53,605 bases of DNA. Origin: a virus. This document shows, one piece after another, positions 1 through 53,605 of this stretch; within the stretch, counting starts at the first letter, position 1; every line of letters starts with the position of its first letter. The notes under the pieces are model-generated. The model was given only the letters and a program-made list of their open reading frames with translations. It was not told the DNA's origin and searched no databases. The stretch covers positions 1 through 53,605 of IMG/VR virus record IMGVR_UViG_3300009418_000023; one strand, given 5' to 3'. A program made the position numbers and the translations under genes.

Positions 1-1184
1 CCAGCGGCAGACTGATTCAAGCTATGGATGTCGCCGTTAATAACAACTTCTCCGTAGTTACCATCATCCCAGTTAGCCATTCGATTAGCCAACAACCTAG
101 CTTCTAGACCAGCAGCATCGATACCTACCATAACCCATCCTTCTCTAGGAGTAAACAAGGCTCTGGTTCTAGAGTCTCCTGATACCTGTTGTAGGTTGGG
201 TTGTGATGCAGTCATTCTTCCGGTTACAGTTCCTTGAGTATTAACACTACCATGAATTCTATTATCTCTAGAGTTAACAGCTCTAAGTATCCAGTCAGAT
301 AACTGACTAAGCATCTTTATAGTATCAAAGTATCGTGCTAATGTTTTTGCTTCCGGGTAATTAAGATTCTTAAGTACCGCTGAATCAACCTTTGGATTAC
401 CCTTATCTGTTTTAGGGGCAACCCATCCATATTTCTTACCCAGTCTCTCAGCTATTTGTTTTCGTGAGGCAGGGTTAAAGTGTGTTGTCTTATCTTTAAG
501 TCTCTTACCTGTCTTATCTGACCATCTCTCCTCCACAATAGGTGGAAAGATCTCACTCATGTCATCTTCAATCAAAACCTTTTCCATAAGCAGGTCATGC
601 TCAAGTAAACTAGCAGCCTCGATATCAAAACCAATACCATTATTAATCTGCCCAGCTATGATAGAAGCTACATCATGCTCAAGTTTAATAGACCTCTTAT
701 TATCTATAGCAAAGCTTACTTGGTTATCGTATATAAGTTTTGTTACGTTAACATCCTGAAGACAGTACTTCAGCATATCTTCGTTGTACTTATCAAAGCC
801 AAGGATATACTCTATCTTTTCTTCTCCCAGATGAATACCCCAAGCCTTGAGAGAGTTACCTCCGAAGGGGTGGTTCTGTCTATCTGGGTACATAAGACGG
901 GAGACTGTGAGTGTATCATATTTCTTAGTATGAATTGGTCCATACAATCTTTCCAGCAAAGGAACATCGTATAATATTATATTATGACCAATAATAAGAT
1001 CAGCCGATCTTAACATCTCAACTCCCTCTTCCATTGTACTCTCATAAAAGAACCATACTTGGTCAGTATCTAGATCGCTTACAACCATACACCATACTCT
1101 ATCTGCTTCCGGTATAGCTTCGTCACCTTTAACAGTAAGCTCAGTTAAACCATTAGCTTCAACATCAAACACTAATCTTTTCAT
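1..1184 (-). CDS. T7-like DNA polymerase (family A), 5' part, truncated by window edge
   Basis: Replicative DNA polymerase of the T7 gp5 type. The visible N-terminal ~394 residues hold the 3'-5' proofreading domain: exo I DVEANGL at residues 7-13, exo II N68 to D73 in GHNIILYD, and exo III Y140xxxD144 in YCLQDV. Near residue 354 polymerase motif A appears as VGIDAAGLEARLLA, preceded by GRMTASQPNLQQV, a typical family A stretch. Motifs B and C lie beyond position 1. The ATG at 1184 overlaps the stop of the upstream sulfotransferase gene as ATGA, so the two are probably translationally coupled. In T7 this enzyme uses host thioredoxin as processivity factor; that cannot be judged here. Confidence 0.95.
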   Translation of the reverse strand, partial: MKRLVFDVEANGLTELTVKGDEAIPEADRVWCMVVSDLDTDQVWFFYESTMEEGVEMLRSADLIIGHNIILYDVPLLERLYGPIHTKKYDTLTVSRLMYPDRQNHPFGGNSLKAWGIHLGEEKIEYILGFDKYNEDMLKYCLQDVNVTKLIYDNQVSFAIDNKRSIKLEHDVASIIAGQINNGIGFDIEAASLLEHDLLMEKVLIEDDMSEIFPPIVEERWSDKTGKRLKDKTTHFNPASRKQIAERLGKKYGWVAPKTDKGNPKVDSAVLKNLNYPEAKTLARYFDTIKMLSQLSDWILRAVNSRDNRIHGSVNTQGTVTGRMTASQPNLQQVSGDSRTRALFTPREGWVMVGIDAAGLEARLLANRMANWDDGNYGEVVINGDIHSLNQSAA

Positions 1185-1861
1185 CGTTTATCCACATTAT
1201 TAATAGCCTCAGAAATATCCACATCTCCTAACTCAAGGAATTGGACTAGTTCCTTAATCTCTTTCTCTGGGTTCTTCAACATATCCTCAAAGTAAACAGG
1301 GATTGAGGGTATATCATAGTTCATAGCTAAGCTATCAAGCATGATACCTTGTGTTGTTTGCATAGTCATTACATCTAAGTATGTTTTATCCTTATACCAC
1401 TCGGTAAAGTTTGGACTCTTTAGGTTATTCTCTTCTGCTATTTGAATATCAATCTTAGCTAGGTCCATCATACTCTCTGCTTGTTTAACTGTATCTTTTC
1501 TCTTACATATAATCATCTTCTCGATATCATTTGTTTGGAGTTCAGTAACCAATGCTCCAGTAATCTTTATAACATGACCAATATTCTGCTCTCCGAAACC
1601 CTTCCTACAATGATCGATTATTGTTAGCATATCTAACTCCCAATAACCTTTAGGATTAAAGCTCCTCGCCTTCTTATCTAGCTCAGGACTAGCCTTAACC
1701 TTAACATCTGTGTTCTCTCTATTAACAATATTATATGCACCCCAGAATAAGTGCTCATCGTTATCTACCTTGGGATCCCCAACTAAGGGAACCCCAAGGT
1801 AATAAAGAGTCTGCATCATGAGACTAGAACCGCAACGACCTGTTCCGGTAACTAGAATCAT
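1181..1861 (-). CDS. Sulfotransferase-family protein
   Basis: A 226-residue protein starting MILVTGTGRCGSSLMMQ. The G-x-G-R-C-G-S-S loop right after the first strand matches the PAPS 5'-phosphosulfate binding loop of sulfotransferases rather than a kinase Walker A. The rest is alpha/beta with an acidic C-terminal helix, and the length is on the short side for the fold. It would move a sulfo group from PAPS to an unknown acceptor. It sits between primase/helicase and DNA polymerase with ATGA overlaps on both sides (1858-1861 and 1181-1184), so it is fully embedded in the replication operon although it is not a T7 core gene. It is probably an acquired accessory gene; substrate unknown. Confidence 0.75.
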   Translation of the reverse strand: MILVTGTGRCGSSLMMQTLYYLGVPLVGDPKVDNDEHLFWGAYNIVNRENTDVKVKASPELDKKARSFNPKGYWELDMLTIIDHCRKGFGEQNIGHVIKITGALVTELQTNDIEKMIICKRKDTVKQAESMMDLAKIDIQIAEENNLKSPNFTEWYKDKTYLDVMTMQTTQGIMLDSLAMNYDIPSIPVYFEDMLKNPEKEIKELVQFLELGDVDISEAINNVDKR

Positions 1862-3567
1862 ATGTTATCCCAATCGTTAACGACATTACCATCACCATCA
1901 AAGGCGAAGTCTAATTCACTTAGCCTTCCGCTTTCGTGGTCATAGTATAGACACGCAGCAACACCTGATCTACCTGTTAGTCTGTTCTTTAGAACCCTAA
2001 CAATAGTAGTGTTGCTTACCCTGTCATCAGGATTCTGTCTGTCTCTTTCCAAAGCAATAACAGTATTAGGTACGGAAGATAACGAACCCGAGCCACGTAG
2101 ATCTTGTAGTGTGATTCGTACTCCCTCTTCATATGCTTTAGTAGTTTTCTTTAGTTGAGAGACAACATCAATATGAACACCCGTTCTTGAGACCAGTGCT
2201 CTTAGCTCTTTCATAATATTATCTATTAACAATCTTTCAGAGCCTCCTCCATCGAAGTCACTACTATCATTTAATAGTCCAGCAGCAGCAGCAGTGATAT
2301 GATCAAGAACAATTACATCAACATCAAGAGACACGGCCATGAACTCAATACGAGCACATAGATTCTTGAGTCCACTGTTGCCAAGATGATCATAGATATA
2401 TAGGTTAGATCCTTCTAGTTTCTTTCTAGCATCTGCATACTCTTCATCAGTTAGATCACTGATGATATCAATACTAATCGGATCCTTACCAAGCTTAGCT
2501 CGAAGTTCATTCATAACTTTCTTCGCTCGGATAGCTCGTACAGGTTTATTAATTAGTAATGATATCATGTCATCAACAGTTTCTTGAGGAGATTCCTCAA
2601 GCATAATAGCACCAACACTACGACCTTCTTCAAGGTGGTGGTGGATGATCTCTCTTAGGATAGTTGACTTACCGGAACCAGTTCCAGAAGCCCATAGTGT
2701 AACCTCTCCGCTTCTCTGTCCCAATAAGTAGTCGGATAAAGAATCAAACGGGAATGGGTAGACTTTAGTATCCTCAAGAGAGTTGATTGTATTAATTTGA
2801 GAAACATGTACAATCTCATCTGGTGAGTATTGTTGTGCTTCCCACATGGCCTGAATAATTTTTCGGCCCTGATTTTGAAGTAGGCATTCATTCGGATCCT
2901 TATATGGAAGCGAAGCTACCTTACATTTACCGGGAGGTAATAACTCAGCTACTTCTTTAGTTGCGTCTTGACCAGCATCATCCATGTCGAACATGAGAAT
3001 GACTTCTTCATAGCTGGTAACGAACTCAAGGTTATCCTTAATAGCTCTAGCAGCTCCTGCTGCACCATTAGGTAGACTAACTACTGGCCACTTAGTTTCC
3101 ATTAGTTGTCCTACTGTCATGCAGTCAATTTCTCCTTCGGTAATTACAAGCCTCTTACCTTTGGTGCTCTTCCAAAGGTGTTGTCCCCACAAGGGAACCT
3201 TAACTGTGTCGCCTCTCCACTGGAAGGCTTTGTTTGGGCCTCTTAATTTCTGAGCAACAACCTTACCATCACGAAAGAAGGAGGCAATCTCTACCTTCTT
3301 ACCTTCCTTGGTAATAGTTTGATACCCATAGAAACGAGCAGTCTTCTCTGTTATCTTTCTGTCCCCTACACCAATAACTTCTCCAGCGAGAAACTTAGTT
3401 GGGGACTTCTGTACTGTAGTAGACATATTTGAATATGCTCCTTCATGATGGCCACAGGCAAAACAATGTTTGCCGCCATCTTCATACACACATAAATTAT
3501 CTCGGGAGGTGTCCCGCCCACTGTTAGCGCAGGCGGGACACTGAACCCGGTCTTTAATCTTTGACAT
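1858..3567 (-). CDS. DNA primase/helicase (T7 gp4-like)
   Basis: A 569-residue bifunctional primase/helicase. The N-terminal zinc ribbon has C10xxC13 and C35xxC38. The TOPRIM primase core has VITEGEID near residue 142 and LMFDMDDAGQD near 194. The RecA-like hexameric helicase follows: Walker A GTGSGKST near 296, Walker B VIVLDHI near 419, then a QLKK segment and an arginine-finger region towards the C-terminus. Length matches T7 gp4 (566). An in-frame ATG at residue 48 (position 3426) lies 10 nt behind AAGGAGC, so a zinc-free helicase-only form is likely. It follows the 44-residue membrane protein gene and precedes the sulfotransferase with an ATGA overlap. Confidence 0.96.
   Translation of the reverse strand: MSKIKDRVQCPACANSGRDTSRDNLCVYEDGGKHCFACGHHEGAYSNMSTTVQKSPTKFLAGEVIGVGDRKITEKTARFYGYQTITKEGKKVEIASFFRDGKVVAQKLRGPNKAFQWRGDTVKVPLWGQHLWKSTKGKRLVITEGEIDCMTVGQLMETKWPVVSLPNGAAGAARAIKDNLEFVTSYEEVILMFDMDDAGQDATKEVAELLPPGKCKVASLPYKDPNECLLQNQGRKIIQAMWEAQQYSPDEIVHVSQINTINSLEDTKVYPFPFDSLSDYLLGQRSGEVTLWASGTGSGKSTILREIIHHHLEEGRSVGAIMLEESPQETVDDMISLLINKPVRAIRAKKVMNELRAKLGKDPISIDIISDLTDEEYADARKKLEGSNLYIYDHLGNSGLKNLCARIEFMAVSLDVDVIVLDHITAAAAGLLNDSSDFDGGGSERLLIDNIMKELRALVSRTGVHIDVVSQLKKTTKAYEEGVRITLQDLRGSGSLSSVPNTVIALERDRQNPDDRVSNTTIVRVLKNRLTGRSGVAACLYYDHESGRLSELDFAFDGDGNVVNDWDNI
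3437..3443 (-). promoter_or_regulatory. Internal ribosome binding site for short helicase form
   Basis: AAGGAGC inside the primase/helicase gene, 10 nt before the in-frame ATG at 3426 (residue 48). It falls between the zinc ribbon and the TOPRIM domain, the same logic as the gp4B start of T7, whose product lacks primase zinc-finger activity. Confidence 0.6.
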
Positions 3568-3575
3568 TTCAACTC

Positions 3576-3710
3576 CTATTTAGAACAAGTTGACCATGGC
3601 ATCTTCTTACAAAGCCAGCACCACATCTGCTTACCGACAAGAGCACCGACACCAAACAACGTAACTGAATAAAATACGGTTCCTAATGTAGAATCCATCC
3701 AACTCATCAT
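3576..3710 (-). CDS. Small membrane protein, 44 aa
   Basis: Starts ATGATG at 3710, overlapping the TGA of the lipoprotein gene (ATGA), with AAGGAGATT upstream. The peptide begins MMSWMDSTLG, then has a hydrophobic stretch VFYSVTLFGVGALVG at residues 12-26 that could span the membrane once, and a short Cys/Trp/Lys-rich tail (MWCWLCKKMPW). No family recognised. With the overlapping membrane lipoprotein it forms a pair of envelope proteins inside the replication operon; a role in lysis or in host membrane modification is possible but unsupported by homology. Confidence 0.65.
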   Translation of the reverse strand: MMSWMDSTLGTVFYSVTLFGVGALVGKQMWCWLCKKMPWSTCSK

Positions 3711-4090
3711 AGTTTAATCTCCTTAATTTTATCGTTTGTAACTATCCTCCAAACGATTCTTCCTGCCCACACAAGACTGATTGCTCCTGTTGCAATCGCA
3801 ACTGGAATGAAGAACCAGTCTGCGTATAATGCTAATGCATAATTAATTAAGATAAAAATCACACCACCAATTAGCGGTCTCCAACCTAGTGTTCCTCTAG
3901 ATATTACTAACAAAGCAATACCAGCTAAACAACACAGGCCACCTAGCCAGCCAAGCATGGGGCTGCAAGCATTGTTAACCCCTTGTTGTACTGACGCAGT
4001 AATACCATCTAATGGTCCCGTTACTGTCCGTGATAAGCTACATCCAAATAACATAGCACACGTAACACATAACGTTAAAACTTTCCACAT
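3707..4090 (-). CDS. Membrane lipoprotein, 127 aa
   Basis: The start is taken at the ATG at 4090 because AGGAGGGGG lies just upstream and the product then begins with a signal peptide: MWKVLTLCVTCAMLFGC, ending in a lipobox-like LFGC with the acylated Cys at 17. A longer frame from 4159 would read through the end of the RusA gene. Two or three further hydrophobic segments follow (WLGGLCCLAGIALLVI, then LIGGVIFILINYALAL, then VAIATGAISLVWAG), ending in a basic tail. This looks like an inner-membrane lipoprotein. It overlaps the next small membrane protein by ATGA. No homologue recognised; no endolysin or canonical holin is seen nearby. Confidence 0.7.
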   Translation of the reverse strand: MWKVLTLCVTCAMLFGCSLSRTVTGPLDGITASVQQGVNNACSPMLGWLGGLCCLAGIALLVISRGTLGWRPLIGGVIFILINYALALYADWFFIPVAIATGAISLVWAGRIVWRIVTNDKIKEIKL

Positions 4091-4101
4091 ATAACCCCCT
4101 C

Positions 4102-4482
4102 CTATTGTAATTGGTCTACACCTAATATAAAGTATCCATCCTCCGTAGGCTTGGTCCATTGTTTAACAGCGTATACTTCAAGAATCTGTGTATCATCTTC
4201 CCATAGTTTACCATTTAAACAATCAAACACAGCTTTAATATAGTTATCTATATCAGCTTTCGGAGACATAAGTTTTGTTTTCTTCGGTCTCCTAACAAAC
4301 AGTTCCAGATCAACTTTAAGCGGTCCAGTATATAAGTCAAAGTCGTTACCAAGAATCATAGGTACCAACTCTATCATCTCCTTCCGGAAATATTTATAAG
4401 GTCCAGCAAAGTAGGCCCCACGTTTACATAAGCGAGGCCTACTCGCTGCGACCGGACTAATCGGGAACAACCACTCAGGCAT
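4102..4482 (-). CDS. RusA-family Holliday junction resolvase
   Basis: A 126-residue endonuclease of the RusA family, resolving branched DNA made during replication and packaging. It shows the family block PKADIDNYIKAVFDCLNG at about residues 73-90 followed by WEDD, giving the conserved acidic residues of the active site, and the N-terminal P-x-S-x-x-R-P-R-like strand. In T7 this job is done by the unrelated gp3 endonuclease I, so this is a functional replacement in the same neighbourhood, directly after the SSB gene (the start overlaps the SSB stop at 4482). Length is normal for RusA (~120). Confidence 0.88.
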   Translation of the reverse strand: MPEWLFPISPVAASRPRLCKRGAYFAGPYKYFRKEMIELVPMILGNDFDLYTGPLKVDLELFVRRPKKTKLMSPKADIDNYIKAVFDCLNGKLWEDDTQILEVYAVKQWTKPTEDGYFILGVDQLQ

Positions 4483-4994
4483 TAGATTGGCAGGTCTTCA
4501 TCTTCCTTGTCTTCGACAGGGGGGATGAAGTTTGAACCATCAAAACCATCAGTGGCATCGAATCCACCAGTATCCATAATGTTCTTCTCGATAATCTGGC
4601 ATCCGTTAAGATACAGACTAAGAGAATCATCTCTTGTTAAGATAGCCGGAGCAAGACGAAGCCGAACCTTATCACCACCGAACGGAACAGCATCTGTTCT
4701 GTTAGCATGGGCATCCCTACAAGGGAACGTTCGAACATTCTTCTTAACAAAAGCCTTGGACTTAACCTTCAGAGTTGTACGACCTTCATCGTCAACCTTG
4801 AGGCCGTTAATCCTGCTTGCGTTATTTTCTGAAACCATTTCGTCTAGCTTCTTCTGAAGCTCATCATCAACAATAATTGTGATGTTATGGTTAGACGAGT
4901 CTTCACCAAACTTATCGTCTGGGGCGTGAAGGTGAGCCCAGATAACATCCAGCGTCTCAGTAGTAAAAGCATTAATCTTCATCATCATGTTCAT
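4482..4994 (-). CDS. Single-stranded DNA binding protein (gp2.5-like)
   Basis: A 170-residue protein with an OB-fold-like N-terminal part rich in beta residues and a very acidic C-terminal tail ending DKEDEDLPI, the hallmark of phage T7 gp2.5-type SSBs, whose tail contacts polymerase and helicase. The start at 4994 is chosen because AAAGGAG lies 9 nt upstream; three further ATG codons follow immediately (MNMMMK). It overlaps the end of the preceding acidic 81-residue gene by 23 nt. Assignment rests on size, tail and position next to resolvase and primase rather than on an unmistakable motif. Confidence 0.75.
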   Translation of the reverse strand: MNMMMKINAFTTETLDVIWAHLHAPDDKFGEDSSNHNITIIVDDELQKKLDEMVSENNASRINGLKVDDEGRTTLKVKSKAFVKKNVRTFPCRDAHANRTDAVPFGGDKVRLRLAPAILTRDDSLSLYLNGCQIIEKNIMDTGGFDATDGFDGSNFIPPVEDKEDEDLPI

Positions 4995-5217
4995 CCTCTA
5001 TTTCTCCTTTGGTAATATTTTCTTCCATAGATTTAATTGAATTTTCAATGTGATTTACTAACCCCAACAACGAGGTAGCCACATGAGTTAAGTAATTCTT
5101 TACCTCTGCATAAGTAATCCATACTTGTTCCTTCTCTTCAGCTTCTGCAAGGCTTCCCTTTTCATCAACAACCTCAGCCTTCCAACCTTCATCGGTTTTA
5201 ATTTCTGCTTCCGACAT
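4972..5217 (-). CDS. Acidic hypothetical protein, 81 aa
   Basis: Begins MSEAEIKTDEGWKAEV and ends in a run of acidic residues (GEIEDEHDDED). The central part VKNYLTHVATSLLGLVNHIENSI is probably helical. No family recognised. The start overlaps the stop of the phosphoesterase gene and its end overlaps the SSB start, so it is part of the tightly packed replication operon. Net charge is strongly negative. Confidence 0.7.
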   Translation of the reverse strand: MSEAEIKTDEGWKAEVVDEKGSLAEAEEKEQVWITYAEVKNYLTHVATSLLGLVNHIENSIKSMEENITKGEIEDEHDDED

Positions 5218-5879
5218 TAATCCATTACCTCCATATAGGGGTGTCCATCAATTATTACTCCAGCCCCATTGACTGGCTTCTTTAGAAAGTTCTTACCATA
5301 ATACATTAAGATGTGGTGTTTGTCAACCCCACAAGGTACATTAAAACCAAATATTTTATTATCATTAGAACCAAGTAGCCAACACAAGCTTCCTGTTGAG
5401 TGAACGTGTCCACTAACAGTACTCTGTGCTCTAGTCTTAGCTGCGTTGAAAGCAGGTGAAACACCAGAGTTAGCACCAGTCCCATGAAGATATCCTACAC
5501 CATCAATTACCCACTCGTACTCCCATTCCCAGTTGGGTGTATTAAAGATTGTTTTATAATCCTTTAGATACATAGCTGGGATGCCAGCATTAGCTGATAA
5601 TCTATAAACTCTTTCATCGTGGTTTCCTATACATACTTTAGCACTAGGAAAGGCTTTCTTCCATTCCTTTAGTTTTTCCATACTTCTGTGATACTCAGCC
5701 ACAGCTGCGTCAGCATCTGGGTGTTTCTGGTGAAAGGAAATAGCATGGTGATCTAATACATCACCTATGAAAACAACCTCGTTGGTTCTATATTTTTTGC
5801 GAAGTCCCTTACAGAAATCCAAATAGTCTGATCGTTCAGCTGGAAGATGAAGATCACCTATAACCAATACTTTAGTCAC
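5217..5879 (-). CDS. Calcineurin-like metallophosphoesterase
   Basis: The GTG at 5879 is chosen as start because GAGGAGG lies 9 nt upstream; the product (220 aa) then begins VTKVLVIGDLHLP. All metal-binding motifs are present in order: GDLH, GDVLDHH, GNHDER and the late GHVH, with a further GTGANSG segment between. This is the binuclear metal fold of protein, nucleotide and DNA phosphodiesterases; similar genes in phages are often left as phosphoesterases of unknown substrate. A longer frame from 5918 overlaps the preceding acidic 45-residue gene and is less likely. It is the first gene of the SSB/RusA/primase set after the RNA polymerase. Confidence 0.9.
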   Translation of the reverse strand: MTKVLVIGDLHLPAERSDYLDFCKGLRKKYRTNEVVFIGDVLDHHAISFHQKHPDADAAVAEYHRSMEKLKEWKKAFPSAKVCIGNHDERVYRLSANAGIPAMYLKDYKTIFNTPNWEWEYEWVIDGVGYLHGTGANSGVSPAFNAAKTRAQSTVSGHVHSTGSLCWLLGSNDNKIFGFNVPCGVDKHHILMYYGKNFLKKPVNGAGVIIDGHPYMEVMD

Positions 5880-6009
5880 AAATAATATCCTCCTCGTAAT
5901 CGATATAGTCATCATCATCTTCCAAATCTAAATTAGTATCGATGATAAGACCGTCCCAATCCTCAACAAAATGAACGTAATACTCAAAGTCATTAGTATC
6001 TATCGGCAT
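5872..6009 (-). CDS. Acidic small protein, 45 aa
   Basis: ATG at 6009, stop at 5872, overlapping the GTG start of the phosphoesterase by 8 nt. The sequence starts MPIDTNDFEYYVHFVEDWDG and ends in an Asp/Glu/Tyr-rich tail (LEDDDDYIDYEED). The ribosome site is weak (GAG upstream), but the overlap and the absence of other coding in this gap support it. It could act mainly by coupling translation into the phosphoesterase gene, or be another acidic protein like those downstream of the tRNAs. Confidence 0.5.
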   Translation of the reverse strand: MPIDTNDFEYYVHFVEDWDGLIIDTNLDLEDDDDYIDYEEDIICD

Positions 6010-6012
6010 AAT

Positions 6013-6237
6013 CTACTCTGGTTCTGGAATTATTAAGGTTAAATTTAGGCCAGTATCTGTTGGAACTCTTTGAACAACAAACTCTTTAAATAAATTAGCC
6101 ATAAAAATAGACATTAGTGCCTCACTTGGGAACGAAAGATTCAAAACCTTTTCATCCTTACCCTGAAGGGCTAGTTTAACAGTGTACTTCAGGCCGTGTT
6201 CCATGTCAGCCTCACTTCCTATTAGCAAATGAGTCAT
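6013..6237 (-). CDS. Hypothetical protein, 74 aa
   Basis: Start taken at the ATG at 6237, just behind AAAGGAGAAAGC; a longer frame to 6285 would overlap the end of the RNA polymerase gene. The product starts MTHLLIGSEADMEHG and has alternating hydrophobic stretches (KYTVKLALQ, LNLSFPSEALMSIFMANL, LNLTLIIPEPE) typical of a small alpha/beta protein. No family recognised. It lies directly after the phage RNA polymerase gene, a position where T7 carries small host-takeover proteins. Confidence 0.7.
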   Translation of the reverse strand: MTHLLIGSEADMEHGLKYTVKLALQGKDEKVLNLSFPSEALMSIFMANLFKEFVVQRVPTDTGLNLTLIIPEPE

Positions 6238-6247
6238 GCTTTCTCCT

Positions 6248-8689
6248 TTACGCAAAGAAATAATCTGATTGTAAAACTTCCTCAAGCATAAGCTTGCCCC
6301 GTGTTGGAACGTCGGGAAGTTTAATTCCTAATTGGTTTTCAACCTCCTTCTTGAAGTTTTCTAGTTGGTTTGTCTTATGAATCTTAACAAACTCTTCTCT
6401 TAGTAGGTTTCTCATATCATCTATATAATTAGCATGGCACCCGAAGGAATCATGAATCATACAGAGGTCTATTATACCACAGTCTATCAGTCTGTCAATA
6501 GTTAAAAACATATGAGCAGCATCTAAACTGTGTATAAAGTTAGGGGAGATAGCTTGTAAAGAATCACGCGGAGCCACATCATTTGTCTTAACATAGAATA
6601 TAAGTTCCTTCTTGTTAAACAGATGAGCAAGAGATCTCCTCTTCTGTTGTTTATTATACTGGTGAACTACTTTAAACCCACTGGGGGTTGTCCACTCAAC
6701 GTGTTTGTTAAGCTTGTTAGCTTCTTCAATAATAGATTTTAAATATTGTTTGCCTTTGTTTGGTCCACTTAATGAGCGGTCAAGGCTAGCTTTAATAGCT
6801 CGGGCCAGCTCAACAATAGCTGCACCCTTCTTCTCACGAGACACCCAGTCGAGGTGTCCCTCTTCTTTTAGGTATCTCTGTATTCCATAGAAAGTAAGAC
6901 CATACGGTTCACACATTGTGCTGCGCTTTGTTACCTTCCTATCAATTTTATTATCCCAAAACTCTAGAAACTCACGATACCAATCGTTGTCGCTACTAAA
7001 GTTAGTGCAATAATCAGTAGTAACATCAGCTACATACTGGTATAGATCGTGCGGTTCGTCTGAAGGAGTTACCCCAGTCAGCTTAGCAATATCAGTGTCG
7101 CCCATGATAGAAGACCAGTGTTGGTTGCCGTTACATTTACCATCGATCTGTACAGGTACATAACTCATACCATCTTTCCTAGTAATGTCAAAGATCATTG
7201 CCAATCTTTGGAAAGACTTGTTCTTCTTCTTGGAATCATCAATCCATTCTTTATTTCCATATGGATCTTGAGATATACGTTCAATCATGTCCCAGTTATC
7301 GTCAACCCATTGTATTCTTTTATCAAAGGATACTTTATCTTGGTCAAACAGGTTAGCTAGATATATTTTCTGCCAATACCTACCCCTCTCGGTTATCTTA
7401 ACACCATTAGCAAACCTAATCATCCCCCTATCTAGGTCAGATGATTGGGGGGACAGCAACTCACAGGTTGTGTATGCCCTGCCCCTGAAATCTAGGGTGT
7501 AGACATGATAGAAAAACCCCCAAGGAATAAGATTCTCAGCCAGCTGAAGACGTATTAACATCCTTCCGCGAGCTTGTTCTTGCTTATACCAATCACTCCA
7601 AGCTTCCTCTTGGCGTTGACACCAGATAGCCTGTTGTTCTTTTGACCCATCTTTAGGGTACTCCTCATTATACATGAATTCTTCGAACGAAAAGTAGGGT
7701 AGATTAGCTAGCCCAGTATTGTTCTTAAACAGGGATTCCATCACCTCTACTACTGGTTCATTGATAGACCACTCTGTTTTCATCATGTGATTCAAACCCT
7801 TAACAACCTTTAAAGAAGGGCTCGAAAATTTTTGGTCCCTTTTTTGGTCTCCAAAGAAATTAGATCTAAACTTCTGGACCATAGGTTTCCTTAGGTTGGT
7901 ATGTATATACCCACCTGTAGATATTGTAGTATGGTCTTCGGGGATAGACAACATAGGTCTATATATTAGTGTAGAGTTCTGAAGAACATCGTGTCTTTTG
8001 TGTAGCTCTCTAAGAACATCGGGATGAAACTCAACCGATAGAAATTTCTTATAAGAATTACCTCGTTTTATCATATGAGAAGTTAAGATAATTATATTAG
8101 AAGAGGCAGCTATCCTAAGCATGTTATGTCCGAAGTCATGCCTTTGTTTAATTGATAGCTTAACATTTTTGTCCATCTTATCGGCAAATGCACGGCATCT
8201 CTTAGGTGTCCAGTTCTTTATAAACTTAGATTGTCTTAACCAATCATCTCTGTTATCTTCCTTAGCTCTTTGGAACGCAATAATATCACAAGCGTCATGA
8301 GATATCTGTGTAGCTAAGGTTTGTGCTAGAGGGGGGATAACTTTATCCTTTTCCCACCTGTATCCCCAGAAGGTACTAGAGAACCAGCTTCTAATCACAG
8401 CTCTTATAGTTATGTCAGCCATCTTCTGCGGACCCAGCTCAAGTAAGGGGTACAACCATTGAGGTGACTTACTTGATTGACACACCCTATCAATCCACTC
8501 CTGAAACACTTCTCTTAGTTCTACAACAGAAGAATCAATAAGTTCTTGTTCAGGTATGCCCTCATCGGGAGCGCGCTCATAGTCTGACCAATATCTAGAC
8601 TTACCATACTCAAGCATCTCTTGTTCATACAAGATCTGCGAGTTCTTTCTCTCTAACTTAGCGTCATCAGTTAAGGTATCCCATTTCAT
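6248..8689 (-). CDS. T7-like single-subunit DNA-directed RNA polymerase
   Basis: An 813-residue phage RNA polymerase. Motifs in order: LDFRGRAYTT (the DxxGR motif) near residue 399, motif A PVQIDGKCNGNQHWSS with the catalytic Asp near 515, motif B KVTKRSTMCEPYGL near 588, then the HSLDAAHM helix and motif C IHDSFGCH near 746. The protein ends in DYFFA, close to the FAFA-like C-terminus of T7 RNAP that forms part of the active site. Length is slightly below T7 (883), mainly in the N-terminal promoter-recognition part. The ATG at 8689 overlaps the preceding gene stop. It should drive middle and late transcription of the whole minus strand. Confidence 0.97.
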   Translation of the reverse strand: MKWDTLTDDAKLERKNSQILYEQEMLEYGKSRYWSDYERAPDEGIPEQELIDSSVVELREVFQEWIDRVCQSSKSPQWLYPLLELGPQKMADITIRAVIRSWFSSTFWGYRWEKDKVIPPLAQTLATQISHDACDIIAFQRAKEDNRDDWLRQSKFIKNWTPKRCRAFADKMDKNVKLSIKQRHDFGHNMLRIAASSNIIILTSHMIKRGNSYKKFLSVEFHPDVLRELHKRHDVLQNSTLIYRPMLSIPEDHTTISTGGYIHTNLRKPMVQKFRSNFFGDQKRDQKFSSPSLKVVKGLNHMMKTEWSINEPVVEVMESLFKNNTGLANLPYFSFEEFMYNEEYPKDGSKEQQAIWCQRQEEAWSDWYKQEQARGRMLIRLQLAENLIPWGFFYHVYTLDFRGRAYTTCELLSPQSSDLDRGMIRFANGVKITERGRYWQKIYLANLFDQDKVSFDKRIQWVDDNWDMIERISQDPYGNKEWIDDSKKKNKSFQRLAMIFDITRKDGMSYVPVQIDGKCNGNQHWSSIMGDTDIAKLTGVTPSDEPHDLYQYVADVTTDYCTNFSSDNDWYREFLEFWDNKIDRKVTKRSTMCEPYGLTFYGIQRYLKEEGHLDWVSREKKGAAIVELARAIKASLDRSLSGPNKGKQYLKSIIEEANKLNKHVEWTTPSGFKVVHQYNKQQKRRSLAHLFNKKELIFYVKTNDVAPRDSLQAISPNFIHSLDAAHMFLTIDRLIDCGIIDLCMIHDSFGCHANYIDDMRNLLREEFVKIHKTNQLENFKKEVENQLGIKLPDVPTRGKLMLEEVLQSDYFFA

Positions 8690-9003
8690 ATAGAATTGTT
8701 CTCCCAGAATTCATCCACCTTCTTATTATATTCTTCCTTGGTAATCTTCTTAAAAGCAAGCTCCCAATTAAGATCATATATTTCCTTCGGAATGTTTGAG
8801 TCTCGCTGAGAATCCCCCTTACCTGCGCTAGAGTTTGGTGTATATAGTTCTGGTTTCCAGATTCTACTACCACCTCTAGCTTGATGTAGTTCATCTTTTC
8901 TATGCTTCTCCCGTAATTTCCTCCAGTTTTTATGCGCATTAAAAGAACCACCAAAGTTTTGATCGTTGGTTTCAATCGATAAACTTTTCTTTTTCCTTGC
9001 CAT
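8686..9003 (-). CDS. Basic hypothetical protein upstream of RNA polymerase, 105 aa
   Basis: Starts MARKKKSLSIETNDQNF behind AGAGGAGGTATT, a very good ribosome site, and ends ENNSI overlapping the polymerase start. The N-terminal half is lysine/arginine rich (MARKKK, NWRKLREKHRKDELH), the C-terminal half is helical and mixed charge. No family recognised. Strict coupling to the polymerase gene suggests coregulation; nucleic-acid binding is a guess from charge only. Confidence 0.8.
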   Translation of the reverse strand: MARKKKSLSIETNDQNFGGSFNAHKNWRKLREKHRKDELHQARGGSRIWKPELYTPNSSAGKGDSQRDSNIPKEIYDLNWELAFKKITKEEYNKKVDEFWENNSI

Positions 9004-9033
9004 AATACCTCCTCTTTAAACTTACTAAGGAGA

Positions 9034-9093
9034 AGCGTGGGAGCAGAGCACTTCGGATACAGTAATGTATCGCCCGCAGCAGCAGACCACGCT
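9034..9093 (-). other. Structured intergenic element before the polymerase operon
   Basis: The 112-nt gap between the DUF932 gene and the polymerase operon holds a nested inverted repeat: outer arms AGCGTGG (9034-9040) and CCACGCT (9087-9093), inner arms GATAC (9056-9060) and GTATC (9067-9071) around a 6-nt loop. On the minus strand it forms a stable two-tier stem just upstream of the ribosome site. It may be an RNA processing site, terminator or 5' stabiliser; there is no clear U-tract. Confidence 0.5.
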
Positions 9094-9115
9094 CCCCCCG
9101 TTCAGTTACGTGGGA

Positions 9116-10108
9116 TTAACCCACAAGTTGAAGAGCAGAGCGGAACACTTTAGTAGAATCTTTAGCATTCGTACCAATCAAGTTGCTATAGGCAGCAGAA
9201 GCGGGGGTCTTCTTACGTCCTCTAGTAGCAACGCGGTGCTGAATGTGATTCGTAACAGAGTTCGCTGCAATCCAAAGATTTATACCAAAGTCTTTGGCTT
9301 CTTCCTCAAACGTATTAGTCCATGAAGAAATCTCAACAGCAGCCTTAACCTTTTCTGCTTCCTCTTCTTCATTGGTGGGGTTGTTAACAATAGTTACATC
9401 GTTAAGCATCTGATATACAGACACGAAGAACTTCTTAACATCCTCTACCGTGGGCTCAGTACGGCCAAGAACTTTGACAGTATTCTCAAAGAATGTACCT
9501 ACCTCATTGTAACGCATGACAGCATCACGGGCAGCATCCATCTTTTCTTCCATATTACCAGCATGTTTAATACTGATCTTGTTAGTAGCTTTGTCAGCCT
9601 GACCAATAACCATATCTAGTGTGTTCTTACATACAACACGTACAGATGTGGGTAGTGCGGTCATAGACATACTACCATCATGACTCCAGAATAAAGCCAT
9701 GTACTTATTAACTGCATCATTATAAACAGCATCAAACGTTTCTCCCTTAAGGAGTAAGTAAACCTTTGAACCGTTCTGGACTGAGCCTGCCGACTCAACC
9801 TTTACATCCTTACCGAAACACTCAGCAAGTCTGAACACTTCCTCATTCTGAAGTACTTTGTAGTTTGATCCTACAATACCCAGAATATCAGAAGTATCTT
9901 GTCGTATAATAGCATGATGATCATCACTATAAGACATAAGTGGAGTGTTGGTAAGGATACCATTACTCTTGCTTACTTTCCAACCAAGGTCGGCTTGCTC
10001 AAGTGCATCACTAATACTAAACGGATTCTCAATTACCTTACCAAGGCCGTGCCATGCAGGCTTAGCAAAGTATACTGCAGAATCATTCTCCGTCATCTCG
10101 TGTGACAT
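9116..10108 (-). CDS. DUF932 family phage/plasmid-like protein
   Basis: A 330-residue protein with the start typical of the TIGR03299/DUF932 phage-plasmid family: MSHEM..., then AKPAWHGLGKVIENP at residues 16-30, the block WKVSKSNGILTN, GIVGSNYKVLQNEEVF and further on WSHDGSMSMTALPTSVRVVCKNT. Family members are common in phages and plasmids but their biochemical function is not established; some are encoded near recombination or defence genes. AAGGAGATACTA precedes the start. Here it sits upstream of the RNA polymerase. Full length for the family. Confidence 0.85.
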   Translation of the reverse strand: MSHEMTENDSAVYFAKPAWHGLGKVIENPFSISDALEQADLGWKVSKSNGILTNTPLMSYSDDHHAIIRQDTSDILGIVGSNYKVLQNEEVFRLAECFGKDVKVESAGSVQNGSKVYLLLKGETFDAVYNDAVNKYMALFWSHDGSMSMTALPTSVRVVCKNTLDMVIGQADKATNKISIKHAGNMEEKMDAARDAVMRYNEVGTFFENTVKVLGRTEPTVEDVKKFFVSVYQMLNDVTIVNNPTNEEEEAEKVKAAVEISSWTNTFEEEAKDFGINLWIAANSVTNHIQHRVATRGRKKTPASAAYSNLIGTNAKDSTKVFRSALQLVG

Positions 10109-10268
10109 TAGTATCTCCTTCTATATTGTCACTCAATAAACTTTCCCAATCTTTATTTTCCCACTGTTGAAGAATACCTTTAGTTTCTCGGCGGGACTTA
10201 TAACTCTTAGTCTTTCCTTTTGGTTTATCGTCTTTCTTTGGCTTCCTTCTCTTCTCTTCTCGTCGCAC
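10083..10268 (-). CDS. Small basic protein, 61 aa, GTG start
   Basis: GTG start at 10268 with AGGAGGGAG upstream. The N-terminal 28 residues are almost all Lys/Arg/Glu (MRREEKRRKPKKDDKPKGKT), the C-terminal part is acidic (NIEGDTNVTRDDGE). It overlaps the 3' end of the preceding gene and the start of the DUF932 gene by 26 nt. No family recognised. The low-complexity sequence makes the call less secure, although the ribosome site is strong. Confidence 0.55.
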   Translation of the reverse strand: MRREEKRRKPKKDDKPKGKTKSYKSRRETKGILQQWENKDWESLLSDNIEGDTNVTRDDGE

Positions 10269-10431
10269 GATCTCCCTCCTCGGTTGATAGAATATATTCT
10301 AATACATCACCCACTGGTATCCAACCAGCAGTTTCATGTAAGACGAAACCATCGTCTGTGTAATCACAAATATATCCAGTCCGAAGTAAGGAATCAAAAA
10401 GAGTAGAAGTTATAGTAACTTGTATTTCCAT
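10225..10431 (-). CDS. Hypothetical protein, 68 aa
   Basis: Begins MEIQVTITSTLFDSLL, continues GYICDYTDDGFVLHE and ends in a highly charged helix (EEGDRATRREEKEAKERR). It abuts the 104-residue acidic gene upstream. The 3' part overlaps the GTG-started 61-residue gene in another frame. No known family; a compact soluble protein of unknown role. Confidence 0.6.
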   Translation of the reverse strand: MEIQVTITSTLFDSLLRTGYICDYTDDGFVLHETAGWIPVGDVLEYILSTEEGDRATRREEKEAKERR

Positions 10432-10746
10432 TTATACCTCATAAACCTTATACTTAGCTACGTAGTGTGGGTGATCATACTCAGCTGACTCTAGTTCAGC
10501 CACCCAATCGAGTTCTTGATCGGTTTCAATGTCTCGTAGATAGCCTGTAATATTTACATATATCATCTCGTCCTTGTCAGTAGTGTATTCTACCATAGCC
10601 ACATCATCTGTCAAGCGCATTCTCATACATACATCATTTTCTTTTGATCCATGCCATTCGTAGGTACCAATCCCCTCATCTTCATAAGCATACTCTAGCT
10701 GTTCATTAATCTGATCTCTTACATCATCCTCAAGTAATATCGTCAT
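10432..10746 (-). CDS. Acidic hypothetical protein, 104 aa
   Basis: Starts MTILLEDDVRDQINEQLEYAY and alternates acidic loops with beta strands (CMRMRLTDDVAMVEYTT, MIYVNITGYLRDI). Ends YVAKYKVYEV. Net charge is strongly negative. It overlaps the preceding 68-residue gene by 17 nt. No family recognised; part of the run of small acidic proteins between the tRNAs and the polymerase. Confidence 0.7.
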   Translation of the reverse strand: MTILLEDDVRDQINEQLEYAYEDEGIGTYEWHGSKENDVCMRMRLTDDVAMVEYTTDKDEMIYVNITGYLRDIETDQELDWVAELESAEYDHPHYVAKYKVYEV

Positions 10747-10936
10747 CGAATCTCCTAGCTTTATAAGTAGCCTTGCTATCTTTATTCAACCATTGAACAT
10801 CTGCAGTAGTGGATTGTCTGGTAGGATATATAGCGGGTAAGTCTACCCAGTCTACATTATCATCCCAGTAACCACCATCAGTTAGCCATCCTTCTGAAGC
10901 ACCTGATACCCAGATACCCCATTCTTGCTTAGCCAT
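10730..10936 (-). CDS. Tryptophan-rich hypothetical protein, 68 aa
   Basis: MAKQEWGIWVSGASEGWLTDGGYWDD... has six Trp in 68 residues and reads like a small beta domain, ending RRFDDDIT. The ATG at 10936 overlaps the stop of the 30-residue membrane peptide (TAATG), with GGAG just upstream. No family recognised. Confidence 0.65.
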   Translation of the reverse strand: MAKQEWGIWVSGASEGWLTDGGYWDDNVDWVDLPAIYPTRQSTTADVQWLNKDSKATYKARRFDDDIT

Positions 10937-11028
10937 TATGGTTCTCCATTACAAACACAATACACTGCATATAGAATCGCACATGCAGGTAGTAATAACA
11001 TTATAATTAATACAGGTATAGGTATCAT
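10936..11028 (-). CDS. Hydrophobic peptide, 30 aa
   Basis: ATG at 11028 overlaps the TGA of the upstream gene (ATGA) and the stop overlaps the next ATG (TAATG), so it is chained into the operon on both sides. The peptide MIPIPVLIIMLLLPACAILY is almost wholly hydrophobic, with an LLPAC lipobox-like site near residues 12-16, and ends VCNGEP. A tiny membrane peptide or lipoprotein of unknown role. Confidence 0.55.
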   Translation of the reverse strand: MIPIPVLIIMLLLPACAILYAVYCVCNGEP

Positions 11029-11267
11029 AGCTGTGCCACCCATAGAATCCCAAAGATACCACAAGCAACTACAATAGCAATAATAACACCACCAACAATC
11101 CAAAAGTTCCTTTCTTTCCTACGTTCACGGGCTCTTTCTTGCCACGATGTAGTAGTTGTACGAGGAACCATATCATAAGAAGGGTAGGGACTGTTGTCTT
11201 TCTTTATTACCTTCTTAAGCATTTCCTTTTGCTTTCTCTTAGTATACATCTCATTCCAATAAGCCAT
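11025..11267 (-). CDS. Membrane-anchored protein, 80 aa
   Basis: Start set at the ATG at 11267 behind AAGGAGAACAACA; reading further upstream would translate the adjacent tRNA (RVPPE signature). The N-terminal 55 residues are strongly basic and polar (MAYWNEMYTKRKQKEMLKK, ERARERRKER), followed by one C-terminal membrane helix NFWIVGGVIIAIVVACGIFG and a short tail. This is a C-tail-anchored topology. Unknown function; a single-helix holin-like role is possible but the long basic N-terminus is atypical. Confidence 0.75.
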   Translation of the reverse strand: MAYWNEMYTKRKQKEMLKKVIKKDNSPYPSYDMVPRTTTTSWQERARERRKERNFWIVGGVIIAIVVACGIFGILWVAQL

Positions 11268-11282
11268 TGTTGTTCTCCTTAA

Positions 11283-11356
11283 TAGCTCCGGTGGGACTCG
11301 AACCCACACTGTATGGATTTTAAGTCCACTGCCTCTGCCAATTGGGCTACGGAGCC
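11283..11356 (-). tRNA. tRNA with UAA anticodon (Leu by code), short variable loop
   Basis: Complete cloverleaf of 74 nt: acceptor GGCTCCG with CGGAGCT, T8-A9, D-loop AATTGGCA, anticodon stem GTGGA/TCCAT with loop CTTAAAA (anticodon TAA), five-nt variable loop ACAGT, T-arm GTGGG TTCGAGT CCCAC, discriminator A. No CCA encoded. By anticodon it reads UUA (Leu), but bacterial tRNA-Leu normally has a long variable arm, which is absent here. Confidence 0.9.
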
Positions 11357-11359
11357 AAA

Positions 11360-11432
11360 CACTCCGGGCAGGATTCGAACCTGCGACCCACGGTTTAGAA
11401 GACCGTTGCTCTGTCCCCTGAGCTACCGGAGC
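11360..11432 (-). tRNA. tRNA-Arg (UCU)
   Basis: Complete cloverleaf: acceptor GCTCCGG with CCGGAGT, D-loop with GG, anticodon stem ACGGT/ACCGT with loop CTTCTAA giving anticodon TCT, T-arm GCAGG TTCGAAT CCTGC, discriminator G, no CCA encoded. It reads AGA, a codon common in this AT-leaning phage but often rare in hosts. Three nt separate it from the next tRNA. Confidence 0.93.
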
Positions 11433-11436
11433 AGCA

Positions 11437-11730
11437 TCAGTAGGATCTCCAGTGTTCTTCGTCTTCGGTTTCTATAAATGTAATAGTTACCTTCGATGGC
11501 CTACCTTCATCGTTGAACTCAATCTCAACAGGGTAAGCTCCATCACCGTATCCACTAGAGACAGCGACACCAACGCCGTGTCCCAAGGGTGTCGATACAC
11601 CCTCATGGGTATGCAGTTTATCACAGAAGTCCATCCAATCAGTGACTCTGTTAGTTGCATTATCACCCATGACATAGCACGGGTCGCCAATCCAGATAAG
11701 ACCAGCATCAACATATACTTCTTTAGTCAT
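11437..11730 (-). CDS. Hypothetical protein, DUF4241-like, 97 aa
   Basis: Start taken at the ATG at 11730 with AAGGAG upstream. The product MTKEVYVDAGLIWIGDPCYVM continues to a Gly-rich strand pair (GHGVGVAVSSGYGDGAYPVEIEF). The IWIGDPCYV and SGYGDG blocks resemble small DUF4241-type proteins common in bacteria and phages; no activity known. A longer frame from 11844 overlaps the preceding gene. It is the last gene before the tRNA pair. Confidence 0.75.
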   Translation of the reverse strand: MTKEVYVDAGLIWIGDPCYVMGDNATNRVTDWMDFCDKLHTHEGVSTPLGHGVGVAVSSGYGDGAYPVEIEFNDEGRPSKVTITFIETEDEEHWRSY

Positions 11731-12031
11731 CTGATTTCTCCTTCTCTTCTTCTGCAATTCGTTCAACCATATCAAGTGCTTCGTCGAATGCAGATGCTTT
11801 CTGTTCTTTATCTTGTAGTTTCTTGGTTGCCCAAGGACATTCATCTATACTATCCACTTCCCAGTCACGCATCTCACTATCATCGGCTTCCCAGCCTTCC
11901 CAGTCATACTCCCAAGGGTCATTCATAAACAAATCCTCTGCTTCATCCTTGGTTTCTGCCTCGACTATAGCGTAACACTTTCCCCATGATGTTTCCGAAT
12001 AATGAATTGTGATTTCAAATGCTTTCTTCAT
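11723..12031 (-). CDS. Very acidic protein, 102 aa
   Basis: The ATG at 12031 follows GAGGAGG. MKKAFEITIHYSETSWGKCY forms a short beta region, then an exceptionally acidic, Trp-rich stretch (PWEYDWEGWEADDSEMRDW) and a C-terminal acidic helix (ERIAEEEKEKSDD). It overlaps neighbours at both ends by a few nt. No family recognised. The composition is like that of DNA-mimic proteins such as T7 Ocr, but only by analogy. Confidence 0.7.
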   Translation of the reverse strand: MKKAFEITIHYSETSWGKCYAIVEAETKDEAEDLFMNDPWEYDWEGWEADDSEMRDWEVDSIDECPWATKKLQDKEQKASAFDEALDMVERIAEEEKEKSDD

Positions 12032-12308
12032 CTTCATCCTCCTCAACTTCAAACCATTGAGCATAGTATTCAACTAAGTTATCAATACCATCAAGACTAC
12101 CGCAGCCATCACGGCCACCGCATTGCCAATAGAAAGTTTCGGCTACTTCCATCCAATGCTTAGCCTCACGTTCTGCCCAGTATACTTCCTCGTTGAAGTC
12201 AGACTGCTTACGCCTTTCGTAGTATTCATCACCATCAGGTGGTACACCCCACATAGCAGAGCTGGGGCATGTACCCCACATGTCAGGCTTATCATTCAGA
12301 TTCATCAT
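12015..12308 (-). CDS. Acidic hypothetical protein, 97 aa
   Basis: Begins MMNLNDKPDMWGTCPSSAMW, contains EVYWAEREAKHWMEVAETFY (an amphipathic helix) and CGGRDGCG, and ends VEEDEDEESI. Ribosome site weak (AGAAG). The 5' end overlaps the previous 91-residue gene. Unknown family; one of several Trp/Asp/Glu-rich small proteins in this run. Confidence 0.65.
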   Translation of the reverse strand: MMNLNDKPDMWGTCPSSAMWGVPPDGDEYYERRKQSDFNEEVYWAEREAKHWMEVAETFYWQCGGRDGCGSLDGIDNLVEYYAQWFEVEEDEDEESI

Positions 12309-12567
12309 CTTCTAACCTTTCAGCTACAAGTTTCTCAACAGCACTACGGAAGTCATCTTCATAGGCACAGCCATGTCGATCCATCCAGTCTTCCGCCATT
12401 ACCTCGACATCAGACTCAAGATCTCCTGCTATGTTCTCACCGATCTCTTCAAATGCCTCTTCCATTTCATGGTCAGTTGCTTCCAGTTCATACTGGATCT
12501 CCCGCCAGATATGGGTGCTGGGCATGTAGTGGTTCACGATATATTGTAAATCATAAATCATACTCAT
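12292..12567 (-). CDS. Very acidic helical protein, 91 aa
   Basis: About 28 of 91 residues are Asp or Glu against about five Lys/Arg. Sequence starts MSMIYDLQYIVNHYMPS and carries long acidic helices (EATDHEMEEAFEEIGENI, LESDVEVMAEDW), ending LEDDESE. Start overlaps the stop of the basic 38-residue peptide (TAATG). No family recognised; size and charge suit a DNA-mimic or a partner of the basic peptide encoded next to it. Confidence 0.65.
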   Translation of the reverse strand: MSMIYDLQYIVNHYMPSTHIWREIQYELEATDHEMEEAFEEIGENIAGDLESDVEVMAEDWMDRHGCAYEDDFRSAVEKLVAERLEDDESE

Positions 12568-12683
12568 TAGTTTTTCCGTCCTTTTCTACGGAGTCCATAC
12601 TTATTCTTCTTAGAACGACGGGGCTTACCCTTCTTTCTAATGTTAGCAATGTGTGACATATCAGCAATTGTTTGCTTAGCCAT
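12567..12683 (-). CDS. Highly basic peptide, 38 aa
   Basis: ATG at 12683 with GAGG upstream; stop TAA overlaps the next ATG. MAKQTIADMSHIANIRKKGK is followed by PRRSKKNKYGLRRKGRKN: 16 Lys/Arg, nearly all in the C-terminal half. It fills a gap that would otherwise be empty and is chained to both neighbours. Probably binds nucleic acid or a partner by charge; no family recognised. Confidence 0.6.
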   Translation of the reverse strand: MAKQTIADMSHIANIRKKGKPRRSKKNKYGLRRKGRKN

Positions 12684-12945
12684 TGTCAATATCCTCTAAA
12701 TAAAGCATACTTCGAATCATACATAAAGGTATCTTAGTTAAGTGCCCACATTCTTTGTCACCAATAGAATCCGTGACAGATATATGAGTTGAGTACTCTC
12801 CTATAAGAAAGCCTACGGTTTGCATAATAGGGGGAGGAGATTCAATAGAAGACTTAAGATCCTCTAACTCCTGCCATCCATTATCACCTATAGTTTCAGC
12901 ATCAATCCACAATATCTTTACTATAGGGTTTATTATTGCGTTCAT
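12676..12945 (-). CDS. Hypothetical protein, 89 aa
   Basis: Start at the ATG at 12945 after AGGAGCTTCAAT; a longer frame to 12990 overlaps the upstream gene further. MNAIINPIVKILWIDAETIG..., then PPPIMQTVGFLIGEYSTHISVTD and a C-terminal LCMIRSMLYLEDIDNG. It resembles small phage proteins that contain a VGFLI...ISVT beta pair, but I cannot name the family. Overlaps the 96-residue gene upstream and the basic peptide downstream. Confidence 0.65.
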   Translation of the reverse strand: MNAIINPIVKILWIDAETIGDNGWQELEDLKSSIESPPPIMQTVGFLIGEYSTHISVTDSIGDKECGHLTKIPLCMIRSMLYLEDIDNG

Positions 12946-13192
12946 ATTGAAGCTCCTGAAACTTTCTAACACTTTCGTGTATAGGTTCATAACCTATATA
13001 GCCATATTCTTCCAACCAATTAAGAACATTACCGTCCTTGTTTGATTTAAACACTAAGGTTTCCCATCCTCCATGATCTCGGGCAAGTATACGCGAAACC
13101 ACATAATATTTACCCTTGATCATATGAAGTTCCTGTCTCTCTTTATCGACAAGATCTTCCTTCATACTTAACTCTTTTACAAAAGTTTCCAT
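12902..13192 (-). CDS. Hypothetical protein, 96 aa
   Basis: Start uncertain: the ATG at 13192 (METFVKELSMKEDL) lies right after the preceding stop, but its ribosome site is weak; a GTG at 13219 is the alternative. The sequence contains a Lys/Glu helix and the beta region YYVVSRILARDHGGWETLVF, ending NNKPYSKDIVD. Family not recognised. Confidence 0.6.
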   Translation of the reverse strand: METFVKELSMKEDLVDKERQELHMIKGKYYVVSRILARDHGGWETLVFKSNKDGNVLNWLEEYGYIGYEPIHESVRKFQELQYERNNKPYSKDIVD

Positions 13193-13193
13193 A

Positions 13194-13643
13194 TTACCAT
13201 ACTTCAAACCCATCTCCACAGTTGCGGAGGAAAGTTATCCATTCCTTTATATGTTCCCATCGAGTACCGTATGCAGACATTACATCTACCTCAGGTTCAT
13301 CAACAGGATTAACGAAGCGATGTCCGCCATGTTCATTAGGCTCTCGTTCAATCCACATATCGAGATCATCGAGTTCCTCTGGTGCGTATATCTCTTCTGT
13401 TGTTGCCATCTCATTCCAATCAAGCCATTCTTCCATAAGGTCTGCCATCTTCTGGCATACCTCTTCAGAGCGAGGACCGCCGCCACTATTCTCTGCCATA
13501 AGATCCCATTCTTGATGGGTCAAATGATCAGCAGCACCACTGTTAGCCATAGCTACACATAAGGGTCGCCATGACCAGCAGTTAGCACGAAAGTACTCAC
13601 CCTCTTTAGTCTTAGGATTAACTCCTACTACGTCCATGCCCAT
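13194..13643 (-). CDS. Conserved phage hypothetical protein (MGMDVxGxNP type), 149 aa
   Basis: The ATG at 13643 has AAAGGAG upstream. The product starts MGMDVVGVNPKTKEGEYFRA and continues CWSWRPLC, a start I recognise from a widespread phage and bacterial protein group without known function (MGMDVYG... EYFRNN.WWWRPL). The middle contains a long acidic helix region and the C-terminus WEHIKEWITFLRNCGDGFEVW. Full length for that group. Overlaps no neighbour. Confidence 0.8.
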   Translation of the reverse strand: MGMDVVGVNPKTKEGEYFRANCWSWRPLCVAMANSGAADHLTHQEWDLMAENSGGGPRSEEVCQKMADLMEEWLDWNEMATTEEIYAPEELDDLDMWIEREPNEHGGHRFVNPVDEPEVDVMSAYGTRWEHIKEWITFLRNCGDGFEVW

Positions 13644-13644
13644 T

Positions 13645-13959
13645 TCAGGCTCCTTTGTTAAACTCTTTTTTCCATTGCATATAAACAGGAGGTAAGTCGT
13701 TACGTCTACGAGTCCCCACCTTAGGGGTTGCAGAAACAAACTTACCTTCCTTATCGGTTACATGATCCCAATCCTCAGCATATGCCTCAATAGGAAGATA
13801 CAAATCTATCTCACCATTAAGATGCATATATTGTAGGGAGTTGAGATCATTACAATCTTTACAATTAAACCTATTACCGTTGATCTTGATAGCCTTACCC
13901 TTATAGGTAAACTCAGAACCAACAGGCTTAAGGTTATCCTGAAGCCATTTCTTCAGCAT
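13645..13959 (-). CDS. Hypothetical protein, 104 aa
   Basis: Strong ribosome site AAGGAGTAAGTA before the ATG at 13959. MLKKWLQDNLKPVGSEFTYK, then NRFNCKDCNDLNSLQYM with a single CxxC-like pair (C-K-D-C), and a C-terminal basic segment. The pair could bind metal only in a dimer. No family recognised. Confidence 0.7.
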   Translation of the reverse strand: MLKKWLQDNLKPVGSEFTYKGKAIKINGNRFNCKDCNDLNSLQYMHLNGEIDLYLPIEAYAEDWDHVTDKEGKFVSATPKVGTRRRNDLPPVYMQWKKEFNKGA

Positions 13960-13969
13960 TACTTACTCC

Positions 13970-14326
13970 TTACAGGTTGATTGCAGTGAAGGATACAGTC
14001 GATCCTTCGGTGGCGTTCTCGTATACCTTCCTATTATAGAAAGGATTCTTCACGCTGTCAACCCCTCGAAAGAACTTCTTTACATTATTATCTGTACGAA
14101 TCTGGAACACATAGCCCTTGATTGGGACATGTGTATCTTCAATATACAGATCATAATCTGGGTACTGATTCAACAGGTTGTTGATTGCAGCTACCCCTAG
14201 TTCTACCTCGGTTCCGTTGAACCAAGTCTCCCAGTCACCTTCATTGTCATGGCACGCTTCAACAGAGAAGCTAGGCACATCAAATCCAGAAACTCGGGAA
14301 CGTACTGTAATGTTTGGATACATCAT
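13970..14326 (-). CDS. Hypothetical protein, 118 aa
   Basis: MMYPNITVRSRVSGFDVPSF... is a beta-rich protein with NEGDWETWFNGTEVELGV and KGYVFQIRTDNNVKKFFRG, ending VSFTAINL. It sits between two short genes with almost no spacing. Not assigned to a family; soluble. Confidence 0.7.
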   Translation of the reverse strand: MMYPNITVRSRVSGFDVPSFSVEACHDNEGDWETWFNGTEVELGVAAINNLLNQYPDYDLYIEDTHVPIKGYVFQIRTDNNVKKFFRGVDSVKNPFYNRKVYENATEGSTVSFTAINL

Positions 14327-14328
14327 TA

Positions 14329-14541
14329 TTATTCTCCAAAGTTTGAATTCATCTCCACACCTACGTTAGCGTGAAGTTTCTCAAGTTCGTTCAATCGACT
14401 GAAAGCCAAGGATCGTACCTCAGTCTCAGTCTTATCAGTGTCAGTTACATTAGGGAAACTCTCTCGAATTTCCACAGGGTTACCAAAGCCGTCTACGGTA
14501 TTATACACGAAGACACAATAGGTGTTATCATTCATCATCAT
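14329..14541 (-). CDS. Hypothetical protein, 70 aa
   Basis: MMMNDNTYCVFVYNTVDGFG, then NPVEIRESFPNVTDTDKTET and a C-terminal helix (SLAFSRLNELEKLHANV). The start overlaps the stop of the upstream gene (14538-14541). Small alpha/beta protein; no family recognised. Confidence 0.65.
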   Translation of the reverse strand: MMMNDNTYCVFVYNTVDGFGNPVEIRESFPNVTDTDKTETEVRSLAFSRLNELEKLHANVGVEMNSNFGE

Positions 14542-14849
14542 TTATCTCCTAGATACCAGTCAAGAAACTCAAGCTCTATCCAATGCTTATGATCCTCTAT
14601 TGAGTATACCATGGAATCTTCGTAAGTATGAAGCATAGCATGGAGATCCCATTGTTCGGAATCGAATCTTTCTTTGTATTCCTCATATGGAATCTCAGTC
14701 CACGTACCCTCAGTGAATTGGGTAGGTAGATTGCTGGCAAAGAAATACTCATCAGAAATTGCATCAGAGATCAATTCCTTGGCATTATCGGGGGCTTGCC
14801 ATACCCAATTCCGATACCCGTATTCTTCGTCTACTAAAACTGTAAGCAT
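14538..14849 (-). CDS. Acidic hypothetical protein, 103 aa
   Basis: Start set at the ATG at 14849 behind AAAGGAG. A longer frame to 14894 would translate the T-arm of the tRNA-like element just upstream and is rejected. MLTVLVDEEYGYRNWVWQAP..., acidic throughout (DAISDEYFFAS, YEEYKERFDSEQWDLHAML), ending LEFLDWYLGDK. First protein gene after the structured-RNA block, so its mRNA may begin by processing of that RNA. Confidence 0.7.
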   Translation of the reverse strand: MLTVLVDEEYGYRNWVWQAPDNAKELISDAISDEYFFASNLPTQFTEGTWTEIPYEEYKERFDSEQWDLHAMLHTYEDSMVYSIEDHKHWIELEFLDWYLGDK

Positions 14850-14869
14850 AACTGCTCCTTTGAAATAAA

Positions 14870-14894
14870 CTAGCCCCGTGGGAATCGAACCCAC
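14870..14894 (-). ncRNA. Orphan tRNA T-arm with acceptor 3' strand
   Basis: GTGGG TTCGATT CCCAC is a perfect T-arm, followed by GGGGCTA and G in the acceptor 3' position. No matching 5' acceptor strand and D-arm is found immediately upstream or downstream. Upstream, CTAAAAA followed by CTAAA could be an anticodon loop and 3' stem, but the partner TTTAG is not adjacent. It may be a tRNA 3' half whose 5' half is elsewhere, or a relic. It ends 21 nt before the next start codon. Confidence 0.55.
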
Positions 14895-14977
14895 TAGTCT
14901 TTAGTTTTTAGGCTCTACGTCACCCTACTTACCCTAGACACGTAGAATGTAGTCACCTCGACAGGGCATTAGATTGT

Positions 14978-15081
14978 TCCAGTGTATTACCAGTTATACT
15001 ACATACGCGACGCGCGTAGTACATTACATACTATATTTCGCCATATGAACGGGAGTCGAACCCGTATCTCTGGAATGTTAG
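14978..15081 (-). tRNA. Candidate permuted tRNA (3' half precedes 5' half), element B
   Basis: Reading the minus strand: loop-like CTAACAT (15081-15075), stem TCCAG (15074-15070), AGAT, T-arm ACGGG TTCGACT CCCGT (15065-15049), then TCATATG G. After a 32-nt linker comes GCGTATG (15008-15002), T8 A9, D-stem GTAT, loop AACTGGTA, ATAC, A, and stem CTGGA (14982-14978). CTGGA pairs fully with TCCAG, and CGTATG with CATATG. All tRNA parts are present but in permuted order. If joined at the anticodon stem the anticodon would be AAC; the joining mechanism is unknown. One extra T in the acceptor is unpaired. Confidence 0.6.
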
Positions 15082-15137
15082 AGTAGTTTAGTGTCATGAG
15101 GCTTATATTGCCTTCCCATAGAGTTACCGCTCTTACT
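15066..15137 (-). repeat. 70-nt RNA-like repeat, copy 1
   Basis: Starts TGTCCTGAGTAAGAG and ends CTAACATTC on the minus strand, nearly identical to the copy at 15838-15906. Paired elements are kept in both: GAGTA with TACTC enclosing AGAG/CTCT and AGGC/GCCT hairpins, the last with loop AATATAA. Differences fall mainly in loops, as for a selected RNA fold. It runs directly into the 3' half of permuted tRNA element B. Confidence 0.75.
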
Positions 15138-15445
15138 CAGGACAAGTATATCGACCCATCCCGAAGGTTCCCGCCAAGGGTAGTGGCGCTATCATTCCTT
15201 ATAAAGATGACACATTTGCTACTCTTGGCTGCATCTAAACCTCAACCTAGCCCCTTCAACCGTCCAACATTACTAGGCATGTCTATATAGTTCATAGTGC
15301 AGAGGATTAGGCTACACAACCGTCAGGGGTGGCTCAATTAGTCTCACTTGGCTAGCACAATGCAAGCCCTAATGATACATCACATGAAGCGGTCTATGGC
15401 AGGGTCATGACTCCCTACATCCCTTTGTTCTCACACGTGTAAAAA

Positions 15446-15524
15446 TGGAGGCGGGCGGAGTCGAACCGCCGTCTTCGAGAGTCCGACATGCGGAGTTCTC
15501 TCGAATCTAAACCAAATCACCCCC
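15446..15524 (-). ncRNA. tmRNA-like tRNA domain without mRNA-like region
   Basis: 79-nt element: 7-bp acceptor GGGGGTG / CGCCTCC with discriminator A, a D-region ATTTGGTTTAGA as in tmRNA 5' ends, a continuous 8-bp stem TTCGAGAG/CTCTCGAA in the P2 position closed by a short TCCG/CGGA hairpin, then GAC and T-arm GGCGG TTCGACT CCGCC, and a TTTTT run. The 5' GGGG-TGATTTGG and 3' CGCCTCCA ends match the tmRNA pattern, but the tag reading frame and pseudoknots are absent. It is not a regular tRNA, since no 7-nt anticodon loop with T33 can be drawn. Confidence 0.6.
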
Positions 15525-15536
15525 CATAACGCGGAA

Positions 15537-15622
15537 GCCAGCGTGCTACCAGTCATAACACTACTAGGCCCAAGGTGCGACCTTGGCGTAACCTAGACAG
15601 GATTCGAACCTGTTCTACTGGA
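15537..15622 (-). tRNA. Candidate permuted tRNA (3' half precedes 5' half), element A
   Basis: Reading the minus strand: TCCAG (15622-15618), TAGA, T-arm ACAGG TTCGAAT CCTGT (15613-15597), acceptor strand CTAGGTT (15596-15590), A; an 18-nt linker; then GGCCTAG (15570-15564), T8 A9, D-stem GTGT, loop TATGACTGGTA, GCAC, G, and CTGGC (15541-15537). GGCCTAG pairs with CTAGGTT over 7 bp (two G-U) and CTGG with CCAG over 4 bp. The linker is itself a hairpin (CCAAGGT CGC ACCTTGG). No ordinary 5' half with AACCTAG is present upstream. The anticodon depends on how the halves are joined. Confidence 0.65.
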
Positions 15623-15837
15623 CTCTCCTTGTTGATTGTTGACCGGCAGGATTCTCTATACCTGCAACCGAGAGATATCGTAAAGATATGGTCACCTCAG
15701 TACCAGCGTGATCCCAGTCAAGGGAATGCCCTAAACCACTTGGTCGTTGGGCAGACTACCACAGTCTACGCTTGTGCCTTAGGCTCCGATGTCAGAAGCC
15801 TTATTCAGCCACGGTCTACCCCCGTCGGGGTGTGTTG

Positions 15838-15906
15838 AATGTTGGAGTAGTTTCAAGTCATGAGGCTTATATTGCCTTACCATAGAGTTACACACTCTTA
15901 CTCAGG
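15838..15906 (-). repeat. 70-nt RNA-like repeat, copy 2
   Basis: Second copy of the element at 15066-15137, sharing the paired core and the AACATTC end. Here the hairpin AGAGT-GTGTA-ACTCT is one base pair longer. Downstream, instead of a T-arm, it is followed by an ACCCC/GGGGT hairpin in the equivalent place, so only copy 1 is linked to a tRNA half. Confidence 0.75.
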
Positions 15907-16046
15907 ACAGTGGTGATGCATCCCTCCCAATATTTATACAGGTAGGGAGAATCCCCTGTGATAGTTGTCTCCCCGCATCCTATAGATGCTACGAGGAATT
16001 CACAAGGCTCTCCGAAGATAGCCTATACCTCTCTAAAGGGAGAAAA

Positions 16047-16075
16047 GGTGTACCCCCGTTATCGAGGGGTACACC
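16047..16075 (-). terminator. Rho-independent terminator after the early-type block
   Basis: Minus-strand stem GGTGTACCCC / GGGGTACACC (10 bp) with a 9-nt loop, followed by TTTTCT. It sits 33 nt after the stop of the 92-residue gene and should end host-polymerase transcription before the structured-RNA block. Confidence 0.85.
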
Positions 16076-16107
16076 GAAGTTTGTCGAAAAAAGCAGATGC
16101 CCGTAGA

Positions 16108-16386
16108 TCAAGCCTTCTTGTCGGATTTCTCTTCCAACAGGGTAATCTTGATCCCACACGCTTCTAATTCCTTCTGAAACGCGGGTCTCTTCTCGCATGC
16201 CTTCACAGCACGGGATATCCAACGGTTCATTGCCAGCTTACCCCACTCTTTATCCTTCACGCCCATGACATTCCTAGCAGAGCACAGGTTATCCTTGATC
16301 GCCTTCTCGCTATACTCACGAGTAGGAGACTTCTTGGACCGCTCCGCAGGTGTCAGGGGTGTGATTTCGTATTCGTATGTCATCAC
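16108..16386 (-). CDS. Hypothetical early protein, 92 aa
   Basis: Start at 16386 behind CGGAGGTCTGTG. MMTYEYEITPLTPAERSKKS leads into a basic helical protein (PTREYSEKAIKDNLCSARNV, MNRWISRAVKACEKRPAF) ending LEEKSDKKA. No family recognised. It is the last gene of the GC-richer early block, downstream of the sigma-70-like promoters and directly upstream of a strong terminator, so it is likely expressed from host RNA polymerase early in infection, a typical place for host-takeover proteins. Confidence 0.75.
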   Translation of the reverse strand: MMTYEYEITPLTPAERSKKSPTREYSEKAIKDNLCSARNVMGVKDKEWGKLAMNRWISRAVKACEKRPAFQKELEACGIKITLLEEKSDKKA

Positions 16387-16497
16387 AGACCTCCGTTAAC
16401 CTTAAGTCTAACCTCAGGGTACATACACATAGTATGTAAACCCAATAACAATAACAATACAGACAAACTAAGCTTCAAACTTAGCTCATACTATACT

Positions 16498-16503
16498 ATT
16501 ATA
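16498..16503 (-). promoter_or_regulatory. Possible second -10 element
   Basis: A perfect TATAAT on the minus strand (GGGTATAATAG), 110 nt upstream of the 92-residue gene. The -35 region at normal spacing is poor, so this is weaker than the promoter near 16.69 kb. Confidence 0.3.
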
Positions 16504-16588
16504 CCCATGTATACCGCCCACGCACACAAGTGCTGCTCACACAGCAACTTACCACGTGCCCCGGCGGGCATAACAGAGTAAGGGATAC

Positions 16589-16700
16589 TGAGACAGGCGG
16601 AGCCTGAGCTAGTGTCCCACGGATTACAAGGCGGAGCCTAATCTATACTCCACAGTTGCACATACACGTTCCATATTATATATGCAGGGCGGAGCCCCTG
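16589..16700. repeat. Three GGCGGAGCC hairpin repeats
   Basis: The motif GGCGGAGCC occurs three times, at about 16594, 16631 and 16689, each inside an inverted repeat (CAGGC GGA GCCTG, AGGC GGA GCCT, CAGGGC GGA GCCCCTG). On the plus strand each hairpin shows GGA at its tip; on the minus strand TCC. They lie in the 421-nt gene-free stretch 16387-16807, and the third is inside the spacer of the promoter. They could be protein-binding sites, polymerase recognition elements or RNA hairpins. Confidence 0.6.
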
Positions 16701-16704
16701 TAAA
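16675..16704 (-). promoter_or_regulatory. Sigma-70-type early promoter
   Basis: Minus strand TTTACA (16704-16699), 18-nt spacer, TATAAT (16680-16675). One mismatch in the -35 box, perfect -10. It fires leftwards towards the 92-residue early gene; the start would be near 16668. The spacer contains one of the three GGCTCCGCC repeats. Confidence 0.7.
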
Positions 16705-16745
16705 GACAGGCCACACTTGACTAATAAATAGTCGGTTCAGAAAAG

Positions 16746-16774
16746 CCCCCCTGAGGAATCTCACCTCAGAGGGG
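16746..16774 (-). terminator. Rho-independent terminator
   Basis: Minus-strand stem CCCCTCTGAGG / CCTCAGGGGGG with one bulge and a 7-nt loop, followed by CTTTTCTG. It lies 34 nt after the stop of the 187-residue gene and 42 nt before the -35 box of the next promoter, separating two transcription units. Confidence 0.8.
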
Positions 16775-16807
16775 TGGAGTTTATTCAGTCTTTACTTAAG
16801 ACTTAAC

Positions 16808-17371
16808 CTACCACTTTACGCTGGCAACTGCCTTCTTTACCTCTTTGTCGGTTTCATACAAAACCGCACACTTAGCAAACTCATTATCAAACCGTGATTC
16901 ACAGGCCTTGATTGACAATTCCTTTGTCAGGCAGGGAATGGATTCGATAGTTATCGGATAACTCTGTATCAGTGTTTTCCCTCCTAAGGAGAGTCCGCAT
17001 TTCTCACAGAGCCAAGTCGTAACAAACTTGCCATCAGAAGTCTTCGTTGTCTTGGGAGTTTCCAGTCTTCGCAGCAATCGAATGTACCGAAGGTTATTCG
17101 TGTCAAAGGATTCAATCATAAGATTGTCACCCTCAACTGTGAAACCAAGTTCGTCACACTCTTTCTTTACGGAGACTGAATCAAGGGGGCGATAGCCGAT
17201 GTAGGTGTGAAGCTTATCCACATCCACATTACCATCCAAAGAGATGATCCTAAGGGCTATGGTGCCTTCCTTGTTATTCACAATAGCATCCACAAGAAAC
17301 GGGTTTCCGTCGGCATCCACTGCTTCACGCATGACATGCCTAGACGAGTGGTAGGTTTGTGAACCAGCCAT
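16808..17371 (-). CDS. Hypothetical early protein with zinc-ribbon-like CxxC, 187 aa
   Basis: ATG at 17371 with AAAGGAGTGAATC upstream. MAGSQTYHSSRHVMREAVDA... has a beta-rich N-terminal half (NNKEGTIALRIISLDGNVDV), then WLCEKCGLSLGG near residue 120, with a further Cys at IPC and IKAC, possibly a zinc site. Ends KKAVASVKW. No family recognised. It follows the second RNA polymerase gene, separated by a 12-bp hairpin, and is followed by a terminator, so it closes that transcription unit. Third-position G/C is common, unlike the late genes. Confidence 0.75.
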   Translation of the reverse strand: MAGSQTYHSSRHVMREAVDADGNPFLVDAIVNNKEGTIALRIISLDGNVDVDKLHTYIGYRPLDSVSVKKECDELGFTVEGDNLMIESFDTNNLRYIRLLRRLETPKTTKTSDGKFVTTWLCEKCGLSLGGKTLIQSYPITIESIPCLTKELSIKACESRFDNEFAKCAVLYETDKEVKKAVASVKW

Positions 17372-17430
17372 GATTCACTCCTTTCAATGAAGTATAGCCT
17401 ACTCCGGGCCATTGACGAAGGCCAATGATG

Positions 17431-17471
17431 ACGGGCTCTCGTCAGAGGGTCGAGGACTAACGAGAGCCCGT
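17431..17471 (-). other. 12-bp perfect intergenic hairpin
   Basis: Arms ACGGGCTCTCGT (17431-17442) and ACGAGAGCCCGT (17460-17471) around a 17-nt loop, between the second polymerase gene and the 187-residue gene. No U-tract on the minus strand, so an RNase III-type processing site or attenuator is as likely as a terminator. Confidence 0.65.
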
Positions 17472-17491
17472 GGATCTTTGGTCTTCAGTAC

Positions 17492-19324
17492 TCAGTCAAT
17501 CGTGTCGAGATGGTGCATACGAATCACTGGTGGGATCATCTCAGCAATCTCAGCGTATGATGGTCCACTCGGTGGCTCGACATCATTCGCTTCCCACAGA
17601 GGAGCCAACGTAGCCTCCATTGTGGGAATAATTCGCACCATGACATTACGAGCATTCTCAAAGAACCGCCCAACTCGACTTGGTTGAAGTAAGAAACCAT
17701 CATGGTTGTCAAGTTGATGCCAATCTTGACTTTTGTTTTCAAGATTGAGCTCACTGTTGAAGTACGAATCATATATCGCGGCGAGGTGACAGCTAATCGA
17801 TCCGAACATCTCAACCTCAAACGGTGTGTACGTTGCCTTGCCTTTCCTACCATTAACAGAACCCCTAACTGTACGCTCTGGTTCTGTTGTCAGGCGGCTA
17901 TAAGGCATGAAGGGAATTACTTGCCCATCACCACGAATCAACTCAATCATCTTGCCAGTGGTCTCGACGCAGTGCTCATTGGCATTACGTGAACGTTGTC
18001 CGAGAGATCTGATCTCCGGAATAACCTCATGCATAGCCGGAGCACCAACATTACGAACCCACTTCTTGGCCACATCATACAGCTCTTCATACGTAACTGC
18101 GGCACGGAGTGTGCCCTTCTTGGTGAAGAGATGTACGAAATCGGGGTGTGTGGGCACCCAACTCGGGTACTCAACATGGTCTAACAGGTAAACCCTGTCC
18201 TCTTGGTACAGCCGTTCCATCTTGTCTGGATCGAGACCCAAGAGGTGGGTTGCCATGACAGCAACACCAGCCTCATACTGTCCGCCTCGTGCCAACCGTT
18301 TGGCGGTAGTACGTAGCGAATCATCCAACTCAATATCATTATCCATGGAGTTGATCCACCGACACATCTCGATATATGCGTCTCGCCGTTTGCCTCCGAA
18401 GAGATTACCCAGCCGCATACCAGACATACTTTTCTCAATCAACGCCTGAAACAGCTGCCCCGAACAACCCTGATCAAACTCTGCCGCAAGGGTTGTCTTC
18501 CCAGTTTGGGCATACTCTTTGCACTTCAACGCCACGCGAACGAGGCCGTATCCGTACTTATCGATACACTGACTCACTGAGCCACAACTGAGAATTGCTT
18601 CCCAGTTGTTAGCGTGAAGACCTGCCATGCCATTCGTAATTGACCAGAACACATCTGGTGTACATTCTTCGGCATTAGCGAAATCAATAAGTCCCTTTGT
18701 ATGGCTCTCTGTTTGCCATCCACAGTTACTCATATGATTGTATCGCCTTCCACGCTTATCGATACGCCTTACTGTTGGGTAGAACACTGAGTCGCCTACT
18801 CGCTTCAGTTCTTCAGCTACAGTTTCGAAACGTTCTGCATAGGCTCCACCATCCTTCGAATGGAATGCATCTGATCCCATCCATCCTTCAAGAAGCTCCA
18901 TGCTGTAACGAAGCTGAGTATCAGAGGTCCACTGCATTGACTCTGTCATACGATCGCAGATCGGCATTACATTACTCGAACACCGAGTAACCTCAGGAGC
19001 CCAAAGGCCCGTCAGCTCTCGCCGTTCCGTCTGGATAATATGCTCTCGGTGTGGGTACTCTGTCTGTTGCTGCCCAATGTAGAACTTACAGCAACTCTTA
19101 GCAATCTCGTGTTGCTGATCGTCTTCATCAGGGAACTGACGCTGTAACTCTTTGAACTCCTGCGTTCCTTGCAGTTCCAGTTCTTGATGTGCAGGAATTA
19201 CTAAGCGATCCACAGCATCTGACCCATCCCAACTGGAGGGCTTAGCGTGATATAGCACACGCTTTACTAATTCCGAATCCCCCTCGACCAAAGGATTCAC
19301 TAGGGTTGTGTTATCATATTTCAT
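17492..19324 (-). CDS. Second, highly divergent single-subunit RNA polymerase
   Basis: Start set at the ATG at 19324 behind CACAGGAGTGTTTATC (610 aa). Motifs of the T7 RNA polymerase family occur in the right order and spacing: RIDKRGRRYN (DxxGR motif) near residue 186; AAEFDQGCSGQLFQAL, matching motif A VDGSCSGIQ, with the catalytic Asp near 281; RTTAKRLARGGQYEAG (motif B, R-x3-K and a Tyr) near 338; and NHDGFLL (motif C HDS-like) near 539. It is about 200 residues shorter than the 813-residue polymerase and shares little else with it. Located in the GC-richer early block. It could transcribe an early promoter class, prime replication, or act in the virion; a degenerate inactive copy is less likely since all acidic and basic catalytic residues remain. 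Confidence 0.75.
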   Translation of the reverse strand: MKYDNTTLVNPLVEGDSELVKRVLYHAKPSSWDGSDAVDRLVIPAHQELELQGTQEFKELQRQFPDEDDQQHEIAKSCCKFYIGQQQTEYPHREHIIQTERRELTGLWAPEVTRCSSNVMPICDRMTESMQWTSDTQLRYSMELLEGWMGSDAFHSKDGGAYAERFETVAEELKRVGDSVFYPTVRRIDKRGRRYNHMSNCGWQTESHTKGLIDFANAEECTPDVFWSITNGMAGLHANNWEAILSCGSVSQCIDKYGYGLVRVALKCKEYAQTGKTTLAAEFDQGCSGQLFQALIEKSMSGMRLGNLFGGKRRDAYIEMCRWINSMDNDIELDDSLRTTAKRLARGGQYEAGVAVMATHLLGLDPDKMERLYQEDRVYLLDHVEYPSWVPTHPDFVHLFTKKGTLRAAVTYEELYDVAKKWVRNVGAPAMHEVIPEIRSLGQRSRNANEHCVETTGKMIELIRGDGQVIPFMPYSRLTTEPERTVRGSVNGRKGKATYTPFEVEMFGSISCHLAAIYDSYFNSELNLENKSQDWHQLDNHDGFLLQPSRVGRFFENARNVMVRIIPTMEATLAPLWEANDVEPPSGPSYAEIAEMIPPVIRMHHLDTID

Positions 19325-19394
19325 GATAAACACTCCTGTGTGAGGGATTCTAAGGATGACAGTACAAACACTCATCCTATAAAAGTGTCAAAGG

Positions 19395-19422
19395 CCTCCT
19401 CCGACCCGAAAGCCAGAGGAGG
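19395..19422 (-). other. Intergenic hairpin before the second polymerase gene
   Basis: Arms CCTCCTC and GAGGAGG (7 bp) around a 14-nt loop, 26 nt after the stop of the 171-residue gene. Followed on the minus strand by CCTTTGACACTTTTATAGG, a short U-rich run, so it may terminate or attenuate. Confidence 0.55.
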
Positions 19423-19447
19423 TATACTTCTCTTCTTCCAGCATTAC

Positions 19448-19963
19448 TCACTTGGAACGCCTGTTGTACCACATTCCAAAGTGTGAGTTAGCATCTTCCA
19501 GATCCTTCCACATCCAGTAGTCACCCTTCGCCTTGAGTACCAGATCTTCGAGGATCTTGATATGGATCTCTTTGGGTGACCTCTTATCCTTGAGACGGCA
19601 TACATCTAGCAAATTCTGGATGTGCCGGGGCGCATCGTTGGCCGGATCACCCTTAAGGTGCTCCATCAGTCGCCAAGCAAACTGGTCTGCAACATCTTCT
19701 GCCGTCTTGTACGTGAAGTGACCAAAGTGAAGTTGCTGCAAGTTGTCACGAGTACCTGTAGCTATCCACACCCATAGCCTGAAGAAGGCCTCCAGAACCT
19801 CTTCGAGGGTTGTATCTTCCTCGAAGATAGAATCATGAAGTAACCGAATCTTCATAAGATAAGCGTCAGAGTCTACAGTTCCATCGGTGCCAGCGATAGC
19901 TTCCTTGACCCTCGCAAGGTCATCGGGACTATGCCAACAATCGAGTAACATATCGCCACTCAT
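19448..19963 (-). CDS. Hypothetical early protein, 171 aa
   Basis: ATG at 19963 with AAGGAGAGTTAGTT upstream. MSGDMLLDCWHSPDDLARVK..., wholly helical by eye, with LEEVLEAFFRLWVWIATGTR and DVADQFAWRLMEHLKGD as amphipathic helices; ends GMWYNRRSK. Contains several His/Cys but no ordered metal motif. No family recognised. It lies directly upstream of the second RNA polymerase gene, with a hairpin between them, and has its own leader hairpin, so coregulation with that polymerase is likely. Confidence 0.75.
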   Translation of the reverse strand: MSGDMLLDCWHSPDDLARVKEAIAGTDGTVDSDAYLMKIRLLHDSIFEEDTTLEEVLEAFFRLWVWIATGTRDNLQQLHFGHFTYKTAEDVADQFAWRLMEHLKGDPANDAPRHIQNLLDVCRLKDKRSPKEIHIKILEDLVLKAKGDYWMWKDLEDANSHFGMWYNRRSK

Positions 19964-19988
19964 AACTAACTCTCCTTGTGTTAGAGGT

Positions 19989-20002
19989 ATGATTTACATC
20001 AT
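19989..20002 (-). promoter_or_regulatory. Leader hairpin of the 171-residue gene
   Basis: ATGAT GTAA ATCAT in the 5' leader, extended by AGAG/CTCT, followed by a CTCTAACAC-AAGGAG ribosome site. Same arrangement as the hairpins at 20304, 20836 and 21195. Confidence 0.5.
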
Positions 20003-20011
20003 CTCTGAATA

Positions 20012-20040
20012 GGACACACGGGATTTCTCGCCGTGTGTCC
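20012..20040 (-). other. 10-bp intergenic hairpin
   Basis: Perfect arms GGACACACGG (20012-20021) and CCGTGTGTCC (20031-20040) between the 69- and 171-residue genes. No clear U-tract. Candidate RNase III site or terminator. Confidence 0.6.
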
Positions 20041-20070
20041 GTTTGGTTGTTAAGTCCAGTTAAGGACTGA

Positions 20071-20280
20071 CTAGCTCACACGGATCACGGTGACATGATC
20101 CAGATGAGTAGCGAGTTCGCCTTCCCAGCTTGTGAGAAGCCGACGGTTACGAGGATAAGGATTGCCGAGCACGGTGTCAATCGCACGTGCCGTGAGCTGC
20201 TTGTCATCCTCAGTGATACCTTCAGCGTTCTTATCTTCTGGGGAAGGTGGAACCCAGAACCTTCGGGGGGGGGCGGTCAT
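20071..20280 (-). CDS. Hypothetical early protein, 69 aa
   Basis: ATG at 20280 behind CGAGGAGGTCATT. MTAPPRRFWVPPSPEDKNAE begins with a Pro-rich stretch encoded by a run of nine C, which could slip during replication or transcription and alter the frame four codons after the start. The rest (DDKQLTARAIDTVLGNP, LLTSWEGELATHLDHVTVIRVS) is a small alpha/beta domain. No family recognised. Has a leader hairpin (20304-20321) and a 10-bp hairpin behind it. Confidence 0.7.
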   Translation of the reverse strand: MTAPPRRFWVPPSPEDKNAEGITEDDKQLTARAIDTVLGNPYPRNRRLLTSWEGELATHLDHVTVIRVS

Positions 20281-20303
20281 AATGACCTCCTCGTGTTAGA
20301 GTT

Positions 20304-20321
20304 ATGACCTACGCAGGTCAT
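20304..20321 (-). promoter_or_regulatory. Leader hairpin of the 69-residue gene
   Basis: ATGACCT GCGT AGGTCAT, perfect 7 bp, followed by AACTCTAACACGAGGAGG. The TCTAACAC-(A/G)AGGAG segment is shared with the leader of the 171-residue gene. Confidence 0.55.
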
Positions 20322-20431
20322 CTCAAAAGTCAGCACCACACCTTACGGCGAGGGCTGGTACACTGAGACAATACTAAAACCACTCTTCCCGACTTCCCCT
20401 CCATGAGAAGCATGGTAGTACTCTCTTAAGT

Positions 20432-20460
20432 CTCTCCGGATACCAGCGGTACCCGGAGAG
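20432..20460 (-). other. Long intergenic hairpin
   Basis: CTCTCCGG / CCGGAGAG outer arms with inner TACC AGC GGTA, 12 paired bases broken by one A·C mismatch, in the 199-nt gap between the 111- and 69-residue genes. No U-tract. The rest of this gap shows no coding. Confidence 0.6.
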
Positions 20461-20479
20461 GTGACTCGGCGTGATCACC

Positions 20480-20815
20480 TCATCGTTGATGGGTGATCAA
20501 TCCCGACTGATCGGGAAGCACAATCGCATCCCTACGCTTCTTCATCTGGACTTGATCCAGAGTGTCCGAAGTTTGAGGACCAACGATTAGCGTAACTGGA
20601 CTGCGCTTTCTATAGAAACGCTCAGCCACTTCGTCACTGACCCACTGATCCTGATGCCACCTAAGTGGAACCAGAGTTACAGTCTGTTCAGAACCTTTCG
20701 GTTCGTCCCTGACTAAGGAAGCACAGATGTGTCCCCAGTGATGCCAGATCACAAGTGTCAGCCCAGCTAGTGCAAGCACTAACGCCGATATGTTGTACCA
20801 TTGAGCATCGCTCAT
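20480..20815 (-). CDS. Membrane-anchored early protein, 111 aa
   Basis: ATG at 20815 with AAAGGAGTACTATA upstream. MSDAQWYNISALVLALAGLTLVIW gives one N-terminal membrane helix (about residues 8-24) and a short His/Trp-rich segment, then an 85-residue soluble domain (VTLVPLRWHQDQWVSDEVAE, SPVTLIVGPQTSDT) probably on the cytoplasmic side. No family recognised. The second gene of the early block, with a TTCG-tetraloop hairpin in its leader. Confidence 0.75.
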   Translation of the reverse strand: MSDAQWYNISALVLALAGLTLVIWHHWGHICASLVRDEPKGSEQTVTLVPLRWHQDQWVSDEVAERFYRKRSPVTLIVGPQTSDTLDQVQMKKRRDAIVLPDQSGLITHQR

Positions 20816-20835
20816 TATAGTACTCCTTTGGGTTG

Positions 20836-20851
20836 TGACCCCGAAGGGTCA
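20836..20851 (-). promoter_or_regulatory. Leader hairpin of the 111-residue gene
   Basis: TGACCC TTCG GGGTCA, six base pairs closed by a UUCG tetraloop, followed by CAACCCAAAGGAG. Almost the same leader as at 21195-21211. Confidence 0.6.
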
Positions 20852-20987
20852 GACCATTGGCCTGTCTCATCAGTGCTGGGCGGCCAGTCCCAACAAACAC
20901 CATACTCCTCAACCATCGGCGGTTGAGGACGTAGGGGGTGTTTCGACTATTCATCCGCAGTCGAAGCGGTGTCGAGTGCGTCAGGGT

Positions 20988-21173
20988 TTACTTACCCTGT
21001 GCAATTGCAACGCACTTCGGACACAGTGGGATCTCGATGCGGTTTCCATCCGCATCACAGACAGCCACTGTGATGCACGCGCAGAGGTGACTCTGCTCGT
21101 GCGATATGAAGCGCCCGCAATCGGAACACTGCTCTTGCGAGCTAGTGTTACGCCGGACATCGGATGATACCAT
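20988..21173 (-). CDS. Zinc-ribbon early protein, 61 aa
   Basis: ATG at 21173 with CAGGAGGTGATACT upstream. MVSSDVRRNTSSQEQCSDCG is followed by HLCAC and LCPKCVAIAQGK: CxxC, CxC and CxxC pairs in 61 residues, able to bind one or two zinc ions. Small zinc-ribbon proteins of phages often bind nucleic acid or host polymerase, but no family is recognised. It is the first gene after the giant virion gene and the first of the GC-richer early block. Confidence 0.7.
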   Translation of the reverse strand: MVSSDVRRNTSSQEQCSDCGRFISHEQSHLCACITVAVCDADGNRIEIPLCPKCVAIAQGK

Positions 21174-21194
21174 AGTATCACCTCCTGTGGGTTG

Positions 21195-21211
21195 TGACCC
21201 TACAAGGGTCA
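21195..21211 (-). promoter_or_regulatory. Leader hairpin of the zinc-ribbon gene
   Basis: TGACCCT TGT AGGGTCA, perfect 7 bp, followed by CAACCCACAGGAGG. First of four matching leader hairpins in the early block. Confidence 0.6.
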
Positions 21212-21231
21212 GGCCTTAAGGGGATAGGGGG

Positions 21232-21247
21232 GGAGGGCATACCCTCC
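21232..21247 (-). terminator. Possible terminator after the giant virion gene
   Basis: GGAGGG / CCCTCC with a 4-nt loop, 36 nt after the stop of the 5359-residue gene, followed on the minus strand by a run of C then TATCCCCTT. The tail is not U-rich, so termination by the phage polymerase is unproven. Confidence 0.4.
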
Positions 21248-21282
21248 ACCTCATCCATACCCACGGAGAAATTCTCGACCCC

Positions 21283-24200
21283 CTAGTCGATTATTCCCGC
21301 ATCTCTATCGTACCTTCTTTGTTGTGCCTTACGTTCTCTATCCTCCCATTCGGGACTCCCCACAGGAGCTCCTACAAGGCTCTCAGGAGCTCGCTCAGGC
21401 CGCGTCTCTCGGATAGCCCCCACTATATCTCGTCTCATAGGACGCGGTGTGGGGGCAGCAGGAGCCTGTGAGGGGACGCTAGGAGCGGTTGTCTTAGGAG
21501 CCGGTGCAGGGGTTGCTGCAGGATTGGGATATTGCATCTTAGGAGTACCTGTAGCACCGGAGGGATTATACCCCTGAAGGAGTTGTTGTTGGATTGCTGG
21601 TGGGAGGTTTTCAAACTTAGGTTCCCACCCTAGTTCTCTAAGGATTTCTCGTAAGTCTGCGGCATATTGGGGTAAATTAGATGTCTCAGAAAAAGAACCA
21701 TAGGTTGCCCATTTTTTGTTTGATGATTTAGCACCCCTGCTCATTGAGTTGTTTTGCCTTTGCCACTCTTCGCCCATAGCGGAGAAGAATATAATCCTAG
21801 TTAAGGCATCGCCTATAACCGGAAGTGTTCTCGTTAGCATTATCATTGATGCCCAATCTGTATCTTTTTCATCATCTGTCCAGCCATCTATCAGCTTCTT
21901 AACATTATACAAGAAGGAGTTCATTGCACCCACTGGTACAAATCCAAAAGCTTCTCGGTGTGTGTTTGCGTAGATACCTACTACGGTTTCCATAAGCAAG
22001 CCTATATATCTACCAAAGTGTGGTAATCTAGCCATCATAAACAATGATTGTTTAACCGGGTCTTCTTCCCATCCCTCGATGATGTCTTCTACAGGATATC
22101 CTGCAGCTACAAGCAACAGTGACATATACAATGAATCAACCATAGCATATGAAACCCAATGAAGGGCGTTTCGTCTAAGGCTGAATCTTTGGTTTCTTCG
22201 TCCAATTTGCTGAGAAGCAAATAATACAGGATACCGCCTAAAGGTTTCAAAGATAAGATCCCAGCTACTATTGCCCGTAGCTGTATCAAAGGGATTAGGG
22301 TCGACTAAGATTTCATGGATATATCTTTTTTCTGCTCTTCTTAATCCTGAAATTATATCAAGGTATTGTTTGTATTCTGGATCTGTAGTAGCCCACTGAG
22401 GACCGCCTTCCCATGCCTCACCTTTATTCAAATTAGTTAATAATCCTCCTAAGCTGTAATACTCATCTCCCTTAGGACTGTTAACCATCTTAGCAAGGAT
22501 ATCTACATTATCGTTTGTCAGAACACCCTCATTCATTAAATACATAATGTTTGCTGCGTCTGTTCCGGGCAGGCCTACTCTTGACATTAACTTAGAAATA
22601 ATCTTACGCCCATCTACAGTATCCCATTCTTTAGGATCAACCTGCTTATGTAAACGCAAGAACTCTTTTAGCTTACTGCCATCTCCACCAACCGTAGCTT
22701 GCTGTAACCATCCTCTAAAGATCGTAGCTCGTGAGGTAGCAATCATTTGATGCAGTATTCCTGCAAGGTGCATATTACGCTCACCTAACCACTGAGGTAA
22801 CCTTTGATACCACTCCGACCTTACATCAATATCTGGCCGAGCATAGTCTGGTATCCGACCTTGGTTAAATATTCGGATAATCTCTGCCATATCTCTTGCA
22901 ACATTCTTTCTAATGTTAGGATCAAGTCCCATAAGAGGGGCAACGGCAGCCTTAATAAAACCACCCATACTACCTCGACCAAGTAGTTGATCAATCATAT
23001 TCATAGTATTCTCTACTACAAGCGTAGCCATAGTAAGGTTTGTGCCAAAGACAATTCTAACAACATCTGGAGCATATCTTGTAATAAAGTTTAGAGTTTC
23101 ATCGGCTGAGTCTCTATTACTTTCCTGTTTACCTAAAATAGTATTATACTTGATCTCTAATACACCCATTGCTTTAGTAAGTATATCACTGTCTTTAGCA
23201 CTTATACGACTACCGTCACTATTAAAAAGATTACCCATACCCAGTACATTCCTAAAGATACCTAACACATCGCCAGTAGTAGCCTTAATCCCATACTTAT
23301 CCATATACATAGATTGCTCTGCAATCCTCTGCCCAAGATGTTTCATGATACCATCTGAAATTGTTTCTGGCCCCCAGACAAGCATATCTGCAATCGCAGG
23401 ATTATTCATAACTTCGTGGACCGGAGGAATAGCCCAATCATTAGAGAAGTATATCTTTCGTCCAGCACCATTCATAATGTTTGCCACATGAACACTTACA
23501 GGACTGCTGATAGTAGGAGACTGCTGTCTTGCGGATTTTCCTTCAACGACCCCAAGAGTCGCAAGTCTGGAATCTATAGACTGACCTCTAAGTATATCTA
23601 GACGAGCTTGATTAGGTTTCTTTGCCTCAGCCCTATACTTACTCCACCAACCAGCGGTAATTCGTGTGTTTTCACTATTAAACCCCAAGTAGTCAGCACT
23701 AAACTTATTCTTTTTGTATCGCATATACCTCATAATTTGAGCTATAGCTGGTATAACATAGTTAACATAAGTATTGTGTTGTTCAATAGTAGAAGTTTTA
23801 TTTGTAAGTAAGCTACGGTATTCTTCATTTGTTTTAATACTTGCAAGTCTAGTTAGTGTGCTATCATAAGATGTGCTTCTTTCGCTCTGGCGTTGCCTCA
23901 TTAATTCGGCCATTGCCATAATTTCTTTCCAGAGTTGTGGGTTCTTAGTTTCTAACTCAGCTAACTCTTTTAGCCCTACTTCGGGATCAGCCAAATGAGG
24001 AAGCTCGCCCATTGCGTATAAAGTATAAGGACACATTCTTCTTGTTTTAAGATCTATATTCTGAGATTCCGTAACAATACGATCTCCAATAACCTTACCC
24101 ATTTCTTCTCTAAAGTTATTATAAACCGGCTGATCTTGTACCTTAGCATTCGCAAACATAAAAGGAATAGCTTCATCAAAAGCTCTATCCATAACACCTA

Positions 24201-27200
24201 CTTCGACCCCCATATGGTTTACAATACCTAGTAATGCAGCATAGTTAGTTACAATATTATCTGCTTCCTTTCTTAGCTCTGTGCTGTTTACAAGCAATGC
24301 ATCCGTGTACTCATACGCTTCTCCTGCCATTTGTTTTACTAACTTAGTCCACACTTCTTTAGCAAAGGTATCTCTTGTTTTCTCGTTTCCGGCAGTATTC
24401 CCTAATACCTGAGTTCTAAATCGAACGGTTGATTCAATAGGCCCAATAATATCATCGTAGACTCTTTCCATAGAGTTTCTAATCTCAGTAGATATTTGGT
24501 CAATCTGCTGAACAGAACCTAAGACATGGGGTATGCCATCCATATTACCCCAATGTCCTGCCATAGTACTCATTGAGTTGTCAATCATTGTTGATAACAT
24601 AACAAGTAAAGTAAAGGGAGAATTCCAAGTAGCACCGGATTCAGTACTACCAGTAGCAAGCATAGTCATAAACTGTTTTACTTTAGAACCAATACCACCC
24701 GGCCTGTTAAAGTAAGGAAGCTGCTGTATTGCCTTAGTAGCTTCAGCCATAAAGCGTCCGTCATTCCCCCGCATCATTTTAGTCATATCCATCAGTATCT
24801 GTGTAGCAAGAATCTGTTGATCATGAGGAGTACCTTCAACGAATATTCTCTTAACATCAAGAAGATCTGGACCATATGTTTCAACTGAGAAGTCCCCGCT
24901 TCTAACACTATATTGATTCTTAAGGTTTTCCCGACCTATAAGGAATTCACCTGTAGTAATACCAAGCGGTGTTATTTTATTACCGCCAAGAGTATCACGC
25001 CTATTCTCTAGCTGACCACGCTCCTTACTCAACTCCTCCCACTCCTTTTCAAACTTTCCGGATTCACTTTCAGGTGCCTCGGGAGTATAGAAGTTATGGT
25101 GTATAGCGTCCTCTAATTCACCCATTCTTCTCTTAACTTCATCAAGAGATTGTAGGGTAGCTAGTAATTCGTTCTCTGTATTCTCCACCGTAGATTGTTG
25201 TTGTGTTCCTTCTGTAGACATATACAGCGGTCCCATATCAGGGTTACCTACATCAGCTATCGTATTTCTACTTGTCTTGGTTGCATCCTGTCCTAGAGTT
25301 CTTCTGATTAAGTTAATGGCTCTTTCGTATTCAGCTGGCTCGGTTGATTTAAAATCTGAGAATACAGAAGATACTCTATCTAATATCTTACCAATAAAGG
25401 CAAAGATTTTATCAATTATGGTTTGTGTCTTTGCAAAGAATCCCGCTTCTTCGGAAGTTAGAGGAGTATTGGCTTCAACCTGCCTTAGTAATTCTAAGGA
25501 ATCGTGTACTAAATGATACCCTGTCAGGGCCGCAATAAACTCTTCGCCCGTAGTATCGTTCATAATTCTAGCATACTCATCTTGAGCAGCCTTATTCCAC
25601 TGGCCGTTATGGAAAGCCATAACAAGTTTCTTCAGTGTTCCGCCACCCTGTTTACTCCGCTCGCGTAAGAATAACGTTCTCCACTCTCTATAGTGGTATG
25701 AATCATTCTCGATAAACATCATTCTACCAATATGGCCAATCTCCTCAGCCACTAAATACGCCACACTTAATGCATCTCTTCGCCCAACTAATTGATTACC
25801 AATTCTAATTGTATACCTACCACCTGATTTTTCTGCGGATCCTCTTCGCTGTTTCCCAGAATTATCAACCCACTCACTATCTAAGAATTCAAAATTAACC
25901 TCAAGAACCATATCAGGAGCATACTTAAACCACTTACCAAGAATTGCTCTTATCATTCTAGCTTGAGCCTCAGAAAGGCGACCACCGTCAACAGCCTCTT
26001 TTATCTTAAGGGATAGTTTACCCAACTCAGGAACAGCAGATGAGAAGTTATCGTGATTTCGAAGATCTCTGCTTTTAAGATGCAGCTCATTAAATAAATC
26101 CGGATCTCTATCAAACACATGAGTATCTAATACAGAAGCTAATGCCGCCTCTGCTGAAGAATGCATCTCGGTAGACATATCTTCAATATCATATATCTCC
26201 TGCAGATAAGCAAGGAAGTCAATAGTAATATCGGAATCACCAGAAACAGTACGTTCTCCCTCGCTAATCTGATCTACGTATGATCTAGCATCCCAATAAA
26301 AATCATTAAACTGTTGACTATCGGTTGCATTTAGGATTGACATAAGCTGATTAAACTCACCCTTAACTCTAAGGTAAGCACTAGAAACATCAGCATCAAA
26401 CTTTTCTTTTTCTGCCGCTGTTTCTCGTGACATCAGGGGGAAGAATACTCTAACCTCGCCCATCTCAATATCGGGTTGCCGTAACATAAGCCCAAGTATA
26501 ATAGCTCGTATGGTTGCTGGGTTTTTAATATTCCCATCAGTTAGTTGTAGTGTAGTTACAAGGAGTTCTTGAATAGTTCTATGCTCAAGATCAACCCCAT
26601 CTGTATACACATCCATATAAGATTCTCTAACCCCAGTTAGATCATGAATAAGACTCAACCCTCTTGAGTTAGCTTGTGAGTGAGGGCTACTATGTTCCAT
26701 TTCTATATTCCAAGTTGGAACAATAGTTTTAAAGGTTGTCTTTGCTTTTCCTTTTACCGTCCCTCGGAACGGTCCTTCAGAGGCAGCCTCAATATCAACC
26801 GGCGTTGTTCGTCTAACTAATTCCTTTAGAATTTTTTCGTTAAACTCTGCATCTTCTGAAATATATTTGTTATATAGATCCATAGATGCTTCCGGCGATC
26901 TTTCATTTATCTCCGCAATTTTTCTTCTAATTGCGTCTGCCTGTATAGGAGATCCAGAACGCTCAAAAGCTAAACTCAAATCTTTCTCGGTAACCACTAC
27001 TGGTTCACCATTAACTCGCGTGCCTCTCTTTTTTAAGGCAGCAGCAAACATACCCTCTTCACTCTTCTCACCGAGTTTTAATCCTTTAAGCAAACTATTT
27101 AAAGTCCAGTTTAGACTTTGTGTAATGTCACCACCTAAAAACTTAGAATCAGCGAGCATGTTGTTTTGCATTAAGTCAATACTAAGTTCAGCAACTATCT

Positions 27201-30200
27201 GCGCAGTATTAAGATCATTAGCAAGGATACCTAACTTTCTAAGGTCAAAACTATTTCCATTATAAGTAACTACCTTGCCTCCCGCTAACAAATGCTGCTT
27301 CAACATCTTTAATAAAGCTCTAGCTTCACTTCCGCTTACTGAACGAGTAGGCGAGAAATGCTTACCCTTTTTAAACCCCACTCTTCCTGCTGCTTCAAGT
27401 GTTCTTTCAACACCACCAATACCTACAATACGTTGTTCCAAGTCCATCGTAGTTTCAATATCAATAGATATAACATTATCTGTATCGTATATCCAATTAG
27501 GGTTGCTTTGGATTTCAATAATATTAGCTGCTTCAGCTTCATCTAAACCTAGCGATGTTAAGATTTCTACTGCTTTGGTAGGATTATGTTGAGACCACAT
27601 AGTTCTTTCTGGTGCAGCCCTAGCCATAATATTCATCTCAAGCAAACCTAAACTAGATAGTCTCTTCATAGCTGTAGTAATTGGAGAGATTAAAGACTCA
27701 ATAAAGAAGGGTAATGCATTAGGTCTAAGTCCAGCATCTGGTCTATAATAATTAATCCAGTCTACAACTCTAGGTTTAATATTACCAGATGAACGAGAAC
27801 CATCAACAAGCATATGAGCAACGGTGTGTCCTGATTCAACACGATCTACTATAATCTCCATTGCTTCACTTAAGACTCTTTCTCTGTTCATCTTTTCAGT
27901 TTCACTGTAGCCGAAGTAATCAGCCATCTCTTCAGCATCAGATCGAACTAACTCAGGCTTACCTTCGGCATTAGATCGATAGCGACCTGTTGGCTTGTTG
28001 GTACGCATCGCGGTTTCTATTCTTTCGATAAAAGGATAGTTCTTATGTGACGAAAGCATCAGTAAAGCACCCATTGGTGTAATACCGAGTTTCATGTTTG
28101 TTCCGATTACCGTTCTTGGAACTCTCATAAGCATAGTAAAGGGGCCACCCATAGGATTACGTAAAATCATTTTATCAGTACGTTCATCCTTCGTTGGCTG
28201 CTGCTGTATTAACTTAACAAGGTCATTTCTACCCTCAACACTCTCTACAATAAAATCAAAGGAGAATACAGGATCATTTGCTAGTACAGCTTTCTCTCTA
28301 GCTACATTAATAATAGCTTCTCTGTGATCTGGAGGAATAGCGTTAAAGGATTGTATATCTCTTTGATTAGCAATAACTCTTAATTGTTTCTTTAGTGCGG
28401 GCTCCTTAACAATACCTATATATGTTTCTATAGCTTCAGATATATACCCATCCCACAGTACTCCTACAAGAAACTCCAACTCATCCACAGACTGAACAAG
28501 TAAGGGATGTATGGCCGTCTCTTCTAGTTTAATTGTTTCGCCCGGATTAACCCCCTCTTCAATTATAAAGTGCTCTGTAGGAACTAAGCTTTTTTTCAAA
28601 GCTTTGTGAATAAGGGTTGGTCCGGATAAGACAGAGAATGGATTATTCTCCGAATATGGACTTGTCAGGATATCATATAGCGTTCTATCTGCTAAGTCTG
28701 GATTTAAAATACCAATTTCATGTCCCTTAGTTTCCATAAGTAAGGAAGACATCTCTTTGTATCTAATATCCCGAGATAATTGGAACAGCGCGTGGAATCC
28801 TTCGAGGTATGTATTACGGGCTTGTAGTAGTTTCTCTTCGTTAGTTAGTCCTTTATCTCCATAGCGTACAGCAGAAATGATCTGGTCCATTTCATGTTCA
28901 AGTTTTTGATCAAACCTATATACTAAATACAAGTACGGTACCATTTCTGGATCAAGCATCTCTGCCTCAAAGCCACGTTCTATTGCCCACTTACTCATCT
29001 TCATCTCAACAACATTAGCTACCATCTCAGGTGCATTAGCATCTAATCCCATAAGATAGTCTAGATAATCAGACTTAACATCTGGACCCATTGGAAGAGT
29101 TTCTCTATTCCAAGGTTTCTCGAATCCTCTACTAGTTACTGGAATTAAGTGATCAGGGTTTTCTAAGGGTTGGTCTAACATAGCCGATACTTCTTCAATA
29201 GGACTCATCATCTCTCGTTCAGCGGCATGATAAGCTTTATTCTGAAGGTATAGGTTGCCCTTATTGTGATAAGGCATTCTCCTAGTTTCAGGAGCCCAAG
29301 ACATGTATCCCCTTGGTTTGTCTGTAGACTCGAATACCATATCTTCTGTATCGTGTCGTAGTTCTGTCATTGTATGTTCTGCGGACCCTCTGAAGGTCAT
29401 AGGATGTCCTGCGACTGGGACCAGTAAACCTATACCCTTAGAGAAATAATCTATGCTTGCTTGGTTTCGAGAACCATCAGCATTCCTAACACTATCTTGT
29501 TGTAGTCTTTGCGCATTAGTATGATCTATAGCAGCTTCTTGAGAATGCTCCCACCACTGACTCAATACTTCGGCTTCGAGTTCATCCATATTATCTTCAG
29601 CTTTATATTTTGACAGAGGCGGCTTCTCGGGTTCTGTAACTCTAAGAAGCATTTCATTTCTCATCATAAGAACAGCAATAGTATGATCCATTCTCTTGTG
29701 CCACTCCGCTACTTCAGCGTCATTATCAAAATCAACCATTCTCATTATGGGGTTGCCATATTTATCTAACCTTACCTTCCCATTTTTATCCCTAACCGGA
29801 ATCTTTTGATGAGGATTATCTTCCATTCTCCACTGACCCAACGGAGATTCGCCTTCTACGTCTACAAATACTTGCTTACCGTTTACATATTCGTAGGGAT
29901 TTTCAGACCACTCCATGATCTTTCTACCAATCTTAGCAGGGTTATCCCAATCTTCATCTCTAATCTCTTCTGCTACGAAACTTTTAAACGCATCTTGATT
30001 AGTTTGGATTCTAGCAAACATCGTGTTGTGATGGTGTCTATTCATATTAGAACTTGCAGAATAGGTTCTATAACTCTCAAGACCGGGTAAGAAGATTTGA
30101 TACAGAATAAAGTTCTGAATTCCAAGAAGATCTTCTTCATTAAATCTCTGGTGATTAGTTGCTGCTTGTGCCTTTAATACATCTACAGCAACTCTGAACC

Positions 30201-33200
30201 CCGTAGAGTTTACTGTATTTAATGCTCTGAATAATTGATTATGTTTCCAGTGCATACCCTTTGGTTGCAGTAATTGGCCAACCTCTTCCCTTTCAGCTAA
30301 AGTTAGCTTTCCTCCTTCTCCCGGCTTTGCCCTAGCATCTGCTTTCCTAATGATTGCGTCAGCTTTCATCAACCTACTATTCTTATACTTCTCCTTAAAT
30401 GCTTCTACAGTCATCTGAACTCTTTCGCCATCCGGTCCTATCATCATCTCACGCTTAGCTAACATAGCAATATTTAGATCCAGTTGTCGGCGTAAATAAT
30501 CTCTTTTCATAGCGGGGTTATTTTGATCTGTTTTCTTAATCTCCTTGTTCCGCATACTCTTTACAGTTGAAATCCAATCTGTTATATGCCTATCTGTCAT
30601 GTTTTCGTGCATTGACAGAATTTTTCTTGCTTCTTCCCGAAGACCCTCAATACCCAAAGCTACATCAATAACAGCAGCGTTCTCACCCGCTATATGGTCA
30701 AATATAGAATGTCCAAACAAAGCCATAACATGTGATATACCTTCAGATTGATCCTTAAAATTAAAACCAAACTCTTGCCTCAGCCTAGTCAGGATACCTA
30801 CAAACATTGGATCGGTTTGTAGTTCTACCCAGCCTTTCCATCCCATAGTATATAGCCTACGCATAACTTCTGGTTTCCAGAATTCACGCATCAGCTTCAT
30901 CTTCCTAACCATATCAGGATCAGAGCCTTCATTACTAACGTAATCAGTATACTTAGTATGATCATCGATTCCCAACGTAGCTAACTGATCATAAAACGTA
31001 ACCATTGGAGAGAGAAGTTCGCCATATTCTGGGTGTGCTAAAGCCTTTCTTCTAACGGTTTCAGCAAAACCTAAACCAGCTCTGATATAATAATCTTCAG
31101 CCTCAATAGACATATTCATTTTATTCCTTAACTCACCCATAGCGGTAATAGCTGCTTCGCTACCGAGACTTAGAATCTTAGTTACAAATAAACCATTAAA
31201 CTTCTTATCCAAGTAAGTCTTTGGTGAAAGGATCCTTTTATAGAACTCTGGGTTTTCCCAATACTTTGGCCCAAACTCTTTATAATGTTCTTTTGCATAG
31301 GCTTGTTCTGCTTCGGTAGCCTGTTGAATAACATCATTGGCTAATCCTTCTAAGTGCATGTTCATGCTTTCTAAAGCAAGTATAGAAGAAATACCACTCA
31401 TTGGAACAATAGTAGGTAAGCCTGTAGTAAGCTCAGGGTGTATCATTTTAAAAGCTGCATCACCCTCTGAAGTATAGACTAACCCCGGACCAGCCGCCCA
31501 ACGAGCATCATGGAGGAAAGCATAAGCAATATTTGCTGTATCTAATAGAACCTCAGAAAGAATATTCTTAAGTTCTTCTCTAGTAGTAATTCTATCGTTT
31601 AGTCTTACATTAATAATAGGAGGCAATAACCTAGCATCTGGTTGAAGACTTCTAGAAACAGGTCTACCCGGCACAGCACCATCTTTATCTTCTAGATAAG
31701 CGTTGTATTCTATAATATCGTTCTCATCAATCTCTTCTGTAAAGATAAACTCTAATCGTTTCCTTACAATAGCATCTTCAATCACAAGAGCAACAGCCTC
31801 AGGTCGTTCTGGAGCAAAGGAAGTCATGTGTCCCCGTAACATCGGGTGTGTCCGGACTGTCTCTCCTTCTTGCGGCTCATCAAAACGATTCTCTTCTTTT
31901 CTTTCTGATCTATATTCTGGGGATTTTCGTCTCTTGGTAACTATTTCTTTAGTTTTTAGTCTGGTTACTAAAGCAAAGTCAACCAGTTCCCAACCAAGCC
32001 GTCTTGCTGGTTGCCAGCCCCGAGTACCGTCCCCCATACTAATGATCTCGTCTCTAGTAATTAGGGTGTGTTCATTATCACCCTCTGCAAGCCTATCAAG
32101 AATTATACTAGCTATTCTATCTAGGTCTTTTAAGTCTTCTGGAATCTTAAAGTAAGCATATATATCTTTCTTCTGTCTTTGAGATTGCATAAAGAGTACT
32201 TCTAATTGCTCAACTATACCCTTTCTAACCTCCTCAAGATATTTCATCTCTGCTTCTGCTCTTGATTCCGGATCATCTAGATCAAAGGTAATTGTTTGGT
32301 CAAGATCGGGAGAAAGATTATCTGTTAAATCAATTAGGAAACCATACTGATTAAACAAATCATCATCGACTGCTCTCGACGCTTTCATAAGTCTATCGGT
32401 AAACGCAATGGCAGTATATAACCCAATCTTAGATTTAGGATCTCTATCATAAACCATAACATCTTCTTCTGTAGCCCTAGTTTCAGCATTCTTTGCTATT
32501 ACTGCCTGATGTGCCGTGTCTCGTTTTTTGATAAAGGTTACTAATCCTTCATCCCCCTTGAAGTCATGCAACAGACTTTTTAAAAGGTTCTTAGGAAATC
32601 CACCTTCCCCTGCTAAAGTAAGGGCTCGAACATCCTGTACAAACCCCCAATCTGTTAGATCTGGGCTAACGAGAGTCTTCCCTTCAGCTTCAAGGCGGTT
32701 ATTGATGCCCGAGATATATCTAAATAATCCTAACTGACCTTCTTCTGACTCGAAAGCCTTAAAGAGTTTGTGTATAATTTGCCTTGCTTCTAGTTCGTTA
32801 ATACGGCCATCCTGAAGTGCCGTCCTAATTTCTGCAACCCATGAATTAGCTTCGTGGATTCTCCACTTCTCCCCCTTTTCCTCAATCCTCTGAAGAACCT
32901 TTTGAACCTTTGCATCACCTTCTTTCGCTACAAGTCTCCGTCCTCTAATGCGGCGAACTAAGTCTGTGAGAGACTCTTTTGAGATTGCTTTAAGATCACC
33001 ATTAGCTCTCATTATTCTACGAGTAACTAAGGCAATAAGTTTATCTAATCTAACAAACAAAGTATCATACTCAAGACTCAAATCTTCCATCGTTCTGTTA
33101 CTAGGAAACTCCTCGCCTTCTGCATTAACAATAACTTCTCTAAAGACTGCATCATAGATACCATCTGGGAGACAACTATCAACAACGAAGATTGGAACCA

Positions 33201-36200
33201 ATCCTACTTCAGGATCTAAGGCTCTACCCCACGGTCCTTCAAGTACAGATATTAATTGCGAATGAAACTCTTGAAGTGCCATCAACTCTTCTGCTAATGT
33301 AAATGCATACTCTTCAGGAACTATTCCTCTATCTATACTTTCTTTGTTTATCGCGGTTTTGTTTGCAGCTTCAGTATTAGTTCGATCAATAGCTGGAGCT
33401 TCTGTAGCTTGGTTAATCCCCCACTGAGAAGCAGTAATTGGCCTGTTACTTACACGACTCCAATTAACATCTTTGAAGTAGTTCCTCTTAATAGACTTTA
33501 TATATGTCTCTCGTTCTTTAGCAGCCTCTTCAAATATAGCTAATGCTTCTTCCTTACTATAAACAATTGGATCCTCATCGCTATCTGCTCTCTCATCTAT
33601 TTCTTTCTTAACCCTGTCTTTGGTAGCACTTTCAGGTAAGAACGCTCCTAATAAGTCTTCAGCAGAAATAGTCTCTGTGGTTTCGAGTTTCTTTGTTAAT
33701 ACATGTCTTCGTATTGTTAAAGTCTTTAGTTCTTTATTACGATAATCTAATACTGCCCTGATTGTTTTCAGCTGATAAGACGCAAAACCATATTTCCTAG
33801 CCATATCTAGTTTGTATCTTAAGGATATCTTTTCACGCTTTCTATCTAACCTCTTCATATCCTCTTCTAATTTCTCCAATTGTCTATATTCATCTGAAGG
33901 TTGAATTACCTTAGTAAATATTTCATTCTGCATTCCAATAAGACCCAAAGCTAATGCTCTTAAGTCATCAAGCTTAACCCGCCCACTCTTTATACCTTCT
34001 AGGAGACTAGCTTTATTTTTTTCATTACTCTTTATAGTTTCCCATGTCTGTACAGCCTCTTCAAGATCGGCCCATTCTTCAGGAGAAACATCATTCTTAT
34101 CCATTTCCCCCTTTTGTCTCCACTTTGGGTGTTTCCCTGCTTCTGCTTCTGCCGCAATCGTATCAACAAAGGTTTTACTTAAGGTGCCAACTACTAGAGA
34201 AAGTTTAGATATCCTTTTACCCTTTTCACCTACATACTTTGTATCAATAGCATCTCGTATCTCTTTAACCTTTTCAGTTAACTCACCGATCTCCTTCTTT
34301 ACGTCTCTTAAAGCTTCACTATCGGATTCAACATCCTGCCACGCAGCAATACTTTCATCAAACTCGGAGATTAACTCGTCCATTTCAGCAATAAGTTCGT
34401 CAAGTTTATTCCTTATTTTTGGATCGGTAGTTCCTTCTCGTTCTTCTTCAAGAGCTGCCTTAAGGCTTTCAGCTTCCTCTTTCTCTTTTGTTGTTTGGAC
34501 AACTGCGGATTGTTGCTCTCCTTCTTGTGCTCTAAGACTATCTATCCTAGCGTTTACAAGACCCTCCCCCTCAAGATCTTTCTTTCGCCATGCTTCCTCT
34601 TCTTCAGTTAGTTTTTTGTCGGCAATAATCTTCTTAGCAATACGATCAGAAATCTCCCAGTCAGTCTCTGGAACCTTATCAGTTACCTCCTTGATCTCAG
34701 CATCAATCTTTTTAATAGCTACAGTAAGTTGCCTAACTGTTTCCTTCTTACTTGCAAAATCTTCAAGTTCAAACAACTCTTCTACCGTAGTAACTTTTTC
34801 TCTGTCTATCTCAACTTTTTCCATACCCTTTTTTCTCTTGTGAGATATTTTACCAGTCTTAGAGTGCTTCCAATAAAAACCCATACGAAATATTTCACCA
34901 GCAAAGGATTCTACTATACCGGTAATTTGTGCTTGTATCTTACCCTTCCTCTCAACTTTATCTTGTATCCCCGCCATTGCCTTTTCTCGTTCAGCTTGAG
35001 CTACTCCAGCCTCCTTTAGTCTCTTGGCTCTTTTTCTCGCCGCCCTCATTAGGCTAACCTTACGTCTAAGTGTAGACGGTTTTTTTGGAGCTAGCTGTGG
35101 TGACTCCTTTATCTGTTTTTTAATAATACGGTCTACTGCTTCTTTATGCTCATTATATATCTTCTCTTCTTCCTTAGTTAATGTCACATCACCTCTTTTT
35201 TTAATAGCAATATCAACTAAGACAGAATCTTCCTCCTCCTCCTTCGCTTGAATTAAAGAGTCAACATCTTCAGCCTTTTGTTTAAGTCTTTCTAACTCTG
35301 TTGTATTAGCCTCTAAAGAAAGTTTAAGTTTCTCTTCCTTTTCTCTAAATTTTTCCTCAACCTCAACCTCAATATCATGAACTACTTTAAGCTTTTCTGC
35401 AGCTGTGGCTGTATCAAAATTAAGTCCTTCTTTATCCATCCTCACACGAACCATACTCTCTACATTATCATCAACATATATTTCCCAAAGATCTTCATCA
35501 GAAATTTCATCTGTTTGATTAAGCCACTCCTCTGGGGTAAAGTTAGTTCCGTTTTCCTCATTCAACTTACGTACATATCTTGCCACCCGAAGCCTAGTTT
35601 TTGCTATAGCTGTACGTTCTCCTAGTTGTTTAGCTAAAGTCTGGGCTTCTGGTCCTCCTAATCTTTGAATTAGTCTATTAGCAATCTCATCTAGAAGTAC
35701 ATCATCAGATATCTTCTCCCCATCCAAATCATTTTTAATTTCTTCTAACAGACTAAGAATACTGGTTACATCATCATATGTATTAACCCCGTCTCTGATC
35801 TGCCAAGGATCAAGAACAAAACCAAGAGGTCCATCCATTAAATCATTTAAGTCAATATCTCCACCTTCTTGTCGAATAGAGTTTAAGGAATCAACGACTG
35901 AATCACCTAACTCATAATGCTCTATAGCTGCTAAGATAGGATTATCACTACCCCTTGCGGCTGCCTTCCAAGCTTCTGTAATACTAGACCTAAGTCTAGC
36001 ACCAAGTGGAAGACTCATAATACCTTGACCAATTATACCACCAGCTGCTGAAAGAGGAGCGTTTACTGTATACTTCATAGCTGTTCCAAGGATTGGGTTT
36101 GCTACGACAGAGAACACAGCCTCCATCTTTGCTTCAGCCCAGATACCACCTAAATCATACTCATCAATAAACCCTCTTTTAATTTTCAAAGTTTGGTTTA

Positions 36201-37362
36201 TACCTTCAGCTAAAGCACCCTCAACGAAACCCTCTCCTGCATTAAGAGGAGAACTATATAACATTCCCCTTAAGCCTTTTGTTTTAGCTAGCCTTTTACC
36301 AAGATCTGGGGCAATCTTACTAAAGATAGTTGTGCCTATGTTTTCTGGAAGCCAGTCAACAATCTTAGCTATCTTTGTTGCATGTGTAGAAAGCTTAGTA
36401 ATATTAGTAATCCCTTTAGCAATAGTAGCAGCTCCGTGTACTTTTTTAAGTACCCGACCCGCAAAGAAGCCAGCCGCTATTGGCGCACCAACTCCAAGTG
36501 TTGCTGCTGTAATACCTAAACTAATAACAATAGAGGCAGGCATGTCTGGATCATTTATTAGACCGTCTCTAATAAAAGGCCACGCCGTAAGATTCCAAAA
36601 CTCTTCCATCCCTTCCATCTCTTTTTGGTGGAAGGAGATAGATTGCGCCACTGCCTTATGATCAATAGCCTCATTAATAAAATACATAAAGGCATCTGAG
36701 TTAGTAGCATCTTCTGTTATTTTCTTTAGTCCTTCTCTACCACCAAAATTAAGTTCAAGATAAGCAAGATGACCGGGGCTAGTATCAGCCATAATATCCA
36801 ACATCTTATCAGCACTATAGTTTTCTTGTACATACTCAAATAAATCTTCCGGCTGCTGAAACATTTGGGCAGCAAAACCAGAACCAACATCAACATATCT
36901 ACCAATATCTTTCCAATCACCACCAAACTTAAGCCAGTTACTTTTGGTTGATAAGAATGGCTCAAGAAAGCCTTTAGATGTATCAGATAATCCGGCTTCG
37001 CCCTTTGGATCTTCTATTAGTTCTTGACCCCGTAAAATTCTTTTTGCTGTTAGGTTCGATCTCGCTTGATTATATGTAAAGATACCTCTATGATAATCAT
37101 CTGCAAACGCCATTGATGTTGCAATATTAGCTGGTAGTGTTCCAAACGCATAACCATCCTCATAAGGTATTAGACCCGCACCATACTGTGATTCCCTACC
37201 TTGTTCATAAGGATCAAAAGGAAGTTCTTTTGCTAATCCCCATGCCTCATTTAGTCTCTTACTAAAAGGCGATACCCCTTCTTCATCCACCGCGTACTGT
37301 GACATATAAAACTCAGATAGCCGTGGCAGTTTTGTTGGAATATCAAACTCTGATCGTGGCAT
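21283..37362 (-). CDS. Giant 5359-residue internal virion/ejection protein (gp16 position) with exonuclease domain
   Basis: A single uninterrupted 16.1-kb reading frame; start ATG at 37362 behind AAGGAGAACTAA. By position after the gp14- and gp15-like genes it replaces T7 gp16 (1318 aa), the core protein ejected into the host with the DNA. Visible parts: a Gly/Ala hydrophobic segment (ASIVISLGITAATLGVG, ~275-300), long coiled coils (~650-1220), a DEDDy exonuclease-like domain (SIDIETTMD ~3297, TYNGNSFDLRKL ~3367, YISED ~3500), a degenerate zincin-like VAEEIGHIGR (~3872), hydrophobic helices near 5070-5150, and a Pro/Ala-rich tail (~5267-5320). No lytic transglycosylase motif is seen. Such giant 'polyvalent' proteins are known in other phages; this domain mix I do not recognise. 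Confidence 0.9.
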   Translation of the reverse strand: MPRSEFDIPTKLPRLSEFYMSQYAVDEEGVSPFSKRLNEAWGLAKELPFDPYEQGRESQYGAGLIPYEDGYAFGTLPANIATSMAFADDYHRGIFTYNQARSNLTAKRILRGQELIEDPKGEAGLSDTSKGFLEPFLSTKSNWLKFGGDWKDIGRYVDVGSGFAAQMFQQPEDLFEYVQENYSADKMLDIMADTSPGHLAYLELNFGGREGLKKITEDATNSDAFMYFINEAIDHKAVAQSISFHQKEMEGMEEFWNLTAWPFIRDGLINDPDMPASIVISLGITAATLGVGAPIAAGFFAGRVLKKVHGAATIAKGITNITKLSTHATKIAKIVDWLPENIGTTIFSKIAPDLGKRLAKTKGLRGMLYSSPLNAGEGFVEGALAEGINQTLKIKRGFIDEYDLGGIWAEAKMEAVFSVVANPILGTAMKYTVNAPLSAAGGIIGQGIMSLPLGARLRSSITEAWKAAARGSDNPILAAIEHYELGDSVVDSLNSIRQEGGDIDLNDLMDGPLGFVLDPWQIRDGVNTYDDVTSILSLLEEIKNDLDGEKISDDVLLDEIANRLIQRLGGPEAQTLAKQLGERTAIAKTRLRVARYVRKLNEENGTNFTPEEWLNQTDEISDEDLWEIYVDDNVESMVRVRMDKEGLNFDTATAAEKLKVVHDIEVEVEEKFREKEEKLKLSLEANTTELERLKQKAEDVDSLIQAKEEEEDSVLVDIAIKKRGDVTLTKEEEKIYNEHKEAVDRIIKKQIKESPQLAPKKPSTLRRKVSLMRAARKRAKRLKEAGVAQAEREKAMAGIQDKVERKGKIQAQITGIVESFAGEIFRMGFYWKHSKTGKISHKRKKGMEKVEIDREKVTTVEELFELEDFASKKETVRQLTVAIKKIDAEIKEVTDKVPETDWEISDRIAKKIIADKKLTEEEEAWRKKDLEGEGLVNARIDSLRAQEGEQQSAVVQTTKEKEEAESLKAALEEEREGTTDPKIRNKLDELIAEMDELISEFDESIAAWQDVESDSEALRDVKKEIGELTEKVKEIRDAIDTKYVGEKGKRISKLSLVVGTLSKTFVDTIAAEAEAGKHPKWRQKGEMDKNDVSPEEWADLEEAVQTWETIKSNEKNKASLLEGIKSGRVKLDDLRALALGLIGMQNEIFTKVIQPSDEYRQLEKLEEDMKRLDRKREKISLRYKLDMARKYGFASYQLKTIRAVLDYRNKELKTLTIRRHVLTKKLETTETISAEDLLGAFLPESATKDRVKKEIDERADSDEDPIVYSKEEALAIFEEAAKERETYIKSIKRNYFKDVNWSRVSNRPITASQWGINQATEAPAIDRTNTEAANKTAINKESIDRGIVPEEYAFTLAEELMALQEFHSQLISVLEGPWGRALDPEVGLVPIFVVDSCLPDGIYDAVFREVIVNAEGEEFPSNRTMEDLSLEYDTLFVRLDKLIALVTRRIMRANGDLKAISKESLTDLVRRIRGRRLVAKEGDAKVQKVLQRIEEKGEKWRIHEANSWVAEIRTALQDGRINELEARQIIHKLFKAFESEEGQLGLFRYISGINNRLEAEGKTLVSPDLTDWGFVQDVRALTLAGEGGFPKNLLKSLLHDFKGDEGLVTFIKKRDTAHQAVIAKNAETRATEEDVMVYDRDPKSKIGLYTAIAFTDRLMKASRAVDDDLFNQYGFLIDLTDNLSPDLDQTITFDLDDPESRAEAEMKYLEEVRKGIVEQLEVLFMQSQRQKKDIYAYFKIPEDLKDLDRIASIILDRLAEGDNEHTLITRDEIISMGDGTRGWQPARRLGWELVDFALVTRLKTKEIVTKRRKSPEYRSERKEENRFDEPQEGETVRTHPMLRGHMTSFAPERPEAVALVIEDAIVRKRLEFIFTEEIDENDIIEYNAYLEDKDGAVPGRPVSRSLQPDARLLPPIINVRLNDRITTREELKNILSEVLLDTANIAYAFLHDARWAAGPGLVYTSEGDAAFKMIHPELTTGLPTIVPMSGISSILALESMNMHLEGLANDVIQQATEAEQAYAKEHYKEFGPKYWENPEFYKRILSPKTYLDKKFNGLFVTKILSLGSEAAITAMGELRNKMNMSIEAEDYYIRAGLGFAETVRRKALAHPEYGELLSPMVTFYDQLATLGIDDHTKYTDYVSNEGSDPDMVRKMKLMREFWKPEVMRRLYTMGWKGWVELQTDPMFVGILTRLRQEFGFNFKDQSEGISHVMALFGHSIFDHIAGENAAVIDVALGIEGLREEARKILSMHENMTDRHITDWISTVKSMRNKEIKKTDQNNPAMKRDYLRRQLDLNIAMLAKREMMIGPDGERVQMTVEAFKEKYKNSRLMKADAIIRKADARAKPGEGGKLTLAEREEVGQLLQPKGMHWKHNQLFRALNTVNSTGFRVAVDVLKAQAATNHQRFNEEDLLGIQNFILYQIFLPGLESYRTYSASSNMNRHHHNTMFARIQTNQDAFKSFVAEEIRDEDWDNPAKIGRKIMEWSENPYEYVNGKQVFVDVEGESPLGQWRMEDNPHQKIPVRDKNGKVRLDKYGNPIMRMVDFDNDAEVAEWHKRMDHTIAVLMMRNEMLLRVTEPEKPPLSKYKAEDNMDELEAEVLSQWWEHSQEAAIDHTNAQRLQQDSVRNADGSRNQASIDYFSKGIGLLVPVAGHPMTFRGSAEHTMTELRHDTEDMVFESTDKPRGYMSWAPETRRMPYHNKGNLYLQNKAYHAAEREMMSPIEEVSAMLDQPLENPDHLIPVTSRGFEKPWNRETLPMGPDVKSDYLDYLMGLDANAPEMVANVVEMKMSKWAIERGFEAEMLDPEMVPYLYLVYRFDQKLEHEMDQIISAVRYGDKGLTNEEKLLQARNTYLEGFHALFQLSRDIRYKEMSSLLMETKGHEIGILNPDLADRTLYDILTSPYSENNPFSVLSGPTLIHKALKKSLVPTEHFIIEEGVNPGETIKLEETAIHPLLVQSVDELEFLVGVLWDGYISEAIETYIGIVKEPALKKQLRVIANQRDIQSFNAIPPDHREAIINVAREKAVLANDPVFSFDFIVESVEGRNDLVKLIQQQPTKDERTDKMILRNPMGGPFTMLMRVPRTVIGTNMKLGITPMGALLMLSSHKNYPFIERIETAMRTNKPTGRYRSNAEGKPELVRSDAEEMADYFGYSETEKMNRERVLSEAMEIIVDRVESGHTVAHMLVDGSRSSGNIKPRVVDWINYYRPDAGLRPNALPFFIESLISPITTAMKRLSSLGLLEMNIMARAAPERTMWSQHNPTKAVEILTSLGLDEAEAANIIEIQSNPNWIYDTDNVISIDIETTMDLEQRIVGIGGVERTLEAAGRVGFKKGKHFSPTRSVSGSEARALLKMLKQHLLAGGKVVTYNGNSFDLRKLGILANDLNTAQIVAELSIDLMQNNMLADSKFLGGDITQSLNWTLNSLLKGLKLGEKSEEGMFAAALKKRGTRVNGEPVVVTEKDLSLAFERSGSPIQADAIRRKIAEINERSPEASMDLYNKYISEDAEFNEKILKELVRRTTPVDIEAASEGPFRGTVKGKAKTTFKTIVPTWNIEMEHSSPHSQANSRGLSLIHDLTGVRESYMDVYTDGVDLEHRTIQELLVTTLQLTDGNIKNPATIRAIILGLMLRQPDIEMGEVRVFFPLMSRETAAEKEKFDADVSSAYLRVKGEFNQLMSILNATDSQQFNDFYWDARSYVDQISEGERTVSGDSDITIDFLAYLQEIYDIEDMSTEMHSSAEAALASVLDTHVFDRDPDLFNELHLKSRDLRNHDNFSSAVPELGKLSLKIKEAVDGGRLSEAQARMIRAILGKWFKYAPDMVLEVNFEFLDSEWVDNSGKQRRGSAEKSGGRYTIRIGNQLVGRRDALSVAYLVAEEIGHIGRMMFIENDSYHYREWRTLFLRERSKQGGGTLKKLVMAFHNGQWNKAAQDEYARIMNDTTGEEFIAALTGYHLVHDSLELLRQVEANTPLTSEEAGFFAKTQTIIDKIFAFIGKILDRVSSVFSDFKSTEPAEYERAINLIRRTLGQDATKTSRNTIADVGNPDMGPLYMSTEGTQQQSTVENTENELLATLQSLDEVKRRMGELEDAIHHNFYTPEAPESESGKFEKEWEELSKERGQLENRRDTLGGNKITPLGITTGEFLIGRENLKNQYSVRSGDFSVETYGPDLLDVKRIFVEGTPHDQQILATQILMDMTKMMRGNDGRFMAEATKAIQQLPYFNRPGGIGSKVKQFMTMLATGSTESGATWNSPFTLLVMLSTMIDNSMSTMAGHWGNMDGIPHVLGSVQQIDQISTEIRNSMERVYDDIIGPIESTVRFRTQVLGNTAGNEKTRDTFAKEVWTKLVKQMAGEAYEYTDALLVNSTELRKEADNIVTNYAALLGIVNHMGVEVGVMDRAFDEAIPFMFANAKVQDQPVYNNFREEMGKVIGDRIVTESQNIDLKTRRMCPYTLYAMGELPHLADPEVGLKELAELETKNPQLWKEIMAMAELMRQRQSERSTSYDSTLTRLASIKTNEEYRSLLTNKTSTIEQHNTYVNYVIPAIAQIMRYMRYKKNKFSADYLGFNSENTRITAGWWSKYRAEAKKPNQARLDILRGQSIDSRLATLGVVEGKSARQQSPTISSPVSVHVANIMNGAGRKIYFSNDWAIPPVHEVMNNPAIADMLVWGPETISDGIMKHLGQRIAEQSMYMDKYGIKATTGDVLGIFRNVLGMGNLFNSDGSRISAKDSDILTKAMGVLEIKYNTILGKQESNRDSADETLNFITRYAPDVVRIVFGTNLTMATLVVENTMNMIDQLLGRGSMGGFIKAAVAPLMGLDPNIRKNVARDMAEIIRIFNQGRIPDYARPDIDVRSEWYQRLPQWLGERNMHLAGILHQMIATSRATIFRGWLQQATVGGDGSKLKEFLRLHKQVDPKEWDTVDGRKIISKLMSRVGLPGTDAANIMYLMNEGVLTNDNVDILAKMVNSPKGDEYYSLGGLLTNLNKGEAWEGGPQWATTDPEYKQYLDIISGLRRAEKRYIHEILVDPNPFDTATGNSSWDLIFETFRRYPVLFASQQIGRRNQRFSLRRNALHWVSYAMVDSLYMSLLLVAAGYPVEDIIEGWEEDPVKQSLFMMARLPHFGRYIGLLMETVVGIYANTHREAFGFVPVGAMNSFLYNVKKLIDGWTDDEKDTDWASMIMLTRTLPVIGDALTRIIFFSAMGEEWQRQNNSMSRGAKSSNKKWATYGSFSETSNLPQYAADLREILRELGWEPKFENLPPAIQQQLLQGYNPSGATGTPKMQYPNPAATPAPAPKTTAPSVPSQAPAAPTPRPMRRDIVGAIRETRPERAPESLVGAPVGSPEWEDRERKAQQRRYDRDAGIID

Positions 37363-37400
37363 TTAGTTCTCCTTAAAGAATAAGTAGGTTAGTAGAAGGA

Positions 37401-40400
37401 TCATTGGTGTCTATTGCGTATTGTCTCCTGAATATCAGGCAATACCTCCCCGAGTTTTTCGCCAATTTTTTCGCCAATTTTTCCAGCAGCTGTTTCGGGT
37501 ATGGCCTCTTTTAGAATGTCGACAAAGACTTTCATATGTGGGGGTAAGACTGCATAAGCAGCCTCCCAAGTAGCTGGATCATTCCTAATTGGTTGCAGGG
37601 TTTCAATCAGATTATTCCACCAATGAGGATACTCCCCATTATTATAGTATCTGTATTGTTCAACGCTATCCTTTATGTTTGTTTTCATCTCTTCTATTAA
37701 TGCGTCTCTCTCCGTCTTATCTCCTGTTGCACCAGCAATAGTACTCAATGCTTGATTAATAATCATGTTTGTACGGCCTACCGGTCCATGTTTGGGTGCT
37801 CCTGCAGCGACATCTATAGCAAACCCAACAAGCATAAGAATTTTTCTTACTTTTCCACCTGTAACTTTATCAAGATTTTCCTCCAAACCCTCCAGATCAA
37901 GACCACCTTCGTCGATGATCCCCCAATCCTCTAAGAGCTGTACTGTGTTTGCTAGAGCCAGAGTATTCATAAATACACCCTCAGCAATAGCCCCACCTAA
38001 CGTGCTGTTTAGTTGATCATCTGCAAGAAGTTGATCTACCCTTTCTTGCTGTGCTACTCTTCGATCTATCATATCATTACTCAACTCCCAACCAAGACCC
38101 CGTATAATTCTTTCTCTGCCCCCAATACCTTGTACAACAATATCAAATTTTGGATTAGCTCCCCGTTTTCCTCTTCTTCCAGCAGGATCTGGGGCTCTTA
38201 CTTCTGTAATAAGCCTAGAGCTAGTTCTTATCATTAATCTACCATAATCGTCTGTTCCATACCCGGATTGAAACAGCCCCATCTCTTCAGCGTAAGCTTC
38301 TATCTTTTCCCCGCCCACTCTATCATCTAGTATAAACTTACGCATAGCACCTATGGACCAGTCTAGCATAGTTCTAGCTGTCCACTTATTGTCTTGACTT
38401 CCCCACGATGCTCTTTCTTGTTCCCACATAGGTTCCAGTATTTCTTCTTTAAATACTTCAAAACCTTTAGGATCATCGGGATCCATCCCAATAGCGGGCA
38501 AATACACGCCAAAAGTATTTACCATGTTTTGCCACGTTATCAGGTTTATATGCTCTTCTGCTCCCTCTACTAAAGATAGGTTCTCTCTAGTTCGTTCTCT
38601 TGCAGGAATCCATACAACATGAGATGAATTATCTCCTGTTACATAGTGAGATACGGTTCTAGCATCTTTTTCATCCTTATCTAAAGAAGGCAGAATTTTA
38701 TGAATACCGATTCCCTTACCCGGCATAAAACCCATTTCAATAGTCTGACCGTTATCGTCTCTTCTTACAGGCACCATGGTAACTTCCAGTAGTCCTAACG
38801 AACCCTCAATTTGGTTAATTATTTGGGACATACGTAATTTAGTACCAGAGGTACTACGAATACTGTGTGAAAGTATCATAGATTCCATCATATCTCTGGT
38901 TGTCGGATTATTCGTGTACATGTTAAAAATAGAAAGAACTTTGCCTCGGGATGTTGGGTGCTCTACGCCAAGAAGAATTTCTTTTGAGTTTTCACTTAAC
39001 GCGTCATACTCAGTCTTCCACTGTTCCCCGTCATCGTCTCCATGATATATTATACGCAGATCCTCTAAATCATTCTGCGCTCTTGGTTTTAAGTTCCACG
39101 ACTGATCTCCGGGCATCCATGACCAGTCCCTTGTTGCTAGTGGTCCAGTTAGTCTATTTAAAGAATGTTTCATAGCCTGATACGAGGTTTCTGTTGTTCC
39201 TTGAATCACCTCTGGGCTTACTAAATACATTAGTGTATTTATCTGATGAAGATTGTGATCACTCATACTATCGAATAAAAGTTTCATAGCATACTCAGGA
39301 CTAACGGAAACAGTTTTACCATCCTGAGAGATTTCCATTGTCTCCAGTTCTGGTGTCATAGTATATCGTACAGCTTCATCTAAAAACTCCCACATAGACT
39401 TTCCCATCGCAGCAGAAGAGTCGTTCAAAGCAACACCAAGGTTTGCAGATACACCCCTAAGATATTCTGCAAAGAATGAGTCATCGCCCAAACCCTCAAA
39501 TATTCTATTAATTAGATTCAGACCATCGCCTCTAGTAGCTCCCGCTATTCTTCTTAGGTCTCCTAATACAGCTAAAGACACCAGCATTTTAGAAGCAGCT
39601 TCTGGGTTCGTTAGAAGCTCTTCTGTATCCATTAATGCTCCTGTTCCATATTCAGATTTTAAAAGCTGCATAGACTCTATCATAGCGTCTCCATATGCTC
39701 TATAAAATGAAGGAGTCTCTTTATATTTGTGTATGGAGTTGTCATGCATAATCCAAGCTCCAATACCGTACATCCTTAGGGGATCCATATCCACACGTTG
39801 TCCGTCCTCTCCTACATCAAAGAACTTAATACCTAAGTCTCCATTTTCCATAATATCTTCTATATGAAGGATATTAATATCTACATCCTCAGGTAGTCCC
39901 ATGCCTGCACGCAGCATAGCATTAGCATCAGCATTTATTTGCTTAACTGCAGCTATAATACTTTCCTGAACCTGTGGAGCTAAAGCATTCCAGCCGTTAT
40001 CTTTAATAAATCTACTAAGATGAGCACCATCATCACTACTGGCAGGGTCTATAAGGTACGACTCCATAGTACTGCCCCATGAAACTTTAGTACTCCGCGC
40101 TGCTTCTGACATAGATTGCTTATCTCTTACATTATCCCATATCCTATCGGTTTCTTCACTAACCTTAAACGCCTTAAAACTATCACTGTAGGTTCGCAGG
40201 ATAAGCATATTTGTATCATGAGAGAACTCACCCTGACTTGCTCGTAGTACATAGTTTTCAATAGCCGTATTCCACTCACTTATAGGAGTATCAAGATCTC
40301 TTACATTTGGTATATCCTTTAGGTTTATAATTTCGCTAAATATTCTAGCAGTATTCCAAATCCTCCTTTCATCTAAGGTTCTAGGCCTATTGATCCTTTG

Positions 40401-41693
40401 TTTCTCTGCTAACAATTCTAGCATCTCTTCGTTGTTTAAACTATACTCTACTAATGATGCATCCATATCCATGAGAATACTATCATAATACGCAGTCATT
40501 GGATCATCTGGATCCATCTTATCAATAGCCAACGCTAACGCTTGTCGTTTTATTTTCCAAGTGTTTGCTTCCATATCCTGTATACCTAAGTCTAAGAACA
40601 TATCTATAATATGTTTAGCTTCTGTTGTTTTAGCTGGTGTCTCTTCCCTTCGTCTTACTTGATTATCTAGCATAGCTTGCGCATTATCACCAATATCTTT
40701 AGTTAAGAATATTGGCTCAGTTAGATCTGGCTTTTGGAACGTTATATATGATGCAATAGCATCTTTAAGTTTCCCTATATTGCCAAGTAACTCTTCAGAC
40801 TCTATGAGGCTAGTACGCTCTTCTTCACTCATAGCCTGAATCCGCTCACCTAAAAATCCATCTTCTCCAAAGAAGTCTCCAACCTCCGTTAGATTATTTA
40901 CTTGAAACTGGACAAACTCATCCCACTCTTCTTCCCCCCATATTTGTGCAAAGTAATCTGTAAGCGGGGAATATTCACCCTCTACAAATAATTCTTCTAC
41001 CAACAACCAAGTGTCACACTCTTCTACAATCTGAAGATCAAAATCATGATCTTGCTCAACCATACGGACTTCATTATTAGCTTTTTGGTGTTCTTGTCTT
41101 CTGATTTGACTAGACATACTATCTACCCACTTAACAACACTCTCTGCATCAATCGGCCCAGTTCCTCTCATTAAAGCTTCTGCGGGGCCGAGAGGTATGG
41201 TTTTACCTGTTTCATCAAACTGGTGAGGCCCTGCGATCCCCAGCTTGTGCAGTCCATAAGGATCTCTAACATTAGGAGCAACGCCACCAGTGTCCTGATA
41301 AAAAATATCTAGACCGGTTTCAACAAAAACTTCTCTTCTTAACCTTTCCTCTTCGGGCTTCAGATGACCCGTCCATCCATACGCACTGGGCCGCTGATGT
41401 TCCCACTCCCCACTCTCCAAAAGCCTTGCTCCAGTGTCCGTACTTCCTCTTGTATAACGCCAATTTTGTCTCGTAGAAGAAAGAGTTTCAGTAGGTACTG
41501 TTAACATCTCATCTAATTTTTGCTGTCCTTTAGCTTCTCTAAGTCTTGTATTCCACGGAGGCTCGGGAGACCTCATCATCAGACTCCTTCGCGACATAGG
41601 TGTTGATTGCTCTAGATTATTTTTTCTGTTATTCCCTAGCATATTATCTATGAGTGTGTCATATTTCTTATCATTAATTGGTAAACTAGGCAT
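37401..41693 (-). CDS. Internal virion protein, gp15-like, 1430 aa
   Basis: A large soluble protein at the gp15 position, between coiled-coil protein 2 and the giant protein. About twice T7 gp15 (747). It starts MPSLPINDKKYDTLIDNMLG with a disordered, basic N-terminus, has long helical stretches (EEDRSLIE-type acidic helices near 240-330), and ends in a helix EAIPETAAGKIGEKIGEKLG. No catalytic motif seen. In T7 this protein forms the periplasmic tunnel with gp16 and gp14; that role is inferred from order and composition. The ATG overlaps the upstream stop. Confidence 0.75.
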   Translation of the reverse strand: MPSLPINDKKYDTLIDNMLGNNRKNNLEQSTPMSRRSLMMRSPEPPWNTRLREAKGQQKLDEMLTVPTETLSSTRQNWRYTRGSTDTGARLLESGEWEHQRPSAYGWTGHLKPEEERLRREVFVETGLDIFYQDTGGVAPNVRDPYGLHKLGIAGPHQFDETGKTIPLGPAEALMRGTGPIDAESVVKWVDSMSSQIRRQEHQKANNEVRMVEQDHDFDLQIVEECDTWLLVEELFVEGEYSPLTDYFAQIWGEEEWDEFVQFQVNNLTEVGDFFGEDGFLGERIQAMSEEERTSLIESEELLGNIGKLKDAIASYITFQKPDLTEPIFLTKDIGDNAQAMLDNQVRRREETPAKTTEAKHIIDMFLDLGIQDMEANTWKIKRQALALAIDKMDPDDPMTAYYDSILMDMDASLVEYSLNNEEMLELLAEKQRINRPRTLDERRIWNTARIFSEIINLKDIPNVRDLDTPISEWNTAIENYVLRASQGEFSHDTNMLILRTYSDSFKAFKVSEETDRIWDNVRDKQSMSEAARSTKVSWGSTMESYLIDPASSDDGAHLSRFIKDNGWNALAPQVQESIIAAVKQINADANAMLRAGMGLPEDVDINILHIEDIMENGDLGIKFFDVGEDGQRVDMDPLRMYGIGAWIMHDNSIHKYKETPSFYRAYGDAMIESMQLLKSEYGTGALMDTEELLTNPEAASKMLVSLAVLGDLRRIAGATRGDGLNLINRIFEGLGDDSFFAEYLRGVSANLGVALNDSSAAMGKSMWEFLDEAVRYTMTPELETMEISQDGKTVSVSPEYAMKLLFDSMSDHNLHQINTLMYLVSPEVIQGTTETSYQAMKHSLNRLTGPLATRDWSWMPGDQSWNLKPRAQNDLEDLRIIYHGDDDGEQWKTEYDALSENSKEILLGVEHPTSRGKVLSIFNMYTNNPTTRDMMESMILSHSIRSTSGTKLRMSQIINQIEGSLGLLEVTMVPVRRDDNGQTIEMGFMPGKGIGIHKILPSLDKDEKDARTVSHYVTGDNSSHVVWIPARERTRENLSLVEGAEEHINLITWQNMVNTFGVYLPAIGMDPDDPKGFEVFKEEILEPMWEQERASWGSQDNKWTARTMLDWSIGAMRKFILDDRVGGEKIEAYAEEMGLFQSGYGTDDYGRLMIRTSSRLITEVRAPDPAGRRGKRGANPKFDIVVQGIGGRERIIRGLGWELSNDMIDRRVAQQERVDQLLADDQLNSTLGGAIAEGVFMNTLALANTVQLLEDWGIIDEGGLDLEGLEENLDKVTGGKVRKILMLVGFAIDVAAGAPKHGPVGRTNMIINQALSTIAGATGDKTERDALIEEMKTNIKDSVEQYRYYNNGEYPHWWNNLIETLQPIRNDPATWEAAYAVLPPHMKVFVDILKEAIPETAAGKIGEKIGEKLGEVLPDIQETIRNRHQ

Positions 41694-42682
41694 CAGCTAC
41701 CTCCCTTCAGCTTACGTAGGCGTGCAAAAAGTAATTCCTTTTGTTCCTTGAGTCGTTTCTCTGCCAAGCTACCCTCAAGAACAACCTTCTGATATTGAGA
41801 AAGATCTTCAAGTCTAGCTATAGCTTGATCTCTATCCAGCTTACTAATTTCTTCATTTGTTATCCATTTATATTTTCGCTTAGGATCTTCATAAATGTTT
41901 TCTATACCAACTACCCCAAAACCAGTACGTTTTTCTACGGGAAGGATACGTTCTGTATTAAGAATCTCAGTTAATTCTTCTTCATATGCATCTCGTTCCG
42001 CTTTTTGTGCAGCTATATCAGGGGCCGAAAGATCTACTTGTTTTATAATCTCATCAACGCTTCTCATCAAACCGATTCTCTCCTGCTCTTTCTGAGCTAA
42101 AGACTCTTGTAGAGCTATACTTTGTCTCTTATTAAAAGCATCTCTACGAGCCTGTATCTTAGCATCCTCATCAGCTTCCTTAGCGTCTTCCTCATACAGT
42201 TGCCGTTTTGCTTCTCTGTCCTCATCTTCCCCTCTAGCTACCCCTATTGCGGCTATTAAATCTAATTGCTCTTGAGCTAAGTCCTTTGCTTCTTGCATAT
42301 TATTTGTATGCCCAACGAAATCTCCTGCTATAGCTTCCTTTCCCTCCGCAACAGTCATGATTCTGCCATTGATTCTAGCATCATTCTCCCCAAGAGTATG
42401 GCTATACTCCTGTGCTTCTACCCCTGCGTCATTGCCCGCCGCCACTCTATCCTTTTTGTTTTGTTCATTCTGCTTTCTCCAGTAATCAAAAAGCTTAGTA
42501 GCCTGACTTAGGAAAGCAGCTCCGTTTTGCCATGCTTCCATCATTTTCGTATGATAGAATATAGCAGCTCCGTTAGCGTTTTGTGTACGCTGTACCTGAC
42601 TAACTGGAGTCAGTCCCATTACCTTTAAGGATCTATCTACTTCCGGAGTACCCGGAGGATTAATCTGCATAACACTAGACAT
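41693..42682 (-). CDS. Coiled-coil structural protein, 329 aa
   Basis: Starts MSSVMQINPPGTPEVDRSLK; residues ~45-90 and ~150-240 are strongly charged helices (KRQLYEEDAKEADEDAKIQA, QESLAQKEQERIGLMRS), ending in a basic helix LKEQKELLFARLRKLKGGS. Probably an ejection or core protein partnering the gp15-like product, judging from its overlaps with both neighbours (42675-42682 and 41693). No family recognised. Confidence 0.65.
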   Translation of the reverse strand: MSSVMQINPPGTPEVDRSLKVMGLTPVSQVQRTQNANGAAIFYHTKMMEAWQNGAAFLSQATKLFDYWRKQNEQNKKDRVAAGNDAGVEAQEYSHTLGENDARINGRIMTVAEGKEAIAGDFVGHTNNMQEAKDLAQEQLDLIAAIGVARGEDEDREAKRQLYEEDAKEADEDAKIQARRDAFNKRQSIALQESLAQKEQERIGLMRSVDEIIKQVDLSAPDIAAQKAERDAYEEELTEILNTERILPVEKRTGFGVVGIENIYEDPKRKYKWITNEEISKLDRDQAIARLEDLSQYQKVVLEGSLAEKRLKEQKELLFARLRKLKGGS

Positions 42683-43703
42683 TTTTTACCCCCCTTTTTT
42701 CTGAGGTTTGAAGTAGACCTTCCCATTTTTTAATAAAGTCAAATATAAGATCGTGTTCATTAGTATATATGTTTTGATCAATAGCTTTAGTTACAACCTT
42801 TTCAAGTCCTTGATTAACGGCTGCTACTGGATCAAACTGTAACTGGGCATAGTCTAAGATAATATTATTATGGTGCTCAGTAAAGTTATTACCTAGTGTA
42901 TCTAGCTTATCAAACAACACTCTTTTGTTTTCCCTATCTAATAATTGATACTCTTGTTCAGCTTCTTTGTATTTAGGAGCTAGCATCTTATCAATCATAT
43001 TATAGTTATCAGAGTATAGTATGTATTCTTCTTGGGGATCTATAGGATTATAGTCTTCTTGTACAAGAGAATATATAGGAACCAGAGCACCTTGAACAGA
43101 TACAGCAATCCTACCTGCCTCATCCGTATGTATCTCATCTGGAGTATATCCATACTGTATCGCAGAGTATAAGTCTTCAGAGTGTATCCTTCGGCCTACA
43201 GCATGAGATAGTTTAAAATCATCTCTTGTAGTAATGTGATTAACTGCGTCTTCTGTATTTAGTTTATTATTAATTCTACTAAGCTCTAAAGCCCTACCTT
43301 CTCCCATTATACGACTACGCTCAATATCCATTTCATATTCTTTTTGTAGCCACGAAGGCCACGAAGAAGCGTTATTCTTAAAGTAATCTCCCCGTTCAGA
43401 ATCTGATGGAAGCTGGTCAAGCTCTCTATTTATACGGTTAGTTGTATCACTTTTAAAAGATGAGCCCGGATATGCCTGCTCTTCTAGTTCCCACATTTTA
43501 TCATTAATATCTGGATGAGAGATAACGTCTCTGGTTTCTCGTTTGAATACTCTATAACGATCCTTTGGACTTAGGTTTGCAGGTATGCTGTTTAATGCAG
43601 TCTTACTAGCATCTAGCTGGGCTTTAGCAAGAAGCTGCTTAGGTGTAACAGTTTCTCGCGGAGTACCTTTAGCTATCATTTGAAGTGTATTATAATCAGC
43701 CAC
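42675..43703 (-). CDS. Structural protein in the ejection block, 342 aa
   Basis: GTG at 43703 is preferred: GGAGG lies 5 nt upstream. A TTG at 43718 is the alternative but leaves no ribosome site. The product VADYNTLQMIAKGTPRET... is helical and mixed charge, with a Tyr/Asp-rich middle (YSLVQEDYNPIDPQEEYILY) and C-terminal helices. It overlaps the gp14-like gene end and the next gene start. Probably part of the internal core; no family recognised. Confidence 0.65.
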   Translation of the reverse strand: MADYNTLQMIAKGTPRETVTPKQLLAKAQLDASKTALNSIPANLSPKDRYRVFKRETRDVISHPDINDKMWELEEQAYPGSSFKSDTTNRINRELDQLPSDSERGDYFKNNASSWPSWLQKEYEMDIERSRIMGEGRALELSRINNKLNTEDAVNHITTRDDFKLSHAVGRRIHSEDLYSAIQYGYTPDEIHTDEAGRIAVSVQGALVPIYSLVQEDYNPIDPQEEYILYSDNYNMIDKMLAPKYKEAEQEYQLLDRENKRVLFDKLDTLGNNFTEHHNNIILDYAQLQFDPVAAVNQGLEKVVTKAIDQNIYTNEHDLIFDFIKKWEGLLQTSEKRGVKNV

Positions 43704-44391
43704 TGCTACCTCCTCCAATTAAACTATAATAATTATTAGTAGTATCACCACCTGCTTGGGACGCGCCAAGTGCACTGACAGCGTAGCCCATAGTATTAGC
43801 AGCACCACCAATTATTCCAGCATAGAGAGATTGCTCAAATGCAGCGGCTGGATCTGGTCCACCATATCGTGCAGGTATAAACGGCACATGTTCGTTATAT
43901 CCAAAGTCTCGTCCTGCTAAAGCTTGGGCTTGTTTTCGCTCAGATCCAATAAGCTGGTTCGATACATTAATCCTTAGTCCACTCATAGCTTCTTGTGAAG
44001 CTTCGTTTTGTTGACGCAGCAAAGCCCTAGCAGTACCAGAGTTTGGATCAATACCCTGACCCGACAACCTAGAGTACAACTCATCCTGAGCAGCCTTATG
44101 TTGTTTGCCATAGGCTCCAGCTTGGTTATCCCAATTATACCTAATATAGAAATCCTCTTCAGCTCTTCTTTTGTTGGCAGTCTCAGCAATCATCTTATTA
44201 TTAAACCATCTCATAGCGTTTTGCTTAGCTACGTTTCGGTTTTCTATTTGATTCTGCCATCTCCTCTGGAACTCAGCTTCCTCAAAGTTAGCCCTTTGGG
44301 CTGCAGCTTCGGCTGCTGATGCGTTTGCTCCGGCCTCTGCCTGCATGAACTGCAGTCCAGCCATAACTGGGATTCCCCATATCAGTGGCAT
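43696..44391 (-). CDS. Internal virion protein, gp14-like, 231 aa
   Basis: ATG at 44391 behind AGGAGGCTTATA. MPLIWGIPVMAGLQFMQAEA is a hydrophobic start, followed by an Ala/Gln/Arg-rich helix (NASAAEAAAQRANFEEAEFQ, RRWQNQIENRNVAKQ) and later a Gly-rich C-terminus. This layout and length (T7 gp14 is 196 aa) fit the internal virion protein B that enters the outer membrane on ejection. Directly follows the large terminase gene after a 98-nt gap, unlike T7 where it precedes the fibre. Confidence 0.75.
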   Translation of the reverse strand: MPLIWGIPVMAGLQFMQAEAGANASAAEAAAQRANFEEAEFQRRWQNQIENRNVAKQNAMRWFNNKMIAETANKRRAEEDFYIRYNWDNQAGAYGKQHKAAQDELYSRLSGQGIDPNSGTARALLRQQNEASQEAMSGLRINVSNQLIGSERKQAQALAGRDFGYNEHVPFIPARYGGPDPAAAFEQSLYAGIIGGAANTMGYAVSALGASQAGGDTTNNYYSLIGGGSSG

Positions 44392-44454
44392 TATAAGCCT
44401 CCTCACAGCCTGTCTAAGGCATTCTAAAATAAGATGTGCTACCTCCAAGGGTAC

Positions 44455-44487
44455 AGCCGAAACGCCCACACAGGCGATCCTACGGCT
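44455..44487 (-). other. Two-tier hairpin between terminase and gp14-like genes
   Basis: Outer arms AGCCG / CGGCT and inner CGCC / GGCG lie in the 98-nt gap, one of the largest in the late block. It may be a terminator, processing site or part of a phage promoter; the remaining sequence of the gap shows no other structure. Confidence 0.45.
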
Positions 44488-44489
44488 TC

Positions 44490-46187
44490 TCAGGACCAGC
44501 TACGACCCTTGTTCCTTCGACCCTGCCACTTTGCGTGGTTGGGGTCTATAATCTGCTCTTTTTCTTTATGGAAATGTACCGCCCCCGACAACTTTTCAGA
44601 CCACATTCCCATACGTCTATCATCATTCAACCATGTCTTGACGATATCTTGACGAATCTTTTCTCGGTTGTGTTCAATTATTACTTCTACATCTGTAGAA
44701 AGAAGATCCTCCCAGTATCCTACCGTTGCTGCAAGGCAGTCTATACGGTCATCCTTAGGTAAGGCTCCTCTCTTATCAAAGATTCTAGTTATCTGTTTCT
44801 GTGTTTCTTCTTGAGAGATAGCTCTCTTGTCTATGACTAATCTGTGCTGAGTCATGACAGGTTCTAAAAGGGATATTATCCTAGCTTCCTTGCGACCTAC
44901 TGCTCTAAAGTCTTCGATGGCAATAGAACCACATACCTCGGTTAGGATTGGTGCGAGTAACTGACAGAACATAGCATCTCCGAAGTTACTCTCAACACGA
45001 ACTAGCTTAACACCATACTCATAAGCAAGCCGGGCAATTTTCTTAAGAACACCCTTCTCATATCCACCGGGATATCCTACTAACTCATGAATATAGACAT
45101 AACCATTCGCGAAAGAAGCAACACACACCGCTGTCTCATCTTCTCCACGCCCGCTAGGGTCGATATACATAACCCTTTGAACATAAGGAACAAACTTTTC
45201 AGAAATCCACATGGGATCATAAATTAAATCTCCTGTAAGACCAAAGGTAGGAATACCTTTCATCGGTTTAGAATTAGACCAGACAATTTTTTCTGGACAC
45301 ATATCTGGGTGAACATCTATAACAATAAGATCTGATAATCTAAGCGGGAACTTCTCAAAGTCCGCTAAGGATGTGTCTAGTTTATAATGCAACGCAAATA
45401 ACTTAGGCCCAATCTTAGCCATACGCTCCATCAAAACTTCCATAGGAAATCTTTCAGGCTGGGTTGGCTGGCCAGCCTCTAATCCTGATTGCAATACCCA
45501 CTCATTAACATCTTCAACCTCAACCACGCTATCTAGATCAGGCATAACTGCAGGAAACTTTGTTACGGGATAACCAGTCTTAAGTTGGTTATAGATTGAA
45601 TCCTTAATCTGGGGAGTACCTAGAAAGAGAACACGCCCCCCTACATTCCTGATCTGTTCAAACTCAGCCACCTTATTCATAAGCTTTTCTCGGGATGCTG
45701 CGGTTTCGCAGTTACCCTCAATCTCAACATCATCAGCAATTACAAAGTCTGCGTGAGAACCGGTTAGCTGAGAAGAAATTCCACGAGCAAAGCAAGACTT
45801 GTCTTGTCCAATCTTTGTACGACACTCAACATCAAATGCAAAAGCATTGTCTGTAGTGTGGTCACCGGGTCTAAGCGGTTCACAGTAAGGCACCAGATCC
45901 ATAATCTTCCTAGTCATGGAGATAAACTCTGCTGCCTTATTACTGGTAGCCGATACAACCATAATTGTTTTATTAGGATCTTGTAAAAGAAACCAAGAGG
46001 CTAAACAAGAAGTAATAACCGATTTTCCAAAACCACGCCCAGCTTGTAACTGCATATCGACAGGACCATTTTGCAAAGCATCAGCCATAGCATACTGTGC
46101 AGCAGTAGGTTCTCCTATCCCCAGATATTTAAAACAGGCCCAGAGATGATTACGAAAATCGTCTAGCATTTCTTGTGGTATGTTCAT
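44490..46187 (-). CDS. Terminase large subunit (T7 gp19-like)
   Basis: A 565-residue packaging ATPase and nuclease. MNIPQEMLDDFRNHLWACFK..., Walker A QAGRGFGKSV near residue 49, Walker B FVIADDVEIEG near 147, coupling motif LGTPQ, then nuclease motifs YIDPSGRGEDET near 341 and DDRIDCLAATVGYW near 480. Length matches T7 gp19 (586). It acts with the small subunit on concatemers to fill the prohead. Preceded by GGAAGTAA upstream of the ATG. Confidence 0.96.
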   Translation of the reverse strand: MNIPQEMLDDFRNHLWACFKYLGIGEPTAAQYAMADALQNGPVDMQLQAGRGFGKSVITSCLASWFLLQDPNKTIMVVSATSNKAAEFISMTRKIMDLVPYCEPLRPGDHTTDNAFAFDVECRTKIGQDKSCFARGISSQLTGSHADFVIADDVEIEGNCETAASREKLMNKVAEFEQIRNVGGRVLFLGTPQIKDSIYNQLKTGYPVTKFPAVMPDLDSVVEVEDVNEWVLQSGLEAGQPTQPERFPMEVLMERMAKIGPKLFALHYKLDTSLADFEKFPLRLSDLIVIDVHPDMCPEKIVWSNSKPMKGIPTFGLTGDLIYDPMWISEKFVPYVQRVMYIDPSGRGEDETAVCVASFANGYVYIHELVGYPGGYEKGVLKKIARLAYEYGVKLVRVESNFGDAMFCQLLAPILTEVCGSIAIEDFRAVGRKEARIISLLEPVMTQHRLVIDKRAISQEETQKQITRIFDKRGALPKDDRIDCLAATVGYWEDLLSTDVEVIIEHNREKIRQDIVKTWLNDDRRMGMWSEKLSGAVHFHKEKEQIIDPNHAKWQGRRNKGRSWS

Positions 46188-46206
46188 TACTTTACTTCCT
46201 TAGTTA

Positions 46207-46503
46207 TTATTGTGTAAAGAAATCACGGAATGGCGTACCACCCTTTTTAGTATTGCTTGCAAGCCTATTTACCCAGCGAGCTCTCTTATGCTTCAGCACA
46301 CGGTCCCTCGTTTTGGCAAAGGCCTTGGCAAGCCCCTTCATCGTCTTGATAGGGGTCTCGGACATAGGGGCAATACTTTGATCTTGATAATTTCTCATGA
46401 CATGGCTCAGGAAACTCCTACCACTACCATGCTTTTTTCGGTAATCCTCAGCTCTTTTAACTAATTCTCTCTGCCAGACTCGTGCTTTTTTCTTCTTACC
46501 CAT
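46207..46503 (-). CDS. Basic hypothetical protein, 98 aa
   Basis: ATG at 46503 (MGKKKKARVWQRELVKRAED) with AAAGGATATTGATC upstream. About a quarter of residues are Lys/Arg throughout (LAKAFAKTRDRVLKHKRARW, NTKKGGTPFRDFFTQ). A short leader sequence is the same as for the 98-residue gene upstream. Probably binds DNA or the terminase complex; no family recognised. Confidence 0.7.
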   Translation of the reverse strand: MGKKKKARVWQRELVKRAEDYRKKHGSGRSFLSHVMRNYQDQSIAPMSETPIKTMKGLAKAFAKTRDRVLKHKRARWVNRLASNTKKGGTPFRDFFTQ

Positions 46504-46528
46504 GATCAATATCCTTTCTGTTGGTTGT

Positions 46529-46825
46529 TTATGGCCTTCTTAAATAATCGATAAGAGCTGCGCCACCTGATATAAGGTTTGTGGCAGGATTGAACATCGC
46601 AGTCAATCTATATTTGTTCATTCCTCTAGAGGTTGCTTTAACTGCGCCCTTAACCGATTTACTTGGTTTTGCGGCAGTCCCTCCTCTTGTCTCCATGCTT
46701 TTTCCGACCTTCGCGATTTTCTTAGTGGAAGCTTTCTTCTCCGCGGCGGCAGCCTTTCTATCTTTTTTCTTTTTCCACGCTGGTCTAGTGTCTTTTCCCC
46801 GTTTACCTAAAGCATTCTTAGCCAT
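46529..46825 (-). CDS. Lys/Ala-rich basic protein, 98 aa
   Basis: ATG at 46825 with the same GAAAGGATATTGATC leader. MAKNALGKRGKDTRPAWKKK continues KDRKAAAAEKKASTKKIAK, a low-complexity histone-like composition, and ends with a more hydrophobic segment (LTAMFNPATNLISGGAALI). Possibly a DNA-binding virion component. No family recognised. Confidence 0.7.
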   Translation of the reverse strand: MAKNALGKRGKDTRPAWKKKKDRKAAAAEKKASTKKIAKVGKSMETRGGTAAKPSKSVKGAVKATSRGMNKYRLTAMFNPATNLISGGAALIDYLRRP

Positions 46826-46827
46826 GA

Positions 46828-47010
46828 TCAATATCCTTTCTTGGAATTTGTTGTAGCTTTCTCTGAATTTCCGCTACCACCACGAACAGAATAATCATTC
46901 TTTGGGTTGGAGTACATTTTCTCCATGCGGTGTTTGTTAATCAACTCTATGTAAGTTCCGTATGGGTCCGAGACCCCCGGTGCAAATGTTGTTACTGAAC
47001 TGTTTGGCAT
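46828..47010 (-). CDS. Hypothetical protein, 60 aa
   Basis: Starts MPNSSVTTFAPGVSDPYGTY behind AAGGGAGCTTAAT, then ELINKHRMEKMYSNPKNDYS and a Ser/Gly/Lys-rich end. Unstructured-looking small protein in the fibre-to-terminase gap. No family recognised. Confidence 0.6.
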   Translation of the reverse strand: MPNSSVTTFAPGVSDPYGTYIELINKHRMEKMYSNPKNDYSVRGGSGNSEKATTNSKKGY

Positions 47011-47024
47011 ATTAAGCTCCCTTC

Positions 47025-47387
47025 TTATTTTTTTGCATATCCTTTACGATATGGTTTTCCACCCTTAGGTGGTTTCTTTCTAGATACTACGGCACCGCCC
47101 CCAGCTTTTTTGGGTTTTGGTTTAGTCTTCTTAGGTTTATACTTACGCCAGCCCCCAAATTTCAAAGCCTTTCTTCCTTGGTCTTCATTCCCGGAATGGA
47201 AGTGGAATAAACCAAATGCCGTTGCGAGCATTCCCCGGAATGCAGCACTACCCGTTGGTCTCTTTTTTTGGGGAACCATACCCGTCATCTCCCCAATTCG
47301 TTGTCTAGTTTTTTTATTCTTATAGATATTTTTTCCGACTACCGCCTTTTGATACTTACCAAGCCAGCCGGGCAATTTTTTAGCCAT
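47025..47387 (-). CDS. Very basic hypothetical protein, 120 aa
   Basis: MAKKLPGWLGKYQKAVVGKN... with a hydrophobic middle (AFRGMLATAFGLFHFHSG) and a Lys/Pro-rich tail (KYKPKKTKPKPKKAGGG, PPKGGKPYRKGYAKK). Around 30 percent Lys/Arg. The tail looks like a nucleic-acid binding extension. No family recognised. Confidence 0.7.
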   Translation of the reverse strand: MAKKLPGWLGKYQKAVVGKNIYKNKKTRQRIGEMTGMVPQKKRPTGSAAFRGMLATAFGLFHFHSGNEDQGRKALKFGGWRKYKPKKTKPKPKKAGGGAVVSRKKPPKGGKPYRKGYAKK

Positions 47388-47388
47388 A

Positions 47389-47607
47389 TTAAGCTCCTAA
47401 CTTTCTAAATGGAATACTGTCGGATAACCTATCTTCTAGGAAGTCTAAGGCTTCCTTAGGAATACCCTCCAACAGTTCTCCGTTGTCATTAAGATACCCC
47501 CGGATAACTTGATATAGACCCGGAGTACATTTCTGAGGATCGTCTAGATCTGCTAATAGAGAACTCAAGAGCAGATCGTTGAGTTTGTTTAGTTTGTTTT
47601 TATTCAT
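47389..47607 (-). CDS. Terminase small subunit (T7 gp18-like), putative
   Basis: A 72-residue helical protein between fibre and large terminase, the place and size of T7 gp18 (89 aa). It starts MNKNKLNKLNDLLLSSLLAD with LADLDDPQKCTPGLYQVIRG, resembling the ADL...P-x-LY block of gp18-type DNA maturase A. It would recognise the packaging site. Assignment is by short similarity and synteny. Confidence 0.6.
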   Translation of the reverse strand: MNKNKLNKLNDLLLSSLLADLDDPQKCTPGLYQVIRGYLNDNGELLEGIPKEALDFLEDRLSDSIPFRKLGA

Positions 47608-47619
47608 AGAGACCCTCCG

Positions 47620-50600
47620 TTAAAACGCAGCGATGTTGAAGGCGTAGTTATTATTGTGTCCGTGGAATTTAGAGTAATTATAAACCCAAGCACCACCAGA
47701 GCCAAGAGAGTAGAATACATTATTCCATACCCTAGAGGATGACATTTGGCTTCTAGCAGAGTTATTAGCAGCCGCATAAAAGGAAATACCCCATTTAAAG
47801 TTTATAGTGTAATTATGTTGAAATGACATACGGTTAAGTTTGCCTGTGTTGTGTCCACTTGTCCCGAGTAAATATGCATACCCAATATCAACGCCGGCTT
47901 GCATGTGGTTGCCATGTATTTGCAACCCATATATTCTTCCAGCATAGGGGTAAATAAACATTCCCCTAGCATAAGATGCAGTAAGTAGATTAATACCTTG
48001 ATAAGATAGGTTTGAAATCTTTTTCATAGGGGGAGTTACGTATGATGTATTGTTATTAAGCCGAATATTATATGCATTTATATTTGCAGCATCAGCCGAT
48101 GACATACTCATGTTAAGCAGTCGCATAGTACTGATGTGATTATCTCTCATTGTAAAGTTGCTACTGTTGCCTGTACCCCACCTAGTATTACGGGTAAACT
48201 CAACAGTCACTCCAATCCAGTAAGATATCATGGTATTTCCTATTATTTGAATACCCTTAGACCACCCCCATTGACCTACAGAAGTATCTGCATCATGGTT
48301 TATATCTTCTGAGTCTTGGCAAGTAACAGTACGTATAGAGCCCCAATTGGCAGGTGCCTCACCATAAGTACCACCTCCACCAACCGTATAACCTCTACCC
48401 TGTCCCCAGAAAGCAGTGTGCTCAATAGTATCCGGGGGCTGGGTTCTTACATTACCTATCTTATTATCTCGGATCTCAATATTGTTTCCATAGAATTCAA
48501 CATCATACCTAAGACTATCATTACCCTGATATCCAAAATTAGATCTTTCTTCGTTCCAAGGTAGGGTTTTTATATCACAGCTAGTAATAGAATTGTTTCC
48601 TGTAATCCCCGATCTAAGATAAACAGCAGAAAGGCAATGAAATTTGGAGTTATCTATATGGATTTCCCTAGAAGTATAAGTAGAAGTGGGACATACAACT
48701 CCCCAAGAACAATCATTAAATGAGCAATCCTTTACATGAACACCATCACACTCTTCCACCCTAATACCAGCTCCATGATTTTTCCCACTACCCCAACGGC
48801 ACTTATTAAAGGTGCAGTTCTCAAACCGAATATTCTTACATCGGTATAACTCAAAGACATTACCCCTGAACCCATTAAAGGTACAGTTTCTAAATGTAAA
48901 GTCTCTTGCATGCTCTAGCCTAAAGAGGTTATCATTAAAAGCTACAACACGACCATATGCCCCACCAGAGTTACCATCAGACCCTAACCACTCGCTACCA
49001 GTATCCATCTCACAACTAAGTTCAGTACTAGTAGCGACTGTTACTGTGTGATCTACATCAAGAAAATCGTCAGGGTCCTCTAAGTCTGCCGCAGGAATAT
49101 CATGATCAATCAGTAGCATCGTAGCTCCCACGCCCACACCATGACCAGTCGGGACAGTCACCTTAACAGTGTTGTCTGTAGACTCGGAACCATTTCCGGT
49201 CATATAGATTGCGTTTTCTTCACAAACCATCTCACTAGAAAGTTCGTGATTAAACGTCATGTTATCCCACAGCCAGTTTACAGCTTGGCCTGTATCTGTT
49301 GTGTCCGTATGGGTATACTTCTTTACAGTAGTAGCAGCGGATGTACCAGATGCATATGTATGATTAAGTGGTTCTTCTAGATAAATCATATTATTGGCAG
49401 CATCGACCCGAGAAATAACAACTAGCTGAATCGCATATACTTCGTCATCTACCCCACTACGATCCCATACCTGATGATCTATTGCATTATCCCCAGTAAC
49501 TGGACCTTCAATCTCAATCATATCCCCAGCAACGAAATTAGTTTCGTCTGCTACATGTATACGTGTATCGCCTTTAATAGCAATTGTTGATAGCGTGGTT
49601 GATTGGGTAGTTCCAGCAGCATCCATCCGTATTACTCTATAGTTTGATGACGTATTATCATTAAACTCAAGAGTTCCGTTTCTAACCGTAATATCCCGCT
49701 TACCGGGAAGAGTTATCTGTGTGCCGTTATCAGTACCATCTCCAATTTGGTGGGTTCTTGATCTGAAGTCAAGTATGCTTAGTGTAGCGGTCGTAGCTTT
49801 AGTTACACCAGCAGCTGTTCTATAGTAGCCAAGTGCAGCTTGATTTAGTGCAGTCTGTATATCGGCGGAGTTGTCAGCATCACCATTAGGATCGTCCCCC
49901 CCACATAGAGCTACAAGAGGATCTAAAGCAGACGGAAGTGAGGCAGGAGTCCACTTACTTGTGCTAGCGGTAAAAGATAAATATTGACCCTCAGTAGGAG
50001 AGGTAGTAGCTACATCATCAAGATCTTGAACACTGTCTCCTGTAGATAGAATCTTATCAGTCGACAAGGCATCTGTTATGTTCCGCTCTACCTTCTCCCA
50101 TGAATCACCATCCCAGTAAATCATCTGTCCAGCGGGTGCTGAGGTATCGTCATCTACATTAACATTAACATCACCGAGCTCTGAAAGTTTAGTACCAGAT
50201 AACTCCTGTTGAACAAACTTAGTTGTTGCTAAGATGTATGAGTCATCACCAGCAGAGGGAGTTGCAGCACTTGCTGTAGTTATTTGATAAGCCCCGGCTC
50301 CCCAGTTGGACAATAGAGGAGTGCTGCCATCTTGTTCAAGAGGCGCAGAAGAGCTTACTACTTGCCACGCAGACCCACTATATCTAACCAGATTATACTG
50401 AGCAACAGTAATACCACCCCAAGTACTATGAGCCGCGGTTCCGCTTCCAGAATGGGTAACTGTGTCCCCAGCAGAAGGTGTAGCTCCGACATCGGTATAG
50501 ATAGAATTATAGAACGTCTCTCCAGCACTGCCAACCATATCACCAGCTCCCTTAAATACAACACCTGTACCTAAAGAAGTAATTTGCTGTTGAAGACTTT

Positions 50601-51417
50601 TACCCTGAGTAGCCGACAAGGGTCTATATGAATCAGTTGTAGTGACATTATCTACAGTATCAGCTTTAATACCTGTGGCTTCTACGGCTAAACCTGAGTT
50701 TGCCTGAAGAAGAATACTAAACTTACTGTCGGCACTACCATCACCTTGAACACCATTCTCTGATCCCAGAGACAAATTATCTATATTAACGTAACCAGCC
50801 GCAATAACACCACTAGAATCAAGAGGACAGATACCATCGGGTTGACCAACAGCGGGGTTAAGTGAGTGAATGTTATGCCAAAGAGACATCAACTCTTGAG
50901 ACAAGAACAAAAGTTGGTCATCAGAGAGGTTAAGATTAGTACTTGTAATCTTAGAACCAGCCGTCCAACTCACCAACTTTGTAAGGGCATATGTCTTACG
51001 TAGAACATAGATAGTATCAGCAGCCACAACAGAGGGTAGAATAATATCAGATGCTCGTCCACTCTGAACCGTAGTCCAAGTATAGTCTGCTGCTGTTGTA
51101 GATAGACTTAAGATAGTACCTGTTAAAGTATACATAGTACTTCCACTATCGTTAACACTAGGTAGAGTCCACGCCGACCACGCTTCGTCTGATGTAATAG
51201 GAGATGCCGAGTGATCGTATGTTCCGGGCGTTTCATCAATAGTGCTATGATCAAATTTTCGTACTACTACTAACTCGTCTGGGTCTGTAAGAGTGCTGCT
51301 TAATTGTGTAGTACTATCAATCAAAGTAGAGACATCAATCTCATAACCCGCATTAATAACCTCTGTTCCTGTTTTCTTGATGTATACTACCTTGTCTGAA
51401 TTATTATCATAGGCCAC
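47620..51417 (-). CDS. Tail fibre/tailspike protein (gp17-type N-terminus, beta-helix body)
   Basis: GTG start at 51417 behind TAGGAGAATAAACC. The first ~190 residues match the T7 fibre tail-attachment type (IYVLRKTYALTKLVSWTAGS, LNLSDDQLLFLSQELMSLWH). A Gly/Ser/Thr-rich middle follows, then from about 560 a long series of short turns with N, C, F and G (DFTFRNCTFNGFRGNVFELY, NIRFENCTFNKCRWGSGKN), as in right-handed parallel beta-helices of tailspikes and pectate lyase-like enzymes. It probably binds and may cleave host surface polysaccharide. 1265 residues, more than twice T7 gp17 (553). No C-terminal chaperone domain is recognised. Confidence 0.88.
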   Translation of the reverse strand: MAYDNNSDKVVYIKKTGTEVINAGYEIDVSTLIDSTTQLSSTLTDPDELVVVRKFDHSTIDETPGTYDHSASPITSDEAWSAWTLPSVNDSGSTMYTLTGTILSLSTTAADYTWTTVQSGRASDIILPSVVAADTIYVLRKTYALTKLVSWTAGSKITSTNLNLSDDQLLFLSQELMSLWHNIHSLNPAVGQPDGICPLDSSGVIAAGYVNIDNLSLGSENGVQGDGSADSKFSILLQANSGLAVEATGIKADTVDNVTTTDSYRPLSATQGKSLQQQITSLGTGVVFKGAGDMVGSAGETFYNSIYTDVGATPSAGDTVTHSGSGTAAHSTWGGITVAQYNLVRYSGSAWQVVSSSAPLEQDGSTPLLSNWGAGAYQITTASAATPSAGDDSYILATTKFVQQELSGTKLSELGDVNVNVDDDTSAPAGQMIYWDGDSWEKVERNITDALSTDKILSTGDSVQDLDDVATTSPTEGQYLSFTASTSKWTPASLPSALDPLVALCGGDDPNGDADNSADIQTALNQAALGYYRTAAGVTKATTATLSILDFRSRTHQIGDGTDNGTQITLPGKRDITVRNGTLEFNDNTSSNYRVIRMDAAGTTQSTTLSTIAIKGDTRIHVADETNFVAGDMIEIEGPVTGDNAIDHQVWDRSGVDDEVYAIQLVVISRVDAANNMIYLEEPLNHTYASGTSAATTVKKYTHTDTTDTGQAVNWLWDNMTFNHELSSEMVCEENAIYMTGNGSESTDNTVKVTVPTGHGVGVGATMLLIDHDIPAADLEDPDDFLDVDHTVTVATSTELSCEMDTGSEWLGSDGNSGGAYGRVVAFNDNLFRLEHARDFTFRNCTFNGFRGNVFELYRCKNIRFENCTFNKCRWGSGKNHGAGIRVEECDGVHVKDCSFNDCSWGVVCPTSTYTSREIHIDNSKFHCLSAVYLRSGITGNNSITSCDIKTLPWNEERSNFGYQGNDSLRYDVEFYGNNIEIRDNKIGNVRTQPPDTIEHTAFWGQGRGYTVGGGGTYGEAPANWGSIRTVTCQDSEDINHDADTSVGQWGWSKGIQIIGNTMISYWIGVTVEFTRNTRWGTGNSSNFTMRDNHISTMRLLNMSMSSADAANINAYNIRLNNNTSYVTPPMKKISNLSYQGINLLTASYARGMFIYPYAGRIYGLQIHGNHMQAGVDIGYAYLLGTSGHNTGKLNRMSFQHNYTINFKWGISFYAAANNSARSQMSSSRVWNNVFYSLGSGGAWVYNYSKFHGHNNNYAFNIAAF

Positions 51418-51428
51418 GGTTTATTCTC

Positions 51429-53605
51429 CTATGTTGTTAAGAAGTGTGGTATTTGCTTGAACTTACCTGTTAGTTCAATATTAGTTAAGTTCATTGGATT
51501 TGGATAATCTGAGGAAATACTAATTACTAAATCATTAGCAAAACCCATTAAAGGGAACTTAAAAACCCCGTCTTCCTCAAAGAAATCATCACCTAGTAAT
51601 GATTCGGTTGAATCTACCACCTCATGAAAAAATCTGTATGTCTTCGCTGTTCTTTTCTTTCTCGCTATACTTACACTATATGGCCCAGTCTTATGATGCC
51701 TTACAACACCATATCTTAGGTTAAGAGCACCCGGAACAATATTATTTTCAGCGTCTCTAATAAACTGATCCGAAAGGGTTACGGTAGAAGTATATTTAGT
51801 ACCAATATAACCCGTTTCTAGTCCTATAAAATTACCAGAAGCAATTAAATGGGATTCTTCTTCAGAAGACTGGCCGGTATCAACCGATACATCAACTACA
51901 GATCCACTATAATCACCAGTAGTACACACAAACTGATTAAGGTCAACATAAGAAAGCGACACTTTAAAAGAAGTTTCATTAGTAGATCCATCATAAGATA
52001 GATCATATGGTGTTACTATACGTCTATTATCTAATCTAGGAATACTTCCTTCTTCGGGTAGTAATGATAGCCGTTGAACAGAAACACTGATTCCCATTTG
52101 TGAATTCTGTTGTTTAACTACAGCATAAAGAAAATCACCAATAGCTGTCAAAGATAAAACCTCTATACCTTCGGATAAAGTAAAAGTAAAGAATGCATTC
52201 TGGACAATCTGATCACCGACAGTTTGGTTTCTATAACAGAAAATCTTATTAGATGGGCTAGAACCCGCAACAACAAAAACCATATTATGAGAAGTTGATA
52301 CAGCAGCAGACCAGTAGTTGTCTGGAAGATACTCTGGGACATGTCTAGAAAGCTCGAAAGCTTGCTGTCCAGTTGCCTCAAACGATGGGAAATAAATAAA
52401 CAATCTATTCTTAGAGAAGAAGAATAGGTTATTATTCATTACAATTGGTTCAATATCTTCTGTCATAGGGAAGAATGATGTGGGAGAAATCTCAGCAGTT
52501 AAGGGAGAGATCTGATTCTCGGATCCCATTAACTCATATTGAGTATCTCCAGAAGTTCCAAGGAACAAGAAGTCTTTGAATGGCTGTAAGAAAGTAATCG
52601 GAGTATACACATTAGAAGATACCTTTAAATCAAGGGGATCTTTAAAAGTAATATTAGCTGGGTCATCAATAAAGAAATTATCAAAGTTTCCTAATCTAGA
52701 AGAAGCTAACGCATCAGAAGAAGATATAAATAACCTATCTCTATAGAAAGATAAAGCCTTAATCTCTACCTGTTTAGCCTTTTTATCATTATCCTTAAAG
52801 AAAGACGGACCCGGATTACTGTTTGTAGTACCGGAGGTTCTGTGATCCCAATTTACCTTACGAATCGACCATTGATTATTAGCCTCATCCAAATAGATTT
52901 GCATAGGCATACGATTCTGGTCAAGCACAGACATTTCATCTGGAGTTCTAACCTTTTCTATGTAAGGTGTATCGTCATTCTGGATAACACGATACCATCC
53001 GGGCGTACTCGACAGATAATTCTGAGATAGATAATATATCTTTCCATAACCACTAGAGTTTCCTGAATCAGGATACAAAGCAGCAATAGTTTCTCGTGTA
53101 TCCGCATCTCCACTATGTGCATTAACATCACTAGTATCCGGAGGCCATTTAAGATCTGAGAATCTACTAACAGATTGTCCGTTGTATAGCTTGGTTCCGT
53201 CAGGATATATATAATCTTCGACAGGAATATATTTGGATAGGGTTCCAGTATCAGTATAATGTCTGGCATCAGTGTCGTTTGACGGGCGACCGGTATAATC
53301 TTGATTAGTTGGACCGGGAAGCTCGGTATCATCTAAAGTAGACACAACTGTATAAATTGGATACTGTGGCGCATCATCGCTGACACCACCATCTATAACC
53401 CTCTGATTCCAAACATAATCTGTTCCTTTAACCCAATACTCACCCTCTCCCTTCGGATCAACAGTAATAGAAGTCTGGTATGTTATCTTTCGTCCCTTAA
53501 CATCTACTGAATTTTCAGACCCCTCCGCCATCTTAATACCATCTAAACCAAATAGCCGTTCATCAACACCATCTGATGTAAAGCCTGCCTTAACTGTAGT
53601 ATTGA
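51429..53605 (-). CDS. Tail tubular protein B (gp12-like), N-terminus beyond window
   Basis: The frame is open to the right edge (residues NTTVKAGFTSDGVDERLFGL precede the first internal ATG at 53531), so about 725 residues are visible and the start lies outside. Content fits gp12 of T7, the nozzle of the tail: repeated Tyr/Asp-rich propeller-like blades, DRLFISSSDALASSRLGNFDNFF, then VSSNVYTPITFLQPFKDFLF and MNNNLFFFSKNRLFIY, equivalent to the gp12 segments with FFRNRLGFLS and ASPRSSF. It stands directly upstream of the fibre gene, which binds it at the tail knob. Confidence 0.85.
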   Translation of the reverse strand, partial: NTTVKAGFTSDGVDERLFGLDGIKMAEGSENSVDVKGRKITYQTSITVDPKGEGEYWVKGTDYVWNQRVIDGGVSDDAPQYPIYTVVSTLDDTELPGPTNQDYTGRPSNDTDARHYTDTGTLSKYIPVEDYIYPDGTKLYNGQSVSRFSDLKWPPDTSDVNAHSGDADTRETIAALYPDSGNSSGYGKIYYLSQNYLSSTPGWYRVIQNDDTPYIEKVRTPDEMSVLDQNRMPMQIYLDEANNQWSIRKVNWDHRTSGTTNSNPGPSFFKDNDKKAKQVEIKALSFYRDRLFISSSDALASSRLGNFDNFFIDDPANITFKDPLDLKVSSNVYTPITFLQPFKDFLFLGTSGDTQYELMGSENQISPLTAEISPTSFFPMTEDIEPIVMNNNLFFFSKNRLFIYFPSFEATGQQAFELSRHVPEYLPDNYWSAAVSTSHNMVFVVAGSSPSNKIFCYRNQTVGDQIVQNAFFTFTLSEGIEVLSLTAIGDFLYAVVKQQNSQMGISVSVQRLSLLPEEGSIPRLDNRRIVTPYDLSYDGSTNETSFKVSLSYVDLNQFVCTTGDYSGSVVDVSVDTGQSSEEESHLIASGNFIGLETGYIGTKYTSTVTLSDQFIRDAENNIVPGALNLRYGVVRHHKTGPYSVSIARKKRTAKTYRFFHEVVDSTESLLGDDFFEEDGVFKFPLMGFANDLVISISSDYPNPMNLTNIELTGKFKQIPHFLTT

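What the first reader, a model, noticed from the sequence alone, without database searches (positions are those of the whole stretch)
15537..15622. Permuted tRNA gene, element A
The T-arm plus acceptor 3' strand comes first and the acceptor 5' strand plus D-arm comes 18 nt later, on the same strand. Acceptor pairing is 7 bp (GGCCTAG/CTAGGTT, two G-U), the D-arm is canonical (T8 A9, GTGT/GCAC, GG in loop), and CTGG pairs with CCAG in the anticodon stem at the right distances. Permuted tRNAs are known in some algae and archaea, where the linked precursor is cut at the acceptor and joined in the anticodon or another loop. A phage example would need a joining route; group I intron-like permuted intron-exon circularisation is one idea, because GGAGAGTCC directly upstream resembles a group I P7 strand, but I could not fold a full intron core.
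Basis: partly seen in the sequence, partly recalled or inferred. Interest (0 to 1): 0.9.

Follow-up and report, generated by a model that had tools for sequence, protein, structure and literature searches.

The report
Phage RNA that mimics permuted tRNA
A marine phage makes small RNAs that fold like a tRNA cut open at the anticodon and closed at the amino-acid end; they look like relatives of bacterial Y RNAs (tRNA mimics) rather than tRNA genes, but this phage lacks the protein that such RNAs normally bind.

Summary
All tRNA stems pair, and no equally good element arises in 126.7 Mb of shuffled window. A second copy (B, 15074-14978) has compensatory changes.

'Permuted tRNA gene' is not the best reading. 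The layout is that of the tRNA-mimic module of bacterial Y RNAs (Rfam YrlA). A covariance model built only from nine other phages' modules (eight from Ro60-encoding phages) finds both A and B (E 1e-7, 2.6e-9). The acceptor arm is closed by a helix and encodes no CCA, and no anticodon loop works for both copies.

It is not a standard Y RNA either. Overlapping contigs close the phage genome at about 67.5 kb. It encodes no detectable Ro60, RtcB or RNA_ligase-family ligase, and both copies lack the Ro60-site motif seen beside Ro60-linked modules. The modules sit in an RNA cluster with manA RNA, a tmRNA-like domain without a message, and a repeat (X).

Side result: over 100 other phage modules of this fold carry an ACAGCAA motif and a closing stem. 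Only 1 of 25 large contigs of that set encodes Ro60. The function (tRNA decoy or protein scaffold) is inferred.

The parts
15537..15622 (-). Element A: YrlA-like (permuted-tRNA-shaped) module
   Evidence: 20/21 pairs; RF02553 alignment 15.5 bits over the whole module; model R2 31.3 bits E 1e-7; minimum-energy fold identical
15597..15613 (-). A: T-arm ACAGG-TTCGAAT-CCTGT
   Evidence: 5/5 pairs
15570..15596 (-). A: acceptor 3' strand CTAGGTT (15596-15590) and hairpin CCAAGGT-CGC-ACCTTGG (15586-15570) that closes the acceptor arm
   Evidence: no CCA after CTAGGTT
15564..15570 (-). A: acceptor 5' strand GGCCTAG
   Evidence: pairs 7/7 with 15596-15590
15543..15561 (-). A: D-arm GTGT-TATGACTGGTA-GCAC
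   Evidence: 4/4 pairs, GG in loop
15533..15628 (-). A: extended closing stem at the anticodon position, GGA/AG/CCAG on the 5' side with CTGG/CT/TCC on the 3' side
   Evidence: fold
14978..15074 (-). Element B: second YrlA-like module; closing stem TCCAG/CTGGA, T-arm 15065-15049, acceptor arm CATAT(G)GCGA 15047-15038 with TCGCGTATG 15010-15002, D-arm 14999-14984
   Evidence: model R2 36.4 bits E 2.6e-9, no broken pair in the alignment
15636..15831 (-). manA RNA (RF01745), directly 5' of A
   Evidence: 79 bits, E 1.6e-18; adjacency to a permuted module not seen in 118 other manA loci
15443..15524 (-). tmRNA-like tRNA-like domain without message part (82 nt, G3-U70), directly 3' of A
   Evidence: RF00023 51 bits against gathering 47; fold z -2.8
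15837..15915 (-). Repeat element X, copy 1 (before manA and A)
   Evidence: 90-91% identical to copy 2
15073..15150 (-). Repeat element X, copy 2 (abuts B)
14865..14905 (-). Element C: isolated T-arm with acceptor-like 3' strand (GTGGG-TTCGATT-CCCAC-GGGGCTA); 5' partner not identified
   Evidence: model R2 22.8 bits, mostly the T-arm
16047..16075 (-). Intrinsic terminator-like hairpin upstream of the RNA cluster

Best explanation
A, and its paralogue B, are tRNA-mimic modules of the kind found in bacterial Y RNAs (YrlA type). They are not tRNA genes whose halves are joined. The RNA is transcribed from the minus strand in a cluster of structured RNAs. It folds with a T-arm and D-arm as in tRNA, an acceptor arm closed by a helix and loop, and RNA ends paired through a stem in the anticodon position (shown by sequence, fold and covariation). 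Proteins that recognise the tRNA elbow could bind it, but it cannot be charged or decode (inferred). The phage encodes no detectable Ro60 and neither copy has the Ro60-site motif of its relatives. It therefore most likely works without a phage Ro60, as a decoy or scaffold for tRNA-binding proteins during infection (for example tRNA-targeting defence enzymes or modification enzymes) or, less likely, with a host Ro60/Rsr (inferred).
For: The architecture matches RF02553 along the whole module; other phage modules give 26-30 bits. Nine modules from other phages (eight of them Ro60-encoding) show 17 of 21 pairs with changes on both sides, 0/500 shuffles, and collapse when slid. Model R2 built from those nine finds B (36.4 bits, E 2.6e-9) and A (31.3 bits, E 1e-7) with at most one broken pair, and blindly finds modules in Ro60 phages Sparky and Sixama (58.2 and 55.6 bits). 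Modules lie within about 0.3 kb upstream of Ro60 in Cashline, JayJay and Trina, and 2.0-2.8 kb upstream in Blueeyedbeauty, Forrest and Big4 (annotations). The acceptor is closed: NCCA in 15/152 linkers against CCA at 69% of ordinary tRNAs. Compensatory changes separate A and B. The phage genome closes at about 67.5 kb and has no TROVE, RtcB or RNA_ligase match.
Against: RF02553 itself scores A only 15.5 bits (gathering 69) and does not list B. The known partner (Ro60) and its site motif are missing. Model R2 also gives 46 bits to a mispaired tandem tRNA-Arg/Leu, so its score alone does not prove the fold; the pairing does. B's unconstrained fold is weak (z -1.0). Across phage modules the 7 nt before the 39-43 strand carry an anticodon-loop signature (U33, R37, A38), which fits descent from, or mimicry of, tRNAs. 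Decoy function is not tested.
Confidence: 0.72

Rival explanations
1. A true permuted tRNA gene: the precursor is cut at the acceptor by tRNA 5' and 3' processing enzymes and its ends are joined in the anticodon region, giving a working tRNA.
For: Perfect acceptor, T and D arms; U8-A9 and GG in the D-loop; the U33/R37/A38 signature before the 39-43 strand in many phage modules; joined B would have a 5-bp stem and loop CTAACAT.
Against: Acceptor arm closed and without CCA; no junction that works for both A and B; no RtcB or RNA_ligase-family ligase in the phage; N73 agrees with the implied anticodon only weakly across 116 modules (38 against 29.9 expected, 351/10000); the same fold is an established non-tRNA.
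Confidence: 0.08
2. A two-piece tRNA: as in permuted tmRNA, the acceptor linker is removed and the halves stay together by base pairing without ligation.
For: Permuted two-piece tmRNA is a precedent (Rfam has RF04321); the paired flanks would hold the pieces together.
Against: The linker forms a 7-bp hairpin stacked on the acceptor; no CCA; no anticodon loop in A.
Confidence: 0.05
3. A canonical Y RNA bound by a host Ro60/Rsr.
For: Same module as Ro60-linked phage RNAs.
Against: The Ro60-site motif (G-CCGA...CGGTTAYC) found upstream of Ro60-linked modules is absent at A and B; no phage Ro60; host unknown.
Confidence: 0.1
4. A decaying relic of a tRNA array, without function.
For: Isolated T-arm C and other fragments in the region; related contigs are near-identical, so selection cannot be measured in this lineage.
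Against: Two copies keep all stems through compensatory changes; the fold is conserved across many phages.
Confidence: 0.05
5. A permuted group I intron-exon unit that makes a circular tRNA.
Against: No group I match at any threshold tried; the upstream RNA is manA, which has its own family and no tRNA link in 118 other loci.
Confidence: 0.01

Closest known systems
YrlA / bacterial Y RNA tRNA-like module (Rfam RF02553; Chen et al. 2014 RNA, cited in PMC7790460)
   Same: Order T-arm, closed acceptor arm, D-arm; ends paired at the anticodon position; elbow nucleotides of tRNA
   Different: No Ro60 gene in the phage, no Ro60-site motif at A or B, long hairpin in the acceptor arm, two copies with repeat X, neighbours manA and a tmRNA-like domain; RF02553 score far below gathering
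Phage Ro60-linked Y RNAs (modules near 'Ro-like RNA binding protein' genes in Mycobacterium, Gordonia, Streptomyces and other phages)
   Same: Same module; Trina's D-arm GTGT-ACTGGATA-GCAC is close to A's
   Different: Those carry the GGTTATC-type motif and lie near Ro60
Permuted tRNA genes of red and green algae and some archaea (from general knowledge)
   Same: Gene order of the two tRNA halves
   Different: No bulge-helix-bulge or other joining signal identified, no CCA, no working anticodon loop in A
Permuted two-piece tmRNA (RF04321) and tmRNA (RF00023)
   Same: Reversed order of acceptor strands with an intervening segment
   Different: A has a canonical D-stem and no message part; the tmRNA-like match here is the neighbouring element, in normal order

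Membership tests
Bacterial Y RNA, YrlA type | tRNA-like module: T-arm, closed acceptor arm, D-arm, in this order | tested here: met
   all helices present, aligned to RF02553 and found by model R2
Bacterial Y RNA, YrlA type | RNA ends paired in a stem at the anticodon position | tested here: met
   GGA/AG/CCAG with CTGG/CT/TCC in A; TTCCAG/CTGGAA in B
Bacterial Y RNA, YrlA type | Rfam RF02553 at or above its gathering score | tested here: not met
   15.5 bits against 69; a phage module with Ro60 also falls short (28.1 bits for L021), so the cut-off is strict
Bacterial Y RNA, YrlA type | Ro60/Rsr (TROVE, PF05731) encoded nearby or in the genome | tested here: not met
   none in G000 or G005, which together cover the closed genome
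Bacterial Y RNA, YrlA type | Ro60-binding motif in the stem | tested here: not met
   motif upstream of Ro60-linked modules, not at A or B
Bacterial Y RNA, YrlA type | Binds Ro60 or carries tRNA modifications | not testable with these tools
   needs biochemistry
Permuted tRNA gene | 3' half precedes 5' half with pairing acceptor, T, D and anticodon stems | tested here: met
Permuted tRNA gene | Joined molecule has a 7-nt anticodon loop with U33 and purine 37 | tested here: not met
   A: 3'-side heptamer AGGAGAG has no U33; 5'-side reading needs a C-U mismatch at 31-39. B: CTAACAT has U33 but anticodon AAC
Permuted tRNA gene | Acceptor ends can be freed and carry or receive CCA | tested here: inconclusive
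   no CCA encoded and arm closed by a hairpin; CCA could be added after cutting
Permuted tRNA gene | Mature joined tRNA in cells | not testable with these tools
   no RNA data
Group I intron (permuted intron-exon) | Conserved group I core | tested here: not met
   no RF00028 match

The most novel reading that the evidence does not exclude
A and B belong to a large, uncharacterised group of phage permuted-tRNA-like RNAs that work without Ro60. Over 100 further members carry an ACAGCAA motif, a 7-10-bp closing stem and anticodon-loop-like heptamers. These act as decoys for tRNA-targeting host enzymes, or some are processed into real tRNAs by an unknown joining route.
Probability: 0.35. Interest if true: 0.85.

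Novelty: new variant of a known kind. Interest (0 to 1): 0.6.

Why it matters
Permuted tRNA geometry was thought rare outside some algae and archaea. Here it appears as a common phage RNA fold that standard tRNA finders and Rfam thresholds miss. Copies without Ro60 suggest that the tRNA-mimic part of Y RNAs has a use of its own in phage infection. This can be tested directly, for example as a decoy for anticodon nucleases or tRNA-modifying enzymes.

Tried and rejected
Group I permuted intron-exon unit: no Rfam support. manA as part of the mechanism: 118 other manA loci have no T-arm or permuted module downstream. Tandem ordinary tRNAs as a false source of 'permuted' hits: controlled by excluding ARAGORN overlaps; in the window the Arg-Leu pair scores 46 bits but breaks acceptor pairs. 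ORF 17492-19375 as Ro60: no TROVE or other Pfam match. Model R1 was built with a wrong structure string and discarded. ARAGORN on halves joined in silico was uninformative: 146/152 against 94% for random loops. A genome-contig scan with a phage Ro60 found no relatives. blastn of the region in named phages: no match; two ACAGCAA-class RNAs: no match. The element X pattern was found only in the near-identical contigs and one unrelated chance hit (L047).

Full report
Observation. A finder that demands T-arm, acceptor 3' strand, linker, acceptor 5' strand, U8, D-arm with GG and a stem at the anticodon position scores it 20 of 21 pairs. Over 2,364 dinucleotide shuffles of the whole window (126.7 Mb) no hit reached 20 and ten reached 19. 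The unconstrained minimum-energy fold is this exact shape (z -2.75). A second element, B, was found at 15074-14978. Compared with A it has both-side changes in 4 of 5 inner acceptor pairs, one T pair and one D pair. The fold is therefore real and maintained.

Surroundings. On the minus strand, after a terminator-like hairpin (16075-16047), come: repeat X1 (15915-15837), manA RNA (15831-15636, 79 bits), A, a tmRNA-like domain of only 82 nt (15524-15443, 51 bits, above gathering), about 290 nt without assignment, repeat X2 (15150-15073), B, and an isolated T-arm C. X2 abuts B. X1 is separated from A by manA, so an X-plus-module unit may have been duplicated, with manA inserted in one copy (inference). 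Ordinary tRNA-Leu and tRNA-Arg lie elsewhere, at 11282-11433. Three other IMG/VR contigs carry the region at 99.9% identity; no named phage matches.

What it is. Weak Rfam matches to YrlA (RF02553) on permuted modules of other phages gave the lead. On A itself RF02553 aligns along the whole module with 15.5 bits. From general knowledge (Chen et al. 2014, cited in PMC7790460), YrlA is the tRNA-mimic part of bacterial Y RNAs that bind Ro60/Rsr. Two phages with such modules, L021 and L037, encode Ro60. tblastn with one of these Ro60 proteins matched 358 phage records. In eleven Ro60 phage regions fetched, permuted modules lie upstream of Ro60 in six: within about 0.3 kb in Cashline, JayJay and Trina, and 2.0-2.8 kb away in the others. 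A conserved G-CCGA...GGTTATC-type motif lies just 5' of them. Nine non-window modules show strong covariation: 91% of cells paired, 17 of 21 pairs with both-side changes, 0/500 shuffles, lost when the structure is slid. In that alignment the acceptor hairpin loops were trimmed by hand and the structure was given, not predicted; eight of the nine modules come from Ro60 phages and one (L043) from a contig without Ro60. The model built from it finds B at 36.4 bits (E 2.6e-9) and A at 31.3 bits (E 1e-7), and unseen modules in Sparky and Sixama. E-values from these models are rough. The same model gives 46 bits to a tandem tRNA pair whose acceptors do not pair, so pairing, not score, is the argument.

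Why not a tRNA gene. The acceptor arm of A continues into a 7-bp hairpin; B's arm continues into four more pairs after a bulge and has an extra base next to the T-stem. Neither encodes CCA. In 152 phage modules only 15 linkers begin NCCA, while 69% of 1,193 ordinary tRNAs in the same loci have CCA. A has no U33-bearing loop on its 3' side; B's only candidate has anticodon AAC. No phage RtcB or RNA_ligase-family protein was found. However, across phage modules the heptamer before the 39-43 strand shows U33 (55-70%), R37 (75-87%) and A38 (70-80%), and some carry a full anticodon arm (16 of 118 with 5 pairs, all with U33; shuffled expectation about 2%). The modules may thus descend from tRNAs or copy the anticodon arm. 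The discriminator base agrees with the implied anticodon only weakly (38 of 116 against 29.9, with register chosen adaptively).

Why not a standard Y RNA. One contig (G005) runs off the window's start and re-enters at its end, so the genome is circularly permuted and about 67.5 kb long (53,605 plus 13,904). G000 and G005 together cover it. No TROVE protein was found and A and B lack the Ro60-site motif. A host Ro60 is possible.

Mechanism. Shown: sequence, fold, covariation, paralogy, absence of Ro60 and of the ligases searched. Inferred: transcription as one cluster, release of the pieces by tRNA-type processing, recognition by tRNA-binding proteins, and a decoy or scaffold role. PMC7790460 reports that no YrlA fragments were detected when the Salmonella anticodon nuclease cut tRNAs, and suggests YrlA could inhibit it competitively; this is the nearest published precedent for a decoy that I found.

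Wider result. Permuted modules are common in phages. Of 33 contigs tested, 14 encode Ro60 above cut-off; by my reading of the flanks these are mostly the ones with the Y-type motif. A second set carries ACAGCAA and a 7-10-bp closing stem around the module (118 non-redundant; the search pattern itself required CAGCAA, so the motif's frequency is not independent evidence). Only 1 of 25 large contigs of that set (94-413 kb) encodes Ro60 and 3 encode RtcB. This looks like an undescribed RNA class, but the literature available here is partial.

Limits. No RNA data; relatives of A and B themselves are near-identical only; Chen et al. 2014 and two reviews of bacterial Y RNAs were not readable here; the host is unknown.

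Noticed in passing
L043 1605-1674 (-), L234 1155-1223, L248 11261-11329, L357 1937-2006 (-) and over 100 others: Permuted tRNA-like modules with ACAGCAA and a 7-10-bp closing stem (for example TAGGATACAT...ATGTATCCTG), many with anticodon-loop-like heptamers, in tRNA-rich phages up to 413 kb; 24 of 25 large contigs lack Ro60. Possibly a new RNA class.
   Followed up: partly
window 15443-15524 (-): tmRNA tRNA-like domain without tag frame or pseudoknots (82 nt, G3-U70, 51 bits to RF00023): a message-less tmRNA mimic, next to A.
   Followed up: partly
window 15837-15915 and 15073-15150 (-): Repeat X, two copies 90-91% identical, each before a module; no Rfam match; folds no better than shuffles; function unknown.
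   Followed up: partly
window 15636-15831 (-): manA RNA outside a T4-like cyanophage, inside a tRNA-mimic cluster. In S-CREM1 manA also lies between tRNA genes.
   Followed up: partly
window 20856-20948 (-): Type II hammerhead ribozyme match (39 bits, gathering 37) between the giant gene and the RNA region.
   Followed up: no
window 14865-14905 (-): Isolated T-arm with acceptor-like strand GGGGCTA just before the ribosome-binding site of the next gene; partner strand not found.
   Followed up: no
window 17492-19375 (-): 627-aa protein without Pfam, PHROG or PDB match; by eye it has motifs like single-subunit RNA polymerases (CSG..., HDGF), besides the clear RNA polymerase at 6248-8689.
   Followed up: partly
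window 21283-37362 (-): Giant 5,359-aa protein in a T7-like podovirus whose genome closes at about 67.5 kb.
   Followed up: no
L063 2649-2857: In Rhodococcus phage Trina a 'tRNA-OTHER' pseudogene annotation overlaps the Y RNA region upstream of Ro60.
   Followed up: partly
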